Shown here piece by piece: positions 1 through 64,000 of a stretch of DNA of 64,000 nucleotides. Made by a program: the position numbers and the translations under genes. Below the pieces are notes generated by a model, which ran no database searches, was not told the DNA's origin, and saw nothing but the letters and a program-made list of their open reading frames with translations. Within the stretch, counting starts at the first letter, position 1, and the number at the start of each line of letters is the position of its first letter. This DNA is from Rubripirellula reticaptiva (GTDB lineage: Bacteria > Planctomycetota > Planctomycetia > Pirellulales > Pirellulaceae): assembly GCF_007860175.1 (NCBI RefSeq), contig NZ_SJPX01000003.1:817380-881379 (forward strand), read 5' to 3'.

Positions 1-416
1 TTTCGACCAAAACGCCGCTGTTCAGTCCGGTCGGCGAAACGATCGGGATCGCCGGAGCGATGTATCCGGTCACCACCCGCGACGACCAATTGGCGTTCTT
101 TCAAGAGCTGTCGCCAGTGATCCAGTACATCGATGATCATTATACCGAATCGATTTCAATGACAGAAATGGCGGCGCTCGCCAATCTATCGGCGACTCAC
201 TTCAACACGCGCTTTCGAGCCGTCTTGCGATTGTCGCCAACCGAGTACGTGTTGTCTCGCCGTATTCAACAGGCTCAGCAGTTGCTGACTCAAACTGAAA
301 AAACAATCATCGAAATCGCCTGCGAGATCGGCTTCTTCGATCAGAGCCATTTCACCAAACGTTTCCGGCGTGTGACAGGCTTAACGCCGCTGGGATACCG
401 GAAGCGTTTTCGGTAA
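1..416 (+). CDS. AraC-family transcriptional regulator, 5' truncated by window edge
   Basis: This is the C-terminal part of an AraC/XylS-type DNA-binding regulator. The frame is open from base 3 with no stop, so the methionine codon at 60 is internal and the true start lies before the window. The first ~20 residues, containing IGIAGA, could be the end of a PAS-like sensor domain. The rest is a typical pair of helix-turn-helix units: MAALANLSATHFNTRFRAV around the first recognition helix, and IACEIGFFDQSHFTKRFRR with the family signature around the second. The gene ends 22 bp from the convergent GH16 gene. Control of that gene is possible but unproven. The family call is firm; the sensed signal is unknown. 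Confidence 0.88.
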   Translation, partial: STKTPLFSPVGETIGIAGAMYPVTTRDDQLAFFQELSPVIQYIDDHYTESISMTEMAALANLSATHFNTRFRAVLRLSPTEYVLSRRIQQAQQLLTQTEKTIIEIACEIGFFDQSHFTKRFRRVTGLTPLGYRKRFR

Positions 417-437
417 CCGGCACCGATATTTTCGCTA

Positions 438-1628
438 CTAGTTATTCGCAGCTTTCGTTTTGGTGTACCAGATCTGTCGCTCGATTCCGGACGCGACACC
501 ATCCTCGTTCGTGTCGATCTCTTTGAAGTTTGATTCGACCTTGCTTTCGTTCCAGTTCCAGCCATTCTTGTCCCAGTTAGCTTTTTCTTTCACGATATAC
601 GTTTGCATTGTCCAATCGGTCGACGCTGGTTTGGTCGCCGACCCGTTCATCGGCTTCTTTGTTACCAGTTTCTTTGACGGAATCGTTGCCGCCGTCGATG
701 GCTGAAGGGAAGCGTACTTTGGGTTCTGCCAGACTCGTACATAATCAACCAGCATTGCAGTCGGAAATCCATCGGTCGTCGTTTCTTCCAGTGCCGGAAC
801 TCGTTGTCCGTTCTTGTACGCTTCGAATGGGTGCCGTAAACCGAGCGACAAAGTGATGTGCATTGGCAGGTGCCAGTAAAGGTTGGGCTTGCGTCCGACT
901 TCTTTGCCGTCGATGTACCAAACGATAGTTTCCGGCGTGTTTTCGACAGCGTAGATGTGGTAGTCGTCGCGAGGGTCCCAGGGCGAGTCGTACTCGTTTT
1001 TGCACATTTCAGGTTTCGAATTCGGCCGGATCCAATGTTTCTGGCCGTCGATCAGCAACTGAGTGTGCAAGTTGCAATCGATTCGATTGACTAAATGCCG
1101 AGATTTCGTTTCGTTGTCGAATTCACACTGCTGTAGTTCAACGATGTCAATTTCCGAATACGTCACGGTCTCGCCGTCTTTCGCTTGATAGCGGTTCGCG
1201 GGGCCTTTGCTGTGCAGCCAAAAACTCGGGCAGGCACCTGGATAAAGCGAGCAGCCTTTGATTCGGGCTTCGAAATATCCGTACGTGATGGTGCTGAAAC
1301 TTCGGGCGATGCCCGACGTATAAGCGAGTTTTTCGTTGCCGCGCTGGTGGTCATGCTGAACCATTTGCAGAGACATTGAGCCGTCCGCTTCAGACGTATT
1401 GTCCGGCTCCCAGCTCCAAGTGCCCCAATCTTCGGTGTTGATATTCCACTTCTTGGTGTCGACTTGGGACCCTTCGAATTCATCGGAAAACTCAGACGCG
1501 TACTTCCACTGGACGTCGCCCGCTTTTAAGACGTCACCCGTCGGTTGCGGATCCTGAGCCATCGAATTTGAGGTGATGGCAAGTGAAATGGCGCAAGCAG
1601 CGAGGGAGCGGCGTTTGAACTTGAGCAT
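438..1628 (-). CDS. Secreted GH16 glycoside hydrolase, kappa-carrageenase-like, with C-terminal EF-hand loop
   Basis: This is a 396-residue endo-acting galactan hydrolase of family GH16. A signal peptide covers about residues 1-24 and ends SNSMAQ, so the enzyme is exported. The catalytic motif EIDIVE sits at 159-164, with nucleophile E159, D161 and acid/base E164. The bulged EIDxVE form followed by LQQ, and the preceding CSLYPGACPSFWL, resemble kappa-carrageenases more than laminarinases. The last ~50 residues carry one canonical calcium-binding loop, DTNEDGVASGIE, which the catalytic fold does not need. Three sulfatases within 13 kb fit a sulfated-galactan substrate. GH16 is secure; carrageenan rather than agar or porphyran is inferred. 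Confidence 0.88.
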   Translation of the reverse strand: MLKFKRRSLAACAISLAITSNSMAQDPQPTGDVLKAGDVQWKYASEFSDEFEGSQVDTKKWNINTEDWGTWSWEPDNTSEADGSMSLQMVQHDHQRGNEKLAYTSGIARSFSTITYGYFEARIKGCSLYPGACPSFWLHSKGPANRYQAKDGETVTYSEIDIVELQQCEFDNETKSRHLVNRIDCNLHTQLLIDGQKHWIRPNSKPEMCKNEYDSPWDPRDDYHIYAVENTPETIVWYIDGKEVGRKPNLYWHLPMHITLSLGLRHPFEAYKNGQRVPALEETTTDGFPTAMLVDYVRVWQNPKYASLQPSTAATIPSKKLVTKKPMNGSATKPASTDWTMQTYIVKEKANWDKNGWNWNESKVESNFKEIDTNEDGVASGIERQIWYTKTKAANN

Positions 1629-1845
1629 GCGATTGAGTTTGCGTTGAAGAGAGACAGAGCGACTCCGGAGTGGAGTACGCCAAAAATATCCTTGCCGCCA
1701 CCGCAGCGGAAGAACCAGCGAGCGGCGTTAGAGAACGCGACGACTTAAACAATGTATCCGGGAACGCACCGTGTCACGCTTCAGATCAATGGGAAAAGTT
1801 TCGGTACGGCGACGTATGATCTTGTGAAGTAGAACTTTGTATTTG

Positions 1846-3072
1846 TTAGCGAACGCGATTCGGGCAATGCCAGATGACTTGATCGACATCGGCAAGTCGA
1901 GCCAGTCGTGTCAGTTCTGCTTCCAGTTTGTTGGTGCGCGAAACAGTCCATTGGATCCCTGGCTCGGCCCAAAGTTTCGACACTGCCAGCACGGACTTGT
2001 TGCGATCGGCTTGAACTTCGATGCGTCCGACGATCCGATCGCCCTCAAGCAGCGGATAGACGTAGTAACCCCAAATCCGCTTCGCCGCAGGCACAAACAT
2101 CTCCACCCGATACTCGAATCCAAACAGTCGCTGCAATCGCGTGCGATCTCGGATCAGCGGATCGAACGGATTCAAAATTCGCAGACGTGATGTGGGAGTT
2201 TCCAGTTCGTCGATCCGCGTCTCGATATCGCAAGGCGCGTGCGCGGCAATCCATTCACCATCATGAGTTTCCCACTGGACGGGAACTCGATAAGGAGATT
2301 GGTCGAGCCACTGGGCAACTTCTTTTGAATCAGCCGCCTCCCAGAACTTCTTGATGTCGGTCGCCGTTCCAAACACCAACCGATCTAAGGCTGTCGTGCA
2401 AAGTGAATCTAGTTGTATGGTATCGTCGAGTCGCTGTTGCATCAGTTGATCGGGAAATACTCGCTCGGCCAAGTCATAGTATTTGGTGAACCCCTTGCGG
2501 TGGCTGGTAGCTAGGTCGCCGGCGTACCACAGATAGTCCAATGCCATCTTGTGAGGCGGGCGAGCCCACATCTTCTTTTTACCCTTGATTTTGGTGTCGA
2601 AATCGTGCGTCGACAAAGGCCCTTCGCGATCGACGCGAGCCATGATCTCCTTCCTTCCGATATCGTCCGTCATTCCTTTGAACCAATTGGAGTTTTGAAT
2701 TCGCTCGCGTTTGCGATCGAATTGGCGGCGCCAGATCGGCAGGAACTCCATCGGCAGGATCGAAGCGTCGTGAGTGAAATGCTCGAACACCTGTCGATCG
2801 CGTGCCATCAGTAAGTCGAGCATCGGCTCGCGATAACTTTGTTGGCGACTCCAAATGATGTGGTGGTGGGCACGGCTGACCACTTGAATCGTGTCGAGCT
2901 GAACGAATCCAAGGTCGCGGATGATCTGCATCGTGTCGACCGAACCGACAGGCGCAGTCGCAAGCCCCTGGGCGGTCAACCATAGCCGTCTGGCGTCTTG
3001 GTTTCGTATCTTTAACGGTTCTTGGTTTGACACCGAATCAGGAGGCCCCAGACAGGTTGCAAGCTGGATCAC
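1846..3072 (-). CDS. YcaQ/AlkZ-like winged-helix DNA glycosylase (HTH_42 family)
   Basis: This 408-residue protein belongs to the HTH_42 family (formerly DUF1006), which includes E. coli YcaQ and Streptomyces AlkZ. These enzymes excise bulky or cross-linked alkylated bases. The diagnostic catalytic QxD motif is visible as FVQLDTIQVV (Q58, D60), followed by SRAHHHIIWSR, typical of the YcaQ subgroup. The tandem winged-helix fold spans most of the length. The open frame begins at a GTG; the conserved part starts near residue 20 (LKIRNQDARRLWL), so the first residues are uncertain. It is cytoplasmic and unrelated in function to its polysaccharide-degradation neighbours. Confidence 0.78.
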   Translation of the reverse strand: MIQLATCLGPPDSVSNQEPLKIRNQDARRLWLTAQGLATAPVGSVDTMQIIRDLGFVQLDTIQVVSRAHHHIIWSRQQSYREPMLDLLMARDRQVFEHFTHDASILPMEFLPIWRRQFDRKRERIQNSNWFKGMTDDIGRKEIMARVDREGPLSTHDFDTKIKGKKKMWARPPHKMALDYLWYAGDLATSHRKGFTKYYDLAERVFPDQLMQQRLDDTIQLDSLCTTALDRLVFGTATDIKKFWEAADSKEVAQWLDQSPYRVPVQWETHDGEWIAAHAPCDIETRIDELETPTSRLRILNPFDPLIRDRTRLQRLFGFEYRVEMFVPAAKRIWGYYVYPLLEGDRIVGRIEVQADRNKSVLAVSKLWAEPGIQWTVSRTNKLEAELTRLARLADVDQVIWHCPNRVR

Positions 3073-3143
3073 GCCGTAAACGCACTGTCGCGTGCCAGCA
3101 TCCTAACGCATGCAGGCGATGGGCTCGAGGAAGGGGCGACGAT

Positions 3144-4565
3144 TTACGCCAGTACTTCGCTGACGACTCGGGCCGGTTCAACACCCGTCAGTTTGAAGTC
3201 GAGTCCCTGGTGACGGTACGTGAACCGCTCGTGATCGATACCACACAGATGCATCAACGTCGCCTGCAGATCGCGTATGTGAACAGGATTTTCGGCAACG
3301 TGAAAGGCAAACTCGTCGCTGCTGCCGTAGATCGTTCCCGGCTTGATGCCGCCGCCCGCCATCCAGATCGTAAACGCACGCGGATGGTGATCGCGTCCAT
3401 GAGCCGAAGCATTGGTGATATCACCTTGGACATAGGGCGTGCGTCCGAACTCGCCGCCCCAAATCACCAGCGTATCGTCCAGTAAACCCTTGGCTTTCAA
3501 ATCTTTGACCAGCGCGGCACTGGGTTGATCGGTGTCTTGGCACTGGATCGGCAGTTGGTTGGGAAGGTTGCCGTGTTGGTCCCATCCCGCATGCATCAGT
3601 TGAATGAAACGCGTGCCACGTTCGGCCAAGCGACGCGCCATCAAACAGTTGTATGCGTAGCTTCCTTTGCGATGGACGTCTGGCCCGTACATGTCGAGCA
3701 CGCTTTGAGGCTCGTTTGAAAAGTCCGTCAACTCGGGCACACTCGCCTGCATCTGAAACGCCATTTCATACTGTGAAATTCGCGTTTCGATTTCCGGGTC
3801 TGCAAAACGGGCGTGCGCCATTTGGTTCATCTCGGCCAAACTGTCTAGCATTTGACGACGTGCTTTCCGCGAAATGCCTTTCGGGTTGCTCAGGTACAAG
3901 ACCGGATCGCCAGCACTGCGAAACGGCACTCCCTGATGCTTGCCCGGCAAGAATCCTGCACCCCAGTAGTAATCAAAGAACAACTGGCCGCACGAACCCT
4001 GTTTGTCTTGCGAGGTCATCACAACGAATGACGGTAAGTTCTCGGCCATCGTGCCAAGGCCGTAGGTCAGCCAGGCTCCGATACTGGGCCGGCCCGGCAA
4101 GTTGTGCCCGGTCAATATTTGAGTCATCGCGGGTGCGTGATTGATTTGTTCGCCGTGCATGCTGCGGATAAAGCAGAGGTCGTCGACGACGCTGGCCGTA
4201 TGAGGCAACAAATCGCTAACCCACATGCCGCTGTCACCGCGTTTGGATCCGTTCCACGCTGCGGCCATGCAGGGTTTCGATTTCTGGCCGGCCGTCATCG
4301 TGGTTTGTCGTAGTCCCTGCAGAATACTTTCGGGAACTTCTTCGCCCTGCATCTTCTTGAGGGTTGCTTTGTCATCGAACAAATCCACATGCGAAGGGCC
4401 GCCGGATTGCATCAGGTAAATGACGCGCTTTGCCTTCGGCGGAAAGTGCGGCAGTCCTTGCCCGGCTTCCGATTCAGATGCCAGCAGCGAACTGAGAGCT
4501 GGTGCGCCGACGGAAAGCCCCAGGCTGCCGAGCAGTTGACGACGAGTTAGGTGTAAGTGGTTCAT
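3144..4565 (-). CDS. DUF1501 family protein with twin-arginine signal
   Basis: This 473-residue protein starts MNHLHLTRRQLLGSLGLS, a twin-arginine signal followed by a hydrophobic stretch, so it is probably exported folded. The body matches DUF1501, an alkaline-phosphatase-superfamily (sulfatase-like) fold abundant in Planctomycetes. Typical segments include VIYLMQSGGPSHVDLFD, MHAGWDQHGNLP, VIWGGEFGRTPYVQG and GRDHHPRAFTIW. It starts 9 bp after the stop of the PSCyt1/DUF1549/DUF1553 gene; this pairing recurs in planctomycete genomes and suggests the two products work together. The biochemical function of the family is not established. Confidence 0.9.
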   Translation of the reverse strand: MNHLHLTRRQLLGSLGLSVGAPALSSLLASESEAGQGLPHFPPKAKRVIYLMQSGGPSHVDLFDDKATLKKMQGEEVPESILQGLRQTTMTAGQKSKPCMAAAWNGSKRGDSGMWVSDLLPHTASVVDDLCFIRSMHGEQINHAPAMTQILTGHNLPGRPSIGAWLTYGLGTMAENLPSFVVMTSQDKQGSCGQLFFDYYWGAGFLPGKHQGVPFRSAGDPVLYLSNPKGISRKARRQMLDSLAEMNQMAHARFADPEIETRISQYEMAFQMQASVPELTDFSNEPQSVLDMYGPDVHRKGSYAYNCLMARRLAERGTRFIQLMHAGWDQHGNLPNQLPIQCQDTDQPSAALVKDLKAKGLLDDTLVIWGGEFGRTPYVQGDITNASAHGRDHHPRAFTIWMAGGGIKPGTIYGSSDEFAFHVAENPVHIRDLQATLMHLCGIDHERFTYRHQGLDFKLTGVEPARVVSEVLA

Positions 4566-4574
4566 GAGTTGGGT

Positions 4575-7103
4575 CTACTTTGAAAGCGTCTCGTCGAGGT
4601 TGAGAACGAGCAAACAAACGGTCGTCCAGGCAGCATGCTCAGTCGATTCCATTCCGGAACGACTTATCGCGTCACCGACCGTCAGCAGTTCTGCGGATTC
4701 GTCGGAATGGTTCGCAAAATGTTTTCTTGCTTGATCCAGTGACGATTGCAACGATTTGATTTCGTTTGCATCGGGTTGACGCGCCGTCGCAGCGTAAAAC
4801 ATTCTTGCCAGACGCGAAGCATCGTCGGGCAACATCGATAGGGCGTCTGCCCAAACGCGAGCGGCTTCGACATAGGTTGTGTCGTTGAGCGTCGTGAGCG
4901 CGTGCAGCGGTGTACTGGTGCGCTGCGGTTTGACGTTGCAACTTTGCCGACTCGGCGCGTCAAAGAAATTCGCTGGCGCGACAACTCGCCGCCAAACGGT
5001 GTAGAGGCTGCGGCGGTAAAGGTCGTCGCCATCGTCCTGCATGTAGTGGTTCTTGTTCAGACTCATCGGTTCCCAAATTCCGGGTGGTTGGTAGGGTGCG
5101 ACCGGAGGACCGCCGAGTTCCGGTACCAACAAGCCCGACAGCGCCAACGCTTGATCTCGCAGCAATCTAGAATCGAGTCGTTGTCGCGGTCCGCGAGCCA
5201 GCCAGATGTTCTTCGGGTCTTTCGCCACTACGCTTTCGTCCACCGCGGCGGATTGGCGATACGTCTTCGACAAGGCAATGCTGCGCAGCAGACGCTTCAC
5301 GCTCCAGCCTCGTTCCCGAAAATCGACCGCCATCCAATCCAGCAGATCTGGGTGCGACGGCAGTTCGCCTTGCAATCCAAAATCGTCTGGCGTGGTCACC
5401 AACCCGCGGCCAAACATCAATTGCCAGTACCGGTTTACGGTCACGCGAGAAGTCAACGGATGTTCCGGCGAGACCAGCCAATTGGCAAACGCCAATCGGT
5501 CCGCTTTGACGCCCTCGGGCAATGGTGGCAAAAACTCTGGCACACTCGGCGACACTTTTTCGCCGGGCGTTTCGTAGTTTCCGCGTTCCAAGATGAATGT
5601 GTCCCGTTGTTGATCGTCACGCATGACCATCACCAATGGAATCTGTGCCTCGTAGTTTTGTTCTGCCTTTTCAGCCTCGGCGACAGCTTTCTTCAGACCG
5701 GACCACGGTTCGTGGTTACTGATAAAATAGTCAACCAGGCCACGAGTTAGTTTGTGCTTCAGATTATCAAGCGGCGCAAGATTGACGTTGCGGCGAATGT
5801 AAAGGTTGTCGATTCGTTCCTCTAGCAGTTTCGGATCTGCCTGGATTTCTTTGATCCAAACCAAAAACTTTGGCTCGAACTCTGAGCGAGTGGCTTCCAA
5901 TCGGTCTTTGGCTGCCTTGGTCGCTTGTCGCAGTTGATCGAGTTTCGACGTTTGCTGGTCAGTTGCGATCGCAACGTACGGTTTGTCGACCCAAAATCGC
6001 TCCTCATAGCGATCCTGTTCCTTCTTCGCCGTGAACTGCTTACTCGCTCGGCCGGTTTCACTGATCTGGTTAAAGAACGAATACATCGAGTAGTAGTCAC
6101 GCTGCTTCAACGGATCAAACTTGTGATCGTGGCACTGGCAACAGCCCACCGTTAGCCCAAGCCAAGTGGTACCTGTCGTTTCGACACGGTCGAAATTATT
6201 CTTCGCAAGATTCTCTTCAGCGATCGAACCGCCTTCGCCGTTGATCATGTGATTGCGATTGAACGCGGTCGCGATCATTTGGTCCTCGGTCGGATCGTCC
6301 AACAGATCGCCCGCCAATTGCTCCCGCGTGAATTGGTCAAACGGCATGTCGCTGTTCAGCGCACGCGTCACCCAGTCACGCCATGGCCAATTCATCCGAT
6401 AAGCATCCATCTGGAAGCCGTTGGTGTCGGCATAGCGCGCGACGTCCAACCATTCGAGCGACATGCGTTCGCCATAGTGGGGTGACGCGAGCACGCGATC
6501 GATCGCTGACTCGTAGGAAATGTCGCCACGTTCCAGGACGTCCTTTTCGAAACCGTCCAGTTCCGCAAGCGTTGGCGGCAATCCGATCAAGTCCAAAGAA
6601 ACGCGGCGCAGCCACTTTGCCGGCGTTGCAGGCGGTGCGAACTGCAATCCGTGTTTGGATTGACGCTGACCAACAAAGTGGTCGATTGCTTGGGAGGTTT
6701 CCGCATCCTTCACATCATTCTTGACCGGTGCAACAAAGGCCCAGTGGTCTTCGTACTGTGCGCCTTGTTGGATCCAGCGACGGATAAGGTTGATTTCGTC
6801 ATCGCTGATTGGTTTCTTGTGGGCGCTTCGTGGCGGCATCACCTCGTCTTCATCGTCACTGATGATCCGGCGCAGCAGTTCCGAGTCATCGGGCTTGCCA
6901 GGTTCGATCGCGTCGCTAGCCGCTTCGGCTTGGTCAAGACGCAGTCCGGCTTCGCGGTGATTTTCGTCAAAGCCGTGACAAAAGTAGCACCGGTCCGACA
7001 GAATCGGCCGGATGTCGCGATTGAACGAGACGTCATCCGCCCACAGCGGCGACGCGATGATGCCAAACAGCAGCACTCGGGCAAGTAGTTCCAGATTTCT
7101 CAT
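4575..7103 (-). CDS. PSCyt1-DUF1549-DUF1553 planctomycete cytochrome-type protein
   Basis: This 842-residue exported protein has a signal peptide ending near SPLWA (about residue 22). A planctomycete cytochrome domain (PSCyt1) follows, with one haem motif CYFCHG (C39, C42, H43). DUF1549 then covers roughly 150-380, including LDLIGLPPT, ADTNGFQMD and TVGCCQCHDHKFDP. DUF1553 covers roughly 560-800, including PLTSRVTVNRYWQLMFGRG and FDAPSRQSCNVKPQRTSTPLHALTTLND. It is the upstream member of a two-gene unit with the DUF1501 gene. The CxxCH motif implies covalent haem; the substrate and partner are unknown. Families of this type are linked to complex carbohydrate metabolism by genomic context only. 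Confidence 0.92.
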   Translation of the reverse strand: MRNLELLARVLLFGIIASPLWADDVSFNRDIRPILSDRCYFCHGFDENHREAGLRLDQAEAASDAIEPGKPDDSELLRRIISDDEDEVMPPRSAHKKPISDDEINLIRRWIQQGAQYEDHWAFVAPVKNDVKDAETSQAIDHFVGQRQSKHGLQFAPPATPAKWLRRVSLDLIGLPPTLAELDGFEKDVLERGDISYESAIDRVLASPHYGERMSLEWLDVARYADTNGFQMDAYRMNWPWRDWVTRALNSDMPFDQFTREQLAGDLLDDPTEDQMIATAFNRNHMINGEGGSIAEENLAKNNFDRVETTGTTWLGLTVGCCQCHDHKFDPLKQRDYYSMYSFFNQISETGRASKQFTAKKEQDRYEERFWVDKPYVAIATDQQTSKLDQLRQATKAAKDRLEATRSEFEPKFLVWIKEIQADPKLLEERIDNLYIRRNVNLAPLDNLKHKLTRGLVDYFISNHEPWSGLKKAVAEAEKAEQNYEAQIPLVMVMRDDQQRDTFILERGNYETPGEKVSPSVPEFLPPLPEGVKADRLAFANWLVSPEHPLTSRVTVNRYWQLMFGRGLVTTPDDFGLQGELPSHPDLLDWMAVDFRERGWSVKRLLRSIALSKTYRQSAAVDESVVAKDPKNIWLARGPRQRLDSRLLRDQALALSGLLVPELGGPPVAPYQPPGIWEPMSLNKNHYMQDDGDDLYRRSLYTVWRRVVAPANFFDAPSRQSCNVKPQRTSTPLHALTTLNDTTYVEAARVWADALSMLPDDASRLARMFYAATARQPDANEIKSLQSSLDQARKHFANHSDESAELLTVGDAISRSGMESTEHAAWTTVCLLVLNLDETLSK

Positions 7104-7565
7104 CCGACCATTGTAACATTAGTCGATCAGCCGCCCATTTACGAATGTGCGTAAACAAGTTGCAATTCAGGCAAGCGAATTTGGATCGTCGGGACGCTCG
7201 ACTAGACGCTCGCGGATCGCCAAGGCCACCGCTGCGGTGGCTCCATTGACGTGAAGCTTTCGGTAAATGCACCGAGTCACATAGTCGAGAGTGTGAGTGT
7301 TGGGATGTCTCGCCTTTTGGGTTACGCACTAATGTTTGGTTTGCAAATAATCCAGCACGAATTTGTATATTTTTCCACCGGGTTATTCGCTGTTTCGACA
7401 CGTCGGTGGAAACAGGCCAAACCGGCGATTGAGGTCAAACCTGCGATCCAGATTCAGCCGCAATTTCCCTTTTTCCACCACGAATCCTCCGGTGAAACTA
7501 TCGGCAAAAAAATTGACAGGACAGAGTAAGTGTCTAGCACTCTCTGGTTACCCGACGTCGCGGCG
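7104..7565. other. 462-bp non-coding stretch with a regulator remnant
   Basis: No intact gene is visible between the PSCyt1 gene and the first sulfatase. The part from about 7167 to 7375 (minus strand) reads as a broken LuxR-type helix-turn-helix and is listed separately. The remainder shows no recognised RNA gene. Because transcription crosses from 7566 towards 7103, it also holds any leader of the PSCyt1/DUF1501 unit. Confidence 0.6.
7167..7375 (-). pseudogene. Remnant of a LuxR/GerE-type helix-turn-helix regulator
   Basis: On the minus strand, the frame ending in TGA at 7167-7169 reads HPNTHTLDYVTRCIYRKLHV, then NGATAAVALAIRERLVERP. This matches the recognition helix and dimerisation helix of LuxR/GerE domains, where the usual form is SxxTVxxHVxxIYRKLxV. 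In the same frame there is a TAG at 7329-7331. Upstream of it come KIYKFVLDYLQTKH and then another stop (TAA). No usable start codon lies between 7328 and the recognition helix. It is therefore best read as the 3' end of a decayed response-regulator gene. A frameshifted functional gene is unlikely because two stops interrupt the frame. Confidence 0.6.
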
Positions 7566-9119
7566 TCAACGTGCGGTCTCGATCCCGGAAATCCCCGGTA
7601 TCGAAAACTCTGTCAGTAATTTCGGCGGTCCACTGAGTGACTGATCGTCATCGACTTCGATCATACGGTTGGTAACTAGCTCGCGAAGTTCAGCAAGTTT
7701 CTCAGCTTGTTCGGGTGCCGCTGCCAAATTGTTCTTCTCAAACGGATCGTGTTCGATGTCGTACAATTCTTCGGCTGGGTTGCTGTGATAGTCTCGTAAG
7801 AATGCTGCCGCATTGGGATCGGTTTTGGCGGTTTCGAGATACGACTGCCAGTGGTGGCCAGCGTGTGCCCAGTGCTCGTCGATACGTGGAACTTCCTTGG
7901 CCCAGACGTCCGTGTGCGTGGTGTAAGCGAACTCGGGGTGCAGGTTACGGATGTATTTCCATTTGCCCACGCGGACGCTGCGAATCGGGTAAACGTTCTT
8001 TTCGTTGTCACCCTTGTGCGTTGCGAAAATCACGTCGCGATGCTTGACGGATTCTCCAAATAGCACCTTCGCGAACGAACGGCCATCGATACCTGAGGGC
8101 GACGTTCCACCGGCCAAGTCGATCAGCGTCGGCATCAGATCAATCCAACTGACCATCGCATCCGTCGATGAACTGGGCTTGATCTTGCCGGGCCAAACCG
8201 CAATCAAAGGAGTGCGGATTCCCGTTTCGTAGAGAGACCATTTTGCAAACGGCCAAGGCATCCCATGATCAGAAGTGTAGACAAGCATCGTGTTGTCCAA
8301 GTTCAGGTGCTTGGCGATCAATTGTCGAGTTTGCCCGACACGACGGTCGATCGCTTCGGCTCCTTCAACGTATCGGCTCATTTCCACGCGAGCTTCAGGC
8401 GTGTCAAAAATCTTAGGCGGAATGACGACGTCTTCGGGTGCGATTCTGGCCTCTTCCTTCGGAGGCCAAGCGGTGTGGGTGTCCGTCCAACCAAGGAACA
8501 GTGCCAGGGGTGGCGCGTCTTCGAGGCGTTCCTTGAGAAACCTTTCCACCTGATCCAGCGTCATCGTCTGCTGCAAACCACCACCGCCGAGAATCCTCAC
8601 ACCGTCGGGCACGTACTGGCCGAAGTGTTTCCGCCCGGCGTGGCCAACCTTGCCATGAAAGACAACTTCGTACCCTTGTTCCAAGAGTGTTGACAACAGC
8701 GAAACGACACCAGGTTTGAGTTCAATTTCATGATTACCAACGATGCCGTTGCTGTAAGGCATCCGTCCTGTAAATAGTGCCGCGCGACTGGGCGCGCAGG
8801 CTGGGGATGCAACATAGGCATTGTCGAATCGAATCCCCTCTTTAGCCATTTGTTGAAGATTCGGGGTTTGGAATTCGCTGGATCCATAGACGGATGAGTG
8901 ATGAACGCCGTGATCGTCTGCAATGGTGATCACGAAGTTCGGCTTCGCAGCAAAAGATGTTCCTACACAAAGCAGCGCAACGATGACAGCGATGGCCGGC
9001 ACAGGACGTTGCTTAGTTGAACTCAACGGATTGTAATTTCGATAGCGGGGTTTCATAACGTCATCTAACGTGTTGCGTGTTGGCTGGTGTAGGCTTGAGG
9101 CGTCGTTTTTAAGTTGCAT
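7566..9119 (-). CDS. Secreted sulfatase (type I, heparan N-sulfatase-like)
   Basis: This is a 517-residue type I sulfatase that hydrolyses sulfate esters or sulfamates after its active-site cysteine is converted to formylglycine. The CxPSR motif is CAPSRAALFTG (Cys108), and metal-binding aspartates are in TIADDHG (D68, D69). A hydrophobic export segment covers about residues 38-57 (IAVIVALLCVGTSFA). A second ATG 63 bases downstream would give a start closer to that segment, and neither start has a strong ribosome-binding site. It lies 19 bp after the next sulfatase gene and probably shares its transcript. The sulfamidase-like C-terminus is a resemblance only; a carrageenan-type ester is equally plausible here. 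Confidence 0.9.
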   Translation of the reverse strand: MQLKNDASSLHQPTRNTLDDVMKPRYRNYNPLSSTKQRPVPAIAVIVALLCVGTSFAAKPNFVITIADDHGVHHSSVYGSSEFQTPNLQQMAKEGIRFDNAYVASPACAPSRAALFTGRMPYSNGIVGNHEIELKPGVVSLLSTLLEQGYEVVFHGKVGHAGRKHFGQYVPDGVRILGGGGLQQTMTLDQVERFLKERLEDAPPLALFLGWTDTHTAWPPKEEARIAPEDVVIPPKIFDTPEARVEMSRYVEGAEAIDRRVGQTRQLIAKHLNLDNTMLVYTSDHGMPWPFAKWSLYETGIRTPLIAVWPGKIKPSSSTDAMVSWIDLMPTLIDLAGGTSPSGIDGRSFAKVLFGESVKHRDVIFATHKGDNEKNVYPIRSVRVGKWKYIRNLHPEFAYTTHTDVWAKEVPRIDEHWAHAGHHWQSYLETAKTDPNAAAFLRDYHSNPAEELYDIEHDPFEKNNLAAAPEQAEKLAELRELVTNRMIEVDDDQSLSGPPKLLTEFSIPGISGIETAR

Positions 9120-9138
9120 GTAGTTTCACCGGTGGAAG

Positions 9139-10887
9139 CTATTTGGATGAATTCATATGAGGCTTGATACCATCGGGGATCAGTTCAAACCTGGGATCAC
9201 CATCGATGGTTCGGATCGCGCGATCTGCGCCCAGATATTGGCGACGCAAATCAACAAACGGGCGTTTTCGCGACTCTTTCCTTGGATCGTAAGCTGGGTT
9301 GAGTGCCGGTGTGTATTTAACGTCGACGTTTTCGTCTATCCAATCGTTCAGTTCGATGAACAATTCGCGTGCCTTGTCCGGCAACGCCGCTGACAAGTCG
9401 TTCTTCTCGAACGGATCGTCGACGATGTTGTAGAGTCGGATAGCCCCCGACCAATCGAAAATCAATTTCCAATCCCCGCTTCGGATGGCGGATGAAGGAG
9501 CCGATGGAAAGCCGTCTTCGGGACTCTTGACGATCACATTCAACGGATAGTGTTGAAAGAACGTGTGGCGAGGATAATCGCCATTGGTGTTGGACGGATC
9601 TTCAAGCAACGGTGCGATACTGCGACCGTCGATGCCGCCCGGCTTGGTGTATTGGGAAGCATCGTAGCCAGCCAGTTCCAGTACTGTTGGAAAGACATCA
9701 TTGCAATCGATCGGGACGTTGCTCCAGCGATCTCCGTTGACATGACCCTTCCAACGAATCACCAACGGCACTCGAATACCGCCCTCAAAATGAGTCCCCT
9801 TGCCACCTTTGAAGGGAGCATTGTTGGTCGCGAGCGGATCGGTGTACATCACGCCTCCGTTGTCACTCAGAAAGACGATCAGTGTGTTTTCATCCAGACC
9901 GGTTTCTTCGAGTGTATCGAGAATGCGACCGACTGAAACATCCAAACGTTTCACCATCGCCGCGTAAACGGCATTGTCATGACCATTCCAACCACGCGTC
10001 GCTTTCTGTTCAAAGTGCGCGACATCTTCCGCTGGTCCTTGAAATGGGGTATGGACCGCGAAGTGGCAAAAGTGCAGGAAGAACGGCCTTGCGTCGGGTT
10101 GCTTTGAATCAGCCTTGTGTCGCAAGTACTTGATGGCGTGCTCGGTCAATTCATCCGTTAAGTACTCCTGTCCTAAGTTGCCGCCTGATTTTCCACGCAG
10201 TAGTTTCTCTTGGGGAGTCATCGGGTGCAGCTTTTTTTCGCTGTCCCAAATGCCTCGCCAATTGAAGTAGGGTGATCCGCCTTCATCGAGGTAAGAGATT
10301 TCTTCAAACCCTTGATCGGCCGGCTGCCAGCCTTCCGAACCGTGGCCGCCCAGGTGCCACTTGCCAATGAAAGCCGAATCGTGTTCGGGCATCGCTTCGG
10401 CGAGCGTCGTTTCGTTCTGCCCATTGTCCAGCCGATGCCCCGAGGCCAAGCCATCACGAGTCGTACCGTTGACGAGCGCCTGTTGAATGTCGATTTTGTC
10501 CTTCCAAACCAACGCGTCCTGAGCAACATAACCTGGCGGCGGCTCGATCGCTTGGTTGTAGAACGTCTGCACGTTGCCGCCAACCGCCGTTGTGAATCCA
10601 GTCCGAGCGGCGTACTTTCCCGTCAACAGACTTGCCCGCGCGGGCGAGCAGAGATGGCAGGCGTAAGCTTGTGAAAACGCCAATCCTTCTTTCGTCAGTC
10701 GATCTAAATTAGGCGTCTCATAGTACATCTGAGAAGCTTTTGCGCCGGTGAACTTCGACGCGTAGGCGTTCATGTCTACGATGCCCAGATCATCAGCTAG
10801 GATCACAATCACGTTGGGCTTCGACGCATGGGCAAGGGAAGCGAGTGAAGCAGAAATGCAGATCAGAAGAACAACGATTCGGCTCAT
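9139..10887 (-). CDS. Secreted sulfatase (arylsulfatase A-like)
   Basis: This 582-residue type I sulfatase has a signal peptide (MSRIVVLLICISASLASLAHA). Metal-binding aspartates are in ILADDLG (D32, D33). The formylglycine motif is CSPARASLLTGKYAARTG (C80 to R84), a cysteine-type CxPAR variant. Later conserved segments include FIGKWHLGG and FLSDNGG. It starts the two-gene sulfatase unit that runs on to 7566. No formylglycine-generating enzyme is encoded in the window, so maturation must depend on a gene elsewhere. The exact sulfated sugar position cannot be read from the sequence. Confidence 0.93.
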   Translation of the reverse strand: MSRIVVLLICISASLASLAHASKPNVIVILADDLGIVDMNAYASKFTGAKASQMYYETPNLDRLTKEGLAFSQAYACHLCSPARASLLTGKYAARTGFTTAVGGNVQTFYNQAIEPPPGYVAQDALVWKDKIDIQQALVNGTTRDGLASGHRLDNGQNETTLAEAMPEHDSAFIGKWHLGGHGSEGWQPADQGFEEISYLDEGGSPYFNWRGIWDSEKKLHPMTPQEKLLRGKSGGNLGQEYLTDELTEHAIKYLRHKADSKQPDARPFFLHFCHFAVHTPFQGPAEDVAHFEQKATRGWNGHDNAVYAAMVKRLDVSVGRILDTLEETGLDENTLIVFLSDNGGVMYTDPLATNNAPFKGGKGTHFEGGIRVPLVIRWKGHVNGDRWSNVPIDCNDVFPTVLELAGYDASQYTKPGGIDGRSIAPLLEDPSNTNGDYPRHTFFQHYPLNVIVKSPEDGFPSAPSSAIRSGDWKLIFDWSGAIRLYNIVDDPFEKNDLSAALPDKARELFIELNDWIDENVDVKYTPALNPAYDPRKESRKRPFVDLRRQYLGADRAIRTIDGDPRFELIPDGIKPHMNSSK

Positions 10888-10945
10888 AATGAAACTTTTA
10901 TTTTAAGTTGATTTGCTTAACGGTCAAAACTAGATTCCGTAGGCG

Positions 10946-11932
10946 TCAAGATTTCGGTTCAATAAGACGCCATCGTTCGTCAGCGTACTTTGCTTTGAGA
11001 GCATCCAAGTTCGATGCGATTTCCTTTTCTTCACCAACGATCAACCAATAGCGATATCGAAACGTTGACTTGGGACTGAGCATAACGCGATCGACCGGGG
11101 CGACGTGCATGCAGGGTCCGTCGGTGGGATTGTCGCTAAGCCCACCGCCGTGAGGACCGAAGTTCCAGCTTTCACCAGAGGTCGGTGAATAGACGGCAAC
11201 TCCCTGGCCGGATGCTTCGAACATTGCCATCGCCTTGAGTGGCGGATTGGCTCGGCCCCAAGGAGGGCCCGGCGATTGGTGCTCGGTTCGCCATTTGCCC
11301 TCGCCTAGATAGGTTCGCACTGAATCGAAGTTACGCGTGAAATAGCAAGCGGGAAGTTCTTGTGGGCTCTTTCTGGCGGCGCCCCATGGATCATCTTGGC
11401 GCCGCATCGCTTGAATTTCGCACCGTACACAAACGACGCCCGGAAGGGTTTGGTCCAACGTCGTCCATTGACGCATCACGGCATCTGCTTCTTCGTCGGG
11501 CATGTCCCATAGTTTTGGGATTGTTTCCGAATACAAGGCATTCTCATCTTTTCGAAACACTGTCACGCGTGACCACGTTCCGTTGCCGCCAACACTACCG
11601 ACGCCACCACCCTGAATCGGATTCCATGTCCACGGACTCCATGCCTGGTGTTGCCCCGCCGATGTCCGGTCAAGTCTGCGTCCTGCATAGTAGGACTGCT
11701 GGATCAAGCGACCTGGGTCAGCAATGTTGACGATGTTGTTTGGATACCTGTCGGACGATAACCAAGTGACGGCCCCGCCTTTCTCGCGATCAATTCCGAC
11801 TTTTACTGAGCCATTGTCGATCGTTAGCAAATCTTCCGCGGAAACCAGATTCAGAGAAGAACAGCAACTCAAGAGGCAAATTGCTTGCCAACAGAAGCAT
11901 TTGGTATGAAGAAGTGCCGAAACGCAGTTCAT
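10946..11932 (-). CDS. Unrecognised secreted protein, possibly beta-sandwich carbohydrate-active
   Basis: This 328-residue protein has an N-terminal hydrophobic, cysteine-rich signal (CWQAICLLSCCSSLNLVSA). After it comes LLTIDNGSVKVGIDREKGGAVTWLSS, which resembles the opening beta-strands of mutarotase-like or lyase beta-sandwich domains that bind sugars. It is rich in Trp, Gly and Tyr (for example HQAWSPWTWNPIQGGGVG), as in carbohydrate-binding surfaces. I do not recognise a named family. It lies between two sulfatase genes on the same strand, with 58 bp to the downstream one and 89 bp to the upstream one. A role in polysaccharide recognition or degradation is inferred from that position. 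Confidence 0.7.
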   Translation of the reverse strand: MNCVSALLHTKCFCWQAICLLSCCSSLNLVSAEDLLTIDNGSVKVGIDREKGGAVTWLSSDRYPNNIVNIADPGRLIQQSYYAGRRLDRTSAGQHQAWSPWTWNPIQGGGVGSVGGNGTWSRVTVFRKDENALYSETIPKLWDMPDEEADAVMRQWTTLDQTLPGVVCVRCEIQAMRRQDDPWGAARKSPQELPACYFTRNFDSVRTYLGEGKWRTEHQSPGPPWGRANPPLKAMAMFEASGQGVAVYSPTSGESWNFGPHGGGLSDNPTDGPCMHVAPVDRVMLSPKSTFRYRYWLIVGEEKEIASNLDALKAKYADERWRLIEPKS

Positions 11933-12021
11933 CGAAAAAGCCTAGGTTTACGGAAGTTCGTGCGAGTGCCTTGTGTTTATCTGAACACGGCTCAGGGTTG
12001 TCGCGAGGGCGGCAGGCCGTG

Positions 12022-13842
12022 TTACTGCATCAGCGTTACCGTTTTCCCGCTAGCGGGTTTCAGTTCGATGGACTTGATCGAAGTGGTACCGGCGGGAATT
12101 TGGACACGGACATGAATGATCTTCGGCCCGCCGGGCAGGCTGGTTTGGATTGTTTGCCACTGGTCGGACTTTGTGACCACAAGGTTCACGCGATTAGCCG
12201 CGACAAATTCCTTGTCGTGTGAGTCTCGCCAAGCCAGTCCGATCGTGCCGGAGTTTGTCGTCTTCACAACCAGATTGACGGAAACGGGGCCGGCAAGATT
12301 CAAACCATTTCTGGTAATGAAAGGTGTTTGCTTGGCATCTTGCTTTTGCGTTGCTATCTGCAAGCCCTCGCTGCTGATATTCATTTTGCCGTTACGAATG
12401 ATCCATGGAGACGCTAGGTCCTTTGATTTTGCGTCGGAGTTTGACGAGTCTGTTTTTGGAACGAATTTTTCACGTAGGGACGCTGCCGGTTTGTGGTCGA
12501 GGTAGAAATCAAAATATTCTGTCGCCGCGTTGGACATGCTACCGCTGGCGAGACCCGGCGGGTCGAGCTCGCTGGCCCACAGGGATAGCTTCTCGCGTAG
12601 GCGATCGGCAATCTCTGGATGCTCGTCGGCGAGGTTACGTTTCTCTTCGAGATCATTCTTCAAGTCGTACAAGTATTCACGTTCGCCGCCGCGCAGCAGT
12701 TTCCAGTCGCCTTCACGGATGGCCGATTGGGCAACCCAACGCCACGCGAGAAATTCATGCGGAGCTTCTTTCTTTTTACCCGTAAGAAACGGGATCAGAT
12801 TGACGCCGTCGAAATCTCCGGGTTCCGATTCGATCTTAGCCAGTTTGGCAGCCGTTGCTGCGACATCCAGGGCGCTCACCGGATGATCGAACACTTGGCC
12901 GGCGGGAATCGTTCCAGGCCAAGAGATCACGAACGGAACGTGCATGCCGCCTTCGGATAGCATCCCCTTTTCGCCGTTGAGCGGGTCGTTCAAAGAACCG
13001 TCCCAACCTGGCCCGCCACCCGGTGCATCTCGCTTGTGAATCTTCAATGGCGCGCCGTTGTCGCCGATATAGAAGATCAGCGTCTTTTCGGTCAGGTTGT
13101 TTTCGGCCAGTGTCCTGGTGATCAACCCGACGCCATCATCGACAGCCGACAGCATCGCCAACGCCTGCCGACGTCGCTCCGGCATTTCGCCCGGAAATCG
13201 ATCGAGGTACTTTTGCGGCGCATCCAATGGGACGTGGGGCGCACGGTAGGCGACATACAGAAAAAATGGATCATTTTTGTAACGTTCGATTAGCGAAGCG
13301 GCGGCCTGGCTGCAAGCGTCAACATGATACATCTGTTGCCGCTGCGTCGACATCTCTCGGTCTCTGCCATCAAGACCCACATTGGCCGCGAAGGGTGCGC
13401 CGGAGTTTTGGTTGAACACGTGCTTGAATCCGTGCTCAGTGATTTTCGGTCCCGGACCGAGGTGCCATTTGCCGAATTGCGCGGTCACGTAACCCGCTCT
13501 TTGCAGTCGCTGGGCAATCGTCAGCTCTCGGTCAAAACCCTCCAACGTTTTTCCGTTGGCTTCGACGCCGAATTTCGATTGGAACTTTCCGATCAACAAT
13601 CCCGCTCTCGACGGCACGCACTGCGGTGCAGTGCTGTAGCCATGCCGGGCGAGTACACCATTCTTTGCTAACGCATCCACATTGGGCGTCTTGATGTCCT
13701 CGAGAACTCCTTGACATGACAAGTCCGCGTGCCCATGGTCATCTGTGTAGAACACGATGATGTTGGGGCGTGATTCTGTGGCGTTGGCAAACGTTGCAGA
13801 AAGCCAAACCAGCGAAACGCAGAATGCTATGAACTTATACAA
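12022..13842 (-). CDS. Secreted sulfatase with C-terminal beta-rich extension; probable TTG start
   Basis: This type I sulfatase has metal ligands in FYTDDHG and formylglycine motif CVPSRAGLLIGKF (Cys at about residue 75 from the chosen start). An ATG at 13980 would add 46 residues and overlap the upstream gene's 3' end. A TTG at 13842 instead begins directly with the signal peptide YKFIAFCVSLVWLSATFANA and has AAGG about ten bases upstream, so I chose it. After the sulfatase core (to about 470), a ~130-residue tail (for example ITRNGLNLAGPVSVNLVVKT) looks like a beta-sandwich accessory domain. It sits between the cytochrome/propeller gene and the unrecognised secreted gene. Confidence 0.9.
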   Translation of the reverse strand: MYKFIAFCVSLVWLSATFANATESRPNIIVFYTDDHGHADLSCQGVLEDIKTPNVDALAKNGVLARHGYSTAPQCVPSRAGLLIGKFQSKFGVEANGKTLEGFDRELTIAQRLQRAGYVTAQFGKWHLGPGPKITEHGFKHVFNQNSGAPFAANVGLDGRDREMSTQRQQMYHVDACSQAAASLIERYKNDPFFLYVAYRAPHVPLDAPQKYLDRFPGEMPERRRQALAMLSAVDDGVGLITRTLAENNLTEKTLIFYIGDNGAPLKIHKRDAPGGGPGWDGSLNDPLNGEKGMLSEGGMHVPFVISWPGTIPAGQVFDHPVSALDVAATAAKLAKIESEPGDFDGVNLIPFLTGKKKEAPHEFLAWRWVAQSAIREGDWKLLRGGEREYLYDLKNDLEEKRNLADEHPEIADRLREKLSLWASELDPPGLASGSMSNAATEYFDFYLDHKPAASLREKFVPKTDSSNSDAKSKDLASPWIIRNGKMNISSEGLQIATQKQDAKQTPFITRNGLNLAGPVSVNLVVKTTNSGTIGLAWRDSHDKEFVAANRVNLVVTKSDQWQTIQTSLPGGPKIIHVRVQIPAGTTSIKSIELKPASGKTVTLMQ

Positions 13843-13921
13843 TTGGCTGCCTTGGGTTGAATCTTGATGCGGGTGAAAGTTGGAAGTTAAGCTGCGACCA
13901 TATTCAATCAAATCTGATGGA

Positions 13922-16900
13922 TCAACCGTTTGGGATTCTGTGAATGGTCCAGTAGACATCTTCTTTGAATGGTTTTCCATTTGAATCCATCACATCCATT
14001 TGAAGATGTAGTTGATTGACGGGACGCAGATTTGGTGTTTTGAGTGAAAGCGTTTTGCCGTCCTCGCTGACGGAAACCGAGTCGATCCGCAAGACCTGTT
14101 TGCCAACTTCACCCGTTTCGGGATGGTAAAGATCGGATCCGTAACTGTCGGTCCACTTGTAATTCCATTGCTCGGCCGCAAACGCAGCCGCGCGAATGGA
14201 TGCGACGCGATCGAGCGGGAAATTGAATTGCAGACGAAGTTCACCCGGATGTACTTCGCAGTGCGTGATCATGCGAACGGGTTGGCCAGTGTAGCGAACT
14301 CGATAGATGCCGCCATCAGCAAGGTCTCCACGTCCGTTGTCGTTCCAGCCATTCAGCCCGGTCACATACAACTGGCCATCGACGGGGTTGGTGCGCGCTC
14401 GCATGATGCCAGTGCCAAAATCGTGCGGGAACTGAACCAAGGCGGCTTGCGATAAACCGTCCACTTCCTGTGTCATCAGATAGAACAAATGTCCCTGGCC
14501 AAAACTGGTATGCAGCAAGCGCCCCGCCAACGGTCCGAACCGTTCGTCGCTCACGACGACCTGACCGCCCGACGAATTGTCGACCTCCTGCGGCATCCAA
14601 ATCAGCGGCGGGTCGAAGGTCTTGGGAGGCACGACTTTTCGGTGATCGATCCTTCCTCCGTCCGGAGCCCAGGCCTTGCCACCTTTGTTTTGCACGTACC
14701 CATAAAAGCCATCACGTTTGACCAGATTGATCTTCGACGCTGGCATCCACGTGCCCTGGTTGTCGCTCACCGTCAATCGACCATCCGGCAAAATCCCCAT
14801 CCCGTTGGGCGTACGCAGACCAGTGCAAATGACCTCGCGACTTTCTCCATCGGCAGAAACTTTGACGATCGCCCCCGGCAGTTTGTAGTCCGTGTACTGA
14901 CCGCTCTTGGCGTAATAAAAGTTGCCTTCTACGTCCGTCTGTAAATCGAAGTTGAACGCATGGAAGAACGTCGAAACGTCAGTGTCGGCGCTGAAGCTTT
15001 CATAAAAGTCTGCTTCACCGTCGTTGTTCAGATCGTGCAAACGTGTCAGTCGATCTCGACAAGTGACATAGATCAGCCCGTCGACCACTTTGATTCCGAA
15101 GGGTTCATACATCCCGCCCGCATACCTTTTCCAACGGACGTTCAGCAAATCGTCGTCGATGCCGGACACAATCCACACGTCGCCACCAACGGTTGCCACT
15201 GCCATCCGTCCATCAGGAAAGAAGTCGATGGCTGAAGTGCGAAACCACGTATTCCAGGGTGTGGATTCCGGGATAGAAATCGTATCGACCGCGTAAGCAC
15301 CCGATTGAAAGCCTCGGTATCCGATCGTTTCAAACGTTTCCGGCCAACGCAGATTGCCGCCCTTGGTCATCGTTAAAGGGTCGACTTTCGAGAGCGTCTG
15401 ATTTTCTTCGGCGACAGAAGCATCAGCGAATCGAACGATATTAATCAAACGTGTTGATTCACCTGCGGGGATCGTCACGACCCACCGTTTCTGGTCATCC
15501 AAAGCAAGCGTCACGTCATCGATGTCGCCTTTCATGATGGGGCGAGTACGACCAGCCTCTGATTTCCCGACAGCCAAGACCAAAGCCTGGCCGCCATGGA
15601 TCGTCAGAGTGTGTCGGATCCCCGTTTGGTCCTTCAATGGCGATGGCACTTCAAAAACCTCGCGCCCATCGATCGAATAATTCAAAACGATCTGATCGCC
15701 GCAGAGAAAGTGCCCGTGATAGTCCAGCCAGCGCTGCGGTAACGAACCACGCGGCAACAGATCCGCTTTTGAATAGTCGAGCGACCCGTCATGTCCCCAA
15801 TGCCAAAGGTCCAGCGCCGCGATCATCTCGCCACGCGGTTCAGGATAACCTTCGCCTCGACCGCGTTTGTGTTGTGTCTGATCGACGTCCAAAAAACCGC
15901 CTGACCAAATGGCAGCTTGATCCATCGTGTGCAGATCGTAAGCGATCGACATATCGGTCAATTTGATCGTCAACGCGCTGTTGACGTCGCGTCCCAGTTG
16001 CGATGCCAGTGCCGGACCGTAATCGCGATCCGGGTCGAGCTTGAAATCCCCCATGTCCGTGCCCTTCGGCAGCGAACTCAGATATTTCGGCGTGACCGCA
16101 AAGTAGTTTGGGTTAGAGTCCTTCATGAAACGCCTACGAATGTAGGCCACGACCTCGTATCGTTCCCGCGGCGACAGAGCCGAGGCTGCGGCCATTAAAC
16201 CGTTTCCATGCGAAAGCGTTTTAAACATGCTGTGCGGATCAGCACCAAACTTTAACTGTTGCGAACCGAACGCCCGAGCCGTCGCCAATGACGGCGTATT
16301 TCCATCCTTGCCATGACACTGATAGCAAGTCGATTCGTAAATCTGTTTGCCACGTCTCAGATTTCCGTTTTCGACCAGCCGAATGATCTGTGCATGATTC
16401 AGATTGATGGTGTCGTCTTTGGGAATCAATTGCTCCGCTGTCGGCTTCAGTTCGTCCGCTCGCTCTTGGCCACCTTCATGAACCGCAAACAGGTATCTGA
16501 CCAAGTCCAAGAACTCCCCCGGAGACTTCAGTGTTTCGATCAGGCCCGCGGGCATCATCGACACTTTGGAGTTCCTGCGAACCTCGATGTCGTCTTTCGC
16601 GACCGAGAGATTAGCTTGCAGATCTGCGGCGTCTCGCAACACGATCTTGTCGTCGTCTTCAGACACCATCATTCCCGAACGAACTTCACCATCAACGGTG
16701 ATCAACTGGACGGTTTCATAGCCTTTGCGAATTGATCTGGACGGATGCAAAAGCGATTCGACCAGATGCACGTCGGTAATCTTTTCCCCCAAACGGGTCA
16801 GGTCTGGTCCGAGCGGCGATTGCTCCGCACCCGTCACATGACAATTCGCACACGCGGCTGCCGAAGCATAAAACACGATTGCCCCACGTTGCGGATCGCC

Positions 16901-17038
16901 ACGCAGTCGAGCTTCTTTTGCAATGAGGTTTGCATCGACCGATTCAAACACTTCTTGCAACGTCGCTGTTTGAGCAAATGCGGGTGCAGCAGCAAATACA
17001 ACGATCAGCGTGATAAAAGCGTTAAACGGGCGGGACAT
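13922..17038 (-). CDS. Di-haem cytochrome c / beta-propeller fusion (Pirellula/Verrucomicrobium type)
   Basis: The best start is the ATG at 17038, which opens directly on a signal peptide (MSRPFNAFITLIVVFAAAPAFA). The open frame extends to 17260, but that part would overlap the FecR gene and shows no conserved features. The 1038-residue product has a first haem domain with CANCH (C63, C66, H67), matching the Pirellula/Verrucomicrobium haem-binding type (ESLLHPSRSIRKGYE). A second cytochrome domain has CYQCH (C238, C241, H242). A long beta-rich region follows, then a six-bladed-propeller-like dehydrogenase domain (AIDFFPDGRMAVATVGGDVW, GLRTPNGMGILPDGR). It is probably periplasmic and may oxidise sugars or pass electrons. 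Confidence 0.85.
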   Translation of the reverse strand: MSRPFNAFITLIVVFAAAPAFAQTATLQEVFESVDANLIAKEARLRGDPQRGAIVFYASAAACANCHVTGAEQSPLGPDLTRLGEKITDVHLVESLLHPSRSIRKGYETVQLITVDGEVRSGMMVSEDDDKIVLRDAADLQANLSVAKDDIEVRRNSKVSMMPAGLIETLKSPGEFLDLVRYLFAVHEGGQERADELKPTAEQLIPKDDTINLNHAQIIRLVENGNLRRGKQIYESTCYQCHGKDGNTPSLATARAFGSQQLKFGADPHSMFKTLSHGNGLMAAASALSPRERYEVVAYIRRRFMKDSNPNYFAVTPKYLSSLPKGTDMGDFKLDPDRDYGPALASQLGRDVNSALTIKLTDMSIAYDLHTMDQAAIWSGGFLDVDQTQHKRGRGEGYPEPRGEMIAALDLWHWGHDGSLDYSKADLLPRGSLPQRWLDYHGHFLCGDQIVLNYSIDGREVFEVPSPLKDQTGIRHTLTIHGGQALVLAVGKSEAGRTRPIMKGDIDDVTLALDDQKRWVVTIPAGESTRLINIVRFADASVAEENQTLSKVDPLTMTKGGNLRWPETFETIGYRGFQSGAYAVDTISIPESTPWNTWFRTSAIDFFPDGRMAVATVGGDVWIVSGIDDDLLNVRWKRYAGGMYEPFGIKVVDGLIYVTCRDRLTRLHDLNNDGEADFYESFSADTDVSTFFHAFNFDLQTDVEGNFYYAKSGQYTDYKLPGAIVKVSADGESREVICTGLRTPNGMGILPDGRLTVSDNQGTWMPASKINLVKRDGFYGYVQNKGGKAWAPDGGRIDHRKVVPPKTFDPPLIWMPQEVDNSSGGQVVVSDERFGPLAGRLLHTSFGQGHLFYLMTQEVDGLSQAALVQFPHDFGTGIMRARTNPVDGQLYVTGLNGWNDNGRGDLADGGIYRVRYTGQPVRMITHCEVHPGELRLQFNFPLDRVASIRAAAFAAEQWNYKWTDSYGSDLYHPETGEVGKQVLRIDSVSVSEDGKTLSLKTPNLRPVNQLHLQMDVMDSNGKPFKEDVYWTIHRIPNG

Positions 17039-17114
17039 TCGTGATCCAGGTGAAAGAATAAAATGGCGAAGCAAGTCGTCCGCCAAAGGGGAAAATTCTG
17101 ATGTCATGTCGCTT

Positions 17115-18512
17115 TTACTGCTTGGAGATGCCTTTGACGGCGATGCCGTACATCGCCTTGTTTCCTCGGTCGCCATCCGTCTGCGGGGGACCAAGTTTAA
17201 CACTGCCCGCAACATCAACACGTTTCTTCCAGACCGAGTACTGAACGTAGAGGTCACCATCGCGATTTGGTTCGATACCCTGGACTAAAGGACTCACCGG
17301 TCGCCATGGACCGCTGCGAAGTGTGAACTGAGTTTTTTGAAAATCATTCTGTAGCCAAGCAGAAGGCTTCCGGCGCAGGTCGTGCATGACATAAACGTTT
17401 GCGGATCCGCCAAGCTGTAGGGAAATACTCAGCGTCTGTTCTTGCCGATCGATGTGGAACGGGCAAACGACATCTGCACCGAGCAACTCGGCAGGAAACT
17501 CTTCGCCTTCCGCGGCATGCCAAAAAACGTCCGGGCGAGGAGTGGAGGCATGCGACGTATAGGCGATCGTCCCTTCACGCATGCCACCTGCCATGATGCC
17601 ATAGAAACGGTGAAAACCGTCCATCTTCGAATTGTCCGTTACGTCGACGACAGTCGAAGACGCGTCGCTCGCAGACAGATTGAATTCTTCCTGTGACAGC
17701 CAGACAGCGGAGAGCCGACGTGGTCGTCGCCCTTTGCGGAGTCGGACGCCTTCGCCTTCGAAGACTTTTATCGGACCGCGCATGTTTGCATCGCCTTGCG
17801 ATTTGACTTTCACTTCACCGTCGAAGACAGCAACGCTTGCTTCGTCATCCGATACGTCGACGCCAAATCGAGTACCAAGATCAATGATTTCTCCATGATC
17901 GGTCACGATCGTAAACCCCTGACCAAACTCGCCAACATCCGCATTCAGCCGGCCCTGAGTGAGTCGCAAACGCATCGAGGACTCCAGGCTTCCTTCCAGC
18001 GGACCGTACAAATCGAGGATAACGCCGCTGTCCAATCGAACCCGAATGGTTCCCGTCTCGAGGCGAATTCGACTACAGTCGAGCCGATCGCCAACCCGGA
18101 CATCCTGATCGACACCAGCCAGCCTGGCCGCGTCGAGTGAAATGATTTCAACAGTGCCTGCCGCATTCGTGGTCACCGGTTCGGTCGTTGGCGTGAACCA
18201 GACGATTCCAACAGTCAGGAGTACAGCAGCAGCGATTCCGCCCAATACGAAACTTTTTTGCCAAGATAAACTTGGAACGACAACGGCGATTTCAGGAAGA
18301 AATGCGTGCTCAGAATTGATCGCATCGAATTCCGAATCCGAGAGTGCGGCCAAGTCAGATAGCGATGAATCCAGATTCAGGTACTCGATGAAATCACGTC
18401 GAAACTCCGCATCCCTGCGAAGCGATTTTTCGAGCTCGCGGAAAGCATCGGCTTCAATGGTTCCGGCTGCATAGTCTGCAATCAGATTTTGCTTGTCGGT
18501 TGGGCTACTCAT
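17115..18512 (-). CDS. FecR-domain membrane protein coupled to an ECF sigma factor
   Basis: The start at 18512 is set by GGAGGG just upstream and by the ATGA overlap with the sigma-factor stop; a longer frame to 18581 is less likely. The ~465-residue product has a cytoplasmic N-terminus (about 1-80) with a zinc-free anti-sigma-like helical region. One transmembrane helix follows at about 86-106 (FVLGGIAAAVLLTVGIVWF), then a FecR domain (GDRLDCSRIRLETGTIRVRL, FTIVTDHGEIIDLGTRFGVDV). The C-terminal third is specific to planctomycete FecR proteins. It probably controls the partner sigma factor. Such pairs often accompany polysaccharide loci, and the cytochrome gene lies 76 bp downstream. Confidence 0.88.
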   Translation of the reverse strand: MSSPTDKQNLIADYAAGTIEADAFRELEKSLRRDAEFRRDFIEYLNLDSSLSDLAALSDSEFDAINSEHAFLPEIAVVVPSLSWQKSFVLGGIAAAVLLTVGIVWFTPTTEPVTTNAAGTVEIISLDAARLAGVDQDVRVGDRLDCSRIRLETGTIRVRLDSGVILDLYGPLEGSLESSMRLRLTQGRLNADVGEFGQGFTIVTDHGEIIDLGTRFGVDVSDDEASVAVFDGEVKVKSQGDANMRGPIKVFEGEGVRLRKGRRPRRLSAVWLSQEEFNLSASDASSTVVDVTDNSKMDGFHRFYGIMAGGMREGTIAYTSHASTPRPDVFWHAAEGEEFPAELLGADVVCPFHIDRQEQTLSISLQLGGSANVYVMHDLRRKPSAWLQNDFQKTQFTLRSGPWRPVSPLVQGIEPNRDGDLYVQYSVWKKRVDVAGSVKLGPPQTDGDRGNKAMYGIAVKGISKQ

Positions 18513-19042
18513 AACGGTCCCTCCGTTTGAAGAGTCCGCCGGGTACATTCGATCAGTTGCAAACGTGTCCGGTGCAACCATTGATAAAACGCACCGACCG
18601 TCCGACCGCTCTGCTGAGCAACTTGCTGAATCTCGACTTCCGGCGAATAGGCAGCTAGCACAAGTTGTCTCTGCTGTTTCGGCAGCTTTTCAAGACATTC
18701 ATCCAACGCCTCACGCTGCGCAGCCAACCATGCTTCACGCCGAGTGGACTCTTCAGCTAATAGGTGAATCACGTCCTCGGAAAGTACATGCCGGTCACGA
18801 CACTTGTCACGTAGCCATCCCAGCGATTCGTATCGAGCGACACGAAACGCCCACTTGCGGAAGCCAGCATGATCGTCCAATTCGTGAAATTTTCGCCACA
18901 GGACAAGTGCGATCCCTTGCATCACATCTGCGGTATCCTGCTGAGTTGGCACCAAACGGCGGACGAACGCCCTAATTGCCGCCTCATTCGCTGTAAACAG
19001 CGTCAGGAAAACCTCGTTTTTGTTCGCAGTTTCTTCGTCCAT
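18509..19042 (-). CDS. ECF RNA polymerase sigma factor (planctomycete type)
   Basis: This 177-residue sigma-70 family protein of the extracytoplasmic-function class has region 2 at about 12-80 (FVRRLVPTQQDTADVMQGIALVLWRKF, FRKWAFRVARYESLGWLRD). Region 4 lies at about 115-165 (LEKLPKQQRQLVLAAYSPE, VAQQSGRTVGAFYQWLHRTR). The ATG at 19042 has GGAG about ten bases upstream and is preferred over an in-frame TTG at 19066. The stop overlaps the FecR gene start (ATGA), so the two should be co-translated. It probably drives its own cluster, but no promoter motif could be confirmed. Confidence 0.92.
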   Translation of the reverse strand: MDEETANKNEVFLTLFTANEAAIRAFVRRLVPTQQDTADVMQGIALVLWRKFHELDDHAGFRKWAFRVARYESLGWLRDKCRDRHVLSEDVIHLLAEESTRREAWLAAQREALDECLEKLPKQQRQLVLAAYSPEVEIQQVAQQSGRTVGAFYQWLHRTRLQLIECTRRTLQTEGPL

Positions 19043-19066
19043 GCCCACTACACTCCACCAACCCAA

Positions 19067-19814
19067 TCGTTTTTACGAAAAAAACGTTTCGAATCTTCCG
19101 CCGCATACTATCGAGTTGCCGATGGATCGCGTCTTCACGAATCCATCAGTATAAGAGCTAGTAGTTAGCCGATCATCGGGTAGCGATGCGATTCAGATCG
19201 AACGAAGCACATCACCCTGAACGCAAACTTTCTGAATCCATGGCTGGGCACCGGGCCGGAACAGGTGCCAAAAAAGAATCCCGTGTGAGTCAGAGAGCGA
19301 ACGCCCCGAGCCTCAAAGCTCAGCCCAACACATCACCCCAAAAGCGGTGAGAATCCCGGCTGATTCTATCGGCCAAAATGCTCCAAAATCGGTTAATCGG
19401 CGGCGTCAGCCCGTCTTGGCCCATTTCCGTGACCTCAATCGCAGATAGCGGGCTCGGACATTGGACGTCGTAACGACGATCGGCATTCCGCCGATTTCGG
19501 CATGGTCGACGGCCAAGTTGTGGTCCGATTGAGACTTCAACAACGGCGTAAACGTTGCGAAGTCAGCCTAATCGGATGCATCCAATCGAAAGAAACATGG
19601 GAATGCGTAAGAACGAGGTTGGTTTGGATTGAAGCTCAAGATCGCGGGAACAACGGCAACACAAGCCAATAAACGTAGCGTCTCAGATTGTGAGGGAGCA
19701 TTGGGATCGGACGGTTGAGAGCAAGCGTGGCCATGTTGGGCGGACAGTCTACTCTGTTTTCGTCGCCTTCGCCGAACGTTCCGCCAACTGCAACTGCAAC
19801 TGCAACCCGTCCAG
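19067..19814. other. 748-bp gene-free region with short hairpins and a hexamer repeat
   Basis: No convincing gene is visible. Two perfect six-base-stem hairpins are present: AGAATC-GATTCT at 19350-19367, and ATCGGC-GCCGAT at 19479-19495. Neither is followed by a T-run. The hexamer CAACTG is repeated three times plus CAAC at 19785-19806. The right half of the upstream promoter of the sigma-FecR unit must also lie here. No tRNA or known riboswitch pattern was recognised. Confidence 0.5.
19785..19806. repeat. CAACTG hexamer repeat, 3.7 copies
   Basis: Three exact CAACTG units are followed by CAAC, immediately downstream of the orphan gene ending at 19815 on the minus strand. It is short and could be coincidental. 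Confidence 0.6.
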
Positions 19815-20696
19815 CTAGGCGGCGCCGTTGTCCCGAAGGTCTTGCTGGAACGTTGTCCAGAAATCCATGTCGCGTGCATAGCGATCCGGATCGATCTGGT
19901 TTTTGAAATAATCCAGATGTTCCATCCAGTCCTGAGTCACCTTAACGTATGAATAGTCGTCGGCGGTCATTGGGTTGACGAAGTCGGGGTGTCCCGGAGC
20001 GCGCGAAGAAACGACTCTGCCATCCGCGTCGGTGATGAAGTTTGCAAATAGCACCGGCAACTTCATTTCGAGTTCGTAGATCATCCGCTGTTCAAATGGC
20101 ATGCCATCGGTTGCCTGTTCCCACGCGGCGGTCACTGTGGCCGGAGTCGTGCTGTCGGGAAAGCGAATGCCGTAGGCAGCACCGGATTGCGTCAGACCGT
20201 CGCGATTGAGATCGACTTGCGCGGCCGGCGGGATCAACAGGTTCAGCGCTCCCTCTTCGGTCAGCGAGTCGACCTGGATCCCATCCGCTAACCAATGTGC
20301 ATTTTGCACAGCCTTTAACTCATCCTCGGACAGGCTTTTCAAAAAGGACTTCGGTTCGATGTAGGCTCCCGCGTCGTACGCCTTGGCTAATACGTTGCCG
20401 AAGGTGTCACCGAGATCGGCTGGCGCTTCTTTGCTGGCGTATCGTCCAAGCAGTTCGGTCCGGTACCAACTATCCCATGAGGCTTGGACTCGATCTGCCA
20501 ATGGGGCAATGCCACCTGCTACGTCGAGCGAGTGGTCCGTCGAGTCGGTCGTTTCAGAGACTTCTGCCGACGCATAGCCCACTCGCCCAGCGTTCTGCAG
20601 CACTTCGCTGAAGACGCTCTGCACATTTTTGTCCTGTGCCAGGCGGGCCCGTTGCAGCGTCATCACACCTGATTGCCGGCCATCGATCTTCAACAC
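19815..20696 (-). CDS. Conserved-looking hypothetical protein
   Basis: I do not recognise the family. The start is best placed at the GTG at 20696, because GGAGG lies four bases upstream (seven bases before the adjacent TTG); the open frame goes back to another GTG at 20711. The product of about 293 residues has no signal peptide or transmembrane helix. It is acidic, and its segments look helical (LKSLSEDELKAVQNAHWLAD, DDYSYVKVTQDWMEHLDYF). A short DLNRDGLT loop resembles an EF-hand-like calcium site. It stands alone, with long or moderate gaps on both sides, and its codon use resembles its neighbours. Confidence 0.68.
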   Translation of the reverse strand: MLKIDGRQSGVMTLQRARLAQDKNVQSVFSEVLQNAGRVGYASAEVSETTDSTDHSLDVAGGIAPLADRVQASWDSWYRTELLGRYASKEAPADLGDTFGNVLAKAYDAGAYIEPKSFLKSLSEDELKAVQNAHWLADGIQVDSLTEEGALNLLIPPAAQVDLNRDGLTQSGAAYGIRFPDSTTPATVTAAWEQATDGMPFEQRMIYELEMKLPVLFANFITDADGRVVSSRAPGHPDFVNPMTADDYSYVKVTQDWMEHLDYFKNQIDPDRYARDMDFWTTFQQDLRDNGAA

Positions 20697-20809
20697 AGAA
20701 CCTCCGAACACGCATGTAGCTTTTCAACGTTCTGATCGGCGTTTCCATGAACAGTTCTGTTGCGAAATTTTTCCTGTTGTGCCGATTTTATGCTCTGGTA
20801 GGGCGACGC

Positions 20810-21976
20810 CTACGATTTCCCCGTCGGTTGCTGGCTGAGTGCAAGGGTTAGGCGGATAGCGTTGGCGAGGCGTTCAGCGGCGCGAGTTTCATTGATCGGG
20901 GCAACGCTAGTGGATGATTCTGGATCGGGTGCGTTGATCGCTTTCAAAATCAGACAGGTGTGATCGCAAAGTTTGTTGACGCTGATCAGTTTGGCGAGTC
21001 CCGCGTGATGGACGACCAGAATATCGCTGGGACGCAGAAACAGTTGCCATTGTTTGCGGAATTCGTCAGCCGAAACGGCTGACTGTATTTGCGACGCCGA
21101 CAGCTGCAGTCGATTTGCAAAGTACGAGTCGTTCAGACAATCGTTTTCAATGGCCATCTCGAATGTCTCGCCGCTACTCATCCGCTGCGCCATCCAATAG
21201 ACAGGCTTGGCGGGATGTTTGGGACGAGGTTGATCATCGGTCGATCGATAGTCTCCTTGTTCCTGTTCGCCGTAGACCACCACGATGTTCTCTTGCGATC
21301 CCAGCAAGGCTCGGGGTGTGTTGGGTGCCCCCACCGTACGACGCGTGTTGGCACGCCAGTTCGATTTAGGGCATTTCAGTTGTTGGTCGACCATTGCGTG
21401 GAACGTTGCCATCAACTGGTCCAATTGTTCGCGGACAGTGGCCGACTCCGGTTCATTCTGCTGTAACGCAGCGACGACGGCTTCAAGAGTCGACAACGCA
21501 TGGTCGTTGGGTTCCCGACGGATTCGGTATTGGCCAGGTTGGGGAGGCGCCAGTCGAACGCGTGGTAGCGACGAGAGACCGGGCACGTCACGCATCAGCG
21601 TCTTGGTGTGGTGCCATGTACCATCCAGCACCACAAGTTGAGTTGGGCGATCAGCCAAGTCAAAATCGCCGATCAGCGGCACATCATCACCTGGGTAGAG
21701 TACGACTGTGTTGGCATCAAGCTTCGTTTCCGCAAATTGGCGGGCCAATTCCGGCGTGTGGTTCACGATCAGACGGCACCGTTTTAGTGCCATGTTGACG
21801 ATCCGCGCAGTATTGAACGGGTGCTCACGTTCACGGCGATGCTGCAGAATCAGCACGTTGGTTTGATTGTCAACCGATGGTACCGAATCACAGTAGCAAC
21901 GATCCATCGGTCGAAAGCAACGGACACAGCGGATCGCATAAGGAACTGCAGTTTCGGTATCTTGCGATTCACGCAT
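20810..21976 (-). CDS. DTW-domain tRNA aminocarboxypropyltransferase-like protein with extra C-terminal domain
   Basis: Residues about 13-205 form a DTW domain, the family of TapT/YfiP and human DTWD1/2, which transfer a 3-amino-3-carboxypropyl group from S-adenosylmethionine to tRNA uridine. The zinc-type cysteines are C17, C20, C27 and C29, and the signature is VVLDGTWHHTK (118-121 DGTW). Residues about 210-388 form a second, unrecognised domain (NIVVVYGEQEQ, PVYWMAQRMSSGETFE, FLRPSDILVVHHAGLAKLI). The standard family is ~200-250 residues, so this is a fusion. The gene start overlaps the transglutaminase stop by one base (TGATG), implying co-translation. The tRNA substrate is inferred from the family. 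Confidence 0.85.
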   Translation of the reverse strand: MRESQDTETAVPYAIRCVRCFRPMDRCYCDSVPSVDNQTNVLILQHRREREHPFNTARIVNMALKRCRLIVNHTPELARQFAETKLDANTVVLYPGDDVPLIGDFDLADRPTQLVVLDGTWHHTKTLMRDVPGLSSLPRVRLAPPQPGQYRIRREPNDHALSTLEAVVAALQQNEPESATVREQLDQLMATFHAMVDQQLKCPKSNWRANTRRTVGAPNTPRALLGSQENIVVVYGEQEQGDYRSTDDQPRPKHPAKPVYWMAQRMSSGETFEMAIENDCLNDSYFANRLQLSASQIQSAVSADEFRKQWQLFLRPSDILVVHHAGLAKLISVNKLCDHTCLILKAINAPDPESSTSVAPINETRAAERLANAIRLTLALSQQPTGKS

Positions 21977-22908
21977 CAGACCGTGTCGACCAATTCGATC
22001 GGCTCTACATCTACGCTTACTCGCAGCGACGTCGTGCCACCGCCCAGCACGACGCCCCGCATTGGGCTAACGTCGCTGTAGTCTCGGCCGACGCAAATCG
22101 GAATGTGCTGCGAGCCGACAAAGCACGCATTCGTTGGGTCGCAACCGATCCAACCGTGAGCTTCGCCTGAGTACACGCTCAACCAAGCATGGGACTCATC
22201 GGCGCCTACCATGCGATCAACCCCTTTCATCGGGATCGTTCGCAAATAACCGCTGACATAACGTGCTGGAATCCCAAGCGATCGGAGGCAGGCAATTTGG
22301 ACGTGAGCAAAGTCTTGGCAAACACCTGCTTTGATTTCAAACGCCTTTTCGGTGGTGGTGTTCACGTCTGTCGCGTCTGAATCGTACTTGAATTCACGAT
22401 GGATTCGCTGGGTCAGATCTAAGCTTGATGCCAAAATCCCTCGCCCGGGCGTGAACGATTTGCTAGCGTAGGACGCGAACAAATCCGAAACCGAGATTCG
22501 AGGCGAGTCGCAACGGTATTCGAGGATTCGTAGTGGCATGTGCAACGGTGGACGCGACTGCGCGGCGATCGTTTCCCACGGAATGTCGTCATTGAATACC
22601 GGCTGACCGGCATCTTGGTGAATGGGTGAAATACTAACAGTCGCGACCGTCACATCACTGCTGGCGACGACTTTCAATTCGCGGTGCAACGATTCGATAG
22701 CGAACGAGTAAACGTGGTTGCCGAAGTAGTCGTTGTGTTCGAAGACGCTATCAGGTTTCGGATGGATCGCGATTGTCGACGAGTGAACCGTCATGCGTCC
22801 GCCGGTGCGTGGTTGCATTCGCAATTGGTTTTGGCAAATCGCAACCGCGTCGCTGTACGAATAATGCGTACGATGAGAAATGCGATATCGAATAGGAGTG
22901 TCGGACAC
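21976..22908 (-). CDS. Transglutaminase-like cysteine protease homologue
   Basis: This 310-residue cytoplasmic protein has the bacterial transglutaminase N-terminal beta domain (about 5-85, RYRISHRTHYSYSDAV). The catalytic transglutaminase/papain-like core follows, with the full triad: C197 in AGVCQDFAHV, H240 in ADESHAWLSVY, and D257 in GCDPTNAC. It has no signal peptide. In many bacteria this protein is encoded with a circularly permuted ATP-grasp and an alpha-E protein, and here it lies 5 bp after that fusion gene. The set is thought to make and break peptide or amide bonds on an unknown target; activity here is inferred from the intact triad. Confidence 0.9.
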   Translation of the reverse strand: MSDTPIRYRISHRTHYSYSDAVAICQNQLRMQPRTGGRMTVHSSTIAIHPKPDSVFEHNDYFGNHVYSFAIESLHRELKVVASSDVTVATVSISPIHQDAGQPVFNDDIPWETIAAQSRPPLHMPLRILEYRCDSPRISVSDLFASYASKSFTPGRGILASSLDLTQRIHREFKYDSDATDVNTTTEKAFEIKAGVCQDFAHVQIACLRSLGIPARYVSGYLRTIPMKGVDRMVGADESHAWLSVYSGEAHGWIGCDPTNACFVGSQHIPICVGRDYSDVSPMRGVVLGGGTTSLRVSVDVEPIELVDTV

Positions 22909-22913
22909 GATTG

Positions 22914-25466
22914 TTATTTAGCTTCTTTCGAGTGCAACAATGAAACCGTTGGTGAAACGCCCGTCAACGATTGCGTGGTTCCAGTATGAATCAGGTATCG
23001 CGCGGCGATCGCGTTCGAAAGCTCCGGTAATCCATCCAGAATATGTTCAAGCAAGCGATTCAGTTGGACACGGCGATCACTGTCGCCACTGTTTGATAGA
23101 ACGTTAGGGTCCGCCATTCGCAAATGGTGCAGCATGTCGAATGCAATTTTTTCGTCGACGCCTAAACCAACAACACGTTTGCCGTTGGGCAGTTGCTCGA
23201 AGACTCGCGCGATCTCGTCCAACTGATAGCGGATCGATCGCGGATTCGATTCGTCGGTGACAAGCAAGTCCAACGTCGGCGCAACTTGCACTAGATTCAA
23301 ATATCGGGACCGATACGTCATCAAGCTGTCTGACGTTTCCAAGACGGCTTCGCAAATTGCTCGCTCGCCCTCGCCAACCGGTACTAGGGTGGCCGACAAC
23401 AACTCGGCTGTTTGATAAGCCCGCTCGATTCGTCGACCAATTTCCAGAAATTGCCATGCGTGCGTGCGAGTAAAACTTTCGCTTATCACGCCGGCGAAGG
23501 CTAGTAGGTCGCCGATCAAGCCGTTCATCCGTTCGATCAGTCGACCGATGGTTCGTTCGGCAAGAGGCGCGTTCAAGTCGGCCTCGGCATGCTGGATGAT
23601 TCGATACGCGTCGATCGACAGACGGTCTCGAACGATTGACGCATTATGAACGACCGATCGAATCGTGCTCTGCAGTCCACGCGGCTGGCTGACGTCGAGC
23701 ACCGACGCTGGCAAGATGTCTTCCAATTTCGGCATCGCCACTTCGAGAGGTGCGATCGCGTAGTCAGGTTCGATTTGGCCGATTGCAGCTAGCGCGGCGA
23801 TCAGGCGGGGAACTTCGGGCAATGCATCGAGTTCGTTTTCGCTAGCCAGTCGAATCAGTGTCGATCGCAGCAGCCGCGCGATCGACTCGCCGCGTTCAGC
23901 GTACCGTCCTAGCCAGAACAGATGCTCAGCGACACGGCTGGGGAGTTCGTCACCAGAACGTTTCAAGACGATTGTTGCGTCGGGTGACGGCAGCAGGGTG
24001 GTTTCATTGTCGACCGGTTGATCACTGGCAACCCAAACATCTTGCGTCAATTGGCCGCTGGTTCCTGATCGCCCCAGTTGATTCTCGGTCGGACTAAGTC
24101 TCGCCATCGCGCCCGGCAGAACCTCGACACCCCGATTGGTTTGTAACTGAAAACACCGAAGCGCGACGTGCCACGGTTGCCAGTGGTTGTCCTTCCAAAC
24201 CGGTGTGGTGCTGTGGAGCAGTTTTTCTTGAGCCACATAATTAAACGGTTTTCGTTTGATCGCAGCAACAAGTTCCTTGCGTGCTTCGATTGAAAGCTCT
24301 GATGCAATGATTGGCGGTGCGGAGTTTTCGCCGAATGCGTTGCGAACCGACAGTGTTTCAAGATTGGCGAGGACAAAATTAAGCTCGGTCGCGCCACCGC
24401 ACCAATAGGTTGCAACTGATGGCAAAGTCAGTTTTTCCGAAAACAAAAACTCATTCGCGCCCGCTAGGAACGGCATCAGGGCCGGCGTCTGTGCCATGAC
24501 ACTTCCAATCGCATTGGCGACGGCGACGTGGCCGCCGCGAACTGACCGCAGCAAACCGGAAACGCCTTCTCGCGATGTCTCACCCAATTCAAGTGGGTCG
24601 CATTTACGATCCGAAACATGTCGCCACAGAACTTCGATTGGAAGCAGGCCACCGAGTGTCTTCAAATTCAGTTGGCCGCCACGAATGGCCAAGTCGGTGC
24701 CTTGGACAAGCGTCAGCCCCAAATATCGAGCGAGATATGCATCTTCGAAGCCTCGGTAACTGTCTTCGCCTCGAGTCAGGAGCGCAACTCGTGGATTGTC
24801 TCGCATTTCGGGGGCGAGCGACCGTAGGTGATTGCGAAGCGATTCGAAAAACTTAGCCAATCGACGCGTGCTGCCCTGACGAACCAAGTGCGGAAACACA
24901 CGGCTGGTGATAATCCGATTTTCAAGCAAGTAACCCAACCCGCTGGGGGCTCGCGTTCGGTCACTGACAACCCACCATGAACCGTCCGACGCGCGAGCAA
25001 TGTCAGTCGCGGTGATGTGCAGTCGGATCCCGCCGAGGCTTGGCAAATTGTGATAAGCGCGTTGGAACATTGGGTTGGCGGCCAAAATTTCCGCCGGGAT
25101 GATCCGTTCTTTGATCAGTCGCTGCCGGCCGAGTAAATCTTTTAAGACCGCTTCGAGCAGGCGGGTGCGTTGGGCCAACCCCGACTCTAGCTTTGCCCAG
25201 GCCGACGAGTCGATGATCAGAGGAACCGCTGACAGATTCCAAGGACGGTTCTGGCTCCCTTCGGCGTCTTCGAACATGAAAGTCGTCCCATGTTCGCTAA
25301 GCAATTGGTCGATCGTCGACGTTCGCTCGGACATCCCATTGATGCCCAAAGTTTCGATGTGTTTCGCAAACGTCTCCCACGATGGGCGCATTGTCCCGTC
25401 ACCCGCTTTACATTCGTCGTACCGATCAACGGCTGGTCGGTATTCGTCGAGCGAAAATTTCGTCAT
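22914..25466 (-). CDS. Circularly permuted ATP-grasp / alpha-E fusion protein
   Basis: The ~850-residue product joins two domains usually encoded separately. Residues about 30-510 are a type 2 circularly permuted ATP-grasp (SRTRAPSGLGYLLENR, LTRGEDSYRGFEDAYLARYLG, KTLGGLLPIEVLWRHVSD, MPFLAGANEFL), a predicted amide-bond-forming ligase. Residues about 520-830 are an alpha-E helical domain (RVAEHLFWLGRYAERGE, FTRTHAWQFLEIGRRIERAYQ). The start is chosen at the ATG at 25466; an in-frame TTG at 25481 is the alternative, and neither has a clear ribosome-binding site. It is the first gene of the three-gene unit. The substrate is unknown. Confidence 0.9.
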   Translation of the reverse strand: MTKFSLDEYRPAVDRYDECKAGDGTMRPSWETFAKHIETLGINGMSERTSTIDQLLSEHGTTFMFEDAEGSQNRPWNLSAVPLIIDSSAWAKLESGLAQRTRLLEAVLKDLLGRQRLIKERIIPAEILAANPMFQRAYHNLPSLGGIRLHITATDIARASDGSWWVVSDRTRAPSGLGYLLENRIITSRVFPHLVRQGSTRRLAKFFESLRNHLRSLAPEMRDNPRVALLTRGEDSYRGFEDAYLARYLGLTLVQGTDLAIRGGQLNLKTLGGLLPIEVLWRHVSDRKCDPLELGETSREGVSGLLRSVRGGHVAVANAIGSVMAQTPALMPFLAGANEFLFSEKLTLPSVATYWCGGATELNFVLANLETLSVRNAFGENSAPPIIASELSIEARKELVAAIKRKPFNYVAQEKLLHSTTPVWKDNHWQPWHVALRCFQLQTNRGVEVLPGAMARLSPTENQLGRSGTSGQLTQDVWVASDQPVDNETTLLPSPDATIVLKRSGDELPSRVAEHLFWLGRYAERGESIARLLRSTLIRLASENELDALPEVPRLIAALAAIGQIEPDYAIAPLEVAMPKLEDILPASVLDVSQPRGLQSTIRSVVHNASIVRDRLSIDAYRIIQHAEADLNAPLAERTIGRLIERMNGLIGDLLAFAGVISESFTRTHAWQFLEIGRRIERAYQTAELLSATLVPVGEGERAICEAVLETSDSLMTYRSRYLNLVQVAPTLDLLVTDESNPRSIRYQLDEIARVFEQLPNGKRVVGLGVDEKIAFDMLHHLRMADPNVLSNSGDSDRRVQLNRLLEHILDGLPELSNAIAARYLIHTGTTQSLTGVSPTVSLLHSKEAK

Positions 25467-25600
25467 GACGGGGGGATTCAAAGCCTGAGTGCCTATTGCG
25501 GTGGGAATGTCGAAGTTGTGGCACCATATATATCTGAATCCGGCGCCGGTGGTAACGGCGCAGTTTTGAGAAGGCCGTTTGCTCGGCTAGACTGATTCGT
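25467..25600. promoter_or_regulatory. Divergent promoter region
   Basis: 134 bp separate the divergently oriented ATP-grasp/alpha-E gene and the acyl-CoA dehydrogenase-like gene, so promoters for both must lie here. An AT-rich CATATATATCTG lies near 25525. No exact -35/-10 pair could be assigned. Confidence 0.4.
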
Positions 25601-26710
25601 ATGAAGACAAATGAAGCACAAATTGACTCGCCAAGCGCCAATTCGATGGACGCTCTGTGCGACGCACTGCGTCATTCGGCTTCGCGATGGCAGACCAATG
25701 CGGATTGGCCAGGCGAGTCGTTGGCGTTGTGCGGTTTAGCGGGAGTTTACCGGTGGTTCTTGCCTCAAAGCGAGGGTGGGATAGGGTGGTCCGCCGAAGA
25801 CCAAACGCGTGGCTATCTGCGATTGGCGGAAGCTGATTTTACAACCACGTTTGTGATCACCCAGTACATGGGCGCAATCCGCCGAATCATGAGCAGCGGT
25901 AACCATGCGATGATCGACCATTGGATCGAGCGTTTGGTCAGTGGCGAACAATTTGGGACCGTGGGAGTCAGCCATCTGACCACGAGCCGCCGCCACTTGA
26001 GCCGCCCCGCGATGTTGGCGACAGAAACGGCGTCTGGGTTTTGTCTCGATGGCCTGTCGCCGTGGGTGACCGGTGCGCCGCACGCAGACATGTTCGTCGT
26101 CGGAGCGACGATGGCGGATGGTCGCGAAATCCTAGCCGCAGTCCCAGCGAGCACGCCCGGGATTGTCGCCGGAAAAGGGATCAATTTGATCGCCCTGTCG
26201 GCCAGCTGTACCGATCAAGTCAGGTTTGACAGCGTAGCGATTGATCGCGAATGGGTTTTGGCCGGTCCCGCCGAGAACGTGATGAGCGTGGGCAGTGGTG
26301 GAAGTACGGGCGGACTGCAGACGTCAACTTTGGCGGTCGGTGTGTCACGGGCGGCAACGAACTTTTTGGCTGACGAAGCAACCCGGCGACCCGAGTTGCG
26401 GCAAGTCAGCGCCGGATTGACTCGAGAGCTAGATCAGTTGCAGGTAGCGCTGATCCAAGCCGGACGTGGCGACGATACGGCTACGAATTGCGATCCGTCA
26501 ATCATCCGAGGCGACGCCAACCGATTGGTGATGCGAACCACTCAGGCGGCATTAGTTGCCGCGAAAGGCGCCGGCTTTATCGAAGGGCATTTGGCGGGAC
26601 GCTTATGTCAGCAAGCATTGTTTTTCTTGGTCTGGAGCTGTCCGCCGCCGGTAAGTCAGTCGCATCTGTGCGAGTTGGCGGGCATCGAGCAGATGGATCC
26701 GTGGCAATAG
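25601..26710 (+). CDS. Acyl-CoA dehydrogenase family protein
   Basis: This 369-residue protein matches the flavin-dependent acyl-CoA dehydrogenase fold. The N-terminal helical part carries the RWFLPQSEGGIGWS segment, and a central beta-domain (EQFGTVGVSHLTTSRR, GFCLDGLSPWVTGAPHADMFVVGA) binds flavin and substrate. The C-terminal helical bundle (GGLQTSTLAVGVSRAATNFL) is close to family length. The catalytic glutamate could not be assigned with confidence. No other fatty-acid oxidation gene is adjacent, so the substrate is unknown and a non-canonical role is possible. The gene is transcribed divergently from the ATP-grasp/alpha-E gene and converges on the DUF1853 gene, 8 bp away. Confidence 0.8.
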   Translation: MKTNEAQIDSPSANSMDALCDALRHSASRWQTNADWPGESLALCGLAGVYRWFLPQSEGGIGWSAEDQTRGYLRLAEADFTTTFVITQYMGAIRRIMSSGNHAMIDHWIERLVSGEQFGTVGVSHLTTSRRHLSRPAMLATETASGFCLDGLSPWVTGAPHADMFVVGATMADGREILAAVPASTPGIVAGKGINLIALSASCTDQVRFDSVAIDREWVLAGPAENVMSVGSGGSTGGLQTSTLAVGVSRAATNFLADEATRRPELRQVSAGLTRELDQLQVALIQAGRGDDTATNCDPSIIRGDANRLVMRTTQAALVAAKGAGFIEGHLAGRLCQQALFFLVWSCPPPVSQSHLCELAGIEQMDPWQ

Positions 26711-26718
26711 CATTGTTT

Positions 26719-27552
26719 CTAGCGGCTAAGCACAAAGAAGCGTTCGGCTTCAATCATCGCGCCATCGCGATGGATCAATCGAGTAGCCAGAACCGGTGTT
26801 GGGTCTGACGCAAAGCGGTGCTCAACTTTCTCGGTGAACTCGGCTAGGTCCAATACTCGGATGTCGTCTGGATCGGTCGTTTGATCCGACAACCAGAACG
26901 GCTTCGTGGAAAAGCAGAACATTGCACCGGAGAAACGCTCAGTGTCATTAAGTTCTTGCTGGTGAAAGACGCCGCCTCGGAGGTGGTCGTTTGCCAGTCG
27001 GTTGGGATAGTGTGTTGGTAAAGCGCAGTCGTTTGGATAGAAGATTCGTCCCTTCACGATGGCGTTTCGAACTTGCACGTCTGCGACATGAGTCCTGCTA
27101 AGCGGCAGTTGGTGCGTAAAGATGCGGTCCATCTTTCGCTCGAACGTGTCCTGGCGATTCGGACCAACAAAGTGGCTGCCATCGACGGGATGATCAGGCT
27201 GGTAGAGATAGAACTTGACCGCCACTTCGAGATGATTGAGCTGGTCGTTTTCGTCTCGAAATAGAAAGTCGATCTCGCCGAGTGTCGTCTTGCCACTTCG
27301 GATTGGCATCGCGTGCGTAATCACGTTGACTTTGCGTACGTGGGTTAGCCAATAGAGCACAAGTTTTTCAAAGTACCGACCGACACGGCGAGGCGGCCCG
27401 CCGCTGAAAAAGTGGCTCAGATGATTTACGTCGATTTCAACGGTGGCGACTGGCGCAATCGTTGGTCCGCAGTTGATCAACGCCTTGCTGTTGATGGCCC
27501 AGCAGAGGTCGCGACAAAGTTGTTCACGATTCGCGGGCGGCGGCAACGGCAT
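26719..27552 (-). CDS. DUF1853 protein with PD-(D/E)xK nuclease-like core
   Basis: This 277-residue cytoplasmic protein matches DUF1853. It carries a restriction-endonuclease-like signature: GEIDFLF (E93, D95) followed after about a dozen residues by LEVAVKFYL (E109, K113). These acidic and lysine positions form the metal-dependent active site in PD-(D/E)xK enzymes. A conserved FSGGPPRRVGRYFEKLVLYWL segment precedes it. Whether the protein cuts nucleic acid is untested. It converges on the acyl-CoA dehydrogenase-like gene and is divergent from the ABC export operon. No methylase or defence partner is next to it. Confidence 0.8.
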   Translation of the reverse strand: MPLPPPANREQLCRDLCWAINSKALINCGPTIAPVATVEIDVNHLSHFFSGGPPRRVGRYFEKLVLYWLTHVRKVNVITHAMPIRSGKTTLGEIDFLFRDENDQLNHLEVAVKFYLYQPDHPVDGSHFVGPNRQDTFERKMDRIFTHQLPLSRTHVADVQVRNAIVKGRIFYPNDCALPTHYPNRLANDHLRGGVFHQQELNDTERFSGAMFCFSTKPFWLSDQTTDPDDIRVLDLAEFTEKVEHRFASDPTPVLATRLIHRDGAMIEAERFFVLSR

Positions 27553-27663
27553 TGACGTCTTTCAAGAGAAGGCTGAATGCCAGATGGCAAAAAATGAGTT
27601 GTAGTGCATCCGAGTTGTCGTTCGAATCCTTTTGCAGCGGCTTCGACTCATCCGGTGGGGTGA

Positions 27664-28401
27664 ATGGTACATTGTAATGGTATGGACGCCACGAATCAGA
27701 CTGCCGTTTTTCGCGCTGTTGATGTTGCCAAGATTTACCAGATGGGTGAAGTGGCCGTTCATGCGCTTCGCGGCGTGACGATGGAACTGTATGAACACGA
27801 ATTTGTTGTTCTGCTGGGGGCATCCGGAAGCGGGAAATCGACCCTGCTGAACATCTTGGGTGGGCTGGACGTGCCGACGTCAGGGACGGTCCATTACGAA
27901 CAGAAGGAATTGACGGCTAGCGACGATGCTGAGTTGACTCTCTATCGACGCGAGAATGTGGGGTTTGTGTTTCAGTTCTATAATTTGATCCCGAGTTTGA
28001 CGGCTCGCGAAAACGTGGAACTAATCACCGAGATCGCCAAGTCGCCGATGCATGCAATGGACGCACTCGATCTGGTGCGAATGAAGGAACGAGCGAACCA
28101 CTTTCCGGCTCAGCTTTCAGGCGGTGAACAACAGCGTGTCGCCATCGCGCGGGCGATCGCCAAGAATCCCAAAGTGTTGTTGTGTGACGAACCGACCGGA
28201 GCACTTGATGTGCAGACTGGCATCATCGTGTTGGAAGCGATCGCACGGATCAACCACGAACTTGGCACGACGACGGCTGTCATCACGCACAACGCGGCAA
28301 TTTCAAAGATGGCTGACCGAGTCATCTCGTTGTCCGATGGACAGATTTCGGGTGTTGAAGTGAATACGTCGAAAATCGCCGCGTCGGAGCTGTCGTGGTG
28401 A
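27664..28401 (+). CDS. ABC transporter ATP-binding protein (LolD/MacB type)
   Basis: This ~245-residue ATPase of the MacB/LolD/DevA class has Walker [10 protein letters not shown] (about 52-60), Q-loop [20 protein letters not shown], signature [14 protein letters not shown] (151) and Walker [13 protein letters not shown] (171). A second ATG at 27682 may be the real start, since the family consensus begins after it. The TGA stop overlaps the ATG of the permease gene (TGATG), so the two proteins are made in step. It powers the mechanotransmission-type exporter formed with the next two genes. Confidence 0.93.
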
Positions 28402-30764
28402 TGCGAAAGCTTGATCGCAAACTGCTGCGCGACCTCGCCCGTATGAAAGGCCAAGCCTTCGCGATCGGGTTGGTGATCGCGGCGGGAGTGGCGACGTTTG
28501 TGATGTCGATGTGTTCGTACAAGTCACTGGACTGGAGCAAAGAGTATTTCTATCGCGAGTTTCGGTTTGCCGATGTGTTCGCCGAAACTCGCCGTTCGCC
28601 CGACGCGATTGTCCCACGTATTGCCGAGATATCGGGTGTTGCCGCCGTTGAAACTCGGTTGATCTATGACGTGCTGTTGGACGTCCCTGAAATGAAGGAG
28701 CCGGCGACGGCCCGGTTGATCTCGGTTCCCCAGTCCGGCGAAAGTTCGCTCAATCGCCTGTACGTTTCTCGCGGCCGGATGATGGAACCGGATCGGACTG
28801 GCGAAGTCGTGATCTCAGAAATCTTTGCCGACGCACACGGTTTCGTGGCCGGCGATTCCGTCAGGGCGATCATCAACGGCAAGAGCCAGGTGTTGAAGAT
28901 TGTCGGCATGGCGTTATCGCCCGAATATGTGATGCAGGTTCAACCAGGCAGCATTCTGCCAGACAACAAACGGTTCGGAATCTTCTGGATCAACGAGCGT
29001 GATTTGGAAGCAGCGTTTGATATGGACGGCGCGTTCAATAGCGTCGCCTTGAAGCTTGCTTATGGAAACAATCGCGAACAAGTGATCGACGATCTGGACC
29101 GATTGCTAGAACCCTACGGCAGCGTCGGTGGATATGGTCGTGACGAGCAACTTTCGCATCAATACCTTTCTGACGAACTGACTCAGCTTCGCGGGATGGC
29201 GATCATGGCGCCCGTGATTTTTCTGTCCGTGGCCGCGTTTTTATTGAACATCGTAATCTCGCGTATCATTGCGCAACAACGTGAACAGATCGCGGCGCTC
29301 AAAGCGTTCGGGTACACGAATATGGAAGTCGGCATGCACTACTTGACACTGGTGCTGGTGATCTCGCTCGGGGGAACGACGCTGGGAACGCTTTTTGGTT
29401 TGTGGATGGCGTTAGGGATGACAAAAATGTACGGCGAGTTCTATAAGTTTCCGGTGCTGAAGTTTCAATTCGATGCGTTGGCGATCGGATCTAGTTTTCT
29501 AATGACGACCGCGGTTGCTGTCTTCGGAACTTGGTTTGCGGTTCGCCAAGCGATTCGGTTACCGCCCGCCGAGGCGATGCGTCCGGAGCCACCGCCGAGT
29601 TACCAGCCGACGTTGCTGGAACGTTTTCTTCCCCGCCGATTGATGCCGCCCGAGTTGCGGATGGTCGTTCGCAATGTCTCTCGCAAACCGATCAAGGCAA
29701 GCTTGTCTGTGATCGGGATCGCGATGGCTGTGTCGGTGATGGTGCTGGGCAACTTTTCGATCGACGCGATGGATTACATGATGGACTTTCAGTTCCGCAA
29801 GGCCCAGCGTCAGGATCTGACGGTCACATTTGTCGAACCAGCGACCGCCTCGGTAATTTATGAAATGAGCGAACTGGACGGTGTTCTGCACAGCGAGACG
29901 ATGCGGTCGATTGCGACGAAGATCCACTACCAAAACCGTTCGCGGCGAATCGGCATCGTGGGATTGGAGCCAAACCCGCAGTTGTACCGCTTGTTGGACA
30001 AACGCGAGCGAGTGGTGAAAGTGCCCGAGTTCGGCATCATGCTCAGCACGAAACTGGCGGAACTATTGGTCGTCGAACTGGGTGACTTGGTCACGATCGA
30101 AGTGCTCGAGGACAAACGGCCAACCGTGACGGTCGAGGTCACCGCGCTGGTCGAAGAGTACACGGGACTAAACGCGTACATGAACAAGAGTCAAATGCAC
30201 AAGATGTTGAAGGAATCCTCGGTCGCGTCGGGAGCCTTCTTGAAAGTCGATTCCAATTTGATTGACGAGGTCTTTCATGAATTGGAATTGCGTCCGGGGA
30301 TCGCCGGCGTGACGATCAAAAACGCGATGCTAGACAGTTTCCGCGATACAATCGCCGAGAATATTTTAGTGATGCGTTCGTTCATCATTTTCTTTGCGGC
30401 GGTGATTGCGATTGGCGTGGTCTACAACAGCGCCAGGATTTCGTTGTCGGAACGAAGTCGCGATCTGGCGACGATGCGTGTGGTCGGATTCACGAAACAA
30501 GAAGTATCGATCGTGTTGCTGGGGGAAATTATGTTGTTCACGCTGGCGGCGATTCCGCTGGGGTGTTTGTTCGGCTACGGCTTGGCCGGCGTGATGGCGG
30601 CAGGGCTGGATACTGATAACTATCGAATTCCGTTGATCATCAGCAACAGCACCTACGGTCTCGCTGCGCTCGTGATCATGGTGGCGACGTTCTTGTCAGG
30701 GATGGTGGTGCAGCGTCGCATCAACGGCTTAGATTTGGTCGGCGTGTTGAAGACGCGGGAATAG
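28401..30764 (+). CDS. ABC transporter permease with two FtsX domains
   Basis: The ~787-residue inner-membrane protein has an N-terminal helix (FAIGLVIAAGVATFVMSMC), then a periplasmic MacB-PCD-like domain. A first FtsX transmembrane block lies at about 270-390 (IMAPVIFLSVAAFLLNIVIS). A second N-helix and periplasmic region follow (about 430-650), then a second FtsX block (about 655-785, SFIIFFAAVIAIGVVYNSARI). This duplicated form is about twice the length of single MacB permeases and could act without a homodimer partner. The ATG at 28401 overlaps the ATPase stop; two in-frame GTG codons just before it are alternatives. Confidence 0.92.
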   Translation: MRKLDRKLLRDLARMKGQAFAIGLVIAAGVATFVMSMCSYKSLDWSKEYFYREFRFADVFAETRRSPDAIVPRIAEISGVAAVETRLIYDVLLDVPEMKEPATARLISVPQSGESSLNRLYVSRGRMMEPDRTGEVVISEIFADAHGFVAGDSVRAIINGKSQVLKIVGMALSPEYVMQVQPGSILPDNKRFGIFWINERDLEAAFDMDGAFNSVALKLAYGNNREQVIDDLDRLLEPYGSVGGYGRDEQLSHQYLSDELTQLRGMAIMAPVIFLSVAAFLLNIVISRIIAQQREQIAALKAFGYTNMEVGMHYLTLVLVISLGGTTLGTLFGLWMALGMTKMYGEFYKFPVLKFQFDALAIGSSFLMTTAVAVFGTWFAVRQAIRLPPAEAMRPEPPPSYQPTLLERFLPRRLMPPELRMVVRNVSRKPIKASLSVIGIAMAVSVMVLGNFSIDAMDYMMDFQFRKAQRQDLTVTFVEPATASVIYEMSELDGVLHSETMRSIATKIHYQNRSRRIGIVGLEPNPQLYRLLDKRERVVKVPEFGIMLSTKLAELLVVELGDLVTIEVLEDKRPTVTVEVTALVEEYTGLNAYMNKSQMHKMLKESSVASGAFLKVDSNLIDEVFHELELRPGIAGVTIKNAMLDSFRDTIAENILVMRSFIIFFAAVIAIGVVYNSARISLSERSRDLATMRVVGFTKQEVSIVLLGEIMLFTLAAIPLGCLFGYGLAGVMAAGLDTDNYRIPLIISNSTYGLAALVIMVATFLSGMVVQRRINGLDLVGVLKTRE

Positions 30765-30773
30765 AAAGTCAAA

Positions 30774-32012
30774 ATGAAATTTTCAATCCAAACGCTTCTG
30801 CTTGGTGTCCTCGTCGTTGCGCTGGGCATCGTGGGTTACCTTTCGCTCAGTCCGTCGGCGGTCGACGTGGAGTTTGCGACGGCGACGATTGGCCCCCTGC
30901 GGGTGGCGGTTTTCGAAGACGGAAAGACACGAGTTCGCGAGAAATACACGGTGTCGGCTCCCGTGTCAGGACGGATTTCACGAATTGAACTGAACGCAGG
31001 CGACTACTGCAACGAAAAAACTTTGCTGGCAGTGATCTTGCCGAGTGCGCCTGCGATCTTGGACGCCAGATCGCGCGCGGAAGCCAACGCAAGAGTACAG
31101 GCGGCTCAATCGGCAGTCGAGCGTGCCAAGTCGAGTGGCGAGCAGGCGAAGATCAGTCACGATCTGAGTGAGGCAAAGTTTGATCGAGTTGAAAAGTTGT
31201 TGGCCTCGCAAGCCGTCTCGCGTGACGAGTACGACATCGCCAAGGCTGAACTACTGGCCAGCGAACAGGCGATCCAAACGACTCGATTTGATCAAGAGAT
31301 TGCGACGTTCGAGTTGGACATGGCGAAAGCTGCCGTCAGCCAGTTTAATGGTGACAACGATGAGCCCTCAGCCAATCCATTCGAAATTTATGCACCGATT
31401 TCAGGCCGAGTGCTCCGAGTGATTCAAGAAAGTTCAGCAGTCGTTACTGTCGGTACACCGCTAATCGAACTGGGGGACCCGAGCAATTTGGAGATCGAGA
31501 TCGATGTGCTATCCACCGATGCAGTACGGATCAAACCGGGCAGCGAAATGACCGTTGAACACTGGGGAGGCGGATCGCCGCTGAAGGGATACGTGCGCGT
31601 CGTCGAGCCAGCGGCTTTTACGAAAATTTCTTCGCTAGGCGTGGAAGAGCAACGCGTCAACGTGATCGCTGATTTTAACGAACTGCCCGAACGAATTGCC
31701 TCGCTCGGCGATGGCTATCGCGTGGAAGCAAGCATCACGGTGAACGAATTGGACGAAGCACTGTTGATTCCCAACAGCGCACTTTTTCGACACCAACGTG
31801 CCTGGCACGTCCTGTCGATCGTCGACAACCAAGCGACCCTGCAGCCTGTTACGATTGGTCTGCAAAACGATTCGCAAACACAAATCACGAAGGGACTTGA
31901 TGAAGGCGATTGCGTCATCGTCTACCCCAGCGACACGTTAAAACCAGGAACCGCGGTGCGCGCGGTCGCGACTGCGGCTAACATTGCTGTGTCTGCTCAA
32001 TCGTCACGTTGA
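30774..32012 (+). CDS. HlyD-family periplasmic adaptor of the first ABC exporter
   Basis: This 412-residue membrane-fusion protein has an N-terminal membrane anchor (IQTLLLGVLVVALGIVGYL) and a lipoyl half-motif (VSAPVSGRISRIELNAGDY). A long alpha-helical hairpin covers about 95-190 (AQSAVERAKSSGEQAKISHDLSEAKFD region), then the second lipoyl half (EIYAPISGRVLRVIQESSAV) and a C-terminal beta-barrel (GLDEGDCVIVYPSDTLKPGTAV). It would bridge the inner-membrane permease to an outer-membrane channel. It starts 9 bp after the permease. No outer-membrane factor is encoded in this operon; the TolC-like gene 4.5 kb downstream may serve it. Confidence 0.9.
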   Translation: MKFSIQTLLLGVLVVALGIVGYLSLSPSAVDVEFATATIGPLRVAVFEDGKTRVREKYTVSAPVSGRISRIELNAGDYCNEKTLLAVILPSAPAILDARSRAEANARVQAAQSAVERAKSSGEQAKISHDLSEAKFDRVEKLLASQAVSRDEYDIAKAELLASEQAIQTTRFDQEIATFELDMAKAAVSQFNGDNDEPSANPFEIYAPISGRVLRVIQESSAVVTVGTPLIELGDPSNLEIEIDVLSTDAVRIKPGSEMTVEHWGGGSPLKGYVRVVEPAAFTKISSLGVEEQRVNVIADFNELPERIASLGDGYRVEASITVNELDEALLIPNSALFRHQRAWHVLSIVDNQATLQPVTIGLQNDSQTQITKGLDEGDCVIVYPSDTLKPGTAVRAVATAANIAVSAQSSR

Positions 32013-32065
32013 TCGCTAATTCGGCTACCAAATCAGCGACGTATCCAGCAGCGTTCGAATTGCGG

Positions 32066-32926
32066 CTACTTATCAAGATGCGTGACGAACCAGTTTACCA
32101 TCGCTTCGGTCGCCTTTTTTGCATCTTCGCCGCCGAAACCATGACCTGCGTTTTCGAACTCGATCAACTCGCTTGTCACACCGGCTTTTTCAAAAGCGGC
32201 CTCGATGTTGCGACTGTACGAGATTGGGACCAGATCGTCTTTCGCCCCAGCCAGCAAAAGTGTCGGTGCGTCGTCGGCGGTGACAAAAATGATTGGTGAG
32301 TCGGCAGTGGCCGACTTGGCGTCGATTTCGAGTGCCGGAAAACGATCGTAGGCGGGCAGACGATCGGGCGCGTCTTTGGCCATGACCCGCAGATCGGTGG
32401 GGGCGACATACGCAACGACAGCATTCACGCGATCACTGATATGTTCGACTGGATCTTTCGATTCGGCGTTCCCTTCATCGGATGCTGTTCCCAACATCAA
32501 CGACAAGTGGCCACCCGCACTCATGCCGAACACACCGATTCGGTCAGGATCTACTTCGAAGCGATCGGCGTTCCCGCGAATGAAGCGGACGCTGCGACGG
32601 ACATCGTCGACGGCTTCGGCGATGGAGAATTTCGGACTGCTACCGTGCCGGACGGCGAAAACGGTGAAGCCTTTGTCGGTCAACGGCTTGAACATATGCT
32701 GAGTCTGTTCGGGTGGTGACCAATTGGAAAACCATCCCCCACTGACCATGAACAGCACGGCGGCTCCGTTAGCATCCTGTTCTGGCGTGAACACATCGCA
32801 AGTCATCGCGAGACCCGACTTGTGTCCGTAAACGACATCCGGCGAAATCGTGACTTCCTGGCCCTGGCAACAAGCCGCCACGGATGCGTAGACGAGCAAA
32901 AAGATAAATTGCAGCGAGGTTCTCAT
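32066..32926 (-). CDS. Secreted alpha/beta hydrolase (esterase/lipase-like)
   Basis: This 286-residue protein has a signal peptide of about 20 residues (MRTSLQFIFLLVYASVAACC); the two cysteines could also mark a lipoprotein, but a proper lipobox is not clear. The alpha/beta-hydrolase triad is visible: nucleophile S136 in GMSAGG, acid D230 or D231 in GAKDDLVP, and H262 in AGHGF. An oxyanion segment MVSGGWFSNWS precedes it. It resembles the BD-FAE/esterase branch acting on acetylated or short-chain esters. It converges on the first exporter operon and is divergent from the second, so its link to either is unclear. Confidence 0.87.
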   Translation of the reverse strand: MRTSLQFIFLLVYASVAACCQGQEVTISPDVVYGHKSGLAMTCDVFTPEQDANGAAVLFMVSGGWFSNWSPPEQTQHMFKPLTDKGFTVFAVRHGSSPKFSIAEAVDDVRRSVRFIRGNADRFEVDPDRIGVFGMSAGGHLSLMLGTASDEGNAESKDPVEHISDRVNAVVAYVAPTDLRVMAKDAPDRLPAYDRFPALEIDAKSATADSPIIFVTADDAPTLLLAGAKDDLVPISYSRNIEAAFEKAGVTSELIEFENAGHGFGGEDAKKATEAMVNWFVTHLDK

Positions 32927-33196
32927 GATTTTCTTTCTGTGTTGGTTCAGGCGGGTGGTTTGTGGGTGAACCTAAATGCACGGACTTGCGACGGGCTGTT
33001 TGTATTAGACCATGAACGAGACGAACTTGAGCCTAAGATTGGTCTGCTAAATCTGGGATTAGTCGTGACTTCGCTTTGGTGTACGTTCTGATACAAGGAC
33101 AATGCGGGGTGACAGCGAGCATCGGTTATGATGGAGCATGACGAAGCTGATTTGTGGTTTCGCGTCATTCGCTATAGAAGTTGCCTTCGGCTCGGG
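32927..33196. promoter_or_regulatory. Divergent intergenic region between hydrolase and second exporter
   Basis: These 270 bp lie between two divergently transcribed genes and must hold both promoters. The in-frame extension of the adaptor gene back to 33128 has no conserved features. No inverted repeat that would mark an operator was recognised. Confidence 0.4.
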
Positions 33197-34456
33197 ATGA
33201 ATAGATTTATTAAACTGTTGATTGCTGTCGGTTTGATTGGGGCGGCCGGTGCGGTTGGCTATCAACCGGGGATGAAGTATCTCGCCAAACGCAATAAGAT
33301 CAGTTGGGAAACCGTGAAAATGGAGTCCGGCGATATCACTCGCTATGTCGAGTCGACCGGAACGATTCAGCCAGTCTTGTCGGTTTCCATCGGCTCCTTT
33401 GTCTCCGGTCCCATCGTTGAATTGAACGTCGATTTTAACGACGAGGTCAAAACGGGCGACGTTCTCGCTCGTGTCGACCCGCGGTTATTCAAAGCCAACG
33501 TGGACCGCGACGAAGCCACGTTGGCGACTCGCGAAGCTGATCTCGAACGCGTCGAAGCTCAGTTGCAGCAGTCGCTCAACAATTACATGCGAGGCAATCG
33601 GCTTCGTGAATCGAATGAAGACTTTATGTCCGATCGCGAAATGGATGCGTTGACGTTTGAAGTGAAGTCGTTACAGGCCCAGCGGAAACTCGCCAAAGCG
33701 ACCATCTTGCAATCAAAGGCATCGTTGGAAACGTCGCGAGCGAACCTGCAATACTGCCAGGTCACGTCGCCCGTCGATGGAGTCGTAATCAACCGACTGA
33801 TCAACCCCGGTCAAACTTTGGCGGCTCAGTTCCAGACCCCAGAGCTGTTTGTTGTAGCGCCAGACCTGCGCGAGAAGGTTCACGTTTTTGCGTCGGTTGA
33901 CGAAGCCGACATTGGCTTGATTCAAAAAGCGAAAGCCGAAGGGCGTCCGGTCACGTTCTCCGTCGATGCTCACCCCGACGAAGTTTTCAATGGTGAAATC
34001 GAACAGATTCGTGTCAGCAGTGTGGCCAACCAAAACGTCGTGACGTATCCGGTTGTGATCGCGGCCAGCAATGCGGAACTGAAACTATTGCCCGGGATGA
34101 CCGCCAGCATCTTTTTCGAAGTTGATTCGACTGAAGACGTTCAAAAAATTCCTAACGCTGCACTGCGGTTTATCCCCGACGACGCGAAACTCGTGCGTAA
34201 GGAAGATCAGCACTTGATTGACGGTTCGACCTGGAAATCGAAGCCTCAAACGGACGCCGACGAGGATGATAAGTTGACGGCGACGGAAAAAGCGGCGGCT
34301 GCAAAGAAAAAGAATCAACGTCATGTCTGGATGGTGGAAGGTGAGTTGTTGAAAGCCGTTGAAATTACGACTGGCTTGATCGATTATAAGTTCACCGAAT
34401 TGGCCGCGGGCGAACTTGCCGATGGCGCCGCATTGGTTGTCGGAAAAAAGGAATAG
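33197..34456 (+). CDS. MacA-like periplasmic adaptor of the second ABC exporter
   Basis: The start is set at the ATG at 33197, directly before the membrane anchor MNRFIKLLIAVGLIGAAGAVGY; an ATG at 33128 would add 23 residues with no hydrophobic character. The ~419-residue product has lipoyl parts (SGPIVELNVDFNDEVKTGDVLARVDP, VTSPVDGVVINRLINPGQTL). A coiled-coil hairpin covers about 110-190, followed by beta-barrel and membrane-proximal domains. An unusual lysine/alanine-rich insert (TATEKAAAAKKKNQ) lies near 380. It is followed after 2 bp by the permease gene. It matches MacA, the partner of MacB and TolC. Confidence 0.9.
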   Translation: MNRFIKLLIAVGLIGAAGAVGYQPGMKYLAKRNKISWETVKMESGDITRYVESTGTIQPVLSVSIGSFVSGPIVELNVDFNDEVKTGDVLARVDPRLFKANVDRDEATLATREADLERVEAQLQQSLNNYMRGNRLRESNEDFMSDREMDALTFEVKSLQAQRKLAKATILQSKASLETSRANLQYCQVTSPVDGVVINRLINPGQTLAAQFQTPELFVVAPDLREKVHVFASVDEADIGLIQKAKAEGRPVTFSVDAHPDEVFNGEIEQIRVSSVANQNVVTYPVVIAASNAELKLLPGMTASIFFEVDSTEDVQKIPNAALRFIPDDAKLVRKEDQHLIDGSTWKSKPQTDADEDDKLTATEKAAAAKKKNQRHVWMVEGELLKAVEITTGLIDYKFTELAAGELADGAALVVGKKE

Positions 34457-34458
34457 CG

Positions 34459-35700
34459 ATGTCCTTCTTCGATACCGTTCGAATCGCGCTGCGGGCGTTG
34501 ATGAAGAATAAGATGCGAGCGGTGTTGACCATCATCGGTGTGGTGATCGGGATCGCCGCGGTGACCACGATCGTGTCGATTGGGCAAGGTGCCAGCAAGT
34601 TGGTCAGCGGCGAGTTCGAGGCGCTGGGCACGAACGTCGTGCTTGTCTTTCCGGGGCAAACAAAGCGTGGCGGTGTCCGACAGTCGGGCGCGCCGACGTT
34701 GACGGCTGCCGATGCGGAAGCGATTGGTAGGGAATGCCCATCCGTTTTGGCTGCGTCGGCGATTGTTGGTACGGCTGGCCAAATCATTTACGGCAACGAA
34801 AACTGGAACCCGAAAGAAATGCAGGGCGTCGGTGCCGACTATCTGACCGTTCGCAATTGGACCTTGGATGCGGGTGGCTTTTTTTCGGAAGGAGACATCA
34901 GTTCCAACGCAAAAGTGTGCGTGATTGGGCAGTCGTTGATTCCAAAACTGTTTCGTACCGTCAATCCGATGGACGAGACGATTCGCGTCAATAACGTTCC
35001 GTTTCGCGTGATTGGGATTTTGGCCAAGAAAGGCGCCAACATGGTTGGTGACGATCAAGACGACATCATTCTGATGCCCCATACGACGGTTCGCAAACGA
35101 ATCAACGGATCGCCGCTCGACAACGTGCACCTGATCATGGTTTCTGCTCGCAGCACCGATCAAATGGGAAAGGCGACCAAACAGATTGAATCGCTGATGA
35201 ATGAACGGCATGAGGTCGGCCCGGCGAAGGAGGCTGACTTCAGTGTCCAGGACACTACGGAGATCGCTGCAACGTTAGGAATGATCACCGGAACGTTGAC
35301 GTTGATGTTGTCAGCAATCGCGGGTATTTCGTTGTTGGTAGGCGGCGTCGGCATCATGAACATCATGTTGGTCTCGGTGACTGAACGAACCCGCGAAATC
35401 GGTATCCGGATGGCAATCGGCGCTCGCGGTAAAGACATCTTGAGGCAATTCTTGATCGAGTCGGTGGTGCTATCTTGCATCGGCGGTGCGATTGGAATAG
35501 CGATGGGCACCGCCGCATCGATGGCGGCAACTCTGCTGATCAACGCCTACAAGCCAGGCACTGAGTGGCCGATGGTGGTATCAATTCCCGCGGCACTCGT
35601 TGCGATGGGATTCGCAGCGGCGGTCGGTGTTTTCTTCGGCTATTATCCGGCGCTGCGAGCCAGTAAGTTGGACCCGATAGACGCACTGAGGTACGAGTAG
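34459..35700 (+). CDS. MacB-like ABC permease (single FtsX domain)
   Basis: This 413-residue permease has four predicted transmembrane helices. The first, near 20-40, is MRAVLTIIGVVIGIAAVTTI; a large periplasmic MacB-PCD domain follows at about 45-250. The FtsX block covers about 275-410, with SAIAGISLLVGGVGIMNIML and the highly conserved VSVTERTREIGIRMAIGARG coupling motif. Unlike E. coli MacB, the ATPase is a separate gene, starting on the base after this stop codon. It exports an unknown substrate such as a macrolide-like compound, lipid or peptide. Confidence 0.93.
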   Translation: MSFFDTVRIALRALMKNKMRAVLTIIGVVIGIAAVTTIVSIGQGASKLVSGEFEALGTNVVLVFPGQTKRGGVRQSGAPTLTAADAEAIGRECPSVLAASAIVGTAGQIIYGNENWNPKEMQGVGADYLTVRNWTLDAGGFFSEGDISSNAKVCVIGQSLIPKLFRTVNPMDETIRVNNVPFRVIGILAKKGANMVGDDQDDIILMPHTTVRKRINGSPLDNVHLIMVSARSTDQMGKATKQIESLMNERHEVGPAKEADFSVQDTTEIAATLGMITGTLTLMLSAIAGISLLVGGVGIMNIMLVSVTERTREIGIRMAIGARGKDILRQFLIESVVLSCIGGAIGIAMGTAASMAATLLINAYKPGTEWPMVVSIPAALVAMGFAAAVGVFFGYYPALRASKLDPIDALRYE

Positions 35701-36435
35701 ATGGCTTTGATCGAGCTCAATGACGTGCGCCGCGTCTATGACTTGGGCGAAGTCAAAGTTCACGCACTTCGCACCGTCACGCGAAACATCGAGCTTGGCG
35801 AATACATTGCTCTGATTGGTGCGTCGGGCAGCGGCAAGTCGACGTTGATGAACACGCTCGGTTGTCTCGACCGGCCGACGCATGGCAGCTATCTGTTAGA
35901 TGGCGAAGAAGTTGTGACGATGAACCGCGATCAGCGCGCCAAGATTCGCAACAATCAGCTAGGCTTTGTCTTCCAGAGTTTCAACTTGCTGAACCGAACA
36001 TCGGCGCTCGAAAACGTTGAACTGCCCTTGATGTACGGAAAGAAGATTCCGGCTCGCGAGCGACGTGATCGCTCGATGGAGATGCTTGGCAAGGTCGGCT
36101 TGGCGGATCGTTATCATCACCACCCCAGTCAGCTTTCCGGTGGACAACAGCAACGTGTCGCGATCGCGCGGGCGCTGGTGAATCGTCCTTCGATTCTGAT
36201 GGGCGACGAACCAACGGGTAACTTGGACTCGAAGACCAGCCGCGAGGTGATCGAATTGTTCCGCGAATTGAACGAGGAACAAAAGATTACAGTGATTTTG
36301 GTCACGCATGACCAGAACGTCGCTCGGAATGCAAAGCGAACCATCGTCCTGCGTGACGGCGAAGTGGTCGAAGACACCAATGACTTTGCGTTGGCAAAGG
36401 CGGCTCTCGAATATGACCCCACGCTGAACACGTAA
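35701..36435 (+). CDS. ABC transporter ATP-binding protein (MacB/LolD type)
   Basis: This 244-residue ATPase has Walker [10 protein letters not shown] (40-48), Q-loop FVFQSFNLL, signature [14 protein letters not shown] (145) and Walker B ILMGDEPTGNLD (165). Its start codon abuts the permease stop with no gap, so translation is coupled. It is a paralogue of the ATPase at 27664, with the same architecture but distinct sequence. It energises the MacA/MacB-like pair upstream. Confidence 0.94.
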   Translation: MALIELNDVRRVYDLGEVKVHALRTVTRNIELGEYIALIGASGSGKSTLMNTLGCLDRPTHGSYLLDGEEVVTMNRDQRAKIRNNQLGFVFQSFNLLNRTSALENVELPLMYGKKIPARERRDRSMEMLGKVGLADRYHHHPSQLSGGQQQRVAIARALVNRPSILMGDEPTGNLDSKTSREVIELFRELNEEQKITVILVTHDQNVARNAKRTIVLRDGEVVEDTNDFALAKAALEYDPTLNT

Positions 36436-36576
36436 ATTCGTTGACGACCCTACGGCGGTTTTCCTAATCGTTACGACCTGACCTTTTGTATCAATAGGGA
36501 TCAGCGCTAGTTCCGGTCGTGACGGCAAAGGCGAAACAATAGGCGAATGCGTTGCAGTCGTCCGATTTTTGACGGT

Positions 36577-38589
36577 ATGGGAAGTCACACCAAACGTCAC
36601 CGCCGGAACCGCCGATTGCTAGCACTTGCGTTAGCTGCTGGCTCTACCGCAAGCCTGCCGCCAGTGACGTTAAGCGAGGATCCGCATCGACCGATTCTGC
36701 CCGAGCAACGTTGTCTAGAAATTCGAAGCCCAGGACAATTGTGCCAAGTCTGCGTGCCAGTCACGCCCCGGCCCGCGACCGTTTTGGATAATCAATTTGA
36801 TTTTCCCACGAGTTATCTGACGCTCAACGAAGCTATCAACATTACGCTTGCCAATTCAGAGGTCGTGCGTGTGCTTGGTGGGGTGACCGCGTCAACGAGC
36901 GGCCGAACGATCTATGACGCGGCGATTACGAATACGACCATTGACGCGCAGCGAGCGACGTTTGATCCCAATCTTCGACTGAACAATGTTTGGAATCAGA
37001 CTGAAAGTCCGAACGCTGTTTTTGACCCACTTGATCCCGCAAACGCGATCATTGGTGGAACTCAAAATGAGGGCTACGGACTCGACTTTGGATTGTCTAA
37101 ACGAAACATGCTGGGCGGAACCTCTAGTTTGGGCGTCAACAGCAACACGAATCGCATTACGCCAGGCATCGTGCCGTTAAACCCCGCGGACCGAACCACG
37201 ACCGAACTCAGTTACACACAGCCGTTCTTGCAAGGTGCGGGACGCGTCGTCAATCAGGCTCCGATCGTGCTGGCCCGCATCGACACGGAACGATCATATT
37301 TTCAATACAAGAGTGCCGTTCAACAGTCGGTTCAAGGTGTCATCGAAGCCTACTGGTCCCTCGTGTTCGCGAAGACGGATCTCTGGGCGCGTCGTCAACA
37401 AGTCGAGCAGGCCGATTTTGCGAATACGCGAACCGAGGCTCGTATCGCAGCGGGTGATGCCAACGCAGGTGACCTTGCCCAGTCCCAATTGGCACTTGAA
37501 AACTTTCGCGCCAGCCTACTGGCTTCGGAAGCCAACGTGTTGCAGCGTCAAGCTGCGTTGCTGAACATGCTTGGTTTGCCGCCGTACGAAGCCCAACGCA
37601 CGATTCCGGTCACGCCGATGGCGGAAGAACTGATCGAGGTCGACTGGGCGGCGATCAATGAACTGGCTCAGCGCGAACGGCCTGATATCATTGAGTTGAA
37701 GTTGATTTTAGAAGCAGACCAGCAGCGGTTGTTGTTAGCCGACAATCAAGCTCGCCCCCAACTCAACGGCGTCGCACTTTATCGCTGGAACGGTTTAGAG
37801 GGAATCGCGCCGTCGGGGAATCGAATTCAAAGTGGATCCGGTGATTTCGAAGACTGGTCACTAGGCGTGAATTTTTCAGTACCGCTGGGACTACGAGCCG
37901 AACGGGCATCGCTTCGACAACGTCAGTTGCTGATCACACGAGACCGCGCGAACTTAGACCAGGGGCTGCATCAAATGCAGCATTCGTTAGCACTGAGTTT
38001 GCGAAACTTGGAGCAATTCTTTGCTCAGTACGAACGCTTTCAAGCCGTCCGTCAAGCCGCGCGGATCAACCTGGAACGGCAACTGGCGCAGTACAACGAA
38101 GGCATCGTGCAATTCATCGTGGTGTTGCAAGCGATCGTTGACTGGGGAAACTCCGTTAGCGCCGAGGCTCAGGCTTTGTCGCAGTACAACACCGAAATTT
38201 CGCGACTCGAATTGCAAACCGGAACCATTCTGCAAACTCATAACGTTGTGTTCTTCGAAGAACGTTTTCGTTCAATCGGTCCGATGGGGCGACTCGGTGA
38301 AGAACCCTGTTACCCGCGTTCGCTTCCACCAACGGCGTCAGTGGATCGGTATGAAGGCGGCAGCCAACCGTCAGAAGAGTACTTTGATCTGGAAGATCCT
38401 GTTGCCAAGCGGGACGCTGGGGCATCAAATTTGCCAAATCCAGTTGATCTAGATAGAGAGGTCGAGTTCCAAAAGGTTGACGAGACTGATAGCGACGAGA
38501 TGACGGATGAAGAAATCGACGAAGTCTTGCGAAAGCGAAGTGCGACGCGAACGTTGGGTGACCGAATCCGGGGCTTGTTCCGCCGCTAA
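36577..38589 (+). CDS. TolC-family outer-membrane efflux protein
   Basis: From the ATG at 36577 (an earlier ATG is at 36547), the product is 670 residues. An N-terminal basic then hydrophobic stretch (RRLLALALAAGSTASLPP) acts as export signal. The outer-membrane factor fold covers about 75-570, with two repeats of long helices and short strands (LTLNEAINITLANSEVVRVLGG, AYWSLVFAKTDLWARRQQVEQADF, LGVNFSVPLGLRAERASLRQRQ). A ~100-residue acidic C-terminal extension (DETDSDEMTDEEIDEVLRKR) is absent from E. coli TolC. The gene follows the adaptor/permease/ATPase set on the same strand and completes a tripartite exporter. Confidence 0.93.
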   Translation: MGSHTKRHRRNRRLLALALAAGSTASLPPVTLSEDPHRPILPEQRCLEIRSPGQLCQVCVPVTPRPATVLDNQFDFPTSYLTLNEAINITLANSEVVRVLGGVTASTSGRTIYDAAITNTTIDAQRATFDPNLRLNNVWNQTESPNAVFDPLDPANAIIGGTQNEGYGLDFGLSKRNMLGGTSSLGVNSNTNRITPGIVPLNPADRTTTELSYTQPFLQGAGRVVNQAPIVLARIDTERSYFQYKSAVQQSVQGVIEAYWSLVFAKTDLWARRQQVEQADFANTRTEARIAAGDANAGDLAQSQLALENFRASLLASEANVLQRQAALLNMLGLPPYEAQRTIPVTPMAEELIEVDWAAINELAQRERPDIIELKLILEADQQRLLLADNQARPQLNGVALYRWNGLEGIAPSGNRIQSGSGDFEDWSLGVNFSVPLGLRAERASLRQRQLLITRDRANLDQGLHQMQHSLALSLRNLEQFFAQYERFQAVRQAARINLERQLAQYNEGIVQFIVVLQAIVDWGNSVSAEAQALSQYNTEISRLELQTGTILQTHNVVFFEERFRSIGPMGRLGEEPCYPRSLPPTASVDRYEGGSQPSEEYFDLEDPVAKRDAGASNLPNPVDLDREVEFQKVDETDSDEMTDEEIDEVLRKRSATRTLGDRIRGLFRR

Positions 38590-38722
38590 GCAATGGGTTT
38601 TCTGTCTCTGCGAAATTCGTTGTGACGACCGAATCAATACGTTTGCCAGACTGGCTGCTTGTGTATGCGGCTGAGTTCAACCAAGATCTTTGGATTACTT
38701 GAACTCACACGAGGCACCGCTG

Positions 38723-40042
38723 ATGAAGTTTCTGTGCGCTGTTATGACGAAGTTGGTCTTCGCCACGTCATTTTTATCATGTCTTACCTTGTCGCCGGTT
38801 TGTGGTGAGCAGTGGACGGTTCCGGTTGCCGGGAATGCATTTCCGAGCAACGGTCCTACCAATGAGGCACGCCGTGAAATTCGTTTTTCTCGCAGTGGCG
38901 AACTCCGGCTTGTCGATCCCGCAGAATCATACTCTGTCTTCTTCCATGTTGATCGTCCGGGCAAAGTTGCGTTGTCGATCAAGGCCAGCAAGGTTAGCGG
39001 TTCGCCGGTCATTGCTGTGACAGCGGACGGCAAGTCGATGAAGTCGGAAGTCGGTGATTCTCAGTCGGCAATACTTCGGGTAGGTGAGATAGACATTGCG
39101 AAGTCTGGCTACGTTCAGGTTGATTTGCAGTTGGATGTTGCAAGTGGATCGGCAAACGCGAGCGTGTCGGACTTGATCGTGACGTCAGACGTCGAAGGCA
39201 TGTCGGTCGAGTTTGTTCGCAACAACGATGGCAACATGTTTTATTGGGGACGTCGCGGGCCGTCGGTCCACTTGGGATACAAGTTGCCCGATGCGGTGAA
39301 GCTGACCTATGCCTACAGCGAGATCACGGTGCCCGAGGGCCAGGATCCGATCGGGTCGTACTTCATGGCAAACGGTTTTGGCGAAGGCTACTTTGGCATT
39401 CAGGTTAACAGCAAGACGGAGCGGCGGGTCTTGTTTTCGGTTTGGAGTCCTTTCAAGACAGACAATCCGGCAGACATCCCGAACGAGCAACGCATCGTAA
39501 CTCTTGCGAAAGGCGACTCGGTTCATGCACAAGACTTTGGCAACGAAGGTTCTGGTGGTCAGAGCTACTTAGTGTTCCCGTGGAAGTCTGGCACGATCTA
39601 TCGTTTTTTGACGGAAGTCAAACCGGATGGCGCAGGCAATACGATCTACACGTCATGGTTCGGCGAGGCGAGACGCGAAGAGTGGCGGTTGATCGCAAGC
39701 TTTCGTCGCCCGGACACGAACAAGCATCTGACTGGCTTTCACTCGTTCCTGGAAAACTTCTCGCCCGCGACTGGCAATCAGCAACGATCAGCACTGTACG
39801 GGAATCAATGGGTTTGCGACGTCGATGGGAAATGGCATGAAGTCACTCGAGCCAAGTTCACGGGTGACAACACGGCGCGTGGCCGGCACCGGCTTGACTA
39901 TGCTGGCGGATCAGACGACGACCACTTCTTTCTTCGCAACTGTGGCTTCTTTAGCGACCGTGCGAATCTTGATGAAGTTTTCCAGCGGGACGCTGCGGAA
40001 GGTCGACATCCCAAGGTCCGTTTTTCGGAACTGCCGCGGTAG
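38723..40042 (+). CDS. Secreted DUF3472 (with DUF5077) protein
   Basis: The ATG at 38723 has GAGG eight bases upstream and starts the signal peptide (FLCAVMTKLVFATSFLSCLTLSPVCG). The 439-residue product has an N-terminal beta-sandwich of the DUF5077 type (about 28-150, ESYSVFFHVDRPGKVALSIKA). DUF3472 follows at about 165-420 (SVHLGYKLP, YFMANGFGEGYFGIQVNS, FSPATGNQQRSALYGNQWV). These proteins are common in Bacteroidetes and Planctomycetes beside carbohydrate genes, but no enzymatic function is established. It follows the TolC gene by 133 bp and may be a separate transcript. Confidence 0.88.
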   Translation: MKFLCAVMTKLVFATSFLSCLTLSPVCGEQWTVPVAGNAFPSNGPTNEARREIRFSRSGELRLVDPAESYSVFFHVDRPGKVALSIKASKVSGSPVIAVTADGKSMKSEVGDSQSAILRVGEIDIAKSGYVQVDLQLDVASGSANASVSDLIVTSDVEGMSVEFVRNNDGNMFYWGRRGPSVHLGYKLPDAVKLTYAYSEITVPEGQDPIGSYFMANGFGEGYFGIQVNSKTERRVLFSVWSPFKTDNPADIPNEQRIVTLAKGDSVHAQDFGNEGSGGQSYLVFPWKSGTIYRFLTEVKPDGAGNTIYTSWFGEARREEWRLIASFRRPDTNKHLTGFHSFLENFSPATGNQQRSALYGNQWVCDVDGKWHEVTRAKFTGDNTARGRHRLDYAGGSDDDHFFLRNCGFFSDRANLDEVFQRDAAEGRHPKVRFSELPR

Positions 40043-40200
40043 CGTGAGCTTGGAAATGCGATTTGCAACCAGGTGCTGATCCGTCGCTAATCACTAGGCC
40101 GATGTTCAGTCACCTTTGCGCAGACGCTGGATCACGAGATAATTTCGCCACACTGAGACTGACTTACTTAAATTCTCGAGACTTAGGAAACGACCAACCG

Positions 40201-40656
40201 ATGCAACGTACTTTGGTGCTGTTAAAGCCGGATTGTGTGCAACGAGCCCTGATGGGAAAAATCATCAGCCGATTCGAAGAAAAGGGACTCAGCATCGTCG
40301 CCATGAAGATGCTGCATGTGACGCCTGAGATGTCACGCGAACACTACGCGGAGCACGTCGAGAAGCCGTTTTATCCAAGCTTGGAAGAATTCATCACGTC
40401 GGCGCCAGTCGTTGCGATGGCAATCGACGGTTTGGACGTGATCTCGGTTGTTCGCGAACTGTTGGGTGCGACGAGCGGATTGAAGGCCGCTGCGGGAACG
40501 ATTCGCGGTGACTTCAGCGGAAGCCGGCAAATGAACTTGGTTCACGCCAGCGACAGCCCCGAATCGGCGACTCGTGAGCTGAAGATCTACTTCCCTGAAG
40601 GCGCGTGCTCCTACGAGCAAGCTTCGAAGGACTTTTTGCGAGCCTGCGACGAATAG
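40201..40656 (+). CDS. ndk: Nucleoside diphosphate kinase
   Basis: This 151-residue enzyme exchanges the gamma-phosphate between nucleoside triphosphates and diphosphates through a phosphohistidine. The ATG at 40201 has AGGAAA about ten bases upstream and gives the normal family length; the open frame continues to 40063 without conserved sequence. Diagnostic parts are MQRTLVLLKPDCVQR at the N-terminus, HYAEHVEKPFYP, and the active-site histidine H115 in MNLVHASDS. It is a monocistronic housekeeping gene as far as can be seen. Confidence 0.97.
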   Translation: MQRTLVLLKPDCVQRALMGKIISRFEEKGLSIVAMKMLHVTPEMSREHYAEHVEKPFYPSLEEFITSAPVVAMAIDGLDVISVVRELLGATSGLKAAAGTIRGDFSGSRQMNLVHASDSPESATRELKIYFPEGACSYEQASKDFLRACDE

Positions 40657-40689
40657 TCATCGCAATGCGATCTTAAACCGAGATCGGGA

Positions 40690-40929
40690 TTACCGGCGGT
40701 TCAGTTTTTCTTCGGCCTTGGCTGCTTTCAATGCTGCGGCTTCACGCGGCAGTTTGAACTCTGGGCCGGACGGGAAATACTGGACGTCGTCTTGCAGGTA
40801 ATACGGGCTCGGCAGGGTTTGGCCGTTCATTGAAACCTGACACCCGGTCGAGCTCAGCAGAGAGAAACCAGTGACTGCCATCAATGCGAGGGTGGTCGCG
40901 GTTCGTCGAATATTAGCGGTGCGATTCAT
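40690..40929 (-). CDS. Small lipoprotein, planctomycete type
   Basis: This 79-residue protein has an N-terminal basic region, a hydrophobic stretch (TLALMAVTGFSLL) and a lipobox-like SSTGC, so the mature protein would begin at Cys29 with a lipid anchor. The mature part (VSMNGQTLPSPYYLQDD, then VQYFPSGPEFKLPREA) is short and ends in a lysine/glutamate helix. The sequence resembles small planctomycete lipoproteins of unknown function. It converges on ndk, 33 bp away. Confidence 0.8.
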   Translation of the reverse strand: MNRTANIRRTATTLALMAVTGFSLLSSTGCQVSMNGQTLPSPYYLQDDVQYFPSGPEFKLPREAAALKAAKAEEKLNRR

Positions 40930-40979
40930 CTTTGTTGCCTTCGCTGTCTAATCTAAATCTGGGTCGATCAGGCCGCACT

Positions 40980-40998
40980 GGTATCGCTGGCCGATACC
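40980..40998 (-). terminator. Candidate hairpin downstream of guaD
   Basis: A perfect seven-base stem GGTATCG/CGATACC with a five-base loop lies between guaD and the small lipoprotein gene, both on the minus strand. No T-run follows, so it may be a factor-dependent terminator, a 5' leader structure or coincidence. Confidence 0.3.
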
Positions 40999-41085
40999 CG
41001 TGTGGTTCTCAGTACAACTGTCATCGACCGGACAACCCGCATATCTTTACTCGCGGGGTGATTATTCGCGGAAAAACATTCAGCC

Positions 41086-42294
41086 TCACTCGCGACCGCC
41101 ATTTAGCAGCGTTTTCGTGATCCAGCGGTCGTCCCAGGCGAACATTAACATCGCCAGCGGCGGCGATGCGCCGGTTTGCCAAGGAATCGTGGGCTCGATG
41201 ACAACCAGATCCGCACTCGCCCCGACCACGATTCGGCCTGCATCTGACCACGAAAGCGCGTCGGCGTTTCCTGCGGTGATCGCATACCAGGCCTGTGCGG
41301 CGGTTGGATATTGTTCGCCAAGAGTCGCGGCGGTTTCGATCATCGAACGTGCGACACGGACCATGCTGCGTTCATAGCCCGCACCGATATCGCTGCCTAG
41401 GGCCAGTTTCACGCTGTCGCGGTTCAAGTCGGCCCAGGACATCGATCCACTGCGCAGAAACGAGTTGGCGGTTGGGCAGTGAGCGATCACGGCACCCGAC
41501 TGTTGCAGTTTGCGGCGGTCCGAGGCCGTCAAATGAATACCATGCCCCAACACACTACGATCGGTCAGCAATCCAGCATCGCGGTACACATCAACATAGT
41601 CGGCTTGGTTGAATAGTTGCTGGACCAGTTCGCATTCTTGGCGAGTCTCGGCCAAATGTGTTTGAACGATCGCGCCGGTTTCAGCAGCCAGTTTGCCGGC
41701 GGATTCCAACAGCGGGCCGCTGCACGAAATCGCAAATCGAGGGGTCACGGCTGCCGAAACTCGGTTGCCGGCCGGAAACATCGATTGCAGCCTGGCAGCT
41801 TCGTCGATCAACTGGCCGGCAGAGCGGCAAAGGTCAGCGGGAGCTTGTCGGTCCATCAGAACTTGCCCGACTACGCCCCGCACTCCACGACCAGCCAACG
41901 TTTCGATCGCGGCGGCGGCCGATTCATGATGGACGGTCGCATAGGCGGCGACGCCTGTCGTGCCCACCGAAATCAACTGATCCACAACACGGTCCGTCAT
42001 TGCACGGGCGAAGTCGACGTCCGCCCACTTCATCTCGCTCGGGAAGGTAACTTCCCCGAGCCACTGCAACAGCGGCATGCCGTGGGCCCCGATCAGATCG
42101 AATTGCGGCAGGTGCAGATGAGTGTCAATGAAGCCGGGTGAGATCAGAGCATCAGGTCCGCCGATGTCAAAGTGTTTTGGCGAATCACCCAAGTTGACTT
42201 CGGTGATGATGCCATCGTCAACGCGGACCGTTCCTGGTTGCGTGACGCACTCCTCAGAATCGTTCGCCAGTAACAGATGCCCAAATAGAATCAC
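41086..42294 (-). CDS. guaD: Guanine deaminase (amidohydrolase family)
   Basis: This 402-residue zinc-dependent amidohydrolase is best read as guanine deaminase, which converts guanine to xanthine in purine salvage or breakdown. The metal motif is GFIDTHLHLPQ (H59, H61), followed by FDLIGAHGMPLLQWLGEVTFPSE, which matches the guanine deaminase hallmark (PLLEWLxxYTFPAE). Further ligands are H213 and E216 in QTHLAET, H251 in LGHGIHL, and D302 in LGSDIGAG. A related chlorohydrolase or aminohydrolase substrate is the main alternative. It is cytoplasmic, with no linked purine genes. Confidence 0.87.
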   Translation of the reverse strand: MILFGHLLLANDSEECVTQPGTVRVDDGIITEVNLGDSPKHFDIGGPDALISPGFIDTHLHLPQFDLIGAHGMPLLQWLGEVTFPSEMKWADVDFARAMTDRVVDQLISVGTTGVAAYATVHHESAAAAIETLAGRGVRGVVGQVLMDRQAPADLCRSAGQLIDEAARLQSMFPAGNRVSAAVTPRFAISCSGPLLESAGKLAAETGAIVQTHLAETRQECELVQQLFNQADYVDVYRDAGLLTDRSVLGHGIHLTASDRRKLQQSGAVIAHCPTANSFLRSGSMSWADLNRDSVKLALGSDIGAGYERSMVRVARSMIETAATLGEQYPTAAQAWYAITAGNADALSWSDAGRIVVGASADLVVIEPTIPWQTGASPPLAMLMFAWDDRWITKTLLNGGRE

Positions 42295-42452
42295 GGATCA
42301 AGGGCCTTAGGAACTTGGTCGGAAATAGCAGCGTCAACGATACACTCAGAAACACTCTCCCGAAGGAAGAACGATACCGCGCACCTATTTACGTAAGACT
42401 CTTTGACAGCGGGCATCGAAGTTCGGCTGTGGCGAGCGCGACAACTGGTTCG

Positions 42453-43586
42453 CTACTTGGTCGCGATGATCGCGTCGAGTTCGGCTTTCAAACGGGGCAG
42501 AATTTCATCGTAACCGAAGGCGCCGAGTGCTTCGGTGCCGCGTTTCAAGTTGACCTTGGCTGGGCCACACCACAGTCCCAAGTCCGCGTCGTCCGTTTCG
42601 CCGGGGCCGTTCACTCGGCATCCCATCACTGCAATGGTGATGTCGTAATCTTTCGCGTACGTCGACATCTCTTTGACGCTTTGCGCCAAGTCGATGAACG
42701 CTTCGTTTTCAACTCGCGAACAACTCGGGCAACTGATGATGTTCAGCGCCTTGTCGTCGAACTTGACCACGCTGCGGACACGTCCGGCGTAAATGTCGTC
42801 GATGATTTGCCGGCCGGCGTCGATCTCTTCGGGCTTGCGATCGTTCGGCAGCGTCAATGAAACTCGAACCGTGTCGCCGATGCCATGACCGATCAGTTGT
42901 TCGAAAGCAACGCGAGTTTTGATGACGCCTTCCGGTGGCATGCCAGCTTCGGTAACGCCCAAGTGCAATGGCACGTCGGGACGTTCTTTGGCGAATCGCC
43001 TGTTGACTTCGACTACCTTCGCCGGATCGCTGTCTTTGAGCGAAACGACATAGCGAGTGAACCCTAGCGAGTCGACGAACTCGCAGTGTTCGAGCGCGCT
43101 TTCGATCATTGGCGTGATCGAATCGTGCGCGTCATACTTTGCTTTTTTCGCAGGGTCGACGCTGCCACAGTTCACTCCGATGCGGATGGCACAATCGTTC
43201 TCCGCCGCTTGATCGATGATAAACCGCACCTTGTCTTGCCACGGTGTGTCGCGGCCATGGTGGTATAGGTGCCCGGGGTTGTAGCGGATCTTGTCGACGA
43301 AGGGTGCGACCAGTTCGGCCAGTTTGAAGTTCTCTTGCAAATCTACCGCCAAGTTTGCCGTTGTGCCTTGGCGAATTTCGCCGAGCGCTTGCGCGTCCTT
43401 GTCACTGTCGACTGCAATCCGAACGACACCGGCACCGGCCAGGCGATAGGCTTCGGCCTGCGCCACGGTCGCTTCGATGTTTTGAGTCTTGGTTGCCGTC
43501 ATGCTTTGGACAGCGATCGGATTCCCGTCACCGACGACGATGTTTCCGATCTGAACGGCACGAGTTGGATTGCGAGTGATTTTCAT
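42453..43586 (-). CDS. ispG: 4-hydroxy-3-methylbut-2-enyl diphosphate synthase (IspG)
   Basis: This 377-residue enzyme catalyses the penultimate step of the non-mevalonate isoprenoid pathway, reducing the cyclic diphosphate MEcPP to HMBPP. Recognition features are [18 protein letters not shown] near residue 27, [11 protein letters not shown] near 135, and the [4Fe-4S] ligands C286 and C289 in [10 protein letters not shown]323 in GCRVNGPGE, and E330. It is the compact two-domain bacterial form without the plant-type insert. The end is about 160 bp from guaD, and it probably has its own transcript or shares one with the gene at 43651, 64 bp upstream. Confidence 0.97.
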
Positions 43587-43650
43587 GATTTATTTTGAAT
43601 AGGAGGCAAGCATAAAGCTTGTCATGATTTGCCGAGAATCGCCAGTACCA

Positions 43651-45321
43651 TTAGCGGCCCAGCAATGCCGCAGTGATCTCGGCGACTGCGGGGGCCATCT
43701 CGGCGTGAGCACGTTGCAGATTTCCCGCTCGTGAACTCGACAACCCACGTTGTTCCAGCTGCGCGACATTCTGCGACAACGCCTGCCATCCGTCCAGCAA
43801 ATGGTCTGCCTCGGGTTGTAGTGCGGCAACGTCGGCGCGGCCGGCCAGCATTGCGTGCAATTGTTTCGCGTGCCGATAGACCTCGTCCGCGGCTGCCACG
43901 AAAGATTGGCCGAACGACGCCGGTTGCAGATATCGCTGGTACCGCCGGGTATCGGCCAAAAAGTACTCGCTTGACCCTTCGAGCGCTGCCGCGGCCCGCA
44001 TCAGTGACGCCGGATCGAAATAGGCGCTGCCGCTGCTTACACCGAGCGCTTCGCGGAGCGTTCCAAGTTCATGATCGATGCCTGCGAGCAATGCGGGGTC
44101 GAGACGTTGGATTTTGGTGTAGATGCCGCGCAGTACGACCCAGTCCTTGTCGATCGGAATCAGTGCTGCGGCAAGCGGCTCGCGGCGAGTTCCTGCGGCA
44201 GCGGCTTCTTCCAATTCGCGGGCTTGGCGGAACATGCGTCGGCTGCCTTCCATGACGGCTGATTGTTCACGAAGTTCAAGGTTCACCATCGATCGAATCG
44301 TCAGTTGATCTAACAACTCGCCAAGACTGTGTTCCAATCGGTGCGCCGAAGCGACCAACGACTTTGTGTTCTGCGGCGGTGGCATCCATAACAATGCGTA
44401 AGTTTGGTCGCCACACTCGCGAATTCGATCGAGTCGCCGGGCGAGGTGGGGATCATTGATCGCATAAATGGATTCGCCAATTGGACTCCATCGACTCACG
44501 AATTCGGTAAACGACGTCATCACTTCCTCGTAGGTGACCGTGTCGATCCGGTCCGCTTCCTTCATCAACTGGCCGCGAATCAAACGGATGTCATGGCCGA
44601 TGCGTTCCGACACCACTGGCGAGACACGTGCGATGGCCAAATCATCGACCAGCGTATCCATGTGCGTGGCGACGATGATCATCAGATCGTGCAGTCCATG
44701 TCGATCGAATTGTGGCTGCAGATTCAGCATCCGGCACATTGATGACACAAGCTGGTCGCACGACCGAACCGCTCCGGTGCATTGACTGGACAGACCGTCC
44801 TGGGATCGAAGGCCAAACGAAAGCTGACGCCATCGGGCATCGACTTCTGCGTAGGGAGCTGAAATTGCATCGAGCGAGGCCAGACCGTCACAACGCGCGA
44901 TCAGAGCGCGAGTATCCGCGGAAACACGATAGGCTTCCGGGATCAGAGTTCGTACCGATGGGTTGTTCGTTGCAGCACTGCGCAACTCGCCGACCATGGG
45001 ATCAAGGCTGCGGCTGAAGCTTACCAGTTTTTCGACAAAATCAGCCGCCTCGCGAGAACGGACGTTGATCGCGGGTGACGATTGACGGCGGCCCGTTTCG
45101 TTGCGACCCGGCTCAATACGACCCGGCTCAATACGACTGGGACGTTGCGGTCCTGTAAACTGGGGGTTGGTGCCGCGTGGATCCGGTCGGGGAGGGGTTT
45201 TGTCGTTTTGCTGAGACGCTTCTGCAATCGCCCGGAACAAGTCTTCGATCAACGCGCCGCGTTGGGCGGCGGCAGGCGATGCAAACAGCAACAGAATCAG
45301 AAGCGTCGTGTATTTTCGCAT
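43651..45321 (-). CDS. Secreted helical hypothetical protein
   Basis: This 556-residue protein has a clear signal peptide (MRKYTTLLILLLFASPAAAQ). It begins with a proline/arginine-rich linker of about 60 residues (PSRIEPGRIEPGRNETGRRQ) encoded by a short tandem DNA repeat. The rest is predicted mostly alpha-helical, with repeated amphipathic segments (ADFVEKLVSFSRSLDPMVGELR, ASAHRLEHSLGELLDQL, HAKQLHAMLAGRADVAALQ). No enzymatic motif or known family was recognised. It could be a periplasmic structural or coiled-coil protein. It precedes ispG on the same strand. Confidence 0.72.
   Translation of the reverse strand: MRKYTTLLILLLFASPAAAQRGALIEDLFRAIAEASQQNDKTPPRPDPRGTNPQFTGPQRPSRIEPGRIEPGRNETGRRQSSPAINVRSREAADFVEKLVSFSRSLDPMVGELRSAATNNPSVRTLIPEAYRVSADTRALIARCDGLASLDAISAPYAEVDARWRQLSFGLRSQDGLSSQCTGAVRSCDQLVSSMCRMLNLQPQFDRHGLHDLMIIVATHMDTLVDDLAIARVSPVVSERIGHDIRLIRGQLMKEADRIDTVTYEEVMTSFTEFVSRWSPIGESIYAINDPHLARRLDRIRECGDQTYALLWMPPPQNTKSLVASAHRLEHSLGELLDQLTIRSMVNLELREQSAVMEGSRRMFRQARELEEAAAAGTRREPLAAALIPIDKDWVVLRGIYTKIQRLDPALLAGIDHELGTLREALGVSSGSAYFDPASLMRAAAALEGSSEYFLADTRRYQRYLQPASFGQSFVAAADEVYRHAKQLHAMLAGRADVAALQPEADHLLDGWQALSQNVAQLEQRGLSSSRAGNLQRAHAEMAPAVAEITAALLGR
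45082..45130. repeat. 15-bp tandem repeat inside the secreted helical protein gene
   Basis: The unit CGACCCGGCTCAATA is present in two near-perfect copies, with degenerate flanking copies. It encodes RIEPG units in the proline/arginine linker (RIEPGRIEPGRNETG). Slipped-strand length variation is possible but cannot be shown from one sequence. Confidence 0.7.
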
Positions 45322-45360
45322 TGCGTCAAATCTTGATCGAAGAAAAGAAGAGGGCGGCGA

Positions 45361-45897
45361 TCAATCTTTGGTCGATCGCATCAAAGTCAGAGCGTTGATC
45401 AAGCAACGCAGCACCGTTTGCGTTGCTTCGATCTGTCTTGCCTGCCGGCCAACCGACTTCATTCTAAACGATCGCGCGTCACAGCGGACCGACCCATCGT
45501 CCATTCGATTGCAAGTGCCTACAAAAACCAACCCGTCAAATCCGTCCGGTGCGTCGGGTCCAAAATGACCGGTGATGGAGACGGCAAGGTCCGCTTCGGG
45601 AGTTTTGTCCAGGACACCCGCGGCCATTTGCCGGGCTACTGGATCGCTGACCGCGGTGTGCCGGTCAATGTCCACAGCGCTGACACCGATCCAGCGGACC
45701 TTGGTGTCGTTGCGATACGTGACCGCTGATCCGCAAAGCCACTCAGAAACGCCCGGTATCTTGCCCAATTCGCACGCCACCATTCCGCACGTGCAGCTTT
45801 CGGCAAATACGATGCGGCACTTTGCCTGGGCAAGCCGGCCGACGGTTTCGGTGGCCAGCTCGCGCAGTGATTCGGTCAGCGATGATAAATCATCCAT
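45361..45897 (-). CDS. pncC: CinA C-terminal domain protein, nicotinamide-nucleotide amidohydrolase
   Basis: This 178-residue stand-alone CinA-C domain matches PncC, which deamidates nicotinamide mononucleotide to nicotinic acid mononucleotide in NAD recycling. The catalytic signature is FAESCTCGMVACEL (S34). It is followed by a conserved GVSEWLCGSAVTYRNDTKVRWIGV segment (Y61) and VSITGHFGPD near 110. The usual family has AESCTGG; here the second Gly is Cys (SCTCG), a small deviation near the active site. It is cytoplasmic and ends 39 bp upstream of the signal-peptide protein gene at 45321. Confidence 0.9.
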   Translation of the reverse strand: MDDLSSLTESLRELATETVGRLAQAKCRIVFAESCTCGMVACELGKIPGVSEWLCGSAVTYRNDTKVRWIGVSAVDIDRHTAVSDPVARQMAAGVLDKTPEADLAVSITGHFGPDAPDGFDGLVFVGTCNRMDDGSVRCDARSFRMKSVGRQARQIEATQTVLRCLINALTLMRSTKD

Positions 45898-45906
45898 CGA
45901 CGACGA

Positions 45907-46251
45907 CTACCAGCCGATGCCGATCGATACGCCGCCGCTACGGTAAGCTGGATAGCCACCGCGATACGATGGGTAACCGTATCCGTAACCTCGATAGCCG
46001 CTGCCATAGTAGCTGCTGCCGTAAGGTTGGTATCCGCCGGTACCAATGTTGACCGAAACGGCTGGCCGATAGGCGCGAACGGAATAGGCCGGCGCGATCA
46101 CAGGAACTCGGCGGACGATAACGGGGGCCGGTGCGCGATATACGCTTCGTGCTTGCCGGCGAGCGTATCCGCGGCCACCAAAAGCATCAGCATCCGCAGC
46201 CAACGATACGGACGTGATCACAGCGAACGCTGCCAATAGATATTTCAACAT
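45907..46251 (-). CDS. Small exported glycine/tyrosine-rich protein
   Basis: This 114-residue protein has a signal peptide (MLKYLLAAFAVITSVSLAADADA). The mature part is basic and rich in Arg, Val and Pro (RAPAPVIVRRVPVIAP), then in Gly and Tyr (YGSGYRGYGYGYPSYRGGYP). There is no recognised domain; similar GY-rich proteins are cell-surface or matrix components. It starts 9 bp upstream of the CinA-C gene on the same strand. Confidence 0.68.
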   Translation of the reverse strand: MLKYLLAAFAVITSVSLAADADAFGGRGYARRQARSVYRAPAPVIVRRVPVIAPAYSVRAYRPAVSVNIGTGGYQPYGSSYYGSGYRGYGYGYPSYRGGYPAYRSGGVSIGIGW

Positions 46252-46382
46252 TCAGAAACTCCTAGATTCGAGGAGTGTCTATTGTCTATCCCGCGTCAAT
46301 ATTGAACAACCGCCCGGTCTATTTGAGCCGCAAACGCGTGTGTTTTGACGTCTGGCGGGTGAATCGTGGGGCCAAGCGGTCC

Positions 46383-46793
46383 CTAACGGCGAGTTTGGCC
46401 GGGAATCGCCGTCGACGCGACCGTTTGCAAGCTAGGAAGCACAACGCCTCGTTTACGAGCCTCATATTGCAGAGCTCGCTCGAAGTACGGAAAGGGAAAC
46501 GCAGCATTGCGCTTCATCGCATATTGCTGGACTGCGATCACCAAACGGGCCTCGAGTTCCTTGTTTTCGACCTTTTTGATCACCAGGGCAAGGTAGTCGC
46601 GTTGGTCTTGGCGAGTCGCCCGCAATTGGTTGATCAGCCGATCCGACAGGTTCGCTGTTGGGTTGAATGACGAGATCGCACCCGAGGGAGTGACAATTTG
46701 AGCTTGCGCCGATGTTTGCACTCCGATGGTCAGAAAAACGGCGATCGCGGCACTGATTCCGATCCGGCGAGTGTGATTGATTGTCGTTCGCAT
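46383..46793 (-). CDS. Small exported hypothetical protein
   Basis: The start is chosen at the ATG at 46793, directly before a signal peptide (MRTTINHTRRIGISAAIAVFLTIGVQTSAQA). The open frame reaches 47171 but would overlap the divergent lipoprotein gene and lacks conserved character. The 136-residue product is mostly helical after cleavage (LSDRLINQLRATRQDQRDYLALVIKK, LVIAVQQYAMKRNAAFPFPYFERALQYE). No family was recognised. Confidence 0.7.
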   Translation of the reverse strand: MRTTINHTRRIGISAAIAVFLTIGVQTSAQAQIVTPSGAISSFNPTANLSDRLINQLRATRQDQRDYLALVIKKVENKELEARLVIAVQQYAMKRNAAFPFPYFERALQYEARKRGVVLPSLQTVASTAIPGQTRR

Positions 46794-47100
46794 CGCTGAT
46801 GTCCCCAAAACTGATCCGTTGTGGCTGCGGCTGAGCTCGATTGTGTGTCCAGGAAGTACCAAGCGGCGGCCCGAGAATGCAAGACGAGACCCGATAGATG
46901 GAGGTTTGGGTGGTTTGGCGAATTGATGAGGTCGCCTTTTATTTCTGTCTGGTCTGGTCAGGCCGATTGTGTGCACCGCAGCGAATGGGAAGCCGAAAGA
47001 ACGAGGGTGAGCGAGGTGGCGAACGGATCGCACCGCAGCACTCAAATGAAACAACCATTTCCGCCCCACCGGGCGGGCATAAAATCGGAAGGATTCCGCA
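46794..47100. promoter_or_regulatory. Divergent promoter region, 307 bp
   Basis: This lies between two divergently transcribed exported-protein genes and must hold both promoters. No operator-like inverted repeat, riboswitch or small RNA pattern was recognised. The lipoprotein gene has AGGA nine bases before its ATG. Confidence 0.4.
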
Positions 47101-47637
47101 ATGTATCGTTGGCTATTGATGGGGTCGCTCGCGGCCCTTCTTGTCGGATCGACCGGATGCCTGCACCACAATGTGCGAGGCGGCGGGTGTCAGTCAGGCA
47201 GTTGCAACACGGGCAGTTGCAACACTGGTTCGTGTGGCGACACTTCGTGTGGCGGTTGCAATGACTGTGGCAGCAACACGTCGACGGGCGTATTGACCCG
47301 AATGAAACAGAAGCATGCTGCGAATAGCTGCAACAGCTGCAATGGCAACTGTGGTAACAGCGGTTTGCTGGGCCGTTTGGGGTCGATGACCGGAATGGGA
47401 TGCTGCAACGGCGGATCCCGTACCGGATGCCAAGCTGGGCCTCTGGGCTGGCAACAAGGCGGACTCGATTACAGCTCGCACTTGAACCCAGGTCTATTGG
47501 GACACAACGCGGGTAACGCGATCAACAGCCAACCATTCACCGCCGGCCCACCAACCGGACAAGTCGCTTACCCGTACTACAGCGTACGTGGACCACGTGA
47601 CTTCTTCATGGACAATCCGCCAACCATCGGCAACTGA
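47101..47637 (+). CDS. Cysteine-rich lipoprotein with CNTGS pentapeptide repeats
   Basis: This 178-residue protein has a lipoprotein signal (MYRWLLMGSLAALLVGSTGC, lipid attachment at Cys20). The mature N-terminus has cysteines every five residues (C30, 35, 40, 45, 50) in SGSCNTGSCNTGSCGDTSC, followed by C53 and C56, then a second cluster (C77, C80, C84, C101, C102, C110). That is 14 cysteines including the lipidated one. The C-terminal third is Gly/Asn/Pro-rich (YPYYSVRGPRDFFMDNPP). I do not recognise the family; metal binding or disulfide cross-linking in the envelope is possible. It is followed by a strong composite hairpin. Confidence 0.8.
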   Translation: MYRWLLMGSLAALLVGSTGCLHHNVRGGGCQSGSCNTGSCNTGSCGDTSCGGCNDCGSNTSTGVLTRMKQKHAANSCNSCNGNCGNSGLLGRLGSMTGMGCCNGGSRTGCQAGPLGWQQGGLDYSSHLNPGLLGHNAGNAINSQPFTAGPPTGQVAYPYYSVRGPRDFFMDNPPTIGN

Positions 47638-47689
47638 TCCGATTCGTCGGAAACCAGATATGCGAACCTTTGTTGGTTCTCAACACACT

Positions 47690-47727
47690 AACGACCAGCG
47701 GGACCGGTTCCCGACTGGTCGTTGTTT
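47690..47727 (+). terminator. Composite stem-loop terminator after the cysteine-rich lipoprotein gene
   Basis: An outer stem AACGACCAG/CTGGTCGTT (47690-47698, 47715-47723) encloses an inner stem CGGGA/TCCCG (47699-47703, 47709-47713) with loop CCGGT and one bulged A. It is followed by GTTTGTA. It lies about 50 bp after the lipoprotein stop and before cysE, so it probably ends lipoprotein transcription. Confidence 0.7.
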
Positions 47728-47815
47728 GTAGAATCAGGCGGCTTCTTTGCCTGTTTCGAAACAGAATCCAGTACCAGCGCAAACTTCACAGCACACTCGC
47801 ACCCAGAGCAGCACC

Positions 47816-48790
47816 GTGGCATCTGACTTTCGGCTGAAAGAACAGCTTCCCAACCTGACCGAAGAAATCCTGGCGACTTATACGCCCGAAGACTCGATCA
47901 ACCATCTTGGGCACTGCGCGCTGCCAAGCTATACCGGGGTGGTCGAGATTCTGTTGAACATCAAAGACATTCTGTATCCCGGCTACCGCCGCAAAGTCGG
48001 TTTGCACAAAGGCAATATCCGCTACCACGTCGGTGGTCTTGTCGACACGCTTCACGATCAATTGACGACTGAGATCGCGCGTGCGTTACGGCACGAAGAC
48101 CGAGTGACGGCCAAACACAATGACTGCGAAAGCGACATTGATTTCGAAGCCAAAGGTCAAGCGATGGCAATCGAATTGCTGAAGTGCTTGCCGAAGCTTC
48201 GTCGCACTCTGGCCACCGATGTCCAGTCGGCCTACGACGGTGACCCTGCCTGCCAGACGACGGACGAAGTCGTGTTTTGCTATCCCGGATTCGAAGCGAT
48301 CACCGTCTATCGGATCGCGCACGAATTGGTGCGACTGGATGTGCCCTTCATTCCACGAATGATGACCGAGTGGGCTCACAAGGAAACCGGCATCGACATT
48401 CACCCCGGTGCGACGATTGGTGACTACTTCTTCATCGACCACGGCACCGGTGTCGTGATCGGCGAGACTTGCGAAATCGGCCAGCACGTCAAGCTCTATC
48501 AAGGCGTGACCCTGGGCGCGCTCAGTTTTCCAACCGACAACGAAGGTGCGCTGATTCGCGGCCAGAAACGGCACCCCACGATCGAAGATCACGTGGTGGT
48601 TTACGCGAACGCGACGATTTTAGGCGGAAGAACGATCGTGGGCCACGACTCGGTGATCGGTTCAAGTGTTTGGATTACCAAATCCGTATCCCCTTATACC
48701 ACTGTGGTACTTGAAAAACCGCAACTGAAAGTCCGCGGCGCATCGTCGGATAACGATATGTTCGAGCACAACTCCAACTTCCAGATCTAA
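47816..48790 (+). CDS. cysE: Serine O-acetyltransferase
   Basis: The enzyme acetylates L-serine with acetyl-CoA, the first committed step of cysteine synthesis. The start is uncertain: the GTG at 47816 gives a product of 324 residues that begins at conserved-looking sequence ([17 protein letters not shown]), whereas an in-frame TTG at 47747 (AGGCGG upstream) would add 23 low-complexity residues. The helical N-terminal domain includes [12 protein letters not shown] and FPGY-like LYPGYRRK. The left-handed beta-helix hexapeptide domain covers the C-terminal third ([43 protein letters not shown]). The partner gene cysK is in the same window at 57343-58290. Confidence 0.93.
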
Positions 48791-48810
48791 GATCCTGAAA
48801 GTTGGAGAGT

Positions 48811-48830
48811 CGCAAGGTCGGACGACCTTT
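48811..48830. terminator. Candidate hairpin between convergent cysE and sulP genes
   Basis: A stem AAGGTC/GACCTT with loop GGAC lies in the 72-bp gap between two convergent genes. It is not followed by a clear T-run on either strand, so it is a weak terminator candidate. Confidence 0.35.
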
Positions 48831-48862
48831 CAATATTGTCGCACGCCAGAGATCGTAGTCGG

Positions 48863-50854
48863 CTACACCTCGACTGGCATTCTCGGCGTCGCGACAAAAG
48901 CGTTCAGGCGAGATACTTGGACGGATTCGACCACGAACGTCAAACGATGGTTGGGCTGTATTTCACCACGGATGAATTCCAGGATGTCGGTGCATACCGC
49001 AGGCGTGACCATAACTTCGAGCCGCACTCGCGGAACTGCCGCGATTGAGTCTCCGTCAATCTGTTGTTTGCCCACACCGCGACAATCGACCGATGTGTAA
49101 CCCGTCGCGCCGCGTCTGGCGAACTCGGCCGCCAACAACGGTTCAATTTCGGGATCCGTCATCAACGTGATGCGTTTGATTGAGCATAGGCCTTTGCGAC
49201 GAGCAGCGTCCTGGTGAGAGGTTAGTGGTTGATGCTCGTCCAATCCAATGACTCGGAATACGAGTCCCGCTTGCTCGAAATCCTCGGTCACCTCGTGAAG
49301 CTTGTCCATCACGGTGTGGTCGACGAATTCCGTTTCAGACAAGTCGAAATCAATGTTCTTGCGTTCCAGCAAGCCTGCGCTTTCGATCAAACGTCGGATC
49401 GGGATCCAGTTACTGAACACCGCCGACTTGTAGGCAACTAGGTGTACTGTTTTGCCGTCATCGCCGGCAATTTCCACGTCGGGTTTGAACAGCGAACGCA
49501 CGGGGACGCCATTGGACAGGTGGATGATCGCCTTGGCCGCGATTCCGATGGCAATACCGATCAACAAGTCTGTGGCCAACACGGAAACTAAAGTGATCAC
49601 GAAGATGATCAACTGTTCGCGGCCGATTCGCCACGCGTTCATGAACTCATGGGGGTGAGCCAAACGGAATCCTGTATAGATCAGCATCGCGGCAAGAGCA
49701 GCCATTGGGATGCGGTGCAGGATCATCGGGATGATCGCAACGCAAACGAGCAAGAACATGCCGTGCCAAAAATCGGCAAAGCGAGTTCGCGCGCCGTTGT
49801 CGATGTTTGCTTTGCTACGAACAATTTCTGAAATCATCGGCAAGCCACCGACCATTGACGCACAAAGATTGCCTGCACCAACGGCGATCATGTCGCGGTC
49901 CATGTTTGTCTTCCGACGCCAAGGGTCGATCAAGTCGACCGCTTTGGCGGACAGCAACGATTCCAAGCTGCCGATCACAAAGAACATAAACACCCATGTC
50001 CAAGCTTTGGGTTGCCGAAGCGCCGAGAAGTCTGGTGTCGTGATCTGGTCAAACATGCCAAACACGCGATCAGGCATCGCAACGAGATACTGTTCACCGA
50101 GCTGGTAGTCGTGATGCTGAAGCGTGTAGCTGTGCGCATGCATCAAGTCGAAAATCATGCCCATCGGAACTGCGACTAGCAACACGATCAGCGGCGATGG
50201 AAAGAGCTTGGCGAATGAGAATTTTCGACCGACTTGCGGCCACAAAAACATGATTAAGATACTGACCACGCCGATCGACGCGATCGCCGGGTTTGCTTCG
50301 GCAACGTAGTTCGGAATATTCCTCAGCATTTCCAGCGGCCCGCCTGATGCCGTGACGCCGAGCGCTACTGGAACCTGTTTTGCGATGATGATCACACCGA
50401 TCGCTGCCAACATGCCGTGGACTGCCGAGACCGGGAAAAACTCGCCCAGGATCCCTGCGCGAAAGAACCCAAAGCAGACCTGCAGGACCGCTGCCGCGAC
50501 ACCGACCGCAAGCGCGGCGCGATAGGCGCTCACGTCGGCTTCTGACCATCCGCCCGCGATGCCGTCGCCACCAAATGCTTCGATGCATCCGATCGCGATG
50601 ACGATCAGACCAGCGGCGGGGCCTTTGATCGTCAGTTCAGAATTACTGATCACAGTCGCGACGATCGAGCCCACGATTGCAGTGAAAATACCTGCGATGG
50701 GCGGATAGCCGCTGGCGATCGAGATGCCTAAACACAGAGGAAGCGCGATCAAGAAGACCAAAAAGCCTGACACCATGTCAGCCTTGATGTACTTGACAAA
50801 TCCCGCGGCATTGCCCTTGGGAATTTCTCGATCGTTCGATGGAGGTACGTTCAT
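48863..50854 (-). CDS. SulP-family anion transporter fused to STAS and PII-like domains
   Basis: The 663-residue protein begins with a SulP membrane domain of 10-14 helices (about 20-445; [62 protein letters not shown]). A STAS domain follows (about 468-545, [20 protein letters not shown]), then a C-terminal domain of about 90 residues (557-648, [40 protein letters not shown]) resembling PII-like signalling proteins. SulP proteins carry sulfate or bicarbonate. The ATGA overlap with the preceding NuoL/DabB-like gene in a DabA operon points to bicarbonate, with the PII-like part as regulator. Sulfate uptake is the alternative. Confidence 0.87.
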
Positions 50855-52404
50855 GGTTGTGGGGTTTCGATGTGGCCGGGTGGGGTAAGAATGAACGAAT
50901 CGCTGTTGGATTCGTTCGAATGGTATTCGCGCTCTTGGTGTATTGACTCAATCGTTTCATTGGCGTCATCGGAATGGTCGACGACTTCGTCCGCTTCCTC
51001 GACATCGATCGTCATCGGGTTTTGTTGTCGTTGTTCCGACAACTCGTTCGCCGCGTGATATCGAGATGCGACGCCGGGTTGCGGAACTAGCCCGCCCCCG
51101 ATGATCAGAACGCTTAGGACCATCACAGCGATCCGTTCGGATAGTCTGGCATGCATCGGAATCAAAGTCGCATTGGATCGTCCGGTAAAGATTCGGAAGT
51201 ACGCCAGCATCACCGTGATGCCGCAGAAAGCCGCTGCGATGACGACCATCGTGCCGACCAGGGGATAGACTTCGACGGCGCCTTCAATCAGCAATTCCAT
51301 GCCGACGAATCCGACCGTAAACGGGAACCCAATTGACGCTAGTCCGGTCAGCAGGAAGAAACCTGCCAACGTTGGCATCTGACGATTGAGCCCGTGAAAG
51401 TCAGCCAGTGATATCCGCGAGATTCTCGCTTCGATCGACCGCAGCGTGATACCAAATCCGGTCAACGACATTCCCACCGACAACCAAACGCAAAGTGCAC
51501 CGGTCAAACCGATCGGTGTGACCAATTCCAATCCAACCAAAACCAGCGATGCTTGGCTTAGGAACAGGAAACAAAACATTCGGCGTGCTTCTTTCTGCAC
51601 CAGTGACATCGCACCCCCATAGACCGCAGTCGTCAACGACAAAATTGCAATGCTTTGCAGCGCCCAAGACGGCGCGATCGGTAACACAAAACGCATGACG
51701 GCGTAGGCACCGGTCAGCGGAGTCACAAACAGGATGGCGGTGCCAAAGGTGGCCTTTTCAAACAGGTCGGTCATCCACAGATGTAGCGGTGCGATTCCGC
51801 TGCGGATCAGCGCAGCGGCGGTCAGCAAAGCACCGGGAATCAAGACGGCTTCGGACGAACTATCCGTGAATTGAAGTGAGGCCCAGCCCAGCACCAACAA
51901 AATGACGAACGCAAACATGTGCAGCGCGTAGATGCGAGTGCAACGACTTCGACGTTCTAATTCGATATAAACTGGCACCGTGGCGGCAGCCATCAACGCA
52001 ACCAAAGTCCACGATGCACGACAACTGAACGTTGCCAGCAGAATCGCCTCCGAAACCAGCGTCGAGGTCAACGAGAAACGTGGCGCCTTGGTACGCAACG
52101 TCGACATCACAACCACCAAGTGAATCAATGCACCCAGTGGCAACAAGAATGCGCTGAGTTCATCAACGACGAATACTTCTTGGTCAAAGAGCCAATTGAT
52201 GAACGCCCAGTGATCGTGCGCTTCGAAGGTTCCCAGTGTGACAAAGTCAATCAACTCACCCACCGTCAAGGCGAATGTTAACGCACAGAAAGCAACAGCT
52301 TGGCGAAGCGAATTTTCGGGATGCGCAAAGAAACGAATCCAGATTGCGCCCAAAAGTGGAATCAGAATCGATGATTCTAGCCACGGGAAATGCAACTCAC
52401 CCAT
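50851..52404 (-). CDS. Second NuoL/DabB-like proton-translocating membrane subunit
   Basis: The ATG at 52404 has GGAGGA nine bases upstream and begins [20 protein letters not shown]; an upstream frame to 52530 lies inside the preceding gene. The ~517-residue protein has about 13-14 hydrophobic segments and antiporter-subunit signatures ([56 protein letters not shown]). It matches the Proton_antipo_M family, which covers NuoL/M/N, MrpA/D and DabB. An acidic cytoplasmic tail ([21 protein letters not shown]) follows the last helix. The start lies 1 bp after the preceding stop, and the stop overlaps the SulP start (ATGA). Confidence 0.87.
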
Positions 52405-52405
52405 C

Positions 52406-53800
52406 TTAGGTCTTCCTCCCGGTTGATTCCGGATGCAATTCGGCTTTGTCGGATTCACGCGACTCTTCGTGAGATATCCAATCGGTTGTGGCACGCTCCC
52501 ATGAATCGAAACGTTGGAAGATTGAAACAAAGGGCGCTACAATCCATTGGTCAAGCGCCGTGTCCATGAACCCGCGGCCAAACCCAAATCGATAGCACCA
52601 TCGTTCTAGCCAGACGGGTATCCATTGATCGATTCGTGATCGGGAAGTCGGCAATCGGCTACCCAATGCGTTTTCCATCGTTTGGTAGTCACGCAGCAAC
52701 GTCGGAGCACGCAACAACTGCATCGTTCGCATGCAAGCGTGGCCGACGATGTGGATCAACGCCAAGTATTGGAACCCCAAACCGATTTCGACCACGATGA
52801 TGCCGACCTGTGTCAGCGACGCATAAGCAAGCGAAACTTTCACGTCGTGTTGGACTCGCGACATTAACGCCCCACTCGCCGCTGACAAAACACCCAGCGT
52901 TATCACCATCACACGTAGCGTCATCGAGACATCGAACAGCGGACTGACCCGCAGCAACAGATAGGCACCTAAGTGAACCGACAGCGCGCCATAGAAAATG
53001 GCACTCGACGGTGTCGGTCCTTCCATTGCGCGAGGCAACCAGCCCGAGAACGGAAATAATGCCGACTTGCCGGCGGCAGCAACCAACAACAACGTGCCAA
53101 CAAACAGTGCTTGTTGAGGTGTGACAGCAGCCGTCCCGTCTGGCCAAATGCCACTGCTCATCAAGCCGCCAAAGTCACCTTGGCCGGTCATGTGGTGTAT
53201 CGAAAGAGCGGCGATCAAAAACGCAGCATCCGACAATCGATAAATCGACCAAACTCGCTGTCCGCTACGAACCGGTGTCTCGCGTTCGTCAAAGTACGCG
53301 ACCAACAGAGCGGATGACAAACCGACCATTTCCCATCCGACGAACAGCGTTTCAATGGTCCCGGCTAACGATGAGGTCACCATGCCGGTAAAGAACATCG
53401 CATAGTACAAAAAGAACCGCGCATAGCCCGCTTCGCGGTGCAAATACCGGCGTGTGAACGAACCGACCACGCCGCACAGCACGCACGACAGAATCACAAA
53501 CGGAACGCTCAACCGGTCAAACACGAACTTCAAGTGAAAATGAAAATCGTGTTGCGGAATGGTCACCCAGTCGCCCCATTCGATCGGAACGTAGCGTGTG
53601 CCCAAAACCAACATCATCGCCAAAATTCCGATCGCAGGAATTAGCGAAAATAAGACCGACGCCTGCGTTAAACGGGAAATCGAGCTCTCGTTTAGCGGGC
53701 GTCCTGACAGCGCAGACAGCCCCAGAATGGCAAGCAAAATAGCTGGACTCGCGACAACAGCAGTCCCTAGCAATTGGAAGACAATTTCAGTCGTGTTCAT
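52406..53800 (-). CDS. dabB: DabB-like proton-translocating subunit (NuoL family)
   Basis: This 464-residue membrane protein has about 12 helices. Family segments are [87 protein letters not shown], and a lysine-bearing helix ([19 protein letters not shown]). This is the proton-antiporter fold (Proton_antipo_M) that partners DabA in DAB complexes and is thought to couple proton flow to inorganic-carbon hydration. GAGG lies six bases before the ATG, and the start overlaps the dabA stop (ATGA). It is about 80 residues shorter than some DabB homologues but shows no disrupted frame. Confidence 0.9.
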
Positions 53801-56800
53801 TTGCCACCTCGATTCGACTCGAGGTCATTGGAAGGTTCGGTTGCGAACGCAGCACCGATCGAAGCAAAGCTTCGGTGTTCGCGGCGGTTGCCGTACCAAT
53901 CCATGGACGACGACGCCACCGGTAGTGTGTCGGTGGTTGGGACATAAGTTTGAAAGCGTCCGTCGTTAAACACTTTGATCGCCGAAGTTTCACCATCGAA
54001 AACAGCCAGCTGAACCCAGCGTCCGGTCACCAATCGATTGATTGTTTCGTTGTTTTTCATGATCGAGAGCATTTTTTGCGGTGTGGTTTCGATCACAAAG
54101 AGCATCCGCATCGGTTCGTGGATCTCGATCATCTGCTGTGACAATCCGGGACGCAGATCGCTGGACGCGCCAGTCATCACGCCCAACATCGACGAGATAT
54201 TGTGGGGTAGTTTCGATCCGCAACCGTAGCCTTCGTTGTCAACGGTCGAGAAATAGTACTCCAGCCCGATGCCTGCACAGACGGGGATCGCGGCGGCTAG
54301 GATCCGAGCCAAAATGGTGGCGTCATCGTCGTCGATGGCTGGATCGTAAGACGTCAAGAACGACCGTCGATCCAGGAACAGTCCCTGACTCCATTCGCGT
54401 CGCCCCACCAACACCATCGCCGAGGTCGCGTGGTTGTATTCGGGCCGAGCTTGGGAAAGATCCTCGGATCGCTGCTCGACATGTTCGAGAGCTAACTTGG
54501 GTGTCATATCCAAGGGAGCGGATTCGAACCGTCGCGATCGTTCATGAGCGTTTCGAGCTCGAGCCTCGTCAACAGATGCTTCGATGCGACGGAACAGATT
54601 GCGATGCGAACGTGGCAACAAGTCCAAGTCATAGTACTGGACTGCATCGCTGCAGGTATTGTGATAGGCACCCACAAAGCGAACGTCGTCGGTCAAGTTG
54701 ATGCCGCGCTGGGCCACGATGGCACGGACTCGCGAATCGTTCGCCATCATGCAAAACGCTCGTGCATTCGGACCTCCACGGCCACCGCTGCAAGCGCCGC
54801 AATTGTAGGCCGATTCATGCGGATTATTCAGGCTGCTTGATCCGTGGCCAAAGAACACCGTGATCGGAGGGAAGTTTTCGACCATGCCGATGTCTTGCAA
54901 AATTCGCACGACAATCGTTGCCATTTCGGGCAAGCTGTAGCCGAGTGCGTCGAAGTCCTGCCCCGGTTCCTCGGTGATCCGTTCAATGTGCAACTCGGTT
55001 GCTGGCGGACGGGTGAGCGACCCGACAAGTTCGCGAATCTGCGCCGTCAATCTTGGCGCCAAAATTCGTGCGACCAACGGAAACGTCGCTAGCGCACCAA
55101 AGATGCCGGTGATCCATCCGCCCAGCATGGTTCGTGAACTAGCGTGGACCTGGTGAGTCACGGTTCCGATGCGGCGACGGCGTTGAGCACGTTTTTCGTT
55201 GTCTTCGACCGACGAGAACAAGGGTTCTTCGCGGACATAGTGCTGGGGCGTGATCACGTTCGGGCAAAGCGGCCGATAATTGGCGTGGTCTGCACCTTGG
55301 TAATACATCGCGACCGCATAGAAACCGGCCGCCGAAGAAGTCTCGCACTGCGGGTCGACTTCTTCGAGGTGCCGACGAATCGATTCTTCGCGATCGTCGA
55401 TGCAGAAGATCGCTTGATAGGCGGGTGGCGATTTGGCTTCGGTTTTCGCTCGCGCGGCGACACGTTTTCCGTGGATTGCCAGAGCGTCGAGAGCTTCGGT
55501 TCGGTAGTGTTTTTCATATGCCAGGTGAAGGATTCGTCGCCGATCGAGTTCCGAAAAAGCTTCGATTTCGCTGATCAATCGTTGCCACTGGGGCGATGAC
55601 GTCGTCAGCAATTGTGCGGGCATCCAGCCACCGGTTTGTGCCAGTTGGAAAACGGTATAGGTCCGCTGTTCGACCGAGGCAATCGGCGTCGCCGACGCTT
55701 TGGCCGAGGCATGAGTATGAATTTCACGCAGGTCTTCGGTGCCGTACAGTCGCTTTCCTGCATCGGCGATCGCGTGACGTTCTAAGATCAAGTGGATCGC
55801 AAGGTACTCGTCCAACGATCCCGCCGGTGCCGGCTTTGGAAAGAACGGCGCGGCGGTTTCCATTTGCCAGATCATTCCAGCCCAACCGCGCATCGCCAGC
55901 AACGTTTCGCCGATGTACTCGTCCTGTTCGGCTTCGTCGATGCCGAGCATCTCAATCGACTGTGCAATCGAATCGTGCGCGTCCCACTGGCCGTTCGCAA
56001 TCGCCCGCAATTCGTCTCGGATCGGTTTCATCCAGGTAGGCATCATCGAAAACGGCTGCAGAAACAGCTTTGCAAACGAAACTGCGAATCCTTGTTCTCG
56101 CTCGGGCAACGACAGGCCGGCAAAACCTTGATCGAGGAAACAGCCGCAAAAGCGAATCAGTGTTTCATGAACCGGTTGGTCGGTATCGATGCCGGTTGCC
56201 GCTAACAGAAGGTCGCGGTGTCGCAACTGTTTTGGCATCGACGGGGTCGCCAAACCAGCCTGTTCGACTCCGCGGTGACAAACCGTCCACAACAGCTCTA
56301 GAACGAACGCGGTCCATTTCGCGGGCGACCAGAACTCGATGTTGTGGTCGCGAAACTTGGCTAGCAGCGACTGCAACATCGCTGCGTCTTCACTGCTAAG
56401 TGGCGTCGTCGGTGCCGCGTTCGGGGGGCGGCTCTTAGTGTCGTTGCCGGCTCGGTGACGAAGCACCCAACTACGAGTGCTGGCGACGACCTGTTCGATG
56501 TCGCGAGTCGAAACAGAGTCGTTGAACTTGCGAAGCAAATCAGATTCGGCCAACAACCATGTCAGTTCCGCGTCGGGGACTGCGTGAGGCGGCATTTGCA
56601 ACATAGAAAGTCGCAGCGTGTAGCGAGTTCCGAAAGTTGCAATCAGGTCATCGGCTTCGTCGCCCAGATCCGTTAGCAGCACGTCGCATACATCGTCGAT
56701 GCAGATCCGTCCGCGGCTCAGGGCGTCACGATAACGGGCTTCGGACAAATACGGTTCGCAGTGATACATCGAACCGCCCACCAACACCGCGTCTTCGAAG

Positions 56801-57003
56801 GGCAATTCTTCGAACGAATGCAGAGTGTTGTGGTGGACGAAGATCGAGATCGGGCCTTGTGACGGCAAGTAGTGCGTCGCGTGGTGAATCGACTCTTTGA
56901 TTCGTTCCACTCGGTCGTTCGACACCACGCCAGCGACGTCGCCGTCTGCCGAAGTTGCCAATGAATCTTGGGAAGAGAGTGCATTGGAAGGAAATTCGTG
57001 CAT
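53797..57003 (-). CDS. dabA: DabA (DUF2309) zinc protein of the inorganic carbon transporter
   Basis: The ATG at 57003 starts MHEFPSN; the open frame to 57063 begins with TTG and is unconserved. The ~1068-residue protein matches DUF2309, now DabA, a beta-carbonic-anhydrase-like protein that hydrates CO2 in a complex with DabB. The expected zinc ligands are present: C534 and D536 in [14 protein letters not shown]720 in [12 protein letters not shown], and C735 in [10 protein letters not shown]. Their spacing (C-x-D, then His to Cys of 15) matches the Halothiobacillus protein. The N-terminal half ([21 protein letters not shown]) is also conserved. It is the first gene of the four-gene unit, with 339 bp of gene-free DNA upstream. 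Confidence 0.92.
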
Positions 57004-57144
57004 GCTAGAAGGGCTGCGAGAGGATCGGCATTGTCGCGGCTCCGTCGATCCGGCTCCACGCAATTCCTTTCACAATGCACGCCATGTGCCAACCGCCATC
57101 ATGCACGAAGGCGGCAATCGATTTCACAGCAATTCGCCGCAGAA

Positions 57145-57161
57145 GAAATTTTCGAAATTTC
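57145..57161. promoter_or_regulatory. Candidate operator dyad upstream of dabA
   Basis: GAAATTT-TCG-AAATTTC is a perfect seven-base inverted repeat with a three-base spacer, about 150 bp upstream of the dabA start. Its A/T-rich dyad resembles sites for LysR-type or other dimeric regulators, but no regulator gene is adjacent. Confidence 0.3.
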
Positions 57162-57298
57162 GCCGCCACGCGTTAGAAAACGAAACACTGCAATCGTCTG
57201 CATTCGGCGTGCAAATAGTTGCACGCTGGATTCTGCATGCTGAGCTCGCTGGCAAGAAAGGCCTGCAGCCGATTGCAACGCCGATCAGATTCGCAGGT

Positions 57299-57331
57299 CC
57301 CAAACAGGTTAGCAGCCTGTGGTAATTTGGG
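57299..57331 (-). terminator. Candidate nested hairpin downstream of cysK
   Basis: CCCAAA pairs with TTTGGG, and between them ACAGG pairs with CCTGT around a seven-base loop. It lies about 12 bases beyond the cysK stop on the minus strand. No T-run follows, so it may act with Rho or as an RNA 3' end. Confidence 0.4.
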
Positions 57332-57342
57332 TTGCCAGTTGG

Positions 57343-58290
<948 letters not shown>

Positions 58291-58364
58291 GCTCTCGCGA
58301 AAGTTCAACGTTTGGGAAATGTTCTGTCGTTGCCTCGCGCATCAAAGCGACGAGGCGATTCAAC

Positions 58365-59372
58365 CTATTTGACGGTCCATGTGTCGCCAGCCGAAAACAG
58401 CTTGTCTAGGTCGCCTTCGCCCTTGGTCGACTTGGCCGTTTCAACTTGAGCGTTGATTTGGTCGTCGTACGTTGCTACACCTTCAACGGCTCGCAGGACG
58501 CCGATCGGTTCAGGCATTTCGGGGTAACTCATTCGAGCCAGCATCATGTGGATCGATGGGTTCGGCGCCTTTTCGTCGTGGATCAGCAAGTCGTCCGCTG
58601 GCACATCGGCGGTATTGACGATTTCCAGGTGGTTGCCAACCAAACGAATGCCCTTTTTGCCTTCGTCAAAGATCAATGGTTTGCCATGCTGCAGCTCGAT
58701 CACGTTTTGAGCACGCTGTTTCTTTTCTTGGGCGTACGCCATCGCACCGTCATTGAAGACATTGCAGTTTTGGTAGACCTCGACCAGTGACGTGCCTTTG
58801 TGAGCGGCCGCGCGAGCAAGCGTTTCGCCAAGGTGTTTGACGTGCGCGTCGATGCTGCGAGCAACAAAGGTTGCTTCGGCAGCAAGGGCTAGCGAAAGCG
58901 GCATGATCGGGTGATCGATCGATCCCATCGGCGTGCTCTTGGTGATCTGACCTTCCTTGCTGGTCGGGCTGTATTGACCCTTGGTCAAACCGTAGATGCG
59001 GTTGTTGAACAGCACGACGTTGACGTCGATATTTCGGCGCAGCATGTGGATGAAGTGATTGCCACCGATCGACAAGGCATCGCCGTCGCCCGTGATCACC
59101 CACACCATCAGGTCGGGACGAGTCGATTTCAGGCCCGTCGCGAAACCTGGCGCACGCCCGTGAATCGAGTGCATGCCGTACGTGTTCATGTAGTACGGAA
59201 AACGGCTGCTGCAGCCGATGCCGCTGATGAAGACGATCTTTTCGCGAGGCACGCCGAGTTCCGGCAATACCTTTTTCATTTGAGCTAGGATCGAATAGTC
59301 GCCACAGCCGGGGCACCAACGCACGTCTTGGTCGGATGCGAAGTCGGCAGCTTTCAGTACAGGAAGGGACAT
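58365..59372 (-). CDS. korB: 2-oxoacid:ferredoxin oxidoreductase, beta subunit
   Basis: This 335-residue thiamine-diphosphate subunit decarboxylates 2-oxoglutarate (or pyruvate) and passes electrons to ferredoxin. Four cysteines match the [4Fe-4S] set of two-subunit enzymes: C20 and C23 in WCPGCGDYS, C53 in GIGCSSRF, and C202 in QNCNVFNDG. The thiamine diphosphate motif is GDGDALSIGGNHFIHMLRRN, ending NNRIYGLTKGQYSPTS. The usual substrate for the two-gene form with a fused gamma-alpha subunit is 2-oxoglutarate, hence the symbol, but other 2-oxoacids cannot be ruled out. It is 80 bp after korA. Confidence 0.92.
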   Translation of the reverse strand: MSLPVLKAADFASDQDVRWCPGCGDYSILAQMKKVLPELGVPREKIVFISGIGCSSRFPYYMNTYGMHSIHGRAPGFATGLKSTRPDLMVWVITGDGDALSIGGNHFIHMLRRNIDVNVVLFNNRIYGLTKGQYSPTSKEGQITKSTPMGSIDHPIMPLSLALAAEATFVARSIDAHVKHLGETLARAAAHKGTSLVEVYQNCNVFNDGAMAYAQEKKQRAQNVIELQHGKPLIFDEGKKGIRLVGNHLEIVNTADVPADDLLIHDEKAPNPSIHMMLARMSYPEMPEPIGVLRAVEGVATYDDQINAQVETAKSTKGEGDLDKLFSAGDTWTVK

Positions 59373-59452
59373 GGAGAGCAGTGCTAGGTTTTGAGTGTTA
59401 GATGTTGGGTTGAAACAGGCGAATCAGCGGTCGAGATTGACCAGGTGATTCA

Positions 59453-61327
59453 CTATTCGTTTTCAGCGGCGACCACGATCTCGGTAAACCGTTCGACCAG
59501 CTCGGTGACTGAGAATGGTTTGCCTTGAACTTTGTTGATGCCGATACAGTCGACCAAGTGTTCTGAGCGTAACAACATTCGCAGTTGTCCCGAGTTCAGT
59601 TCTGGCACAACGACTTTCTTGAACGACTTCAACAACTTGCCAACGTTCGCGGGCATCGGGTTGAGGTAACGCAAGTGAATGTGGCTGATCTTGTGGCCAG
59701 CTTTTCGGACACGGTCCACTGCCGTATGGTTCGAACCATACGTGCCTCCCCACGAAACAACTAATAAATCGCCTGTCTCCGCGCCGAACACGTCTTGTGG
59801 CGGCACTCGGTCAGCAATCATCTTGACCTTCGCTGCTCGCGTATCCGTCATGTGCTGGTGATTGTCGGGATCGTAACTGACATTGCCCGTCACGTCTTCT
59901 TTTTCCAAACCACCGACGCGGTGCATCAGTCCAGGTGTTCCTGGGACCGCCCAAGGACGAGCCAAGTTTTCGTCTCGCTGGTACGGCTTGAAAGCCGTCT
60001 CGCCGTCGCTGCCTTCGGGGTGAGTGATTTTGATCTTCGGCAGATCCGCGATCTTCGGTATTCGCCACGGCTCGCTGCCGTTGGCGATATATCCGTCCGA
60101 CAAAATGATGACCGGACACATGCACTCGACCGCCAAACGCCAGGCTTCGATTGCAATGTCGAAACAATCGCCAGGCGAACGTGGGGCGAGGACTGGCAGC
60201 GGAGATTCGCCGTTGCGGCCAAACATCGCCTGCAACAAATCGCTTTGCTCGGTCTTCGTCGGCAAGCCAGTGCTAGGACCACCGCGTTGGACGTCGATGA
60301 TGATCATCGGCAATTCAAGAATCATGCCCAATCCCATCGCTTCGCCCTTGAGCGCGATGCCGGGACCACTGCTGGCCGTGACCGCCATCGATCCACCGAA
60401 CGCTGCGCCGATCGTCGAACAGATCGCTGCGATTTCGTCTTCGGCTTGGAAAGTACGTACGCCAAAGTTCTTGAACTTCGTCAACTCGTGCAGAATGTCA
60501 CTGGCCGGCGTGATCGGATAAGTGCCGTAGAACATGTCTTTGCCGCTGATCCGCGACGCAGCGACCAAGCCCATTGCGATCGCTTGGTTACCCATGATGT
60601 TTCGGTACGTGCCAGGAACCAGTTCGGCGGCTTCGACTTGATAGCTCTCGCCGAACGCTTCGGTAGTTTCGCCGAATGCCCAACCGGCGCGTAGAGCAGC
60701 CACGTTTGCTGCGGCGACGTCTGGTTTCTTGCCAAACTTGGCTTCGATGAAACGCAAGGTCGGTTCAAGCGATCGGCCAAAGAGCCAGTACACCAACCCC
60801 ATCGCGAAGAAGTTCTTGCAGCGATCGGCAAGCTTGACGCCTAGATCGAAACTCGACACCGCATCGCGAGTCAGCGTGGTCATCGGAACTTTGACGACGC
60901 GATAGGTTTCTTCGATCACGCTGGCGTCCAGCGGATTCGATTCGACTTTGGCGAGCTTGAATTCTTTATCGTTGAATCCGTCTTCGTTCGCGATCAGGAT
61001 CCCCCCCTTGCGCAGGTCACTGAGGTTGGTGACCATCGCCGCCGGGTTCATCACAACAAGCGCGTCCAGGACATCGCCGGGCGTGAAGATCTCTTCGCTC
61101 GCAAACTGGACCTGAAATCCCGAAACACCGGCCCGAGTACCGCGAGGTGCGCGGATTTCGGCGGGGAAGTCGGGGAAGGTGGCGACGTCATTCCCAGCCA
61201 GCGCGCTGGTATTGGTCAATTGCGTGCCCAGCAATTGCATGCCGTCGCCAGAGTCACCGGCCAAACGCACGGTGATGCCGGATACGGATTGAACGTTTTT
61301 GATAGTCGTGGGGGAGGAAGCCGTCAT
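59453..61327 (-). CDS. korA: 2-oxoacid:ferredoxin oxidoreductase, fused gamma-alpha subunit
   Basis: This 624-residue protein has an N-terminal gamma domain (about 15-190, VRLAGDSGDGMQLLGTQL, FPAEIRAPRGTRAGVSGFQV) joined to the alpha domain. The alpha part shows the family signature GTYPITPASDILHEL and the substrate loop GGPSTGLPTKTEQSDLLQAMFGRNGE. It pairs with korB, encoded 80 bp downstream. The enzyme is oxygen-tolerant in some aerobes and here probably replaces or supplements the 2-oxoglutarate dehydrogenase step. No separate delta (ferredoxin-like) subunit was seen next to it. Confidence 0.93.
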   Translation of the reverse strand: MTASSPTTIKNVQSVSGITVRLAGDSGDGMQLLGTQLTNTSALAGNDVATFPDFPAEIRAPRGTRAGVSGFQVQFASEEIFTPGDVLDALVVMNPAAMVTNLSDLRKGGILIANEDGFNDKEFKLAKVESNPLDASVIEETYRVVKVPMTTLTRDAVSSFDLGVKLADRCKNFFAMGLVYWLFGRSLEPTLRFIEAKFGKKPDVAAANVAALRAGWAFGETTEAFGESYQVEAAELVPGTYRNIMGNQAIAMGLVAASRISGKDMFYGTYPITPASDILHELTKFKNFGVRTFQAEDEIAAICSTIGAAFGGSMAVTASSGPGIALKGEAMGLGMILELPMIIIDVQRGGPSTGLPTKTEQSDLLQAMFGRNGESPLPVLAPRSPGDCFDIAIEAWRLAVECMCPVIILSDGYIANGSEPWRIPKIADLPKIKITHPEGSDGETAFKPYQRDENLARPWAVPGTPGLMHRVGGLEKEDVTGNVSYDPDNHQHMTDTRAAKVKMIADRVPPQDVFGAETGDLLVVSWGGTYGSNHTAVDRVRKAGHKISHIHLRYLNPMPANVGKLLKSFKKVVVPELNSGQLRMLLRSEHLVDCIGINKVQGKPFSVTELVERFTEIVVAAENE

Positions 61328-61617
61328 GGAGTGCTCGTGATGCCGCCGTCACCGAAGACCGGATGGTCGCTGGTGGTGGGGCCGTGTTTAGGCGTGAGTG
61401 TGAGGGACTTTAGGGGTTGTATCGAATGTTCCGGATCAAGAACTTACCGAAATTCTATAATTCGCGGGCGTTTTGGTAACGGGTTGGCGACCGATTCTGT
61501 CATCGGAACGCTGTTTTTCCCGAAAAAAGCTGGTTCAAGAGTCCTGCAGGCTGCCGGAATCGCTATGCCAGCGTCACGAAAATCGCAGTTCCTGCCGTTT
61601 GACGTTTACAGCACGGT

Positions 61618-62250
61618 TTAATCCTTTGTGCTGACCAAGACGGCTTCGCCCCACAAGCTTGGGTCTTCGATGACGGGGTATTCAGGCCCAAGTGCCATCG
61701 TTTGCCAGCCAAGTTCTCGGTCGATCACGGCAAAGTACAGGCTGACGCGAGGCTGGTCCGACGGGTCAAAGCCGGTCATCGCGTCGGCTGGAACAAAGCC
61801 TGACATTTCGTATCCGTCATGGCGTGGCAAACCGACGATCTTTAGTTGGCCAGGACTAATCGCTTTGGGGTGCAAGCGAGCTCGGTTGATTGGGATCATC
61901 GCCGCGGTAGCATGTTCGCGTTTAGGGCCACCCCCGGCCGGCATGAACAGGAATCGATGGCAATATTGAGTCGCTCGGTGGATCAGCGGGCTGCAACGCG
62001 TATCGATCCAAAAGTGAAATCCGTCACTATCTTCCAGTCGCGAGTCTCGGCACCAGGGCAATTGGCGTTTTCCATTGACGCTGATCTGAAGCCCGATTCC
62101 GGCTTTGCACCAAGCCATCCGAACGTCGGCAAAAACGGGTCGGTCGCCAAGGGCACCCAGCGACGGCAAACGACATTCCGGCGGCAACTTCAGTCCTTTG
62201 CTGGACCAAGTGCACGGATTTTCCTGCAAATTCAGTTCAAATCGAAACAA
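61618..62250 (-). CDS. DOMON/CBM9-like hypothetical protein
   Basis: The ~210-residue protein is beta-rich with no signal peptide, and segments such as MAWCKAGIGLQISVNGK, DGFHFWIDTR and VSLYFAVIDRELGWQTM resemble DOMON/carbohydrate-binding family 9-like sandwiches. The frame contains only a TTG at 62250 as a standard start; coding-like sequence (SLIDPSFLFRF) extends upstream of it, so a non-canonical start near 62300 is possible. A histidine/cysteine pair (YCHRFLF) could bind haem or metal. The function is unknown. It converges with no close gene and is divergent from the partial membrane protein gene. Confidence 0.68.
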   Translation of the reverse strand: MFRFELNLQENPCTWSSKGLKLPPECRLPSLGALGDRPVFADVRMAWCKAGIGLQISVNGKRQLPWCRDSRLEDSDGFHFWIDTRCSPLIHRATQYCHRFLFMPAGGGPKREHATAAMIPINRARLHPKAISPGQLKIVGLPRHDGYEMSGFVPADAMTGFDPSDQPRVSLYFAVIDRELGWQTMALGPEYPVIEDPSLWGEAVLVSTKD

Positions 62251-62555
62251 AAAGCTCGGGTCGATCAGTGATTGCGTTTTCAGTTCGTCCAGCGGTCCGT
62301 CTCGCGCGAGTGAAAAGGTGACAAATCAGTCTTAGTCCTTGAAAGATTAGTTTGACGGCTAGCCAGACAATCGGCCAGGACACTGGACCGAGATCCAGGA
62401 TTACTGTGCCGCGACGCCACGACCGTTGTAAACGGAACACGAAAACCCGCAATCTTTGGGGGGTGAGCATGAAAGCAAGTTCACTAACTAAATCCGTCCT
62501 AGCGTTGATTTAGGGCATCGTTTCTGAATTTCTACTTTTGCGACGGCTACATTCC
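62251..62555. promoter_or_regulatory. Divergent region of 305 bp
   Basis: This separates the DOMON-like gene (minus) and the membrane protein gene (plus). The first ~60 bp may be coding for the DOMON-like N-terminus. The rest holds the promoters; no known RNA or operator pattern was seen. Confidence 0.4.
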
Positions 62556-64000
62556 ATGGGTTATACGGGCTACACCTCCAAACGTCCTCGATCGATTCTT
62601 GTGATCGTTGGTGGTCTCGTTGCAACATTTTCGCTAGTCTTTGGCGCGTTTTTCGCGACGCCACAGCTTCATTATGCGTTGACGATGGATCCAACGCCCG
62701 TCGAAATGACTTGGCAAGAACTTGTAGAAAACGGTCTGACCGACAACGCGCACGTTCGCTTGACCGACGTCGCGATGCTATCCGAAAACCCGCTTGATGG
62801 TTTTGATGGACTTCCGGGACTGGATCAACGCGAACAACAAGCGATGTTCTTGCAAACATTCGCAGGTGAGAAATCGCCGCTGATCGTTGCTCCGACAGGT
62901 GACGCCGCCAACTCGGTGACCACGCCCGCCAGAATTGTCGTCCCCTACTTTGTGTCGTCGATCGAATCCGCTTATGAAGAAACGTTGACGTCAGGCACTT
63001 TGACAGGCCGGTTCACGCTCGTCAAATCCAATGACTCAGCCAACGAGTTTGCGGACATGTTGCTCGCCGCCCGATCTGGTGACCTTTCCGGATTCAGCAA
63101 CGGCATGGGCCTTGGTGACGAAAGTGACGGAGACAAGAATGGCCTTGATGCGATGGCCGATGACGTTGGGAGCATCGAAGTCGAAGATGGTGCCGAATTG
63201 GCCAGCGACGAAACAAACGCGACTGAACCGTCACAAGAGCAGTCGCAATACGTCTTCGAACCGATTCACTCAGTCGCAAGTCCTCAGCAAGCGATTCAGT
63301 GGTTTGTGCTGAGTGCTCTTGGCGTTGCGTTGGGATTGGTCGTCTGTGGGGCCGGCGGACCATCAATTTTGTGCTGTTTCTTTTTCCAAGGTCCATCGTT
63401 GTTAAGCCTGTTGGGTTTCCCGATGCGTTACGGACGGCCAGGTTTGATCACTCGGTTCATCTACGCAGCGATCGGCATATCGCTTGTCAGTTATGGATAT
63501 GAACAACTAACCGTCACCGGTCGGATCGACCAACTCGATGGTGACCTCGCATACTGTGTGCTCGGCTATCTCGCCGTGTCGGTTGGCTCGGCCGCATTGT
63601 TGGGTGTGATCGTAAGCTTGGCAGCACAGAAATTGAGTACGTCGACGAAACCGAAAACGACAACGGCTAACAAGCCAAACTCCAAAATGTCGTACGCTCA
63701 AGCCTGTGGCATGGAAGCGGATGATGCAATCGGCACTCGCCGCTATGTCCAGAAACAACTTTCGATCAGCGATCGCAGTCCGTCCGGACGCGTCAACGAA
63801 GCGGCTGAAAAGCTCGTGAAGGTCGGTTTCTCGGTACCGAAAACACTGACGGGACGTTCGGCCGAAGGCGTGTCGATCGGCTCGGTTCAACTTGGCTGCC
63901 AAGACATGGTTGTTGTCGAAACCGAGGACACCGACGACGAACTGCAAATGCGAATGATCAGCATCCTAGAAGACGGTTTGACGCTGATCACGTTGTCGCC
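62556..64000 (+). CDS. Membrane protein of unknown function, 3' truncated by window edge
   Basis: From the ATG at 62556 the frame stays open to the last base (481 codons), so the gene continues outside the window. One transmembrane helix lies at about 13-35 (SILVIVGGLVATFSLVFGAFF), then a soluble region of about 200 residues ending in an acidic stretch (DESDGDKNGLDAMADD). Three or so further helices follow (QWFVLSALGVALGLVVCGAGG, FIYAAIGISLVSYGYEQ, YCVLGYLAVSVGSAALLGVIV). A cytoplasmic tail with repeated charged residues (VVVETEDTDDELQMRMISILED) follows. I recognise no family; planctomycete membrane proteins of this layout are known but uncharacterised. Confidence 0.8.
   Translation, partial: MGYTGYTSKRPRSILVIVGGLVATFSLVFGAFFATPQLHYALTMDPTPVEMTWQELVENGLTDNAHVRLTDVAMLSENPLDGFDGLPGLDQREQQAMFLQTFAGEKSPLIVAPTGDAANSVTTPARIVVPYFVSSIESAYEETLTSGTLTGRFTLVKSNDSANEFADMLLAARSGDLSGFSNGMGLGDESDGDKNGLDAMADDVGSIEVEDGAELASDETNATEPSQEQSQYVFEPIHSVASPQQAIQWFVLSALGVALGLVVCGAGGPSILCCFFFQGPSLLSLLGFPMRYGRPGLITRFIYAAIGISLVSYGYEQLTVTGRIDQLDGDLAYCVLGYLAVSVGSAALLGVIVSLAAQKLSTSTKPKTTTANKPNSKMSYAQACGMEADDAIGTRRYVQKQLSISDRSPSGRVNEAAEKLVKVGFSVPKTLTGRSAEGVSIGSVQLGCQDMVVVETEDTDDELQMRMISILEDGLTLITLS

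Follow-up and report, generated by a model that had tools for sequence, protein, structure and literature searches.

What does a heterotroph whose genome yields no Rubisco match do with a DAB-type operon that carries two antiporter-type membrane subunits and a SulP transporter with a PII-like domain? The locus lies in a 64,000-nt stretch of Rubripirellula reticaptiva (GCF_007860175.1, NZ_SJPX01000003.1, positions 817,380–881,379 of the forward strand), here called the window. The original prediction described a DAB-type operon with two DabB-like subunits, set it against DAB complexes having a single membrane subunit, and noted no Rubisco gene in the window. The DAB-type operon, its additional antiporter-family subunit and the lack of Rubisco held up, but the second DabB and the single-subunit precedent did not. 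We favor, with somewhat better than even confidence, the view that the operon encodes a pmf-driven vectorial carbonic anhydrase of an uncharacterized DAB class, together with a co-transcribed anion transporter bearing a PII-like sensor.

Operon layout and distribution

The four ORFs (DabA, DabB, NuoM-like and SulP-STAS-PII, in this order; window 48863–57003) are all open and lie on the minus strand (Table 1). Read from the sequence, the DabA/DabB and NuoM-like/SulP junctions are ATGA overlaps, and the DabB/NuoM-like junction is TAA-G-ATG, a 1-bp gap, so that the tight junctions predicted for the operon were found in the sequence. The dabA frame opens further upstream, at TTG 57063.

Table 1. 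Features of the operon, in window coordinates.
Feature	Position	Strand	Basis or remark
Intergenic stretch cysK/dabA	57004..57342	-	upstream of operon; probable promoter region, from ORF table
DabA	53797..57003	-	PF10070; 1068 aa from ATG 57003; predicted vectorial beta-carbonic anhydrase subunit
DabA C534-x-D536-x-R538	55390..55404	-	zinc Cys and Asp-Arg dyad; DabA2 C351, D353, R355 (alignment)
DabA transmembrane finger hairpin, residues 620-650	55054..55146	-	no acidic residue (alignments)
DabA H720	54844..54846	-	zinc ligand; DabA2 H524 (alignment)
DabA C735	54799..54801	-	zinc ligand; DabA2 C539 (alignment)
DabA H858	54430..54432	-	at DabA2 L658 site, the beta-CA transition-state Gln/His position; one alignment ungapped there
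DabB	52406..53800	-	NuoL-like, 464 aa
DabB E157	53330..53332	-	NuoL TM5 E144; Ile151 in DabB2 (alignment)
DabB C-terminal helix, residues 409-443 (35 aa)	52472..52576	-	DabB model
NuoM-like third subunit	50851..52404	-	517 aa, degenerate antiporter subunit
NuoM-like R201	51802..51804	-	replaces NuoM TM7 K234 (alignment)
NuoM-like E370	51295..51297	-	TM12 acid retained, one residue past NuoM E407 column (alignment)
SulP-STAS-PII fusion	48863..50854	-	663 aa; PF00916 and PF00543
SulP transporter domain, residues 24-421	49592..50785	-	PF00916
STAS-like domain, about residues 455-555	49190..49492	-	alignment with full-length SulP/SLC26 chains and relatives
PII-like domain, residues 560-650	48905..49177	-	PF00543; closest solved relative TTHA0516 (2cz4)

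A search for the gene order found the DabA-NuoL-NuoM (A-L-M) block in 84 of 98 related loci. SulP-STAS-PII lay immediately downstream in 22 of the 84, and a SulP gene lay by the block in 40. Because the block recurs in this way, the arrangement is not due to chance. By the taxa in the record titles, the class is spread over eight phyla. The residue and gene-order counts omit the duplicate contigs L114, L117 and L135, and one locus with a cut start (L164) was treated as having two antiporter genes in the residue counts and four in the gene-order counts. L and M were found in a single ORF at L156, L231 and L219, the last of which is cut. Fusions suggested by long open frames at six high-GC loci (L060, L062, L063, L112, L118 and L121) were rejected, since their DabB and NuoM matches were out of frame with each other.

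The gene order A-L-M-SulP is already known and is not new. It corresponds to COGNAT "clade C", reported in 2017 as NuoL after DabA, along with NuoM and SulP (PMC5700660), and the window has the same pattern: ybcC/DabA upstream of a nuoL homologue, with COG1008 (NuoM) and COG0659 (SulP). That record, together with the third membrane gene reported at H. neapolitanus DAB1 (PMC7714395, PMC13144422), contradicts the notion that DABs so far had only one membrane subunit. What appears to be new is that the A-L-M class differs from the solved DAB2 at the positions studied there. The literature searched (Desmarais 2019 and Schmid 2021 being outside its scope) contained no experiments on the A-L-M class, and within that literature it is an uncharacterized DAB class.

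DabA and the two antiporter-type subunits

DabA matched PF10070 with an E-value of 5e-223 (743 bits, cut-off 25). Its zinc ligands and Asp-Arg dyad (C534, D536, R538, H720 and C735) are all intact; the Cys, Asp and Arg are kept in 94/94 A-L-M-class rows that cover the site, and the His and second Cys in 98/98. A structure search with the predicted DabA model indicated a beta-CA-like fold. Foldseek gave no match for the model at E ≤ 0.001 in a structure set that ends in April 2026 and predates the DAB2 paper, and 9rd0 was not among the matches listed (50 each) in four structure searches.

The antiporter-family subunits would also suit a bicarbonate importer that uses Na+, or an ion exchanger, neither of which hydrates CO2. 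Bicarbonate import with Na+ has been proposed for MpsAB, and MpsAB has been argued to be Na+-coupled, but the same source reports that DAB2 does not require Na+ (PMC13144422). The full zinc site with its dyad, the His at the transition-state position and the beta-CA fold of the model also argue against this alternative, which we consider quite unlikely.

Two DabA positions set the class apart from canonical DabAs, for which the reference rows were planctomycete sequences plus H. neapolitanus DAB2. No acidic residue was present from −8 to +10 residues around the aligned E444 site of the finger in any of the 98 class rows, whereas 8/8 canonical DabAs have the finger Glu. (E444 aligns with G633 in one alignment and is shifted by one residue in others.) In DAB2, E444A and E444Q each abolish activity (PMC13144422), and because this essential glutamate is lost, coupling in the A-L-M class may be broken or different from that in DAB2. 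At the L658 site, the class has His (94/98) or Asn (4/98), and in a second sample His also occupied it in 8/8 additional DabAs of the class type; Leu is found there in 8/8 canonical planctomycete DabAs and in all 11 of the DAB1-like loci described below. Leu658 is reported to be strictly conserved among 150 homologues, and its replacement by Gln, Gly, Ala or Asn left the in vivo activity of DAB2 unimpaired (PMC13144422). Since DAB2 tolerates these changes, the His in the window DabA may matter little.

DabB contains PF00361 and PF00662, and its best matches among NCBIfam models and solved structures are NuoL/ND5 chains. The DabB model (pLDDT 89.5) has 11 membrane helices by manual count, and both the model and the hydropathy of the tail indicate that equivalents of TM12–15 are absent. 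Beyond TM11, 0–1 helices were predicted in 93 of 96 class rows (L114, L117 and L135 not filtered out), compared to 4–5 in 8/8 canonical sequences. This shortening was overlooked in the first reading of the sequence. The C-terminal helix may correspond to the lateral helix of NuoL; in the structure alignment of the model, the aligned ranges continue to E. coli NuoL residues 549–572. At the DabB2 I151, H260 and K347 sites, the class invariably has Glu, Tyr and Arg (86/86 each).

The third gene, originally taken for a second DabB, also matches PF00361, but among NCBIfam models it scores highest against NDH_I_M (132 bits, short of the 263.8 cut-off), and NuoM/ND4 chains are the solved structures closest to it. 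Among the NuoM-like relatives, the TM5 Glu and TM8 Lys were found in 0/79 rows each, the TM7 position was Arg in 79/79, and the TM12 acid was kept in 78/79. Because it is NuoM-like, has lost the TM5 Glu and TM8 Lys, and has Arg in place of the TM7 Lys, this degenerate subunit is not simply a second DabB. With the TM5 Glu and TM8 Lys lost, the retained TM12 acid is therefore in the half predicted to face DabB. The TM7 Arg is located on the opposite half from the acid.

Given the lost residues, the NuoM-like subunit could be a mere scaffold. In that case DabA and DabB would work as an ordinary DAB2-like pump, and the NuoM-like subunit would be a structural lid replacing the lost DabB helices. 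The conserved zinc site and the loss of the two charged residues in 79/79 rows are consistent with such a lid, but TM12–15 of DabB and the finger Glu of DabA, which complete the proton path in DAB2, are both missing here, and the retention of the TM7 Arg and TM12 acid goes beyond a lid's needs. We consider it unlikely.

The SulP-STAS-PII protein, the host and a proposed mechanism

The fourth protein gave no Pfam call for STAS, and that domain rests on alignments. The P-II Pfam domain was detected at E 5e-10 (40.1 bits, cut-off 25), and its T-loop region varies among relatives in the alignment. In cyanobacteria, the PII-like protein SbtB is reported to bind the SulP transporter BicA (PMC13249358). 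The original suggestion of two transport modes with an internal sensor fits the predicted domain content.

The window SulP is a predicted anion transporter, probably for bicarbonate. It might instead be a sulfate or dicarboxylate transporter that serves cysteine synthesis and has no connection with the DAB genes: the operon is preceded by cysK on the same strand and followed by a convergent cysE, the generic sulP and DauA models of NCBIfam outscored BicA (all under their cut-offs; 118 bits against 880 for the BicA equivalog), and one close relative carries the database name DauA. However, cysK, cysE and korAB are neighbors in only 2/124 related loci, on stretches of unequal length and both listed as the same genus, compared to the 40/84 loci with SulP by the A-L-M block, and the proposed link to sulfur metabolism was dropped. 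The genome also encodes, elsewhere, a separate SulP-beta-CA fusion that is 33% identical to the window SulP over 417 aligned positions. The best PDB match by E-value is 6ki1, which is titled "low affinity sulfate transporter" and which we take to be the BicA bicarbonate transporter. A sulfate or dicarboxylate role is thus doubtful, if worth keeping in mind.

The Rubisco result extends from the window to the whole assembly, listed as 99.93% complete, in which there were 0 PF00016 matches. The host may need bicarbonate, judging by a 1173-aa ORF that carries the pyruvate-carboxylase domain PYC_OADA. The search of the genome for carbonic anhydrases covered the beta-CA family. Because the genome also carries an ordinary DabB-DabA pair (L085), the window operon may do something else.

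On the best reading, the operon encodes a complex-I-style, proton-driven CO2 hydrase that provides a heterotroph with bicarbonate for anaplerotic reactions. DabA would hydrate CO2 at a beta-CA-like zinc site carrying the His of beta-CAs. DabB and the NuoM-like subunit would sit side by side, like NuoL and NuoM, an order taken by analogy from complex I. The half-channel on the cytoplasmic side and the face with TM5 Glu and TM7 Lys would come from DabB, and from the NuoM-like subunit only a C-terminal half with its TM12 acid facing DabB, while the finger of DabA would occupy the space of the absent DabB TM12–15. Proton entry along this joint path would make CO2 hydration one-way, and the bicarbonate that therefore accumulates would serve carboxylases and pH control in this Rubisco-free cell. 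The genes, domains, predicted folds and residues behind this model, and their conservation, were observed; its subunit contacts, proton path, direction, substrate and sensor role we infer.

The system might also run in reverse, with the DabA reaction powering outward ion pumping, or venting CO2/bicarbonate for pH control. This we regard as very improbable: CO2 hydration yields too little energy for outward pumping of several protons. The complex-I-like subunits would accommodate it, as would the four- and five-gene relatives described below, which keep full NuoM-type charge sets in the alignment, and the COGNAT authors proposed outward ion pumping in 2017 (PMC5700660); DAB2, however, reportedly accumulates inorganic carbon, and an uncoupler halts this (PMC13144422).

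Among the relatives, some have four antiporter-type genes per DabA (M-A-L-M-M), and others have five (M-A-L-M-M-L), together with a long lateral helix of the NuoL type. The DabA tree split cleanly according to antiporter number; made by a quick method, it carried warnings on long branches and composition, and it was built after fragments, duplicates and cut loci (a list of 14) had been removed, with groups labeled from gene order, rows whose M gene was hidden by a contig end labeled "two" by default, and L158 assigned to "five" by hand. No antiporter genes were found near the related DabAs of L108, L169, L232 and L234, and L218 has several antiporter genes but retains Leu658.

A tentative generalization, which we hold at well under even confidence, is that DabA serves as a carbonic-anhydrase head that plugs into a complex-I-like arm of one, two, four or five antiporter-type genes. 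(The arm forms are L-A, A-L-M as in the window, M-A-L-M-M and M-A-L-M-M-L.) If so, the H+/CO2 ratio would be fixed by how many proton channels work, and this ratio would in turn determine the steepness of the bicarbonate gradient at a given proton-motive force; the window class would be a short form in which two subunits share one channel and the active site resembles that of beta-CAs. Members with four or five antiporter genes would be natural variants in possible proton number. For DAB2, the only DAB found with a solved structure, the explanation given draws on three features: the finger glutamate, the lack of the usual Gln/His in the active site, and a NuoL-like subunit that is proposed to be kept open. 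The A-L-M class lacks each of these features and keeps the zinc site, which makes the coupling of protons to CO2 hydration testable by comparing classes. The heterotroph, for its part, would gain a bicarbonate supply of its own, with a candidate sensor built in.

Comparison with known systems

The window has the DabA domain, zinc site and adjoining NuoL-family membrane subunit that define the DAB family. COGNAT clade C has the same gene order; the 2017 passages covered give this order and a guess at ion number, and contain no analysis of topology or fusion. With DAB2 of H. neapolitanus (DabA2-DabB2, PDB 9rd0), the window DabA shares the zinc ligands and the Asp-Arg dyad, and both DabBs belong to the NuoL family, with equivalents of K229, K310, H339 and H343 in common. 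DAB2, however, has a single membrane subunit, finger E444 and Leu658, whereas the window has A-L-M, no finger acid and His858. The window DabB has 11 helices where DabB2 has 15, and it carries Glu, Tyr and Arg in place of the Ile (TM5 Glu site), His260 and Lys347 of DabB2.

DAB1 (DabB1, an interstitial membrane gene, DabA1 and PII) resembles the window in having more than two genes, a PII nearby and a long DabA. Its reported order is L, a small membrane ORF, A and PII, with a DabA of 1046 aa (PMC4633670); the window order is A-L-M-SulP. An extra PF00361 gene reported at DAB1 (PMC7714395) had prompted the idea that DAB1 belongs to the A-L-M class, which was rejected because DAB1-like loci (full-length L upstream of long A) differ in layout and residues. 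All 11 of these loci have the finger Glu and Leu658, in contrast to the window, which has neither; they have His or Gln at the TM5 site, and a PII match lies downstream in 4/11. A membrane ORF of ~250 aa separates L and A in both loci looked at (L217 and L224); Pfam assigned no family to that of L217, so the quoted PF00361 label is unconfirmed for this ORF. The Cys351 equivalent falls at 461–493 in 6/11, and higher in the rest owing to stop-to-stop ORFs; the zinc Cys of DabA1 is C462 (PMC7714395). The 11 loci are presumably DAB1 orthologues.

Complex I and Mrp (NuoL-NuoM, MrpA-MrpD) likewise pair a NuoL-like with a NuoM-like subunit, of which L bears the TM5 Glu and TM7 Lys and M the TM12 acid, but the window operon has no electron-transfer or small Mrp subunits and has a carbonic-anhydrase-like partner instead. 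Finally, BicA/SulP transporters with SbtB-type PII proteins combine SulP-STAS with a PII-like partner, as in the window; unlike SbtB, the window PII-like domain is covalently fused, and its nearest solved PII relative is annotated as a hypothetical protein.

Gene content and order of the operon class

The four open reading frames of the operon run head to tail, and their junctions, read from the sequence in 5' to 3' order, are ATGA, TAA-G-ATG and ATGA. By Pfam, the first gene carries PF10070 (DabA), the second PF00662 and PF00361 (NuoL-like, here DabB), the third PF00361, and the fourth PF00916 and PF00543 (SulP and PII). The top NCBIfam model for the third gene was NDH_I_M, with a score below the cut-off of that model, and its top PDB chains were NuoM/ND4. 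By these sequence comparisons the third gene is NuoM-like. The original prediction of a four-gene operon with a SulP-STAS-PII fusion was thus upheld, but its second NuoL-like or DabB-like subunit was not.

Coordinates of features in the window and in related loci
Feature	Location	Strand or position	Remarks
Four-ORF operon	57003 to 48863	minus, head to tail	ORF reading
cysK and 2-oxoacid:ferredoxin oxidoreductase beta/alpha genes	57343-61327	same strand as operon, upstream	
Serine O-acetyltransferase-like gene (cysE)	47747-48790	downstream of operon	
SulP-beta-CA fusion (L176)	1459-3420, contig C2, own genome		sole PF00484 match found in genome
Two A-L-M operons (L131)	2013-16432	facing	Verrucomicrobiaceae bin
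DabA with antiporter genes (L218)	377-12308		class of a Nitrosomonas genome
400-aa ten-helix ORF (L232)	11843-13042		taken by eye for a chromate-type transporter

Counting the genome itself and ordinary DabAs, 23 of the 60 kin genomes searched contain a DabA relative. Across the phylum, 246 genomes yielded 16 with the NuoM-like gene at E ≤ 1e-30, again counting the genome itself; in one of these, L064, no DabA lies within the stretch fetched. The best 80 loci of a larger total in a scan of named genomes came, by record titles, from Planctomycetota, Verrucomicrobiota, Acidobacteriota, Myxococcota, Actinomycetota, Armatimonadota, Chloroflexota, Elusimicrobiota and Pseudomonadota. The window's class comprises 98 loci once duplicates are set aside, and the proposed search for the same gene order in relatives, made by profile, recovered DabA, NuoL-like, NuoM-like (A-L-M) in 84 of them. 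Ten of the remaining 14 end at a contig edge before any M could appear, and one (L086) has L alone; L156 carries L and M in a single ORF, and neither gene occurs in L108 or L169. SulP lies directly downstream of A-L-M with PII in 22/84 loci and without PII in 4/84, upstream in 11/84 and divergently in 3/84; it was not found within the fetched stretch in 44/84. The two operons of L131 come from separate branches of the class. L232 and L234 have a DabA of the window's type, with His at the transition-state site described below, and no antiporter gene within ~7 kb on either side.

Residues and topology compared with DAB2

In the DabA2-DabB2 complex (DAB2) of Halothiobacillus neapolitanus, a zinc site is described and the finger glutamate is essential, with E444A and E444Q abolishing activity; Leu658, where beta-CAs have a transition-state Gln or His, is reported as strictly conserved in 150 homologues, and its replacement by Gln, Gly, Ala or Asn leaves in vivo activity unimpaired (PMC13144422). 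In the class alignment (98 rows, window included), the zinc Cys and the Asp-Arg dyad are kept in all 94 rows covering them and the remaining zinc ligands in 98/98. At the Leu658 site, 94 rows have His and four have Asn, and the surroundings of the finger site contain no acid in any of the 98. Canonical planctomycete DabAs have Leu at this site and the finger Glu (8/8). At the finger, the AlphaFold model of the window DabA forms a hairpin of two helices (596-622 and 626-648). Foldseek alone gave no significant match to this model; by VIA-align, the four top structural rows were beta-CAs, with CsoSCA, which we take likewise to have His at the Leu658-equivalent position, first.

DabB2 has 15 helices, with Ile151 in place of the complex-I TM5 Glu (PMC13144422). 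All 86 aligned DabBs of the class have the TM5 Glu, with Tyr at the His260 position and Arg at the Lys347 position. Beyond TM11, 0-1 helices are predicted in 93 of 96 multi-antiporter rows, compared to 4-5 in 8/8 canonical rows. The window DabB model, built from a 51-sequence alignment (pLDDT 89.5), has 11 membrane helices by our count, followed by a 35-residue helix. Since the structural alignment ranges extend beyond the NuoL core, to E. coli NuoL 549-572, this C-terminal helix may correspond to the lateral helix.

Among 79 aligned NuoM-like members (window included), none has the TM5 Glu or the TM8 Lys, the TM7 Lys is replaced by Arg in all, and the TM12 acid is retained in 78. Complex I places the NuoM C-terminal half opposite the N-terminal half of NuoL. 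Because the NuoM-like TM12 acid and the DabB TM5 and TM7 charges sit on the halves corresponding to this interface, the analogy suggests a single proton path that would be shared by the two subunits, with the DabA finger occupying the gap left by the absent TM12-15 of DabB. Natural L-M fusions (L156, L231 and the cut L219) agree with contact between DabB and the NuoM-like subunit.

Longer antiporter arms

The order M-A-L-M-M was found in six loci with contigs complete enough (L155, L160, L163, L166, L168, L171), all proteobacterial (methanotrophs, Nitrosomonas, Nitrotoga), and M-A-L-M-M-L in three (L157, L159, L162; Rubrobacter, another Actinomycetota bin and Chloroflexota). These three have a single DabA of ~1300 aa (open frames 1298-1387) and, by profile, five PF00361-type genes; a fourth five-gene member, L158, is cut, its record titled Acidobacteria. 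In a DabA tree of 112 rows, which carried long-branch warnings and in which part of the group labels were set by default, a single branch sets off each of the groups with one, two, four and five antiporter-type genes (SH-aLRT 100, 95, 100 and 97); the tree needs three changes, the fewest possible with four groups.

His occupies the Leu658 site in 10/10 four-gene and 4/4 five-gene rows; the finger segment has an Asp in 7/10 and 2/4, respectively, and a Glu elsewhere in one four-gene row. The four-gene M adjoining L has Arg at TM7 and no TM5 Glu (6/6), retains the TM8 Lys and has no TM12 acid at the columns counted, a pattern of degeneration not identical to that of the window's class. The remaining M subunits, two of the three in this group, have the complete complex-I-type charge set (16/16). 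The five-gene DabBs (three read), products of the first NuoL-like gene, have a complete NuoL core plus an extension of about 250-300 residues with the last membrane helix at the end; this extension contains repeats, and we infer that it resembles the NuoL lateral helix and anchor.

A second sample comprised 20 proteobacterial-class loci; the class-type DabAs among them have His at the Leu658 site in 8/8, and a Leu together with a finger Asp occurs in L218, which carries several antiporter genes. In L218, SulP-STAS is followed by DabA, then by ORFs with MbhD/MbhE and MnhB domains, a PF00361 gene of MrpD-like type, and genes for a NuoL-like (696 aa) and a NuoM-like protein; the locus looks like a DabA within an Mrp-type operon.

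SulP-STAS-PII, cellular context and known systems

The SulP scores under the BicA equivalog cut-off of NCBIfam, and its top PDB match, 6ki1, goes under the title of a low affinity sulfate transporter; we take this structure to be BicA. It shares 33% identity over 417 positions with the SulP-beta-CA fusion of the same genome. The cysK, oxidoreductase and cysE surroundings of the operon recur in just 2/124 related loci, both of the same genus. The closest named relatives of the SulP-STAS-PII protein are from Rubripirellula. The top solved match of the PII-like domain is TTHA0516 (E 6e-7), and in 24 aligned fusions (window included) the Gly-rich stretch, an R.E motif and a Cys are mostly conserved, while the T-loop region is variable. 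Since the PII-like SbtB binds BicA in cyanobacteria (PMC13249358), a fused PII regulator on SulP is plausible by analogy.

The lack of Rubisco noted for the window extends to the genome, in which no large subunit was found (assembly completeness 99.93%). The genome also holds another DAB pair, of the ordinary kind, with DabB preceding DabA (L085); a search for the beta-CA family gave one domain, fused to SulP, and a 1173-aa ORF carries a PYC_OADA domain. Bicarbonate provision for carboxylases in a cell without Rubisco is plausible.

The DabA-NuoL-NuoM/SulP gene order has been on record since 2017 in COGNAT, where extra membrane genes were guessed to mean extra ions moved (PMC5700660). No experiments on the A-L-M class were found in the literature searched, which covers the key DAB papers incompletely. 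H. neapolitanus DAB1 has the order NuoL, transmembrane hypothetical, 1046-aa DUF2309 protein, PII (PMC4633670). Eleven loci of the second sample look DAB1-like, a full-length L preceding a long A; a PII match lies downstream in 4/11, and a small membrane ORF is present in both loci inspected (L217, L224). All 11 keep the finger Glu and Leu658, whereas the window's class has neither, and their TM5 site is His (10) or Gln (1). Judged from these DAB1-like sequences, DAB1 is thus probably different, and the window's class appears to include neither of the two characterised H. neapolitanus systems. What appears new is not the gene order but the residue and topology differences from DAB2, which recast the DAB2 mechanism as alternatives open to test.
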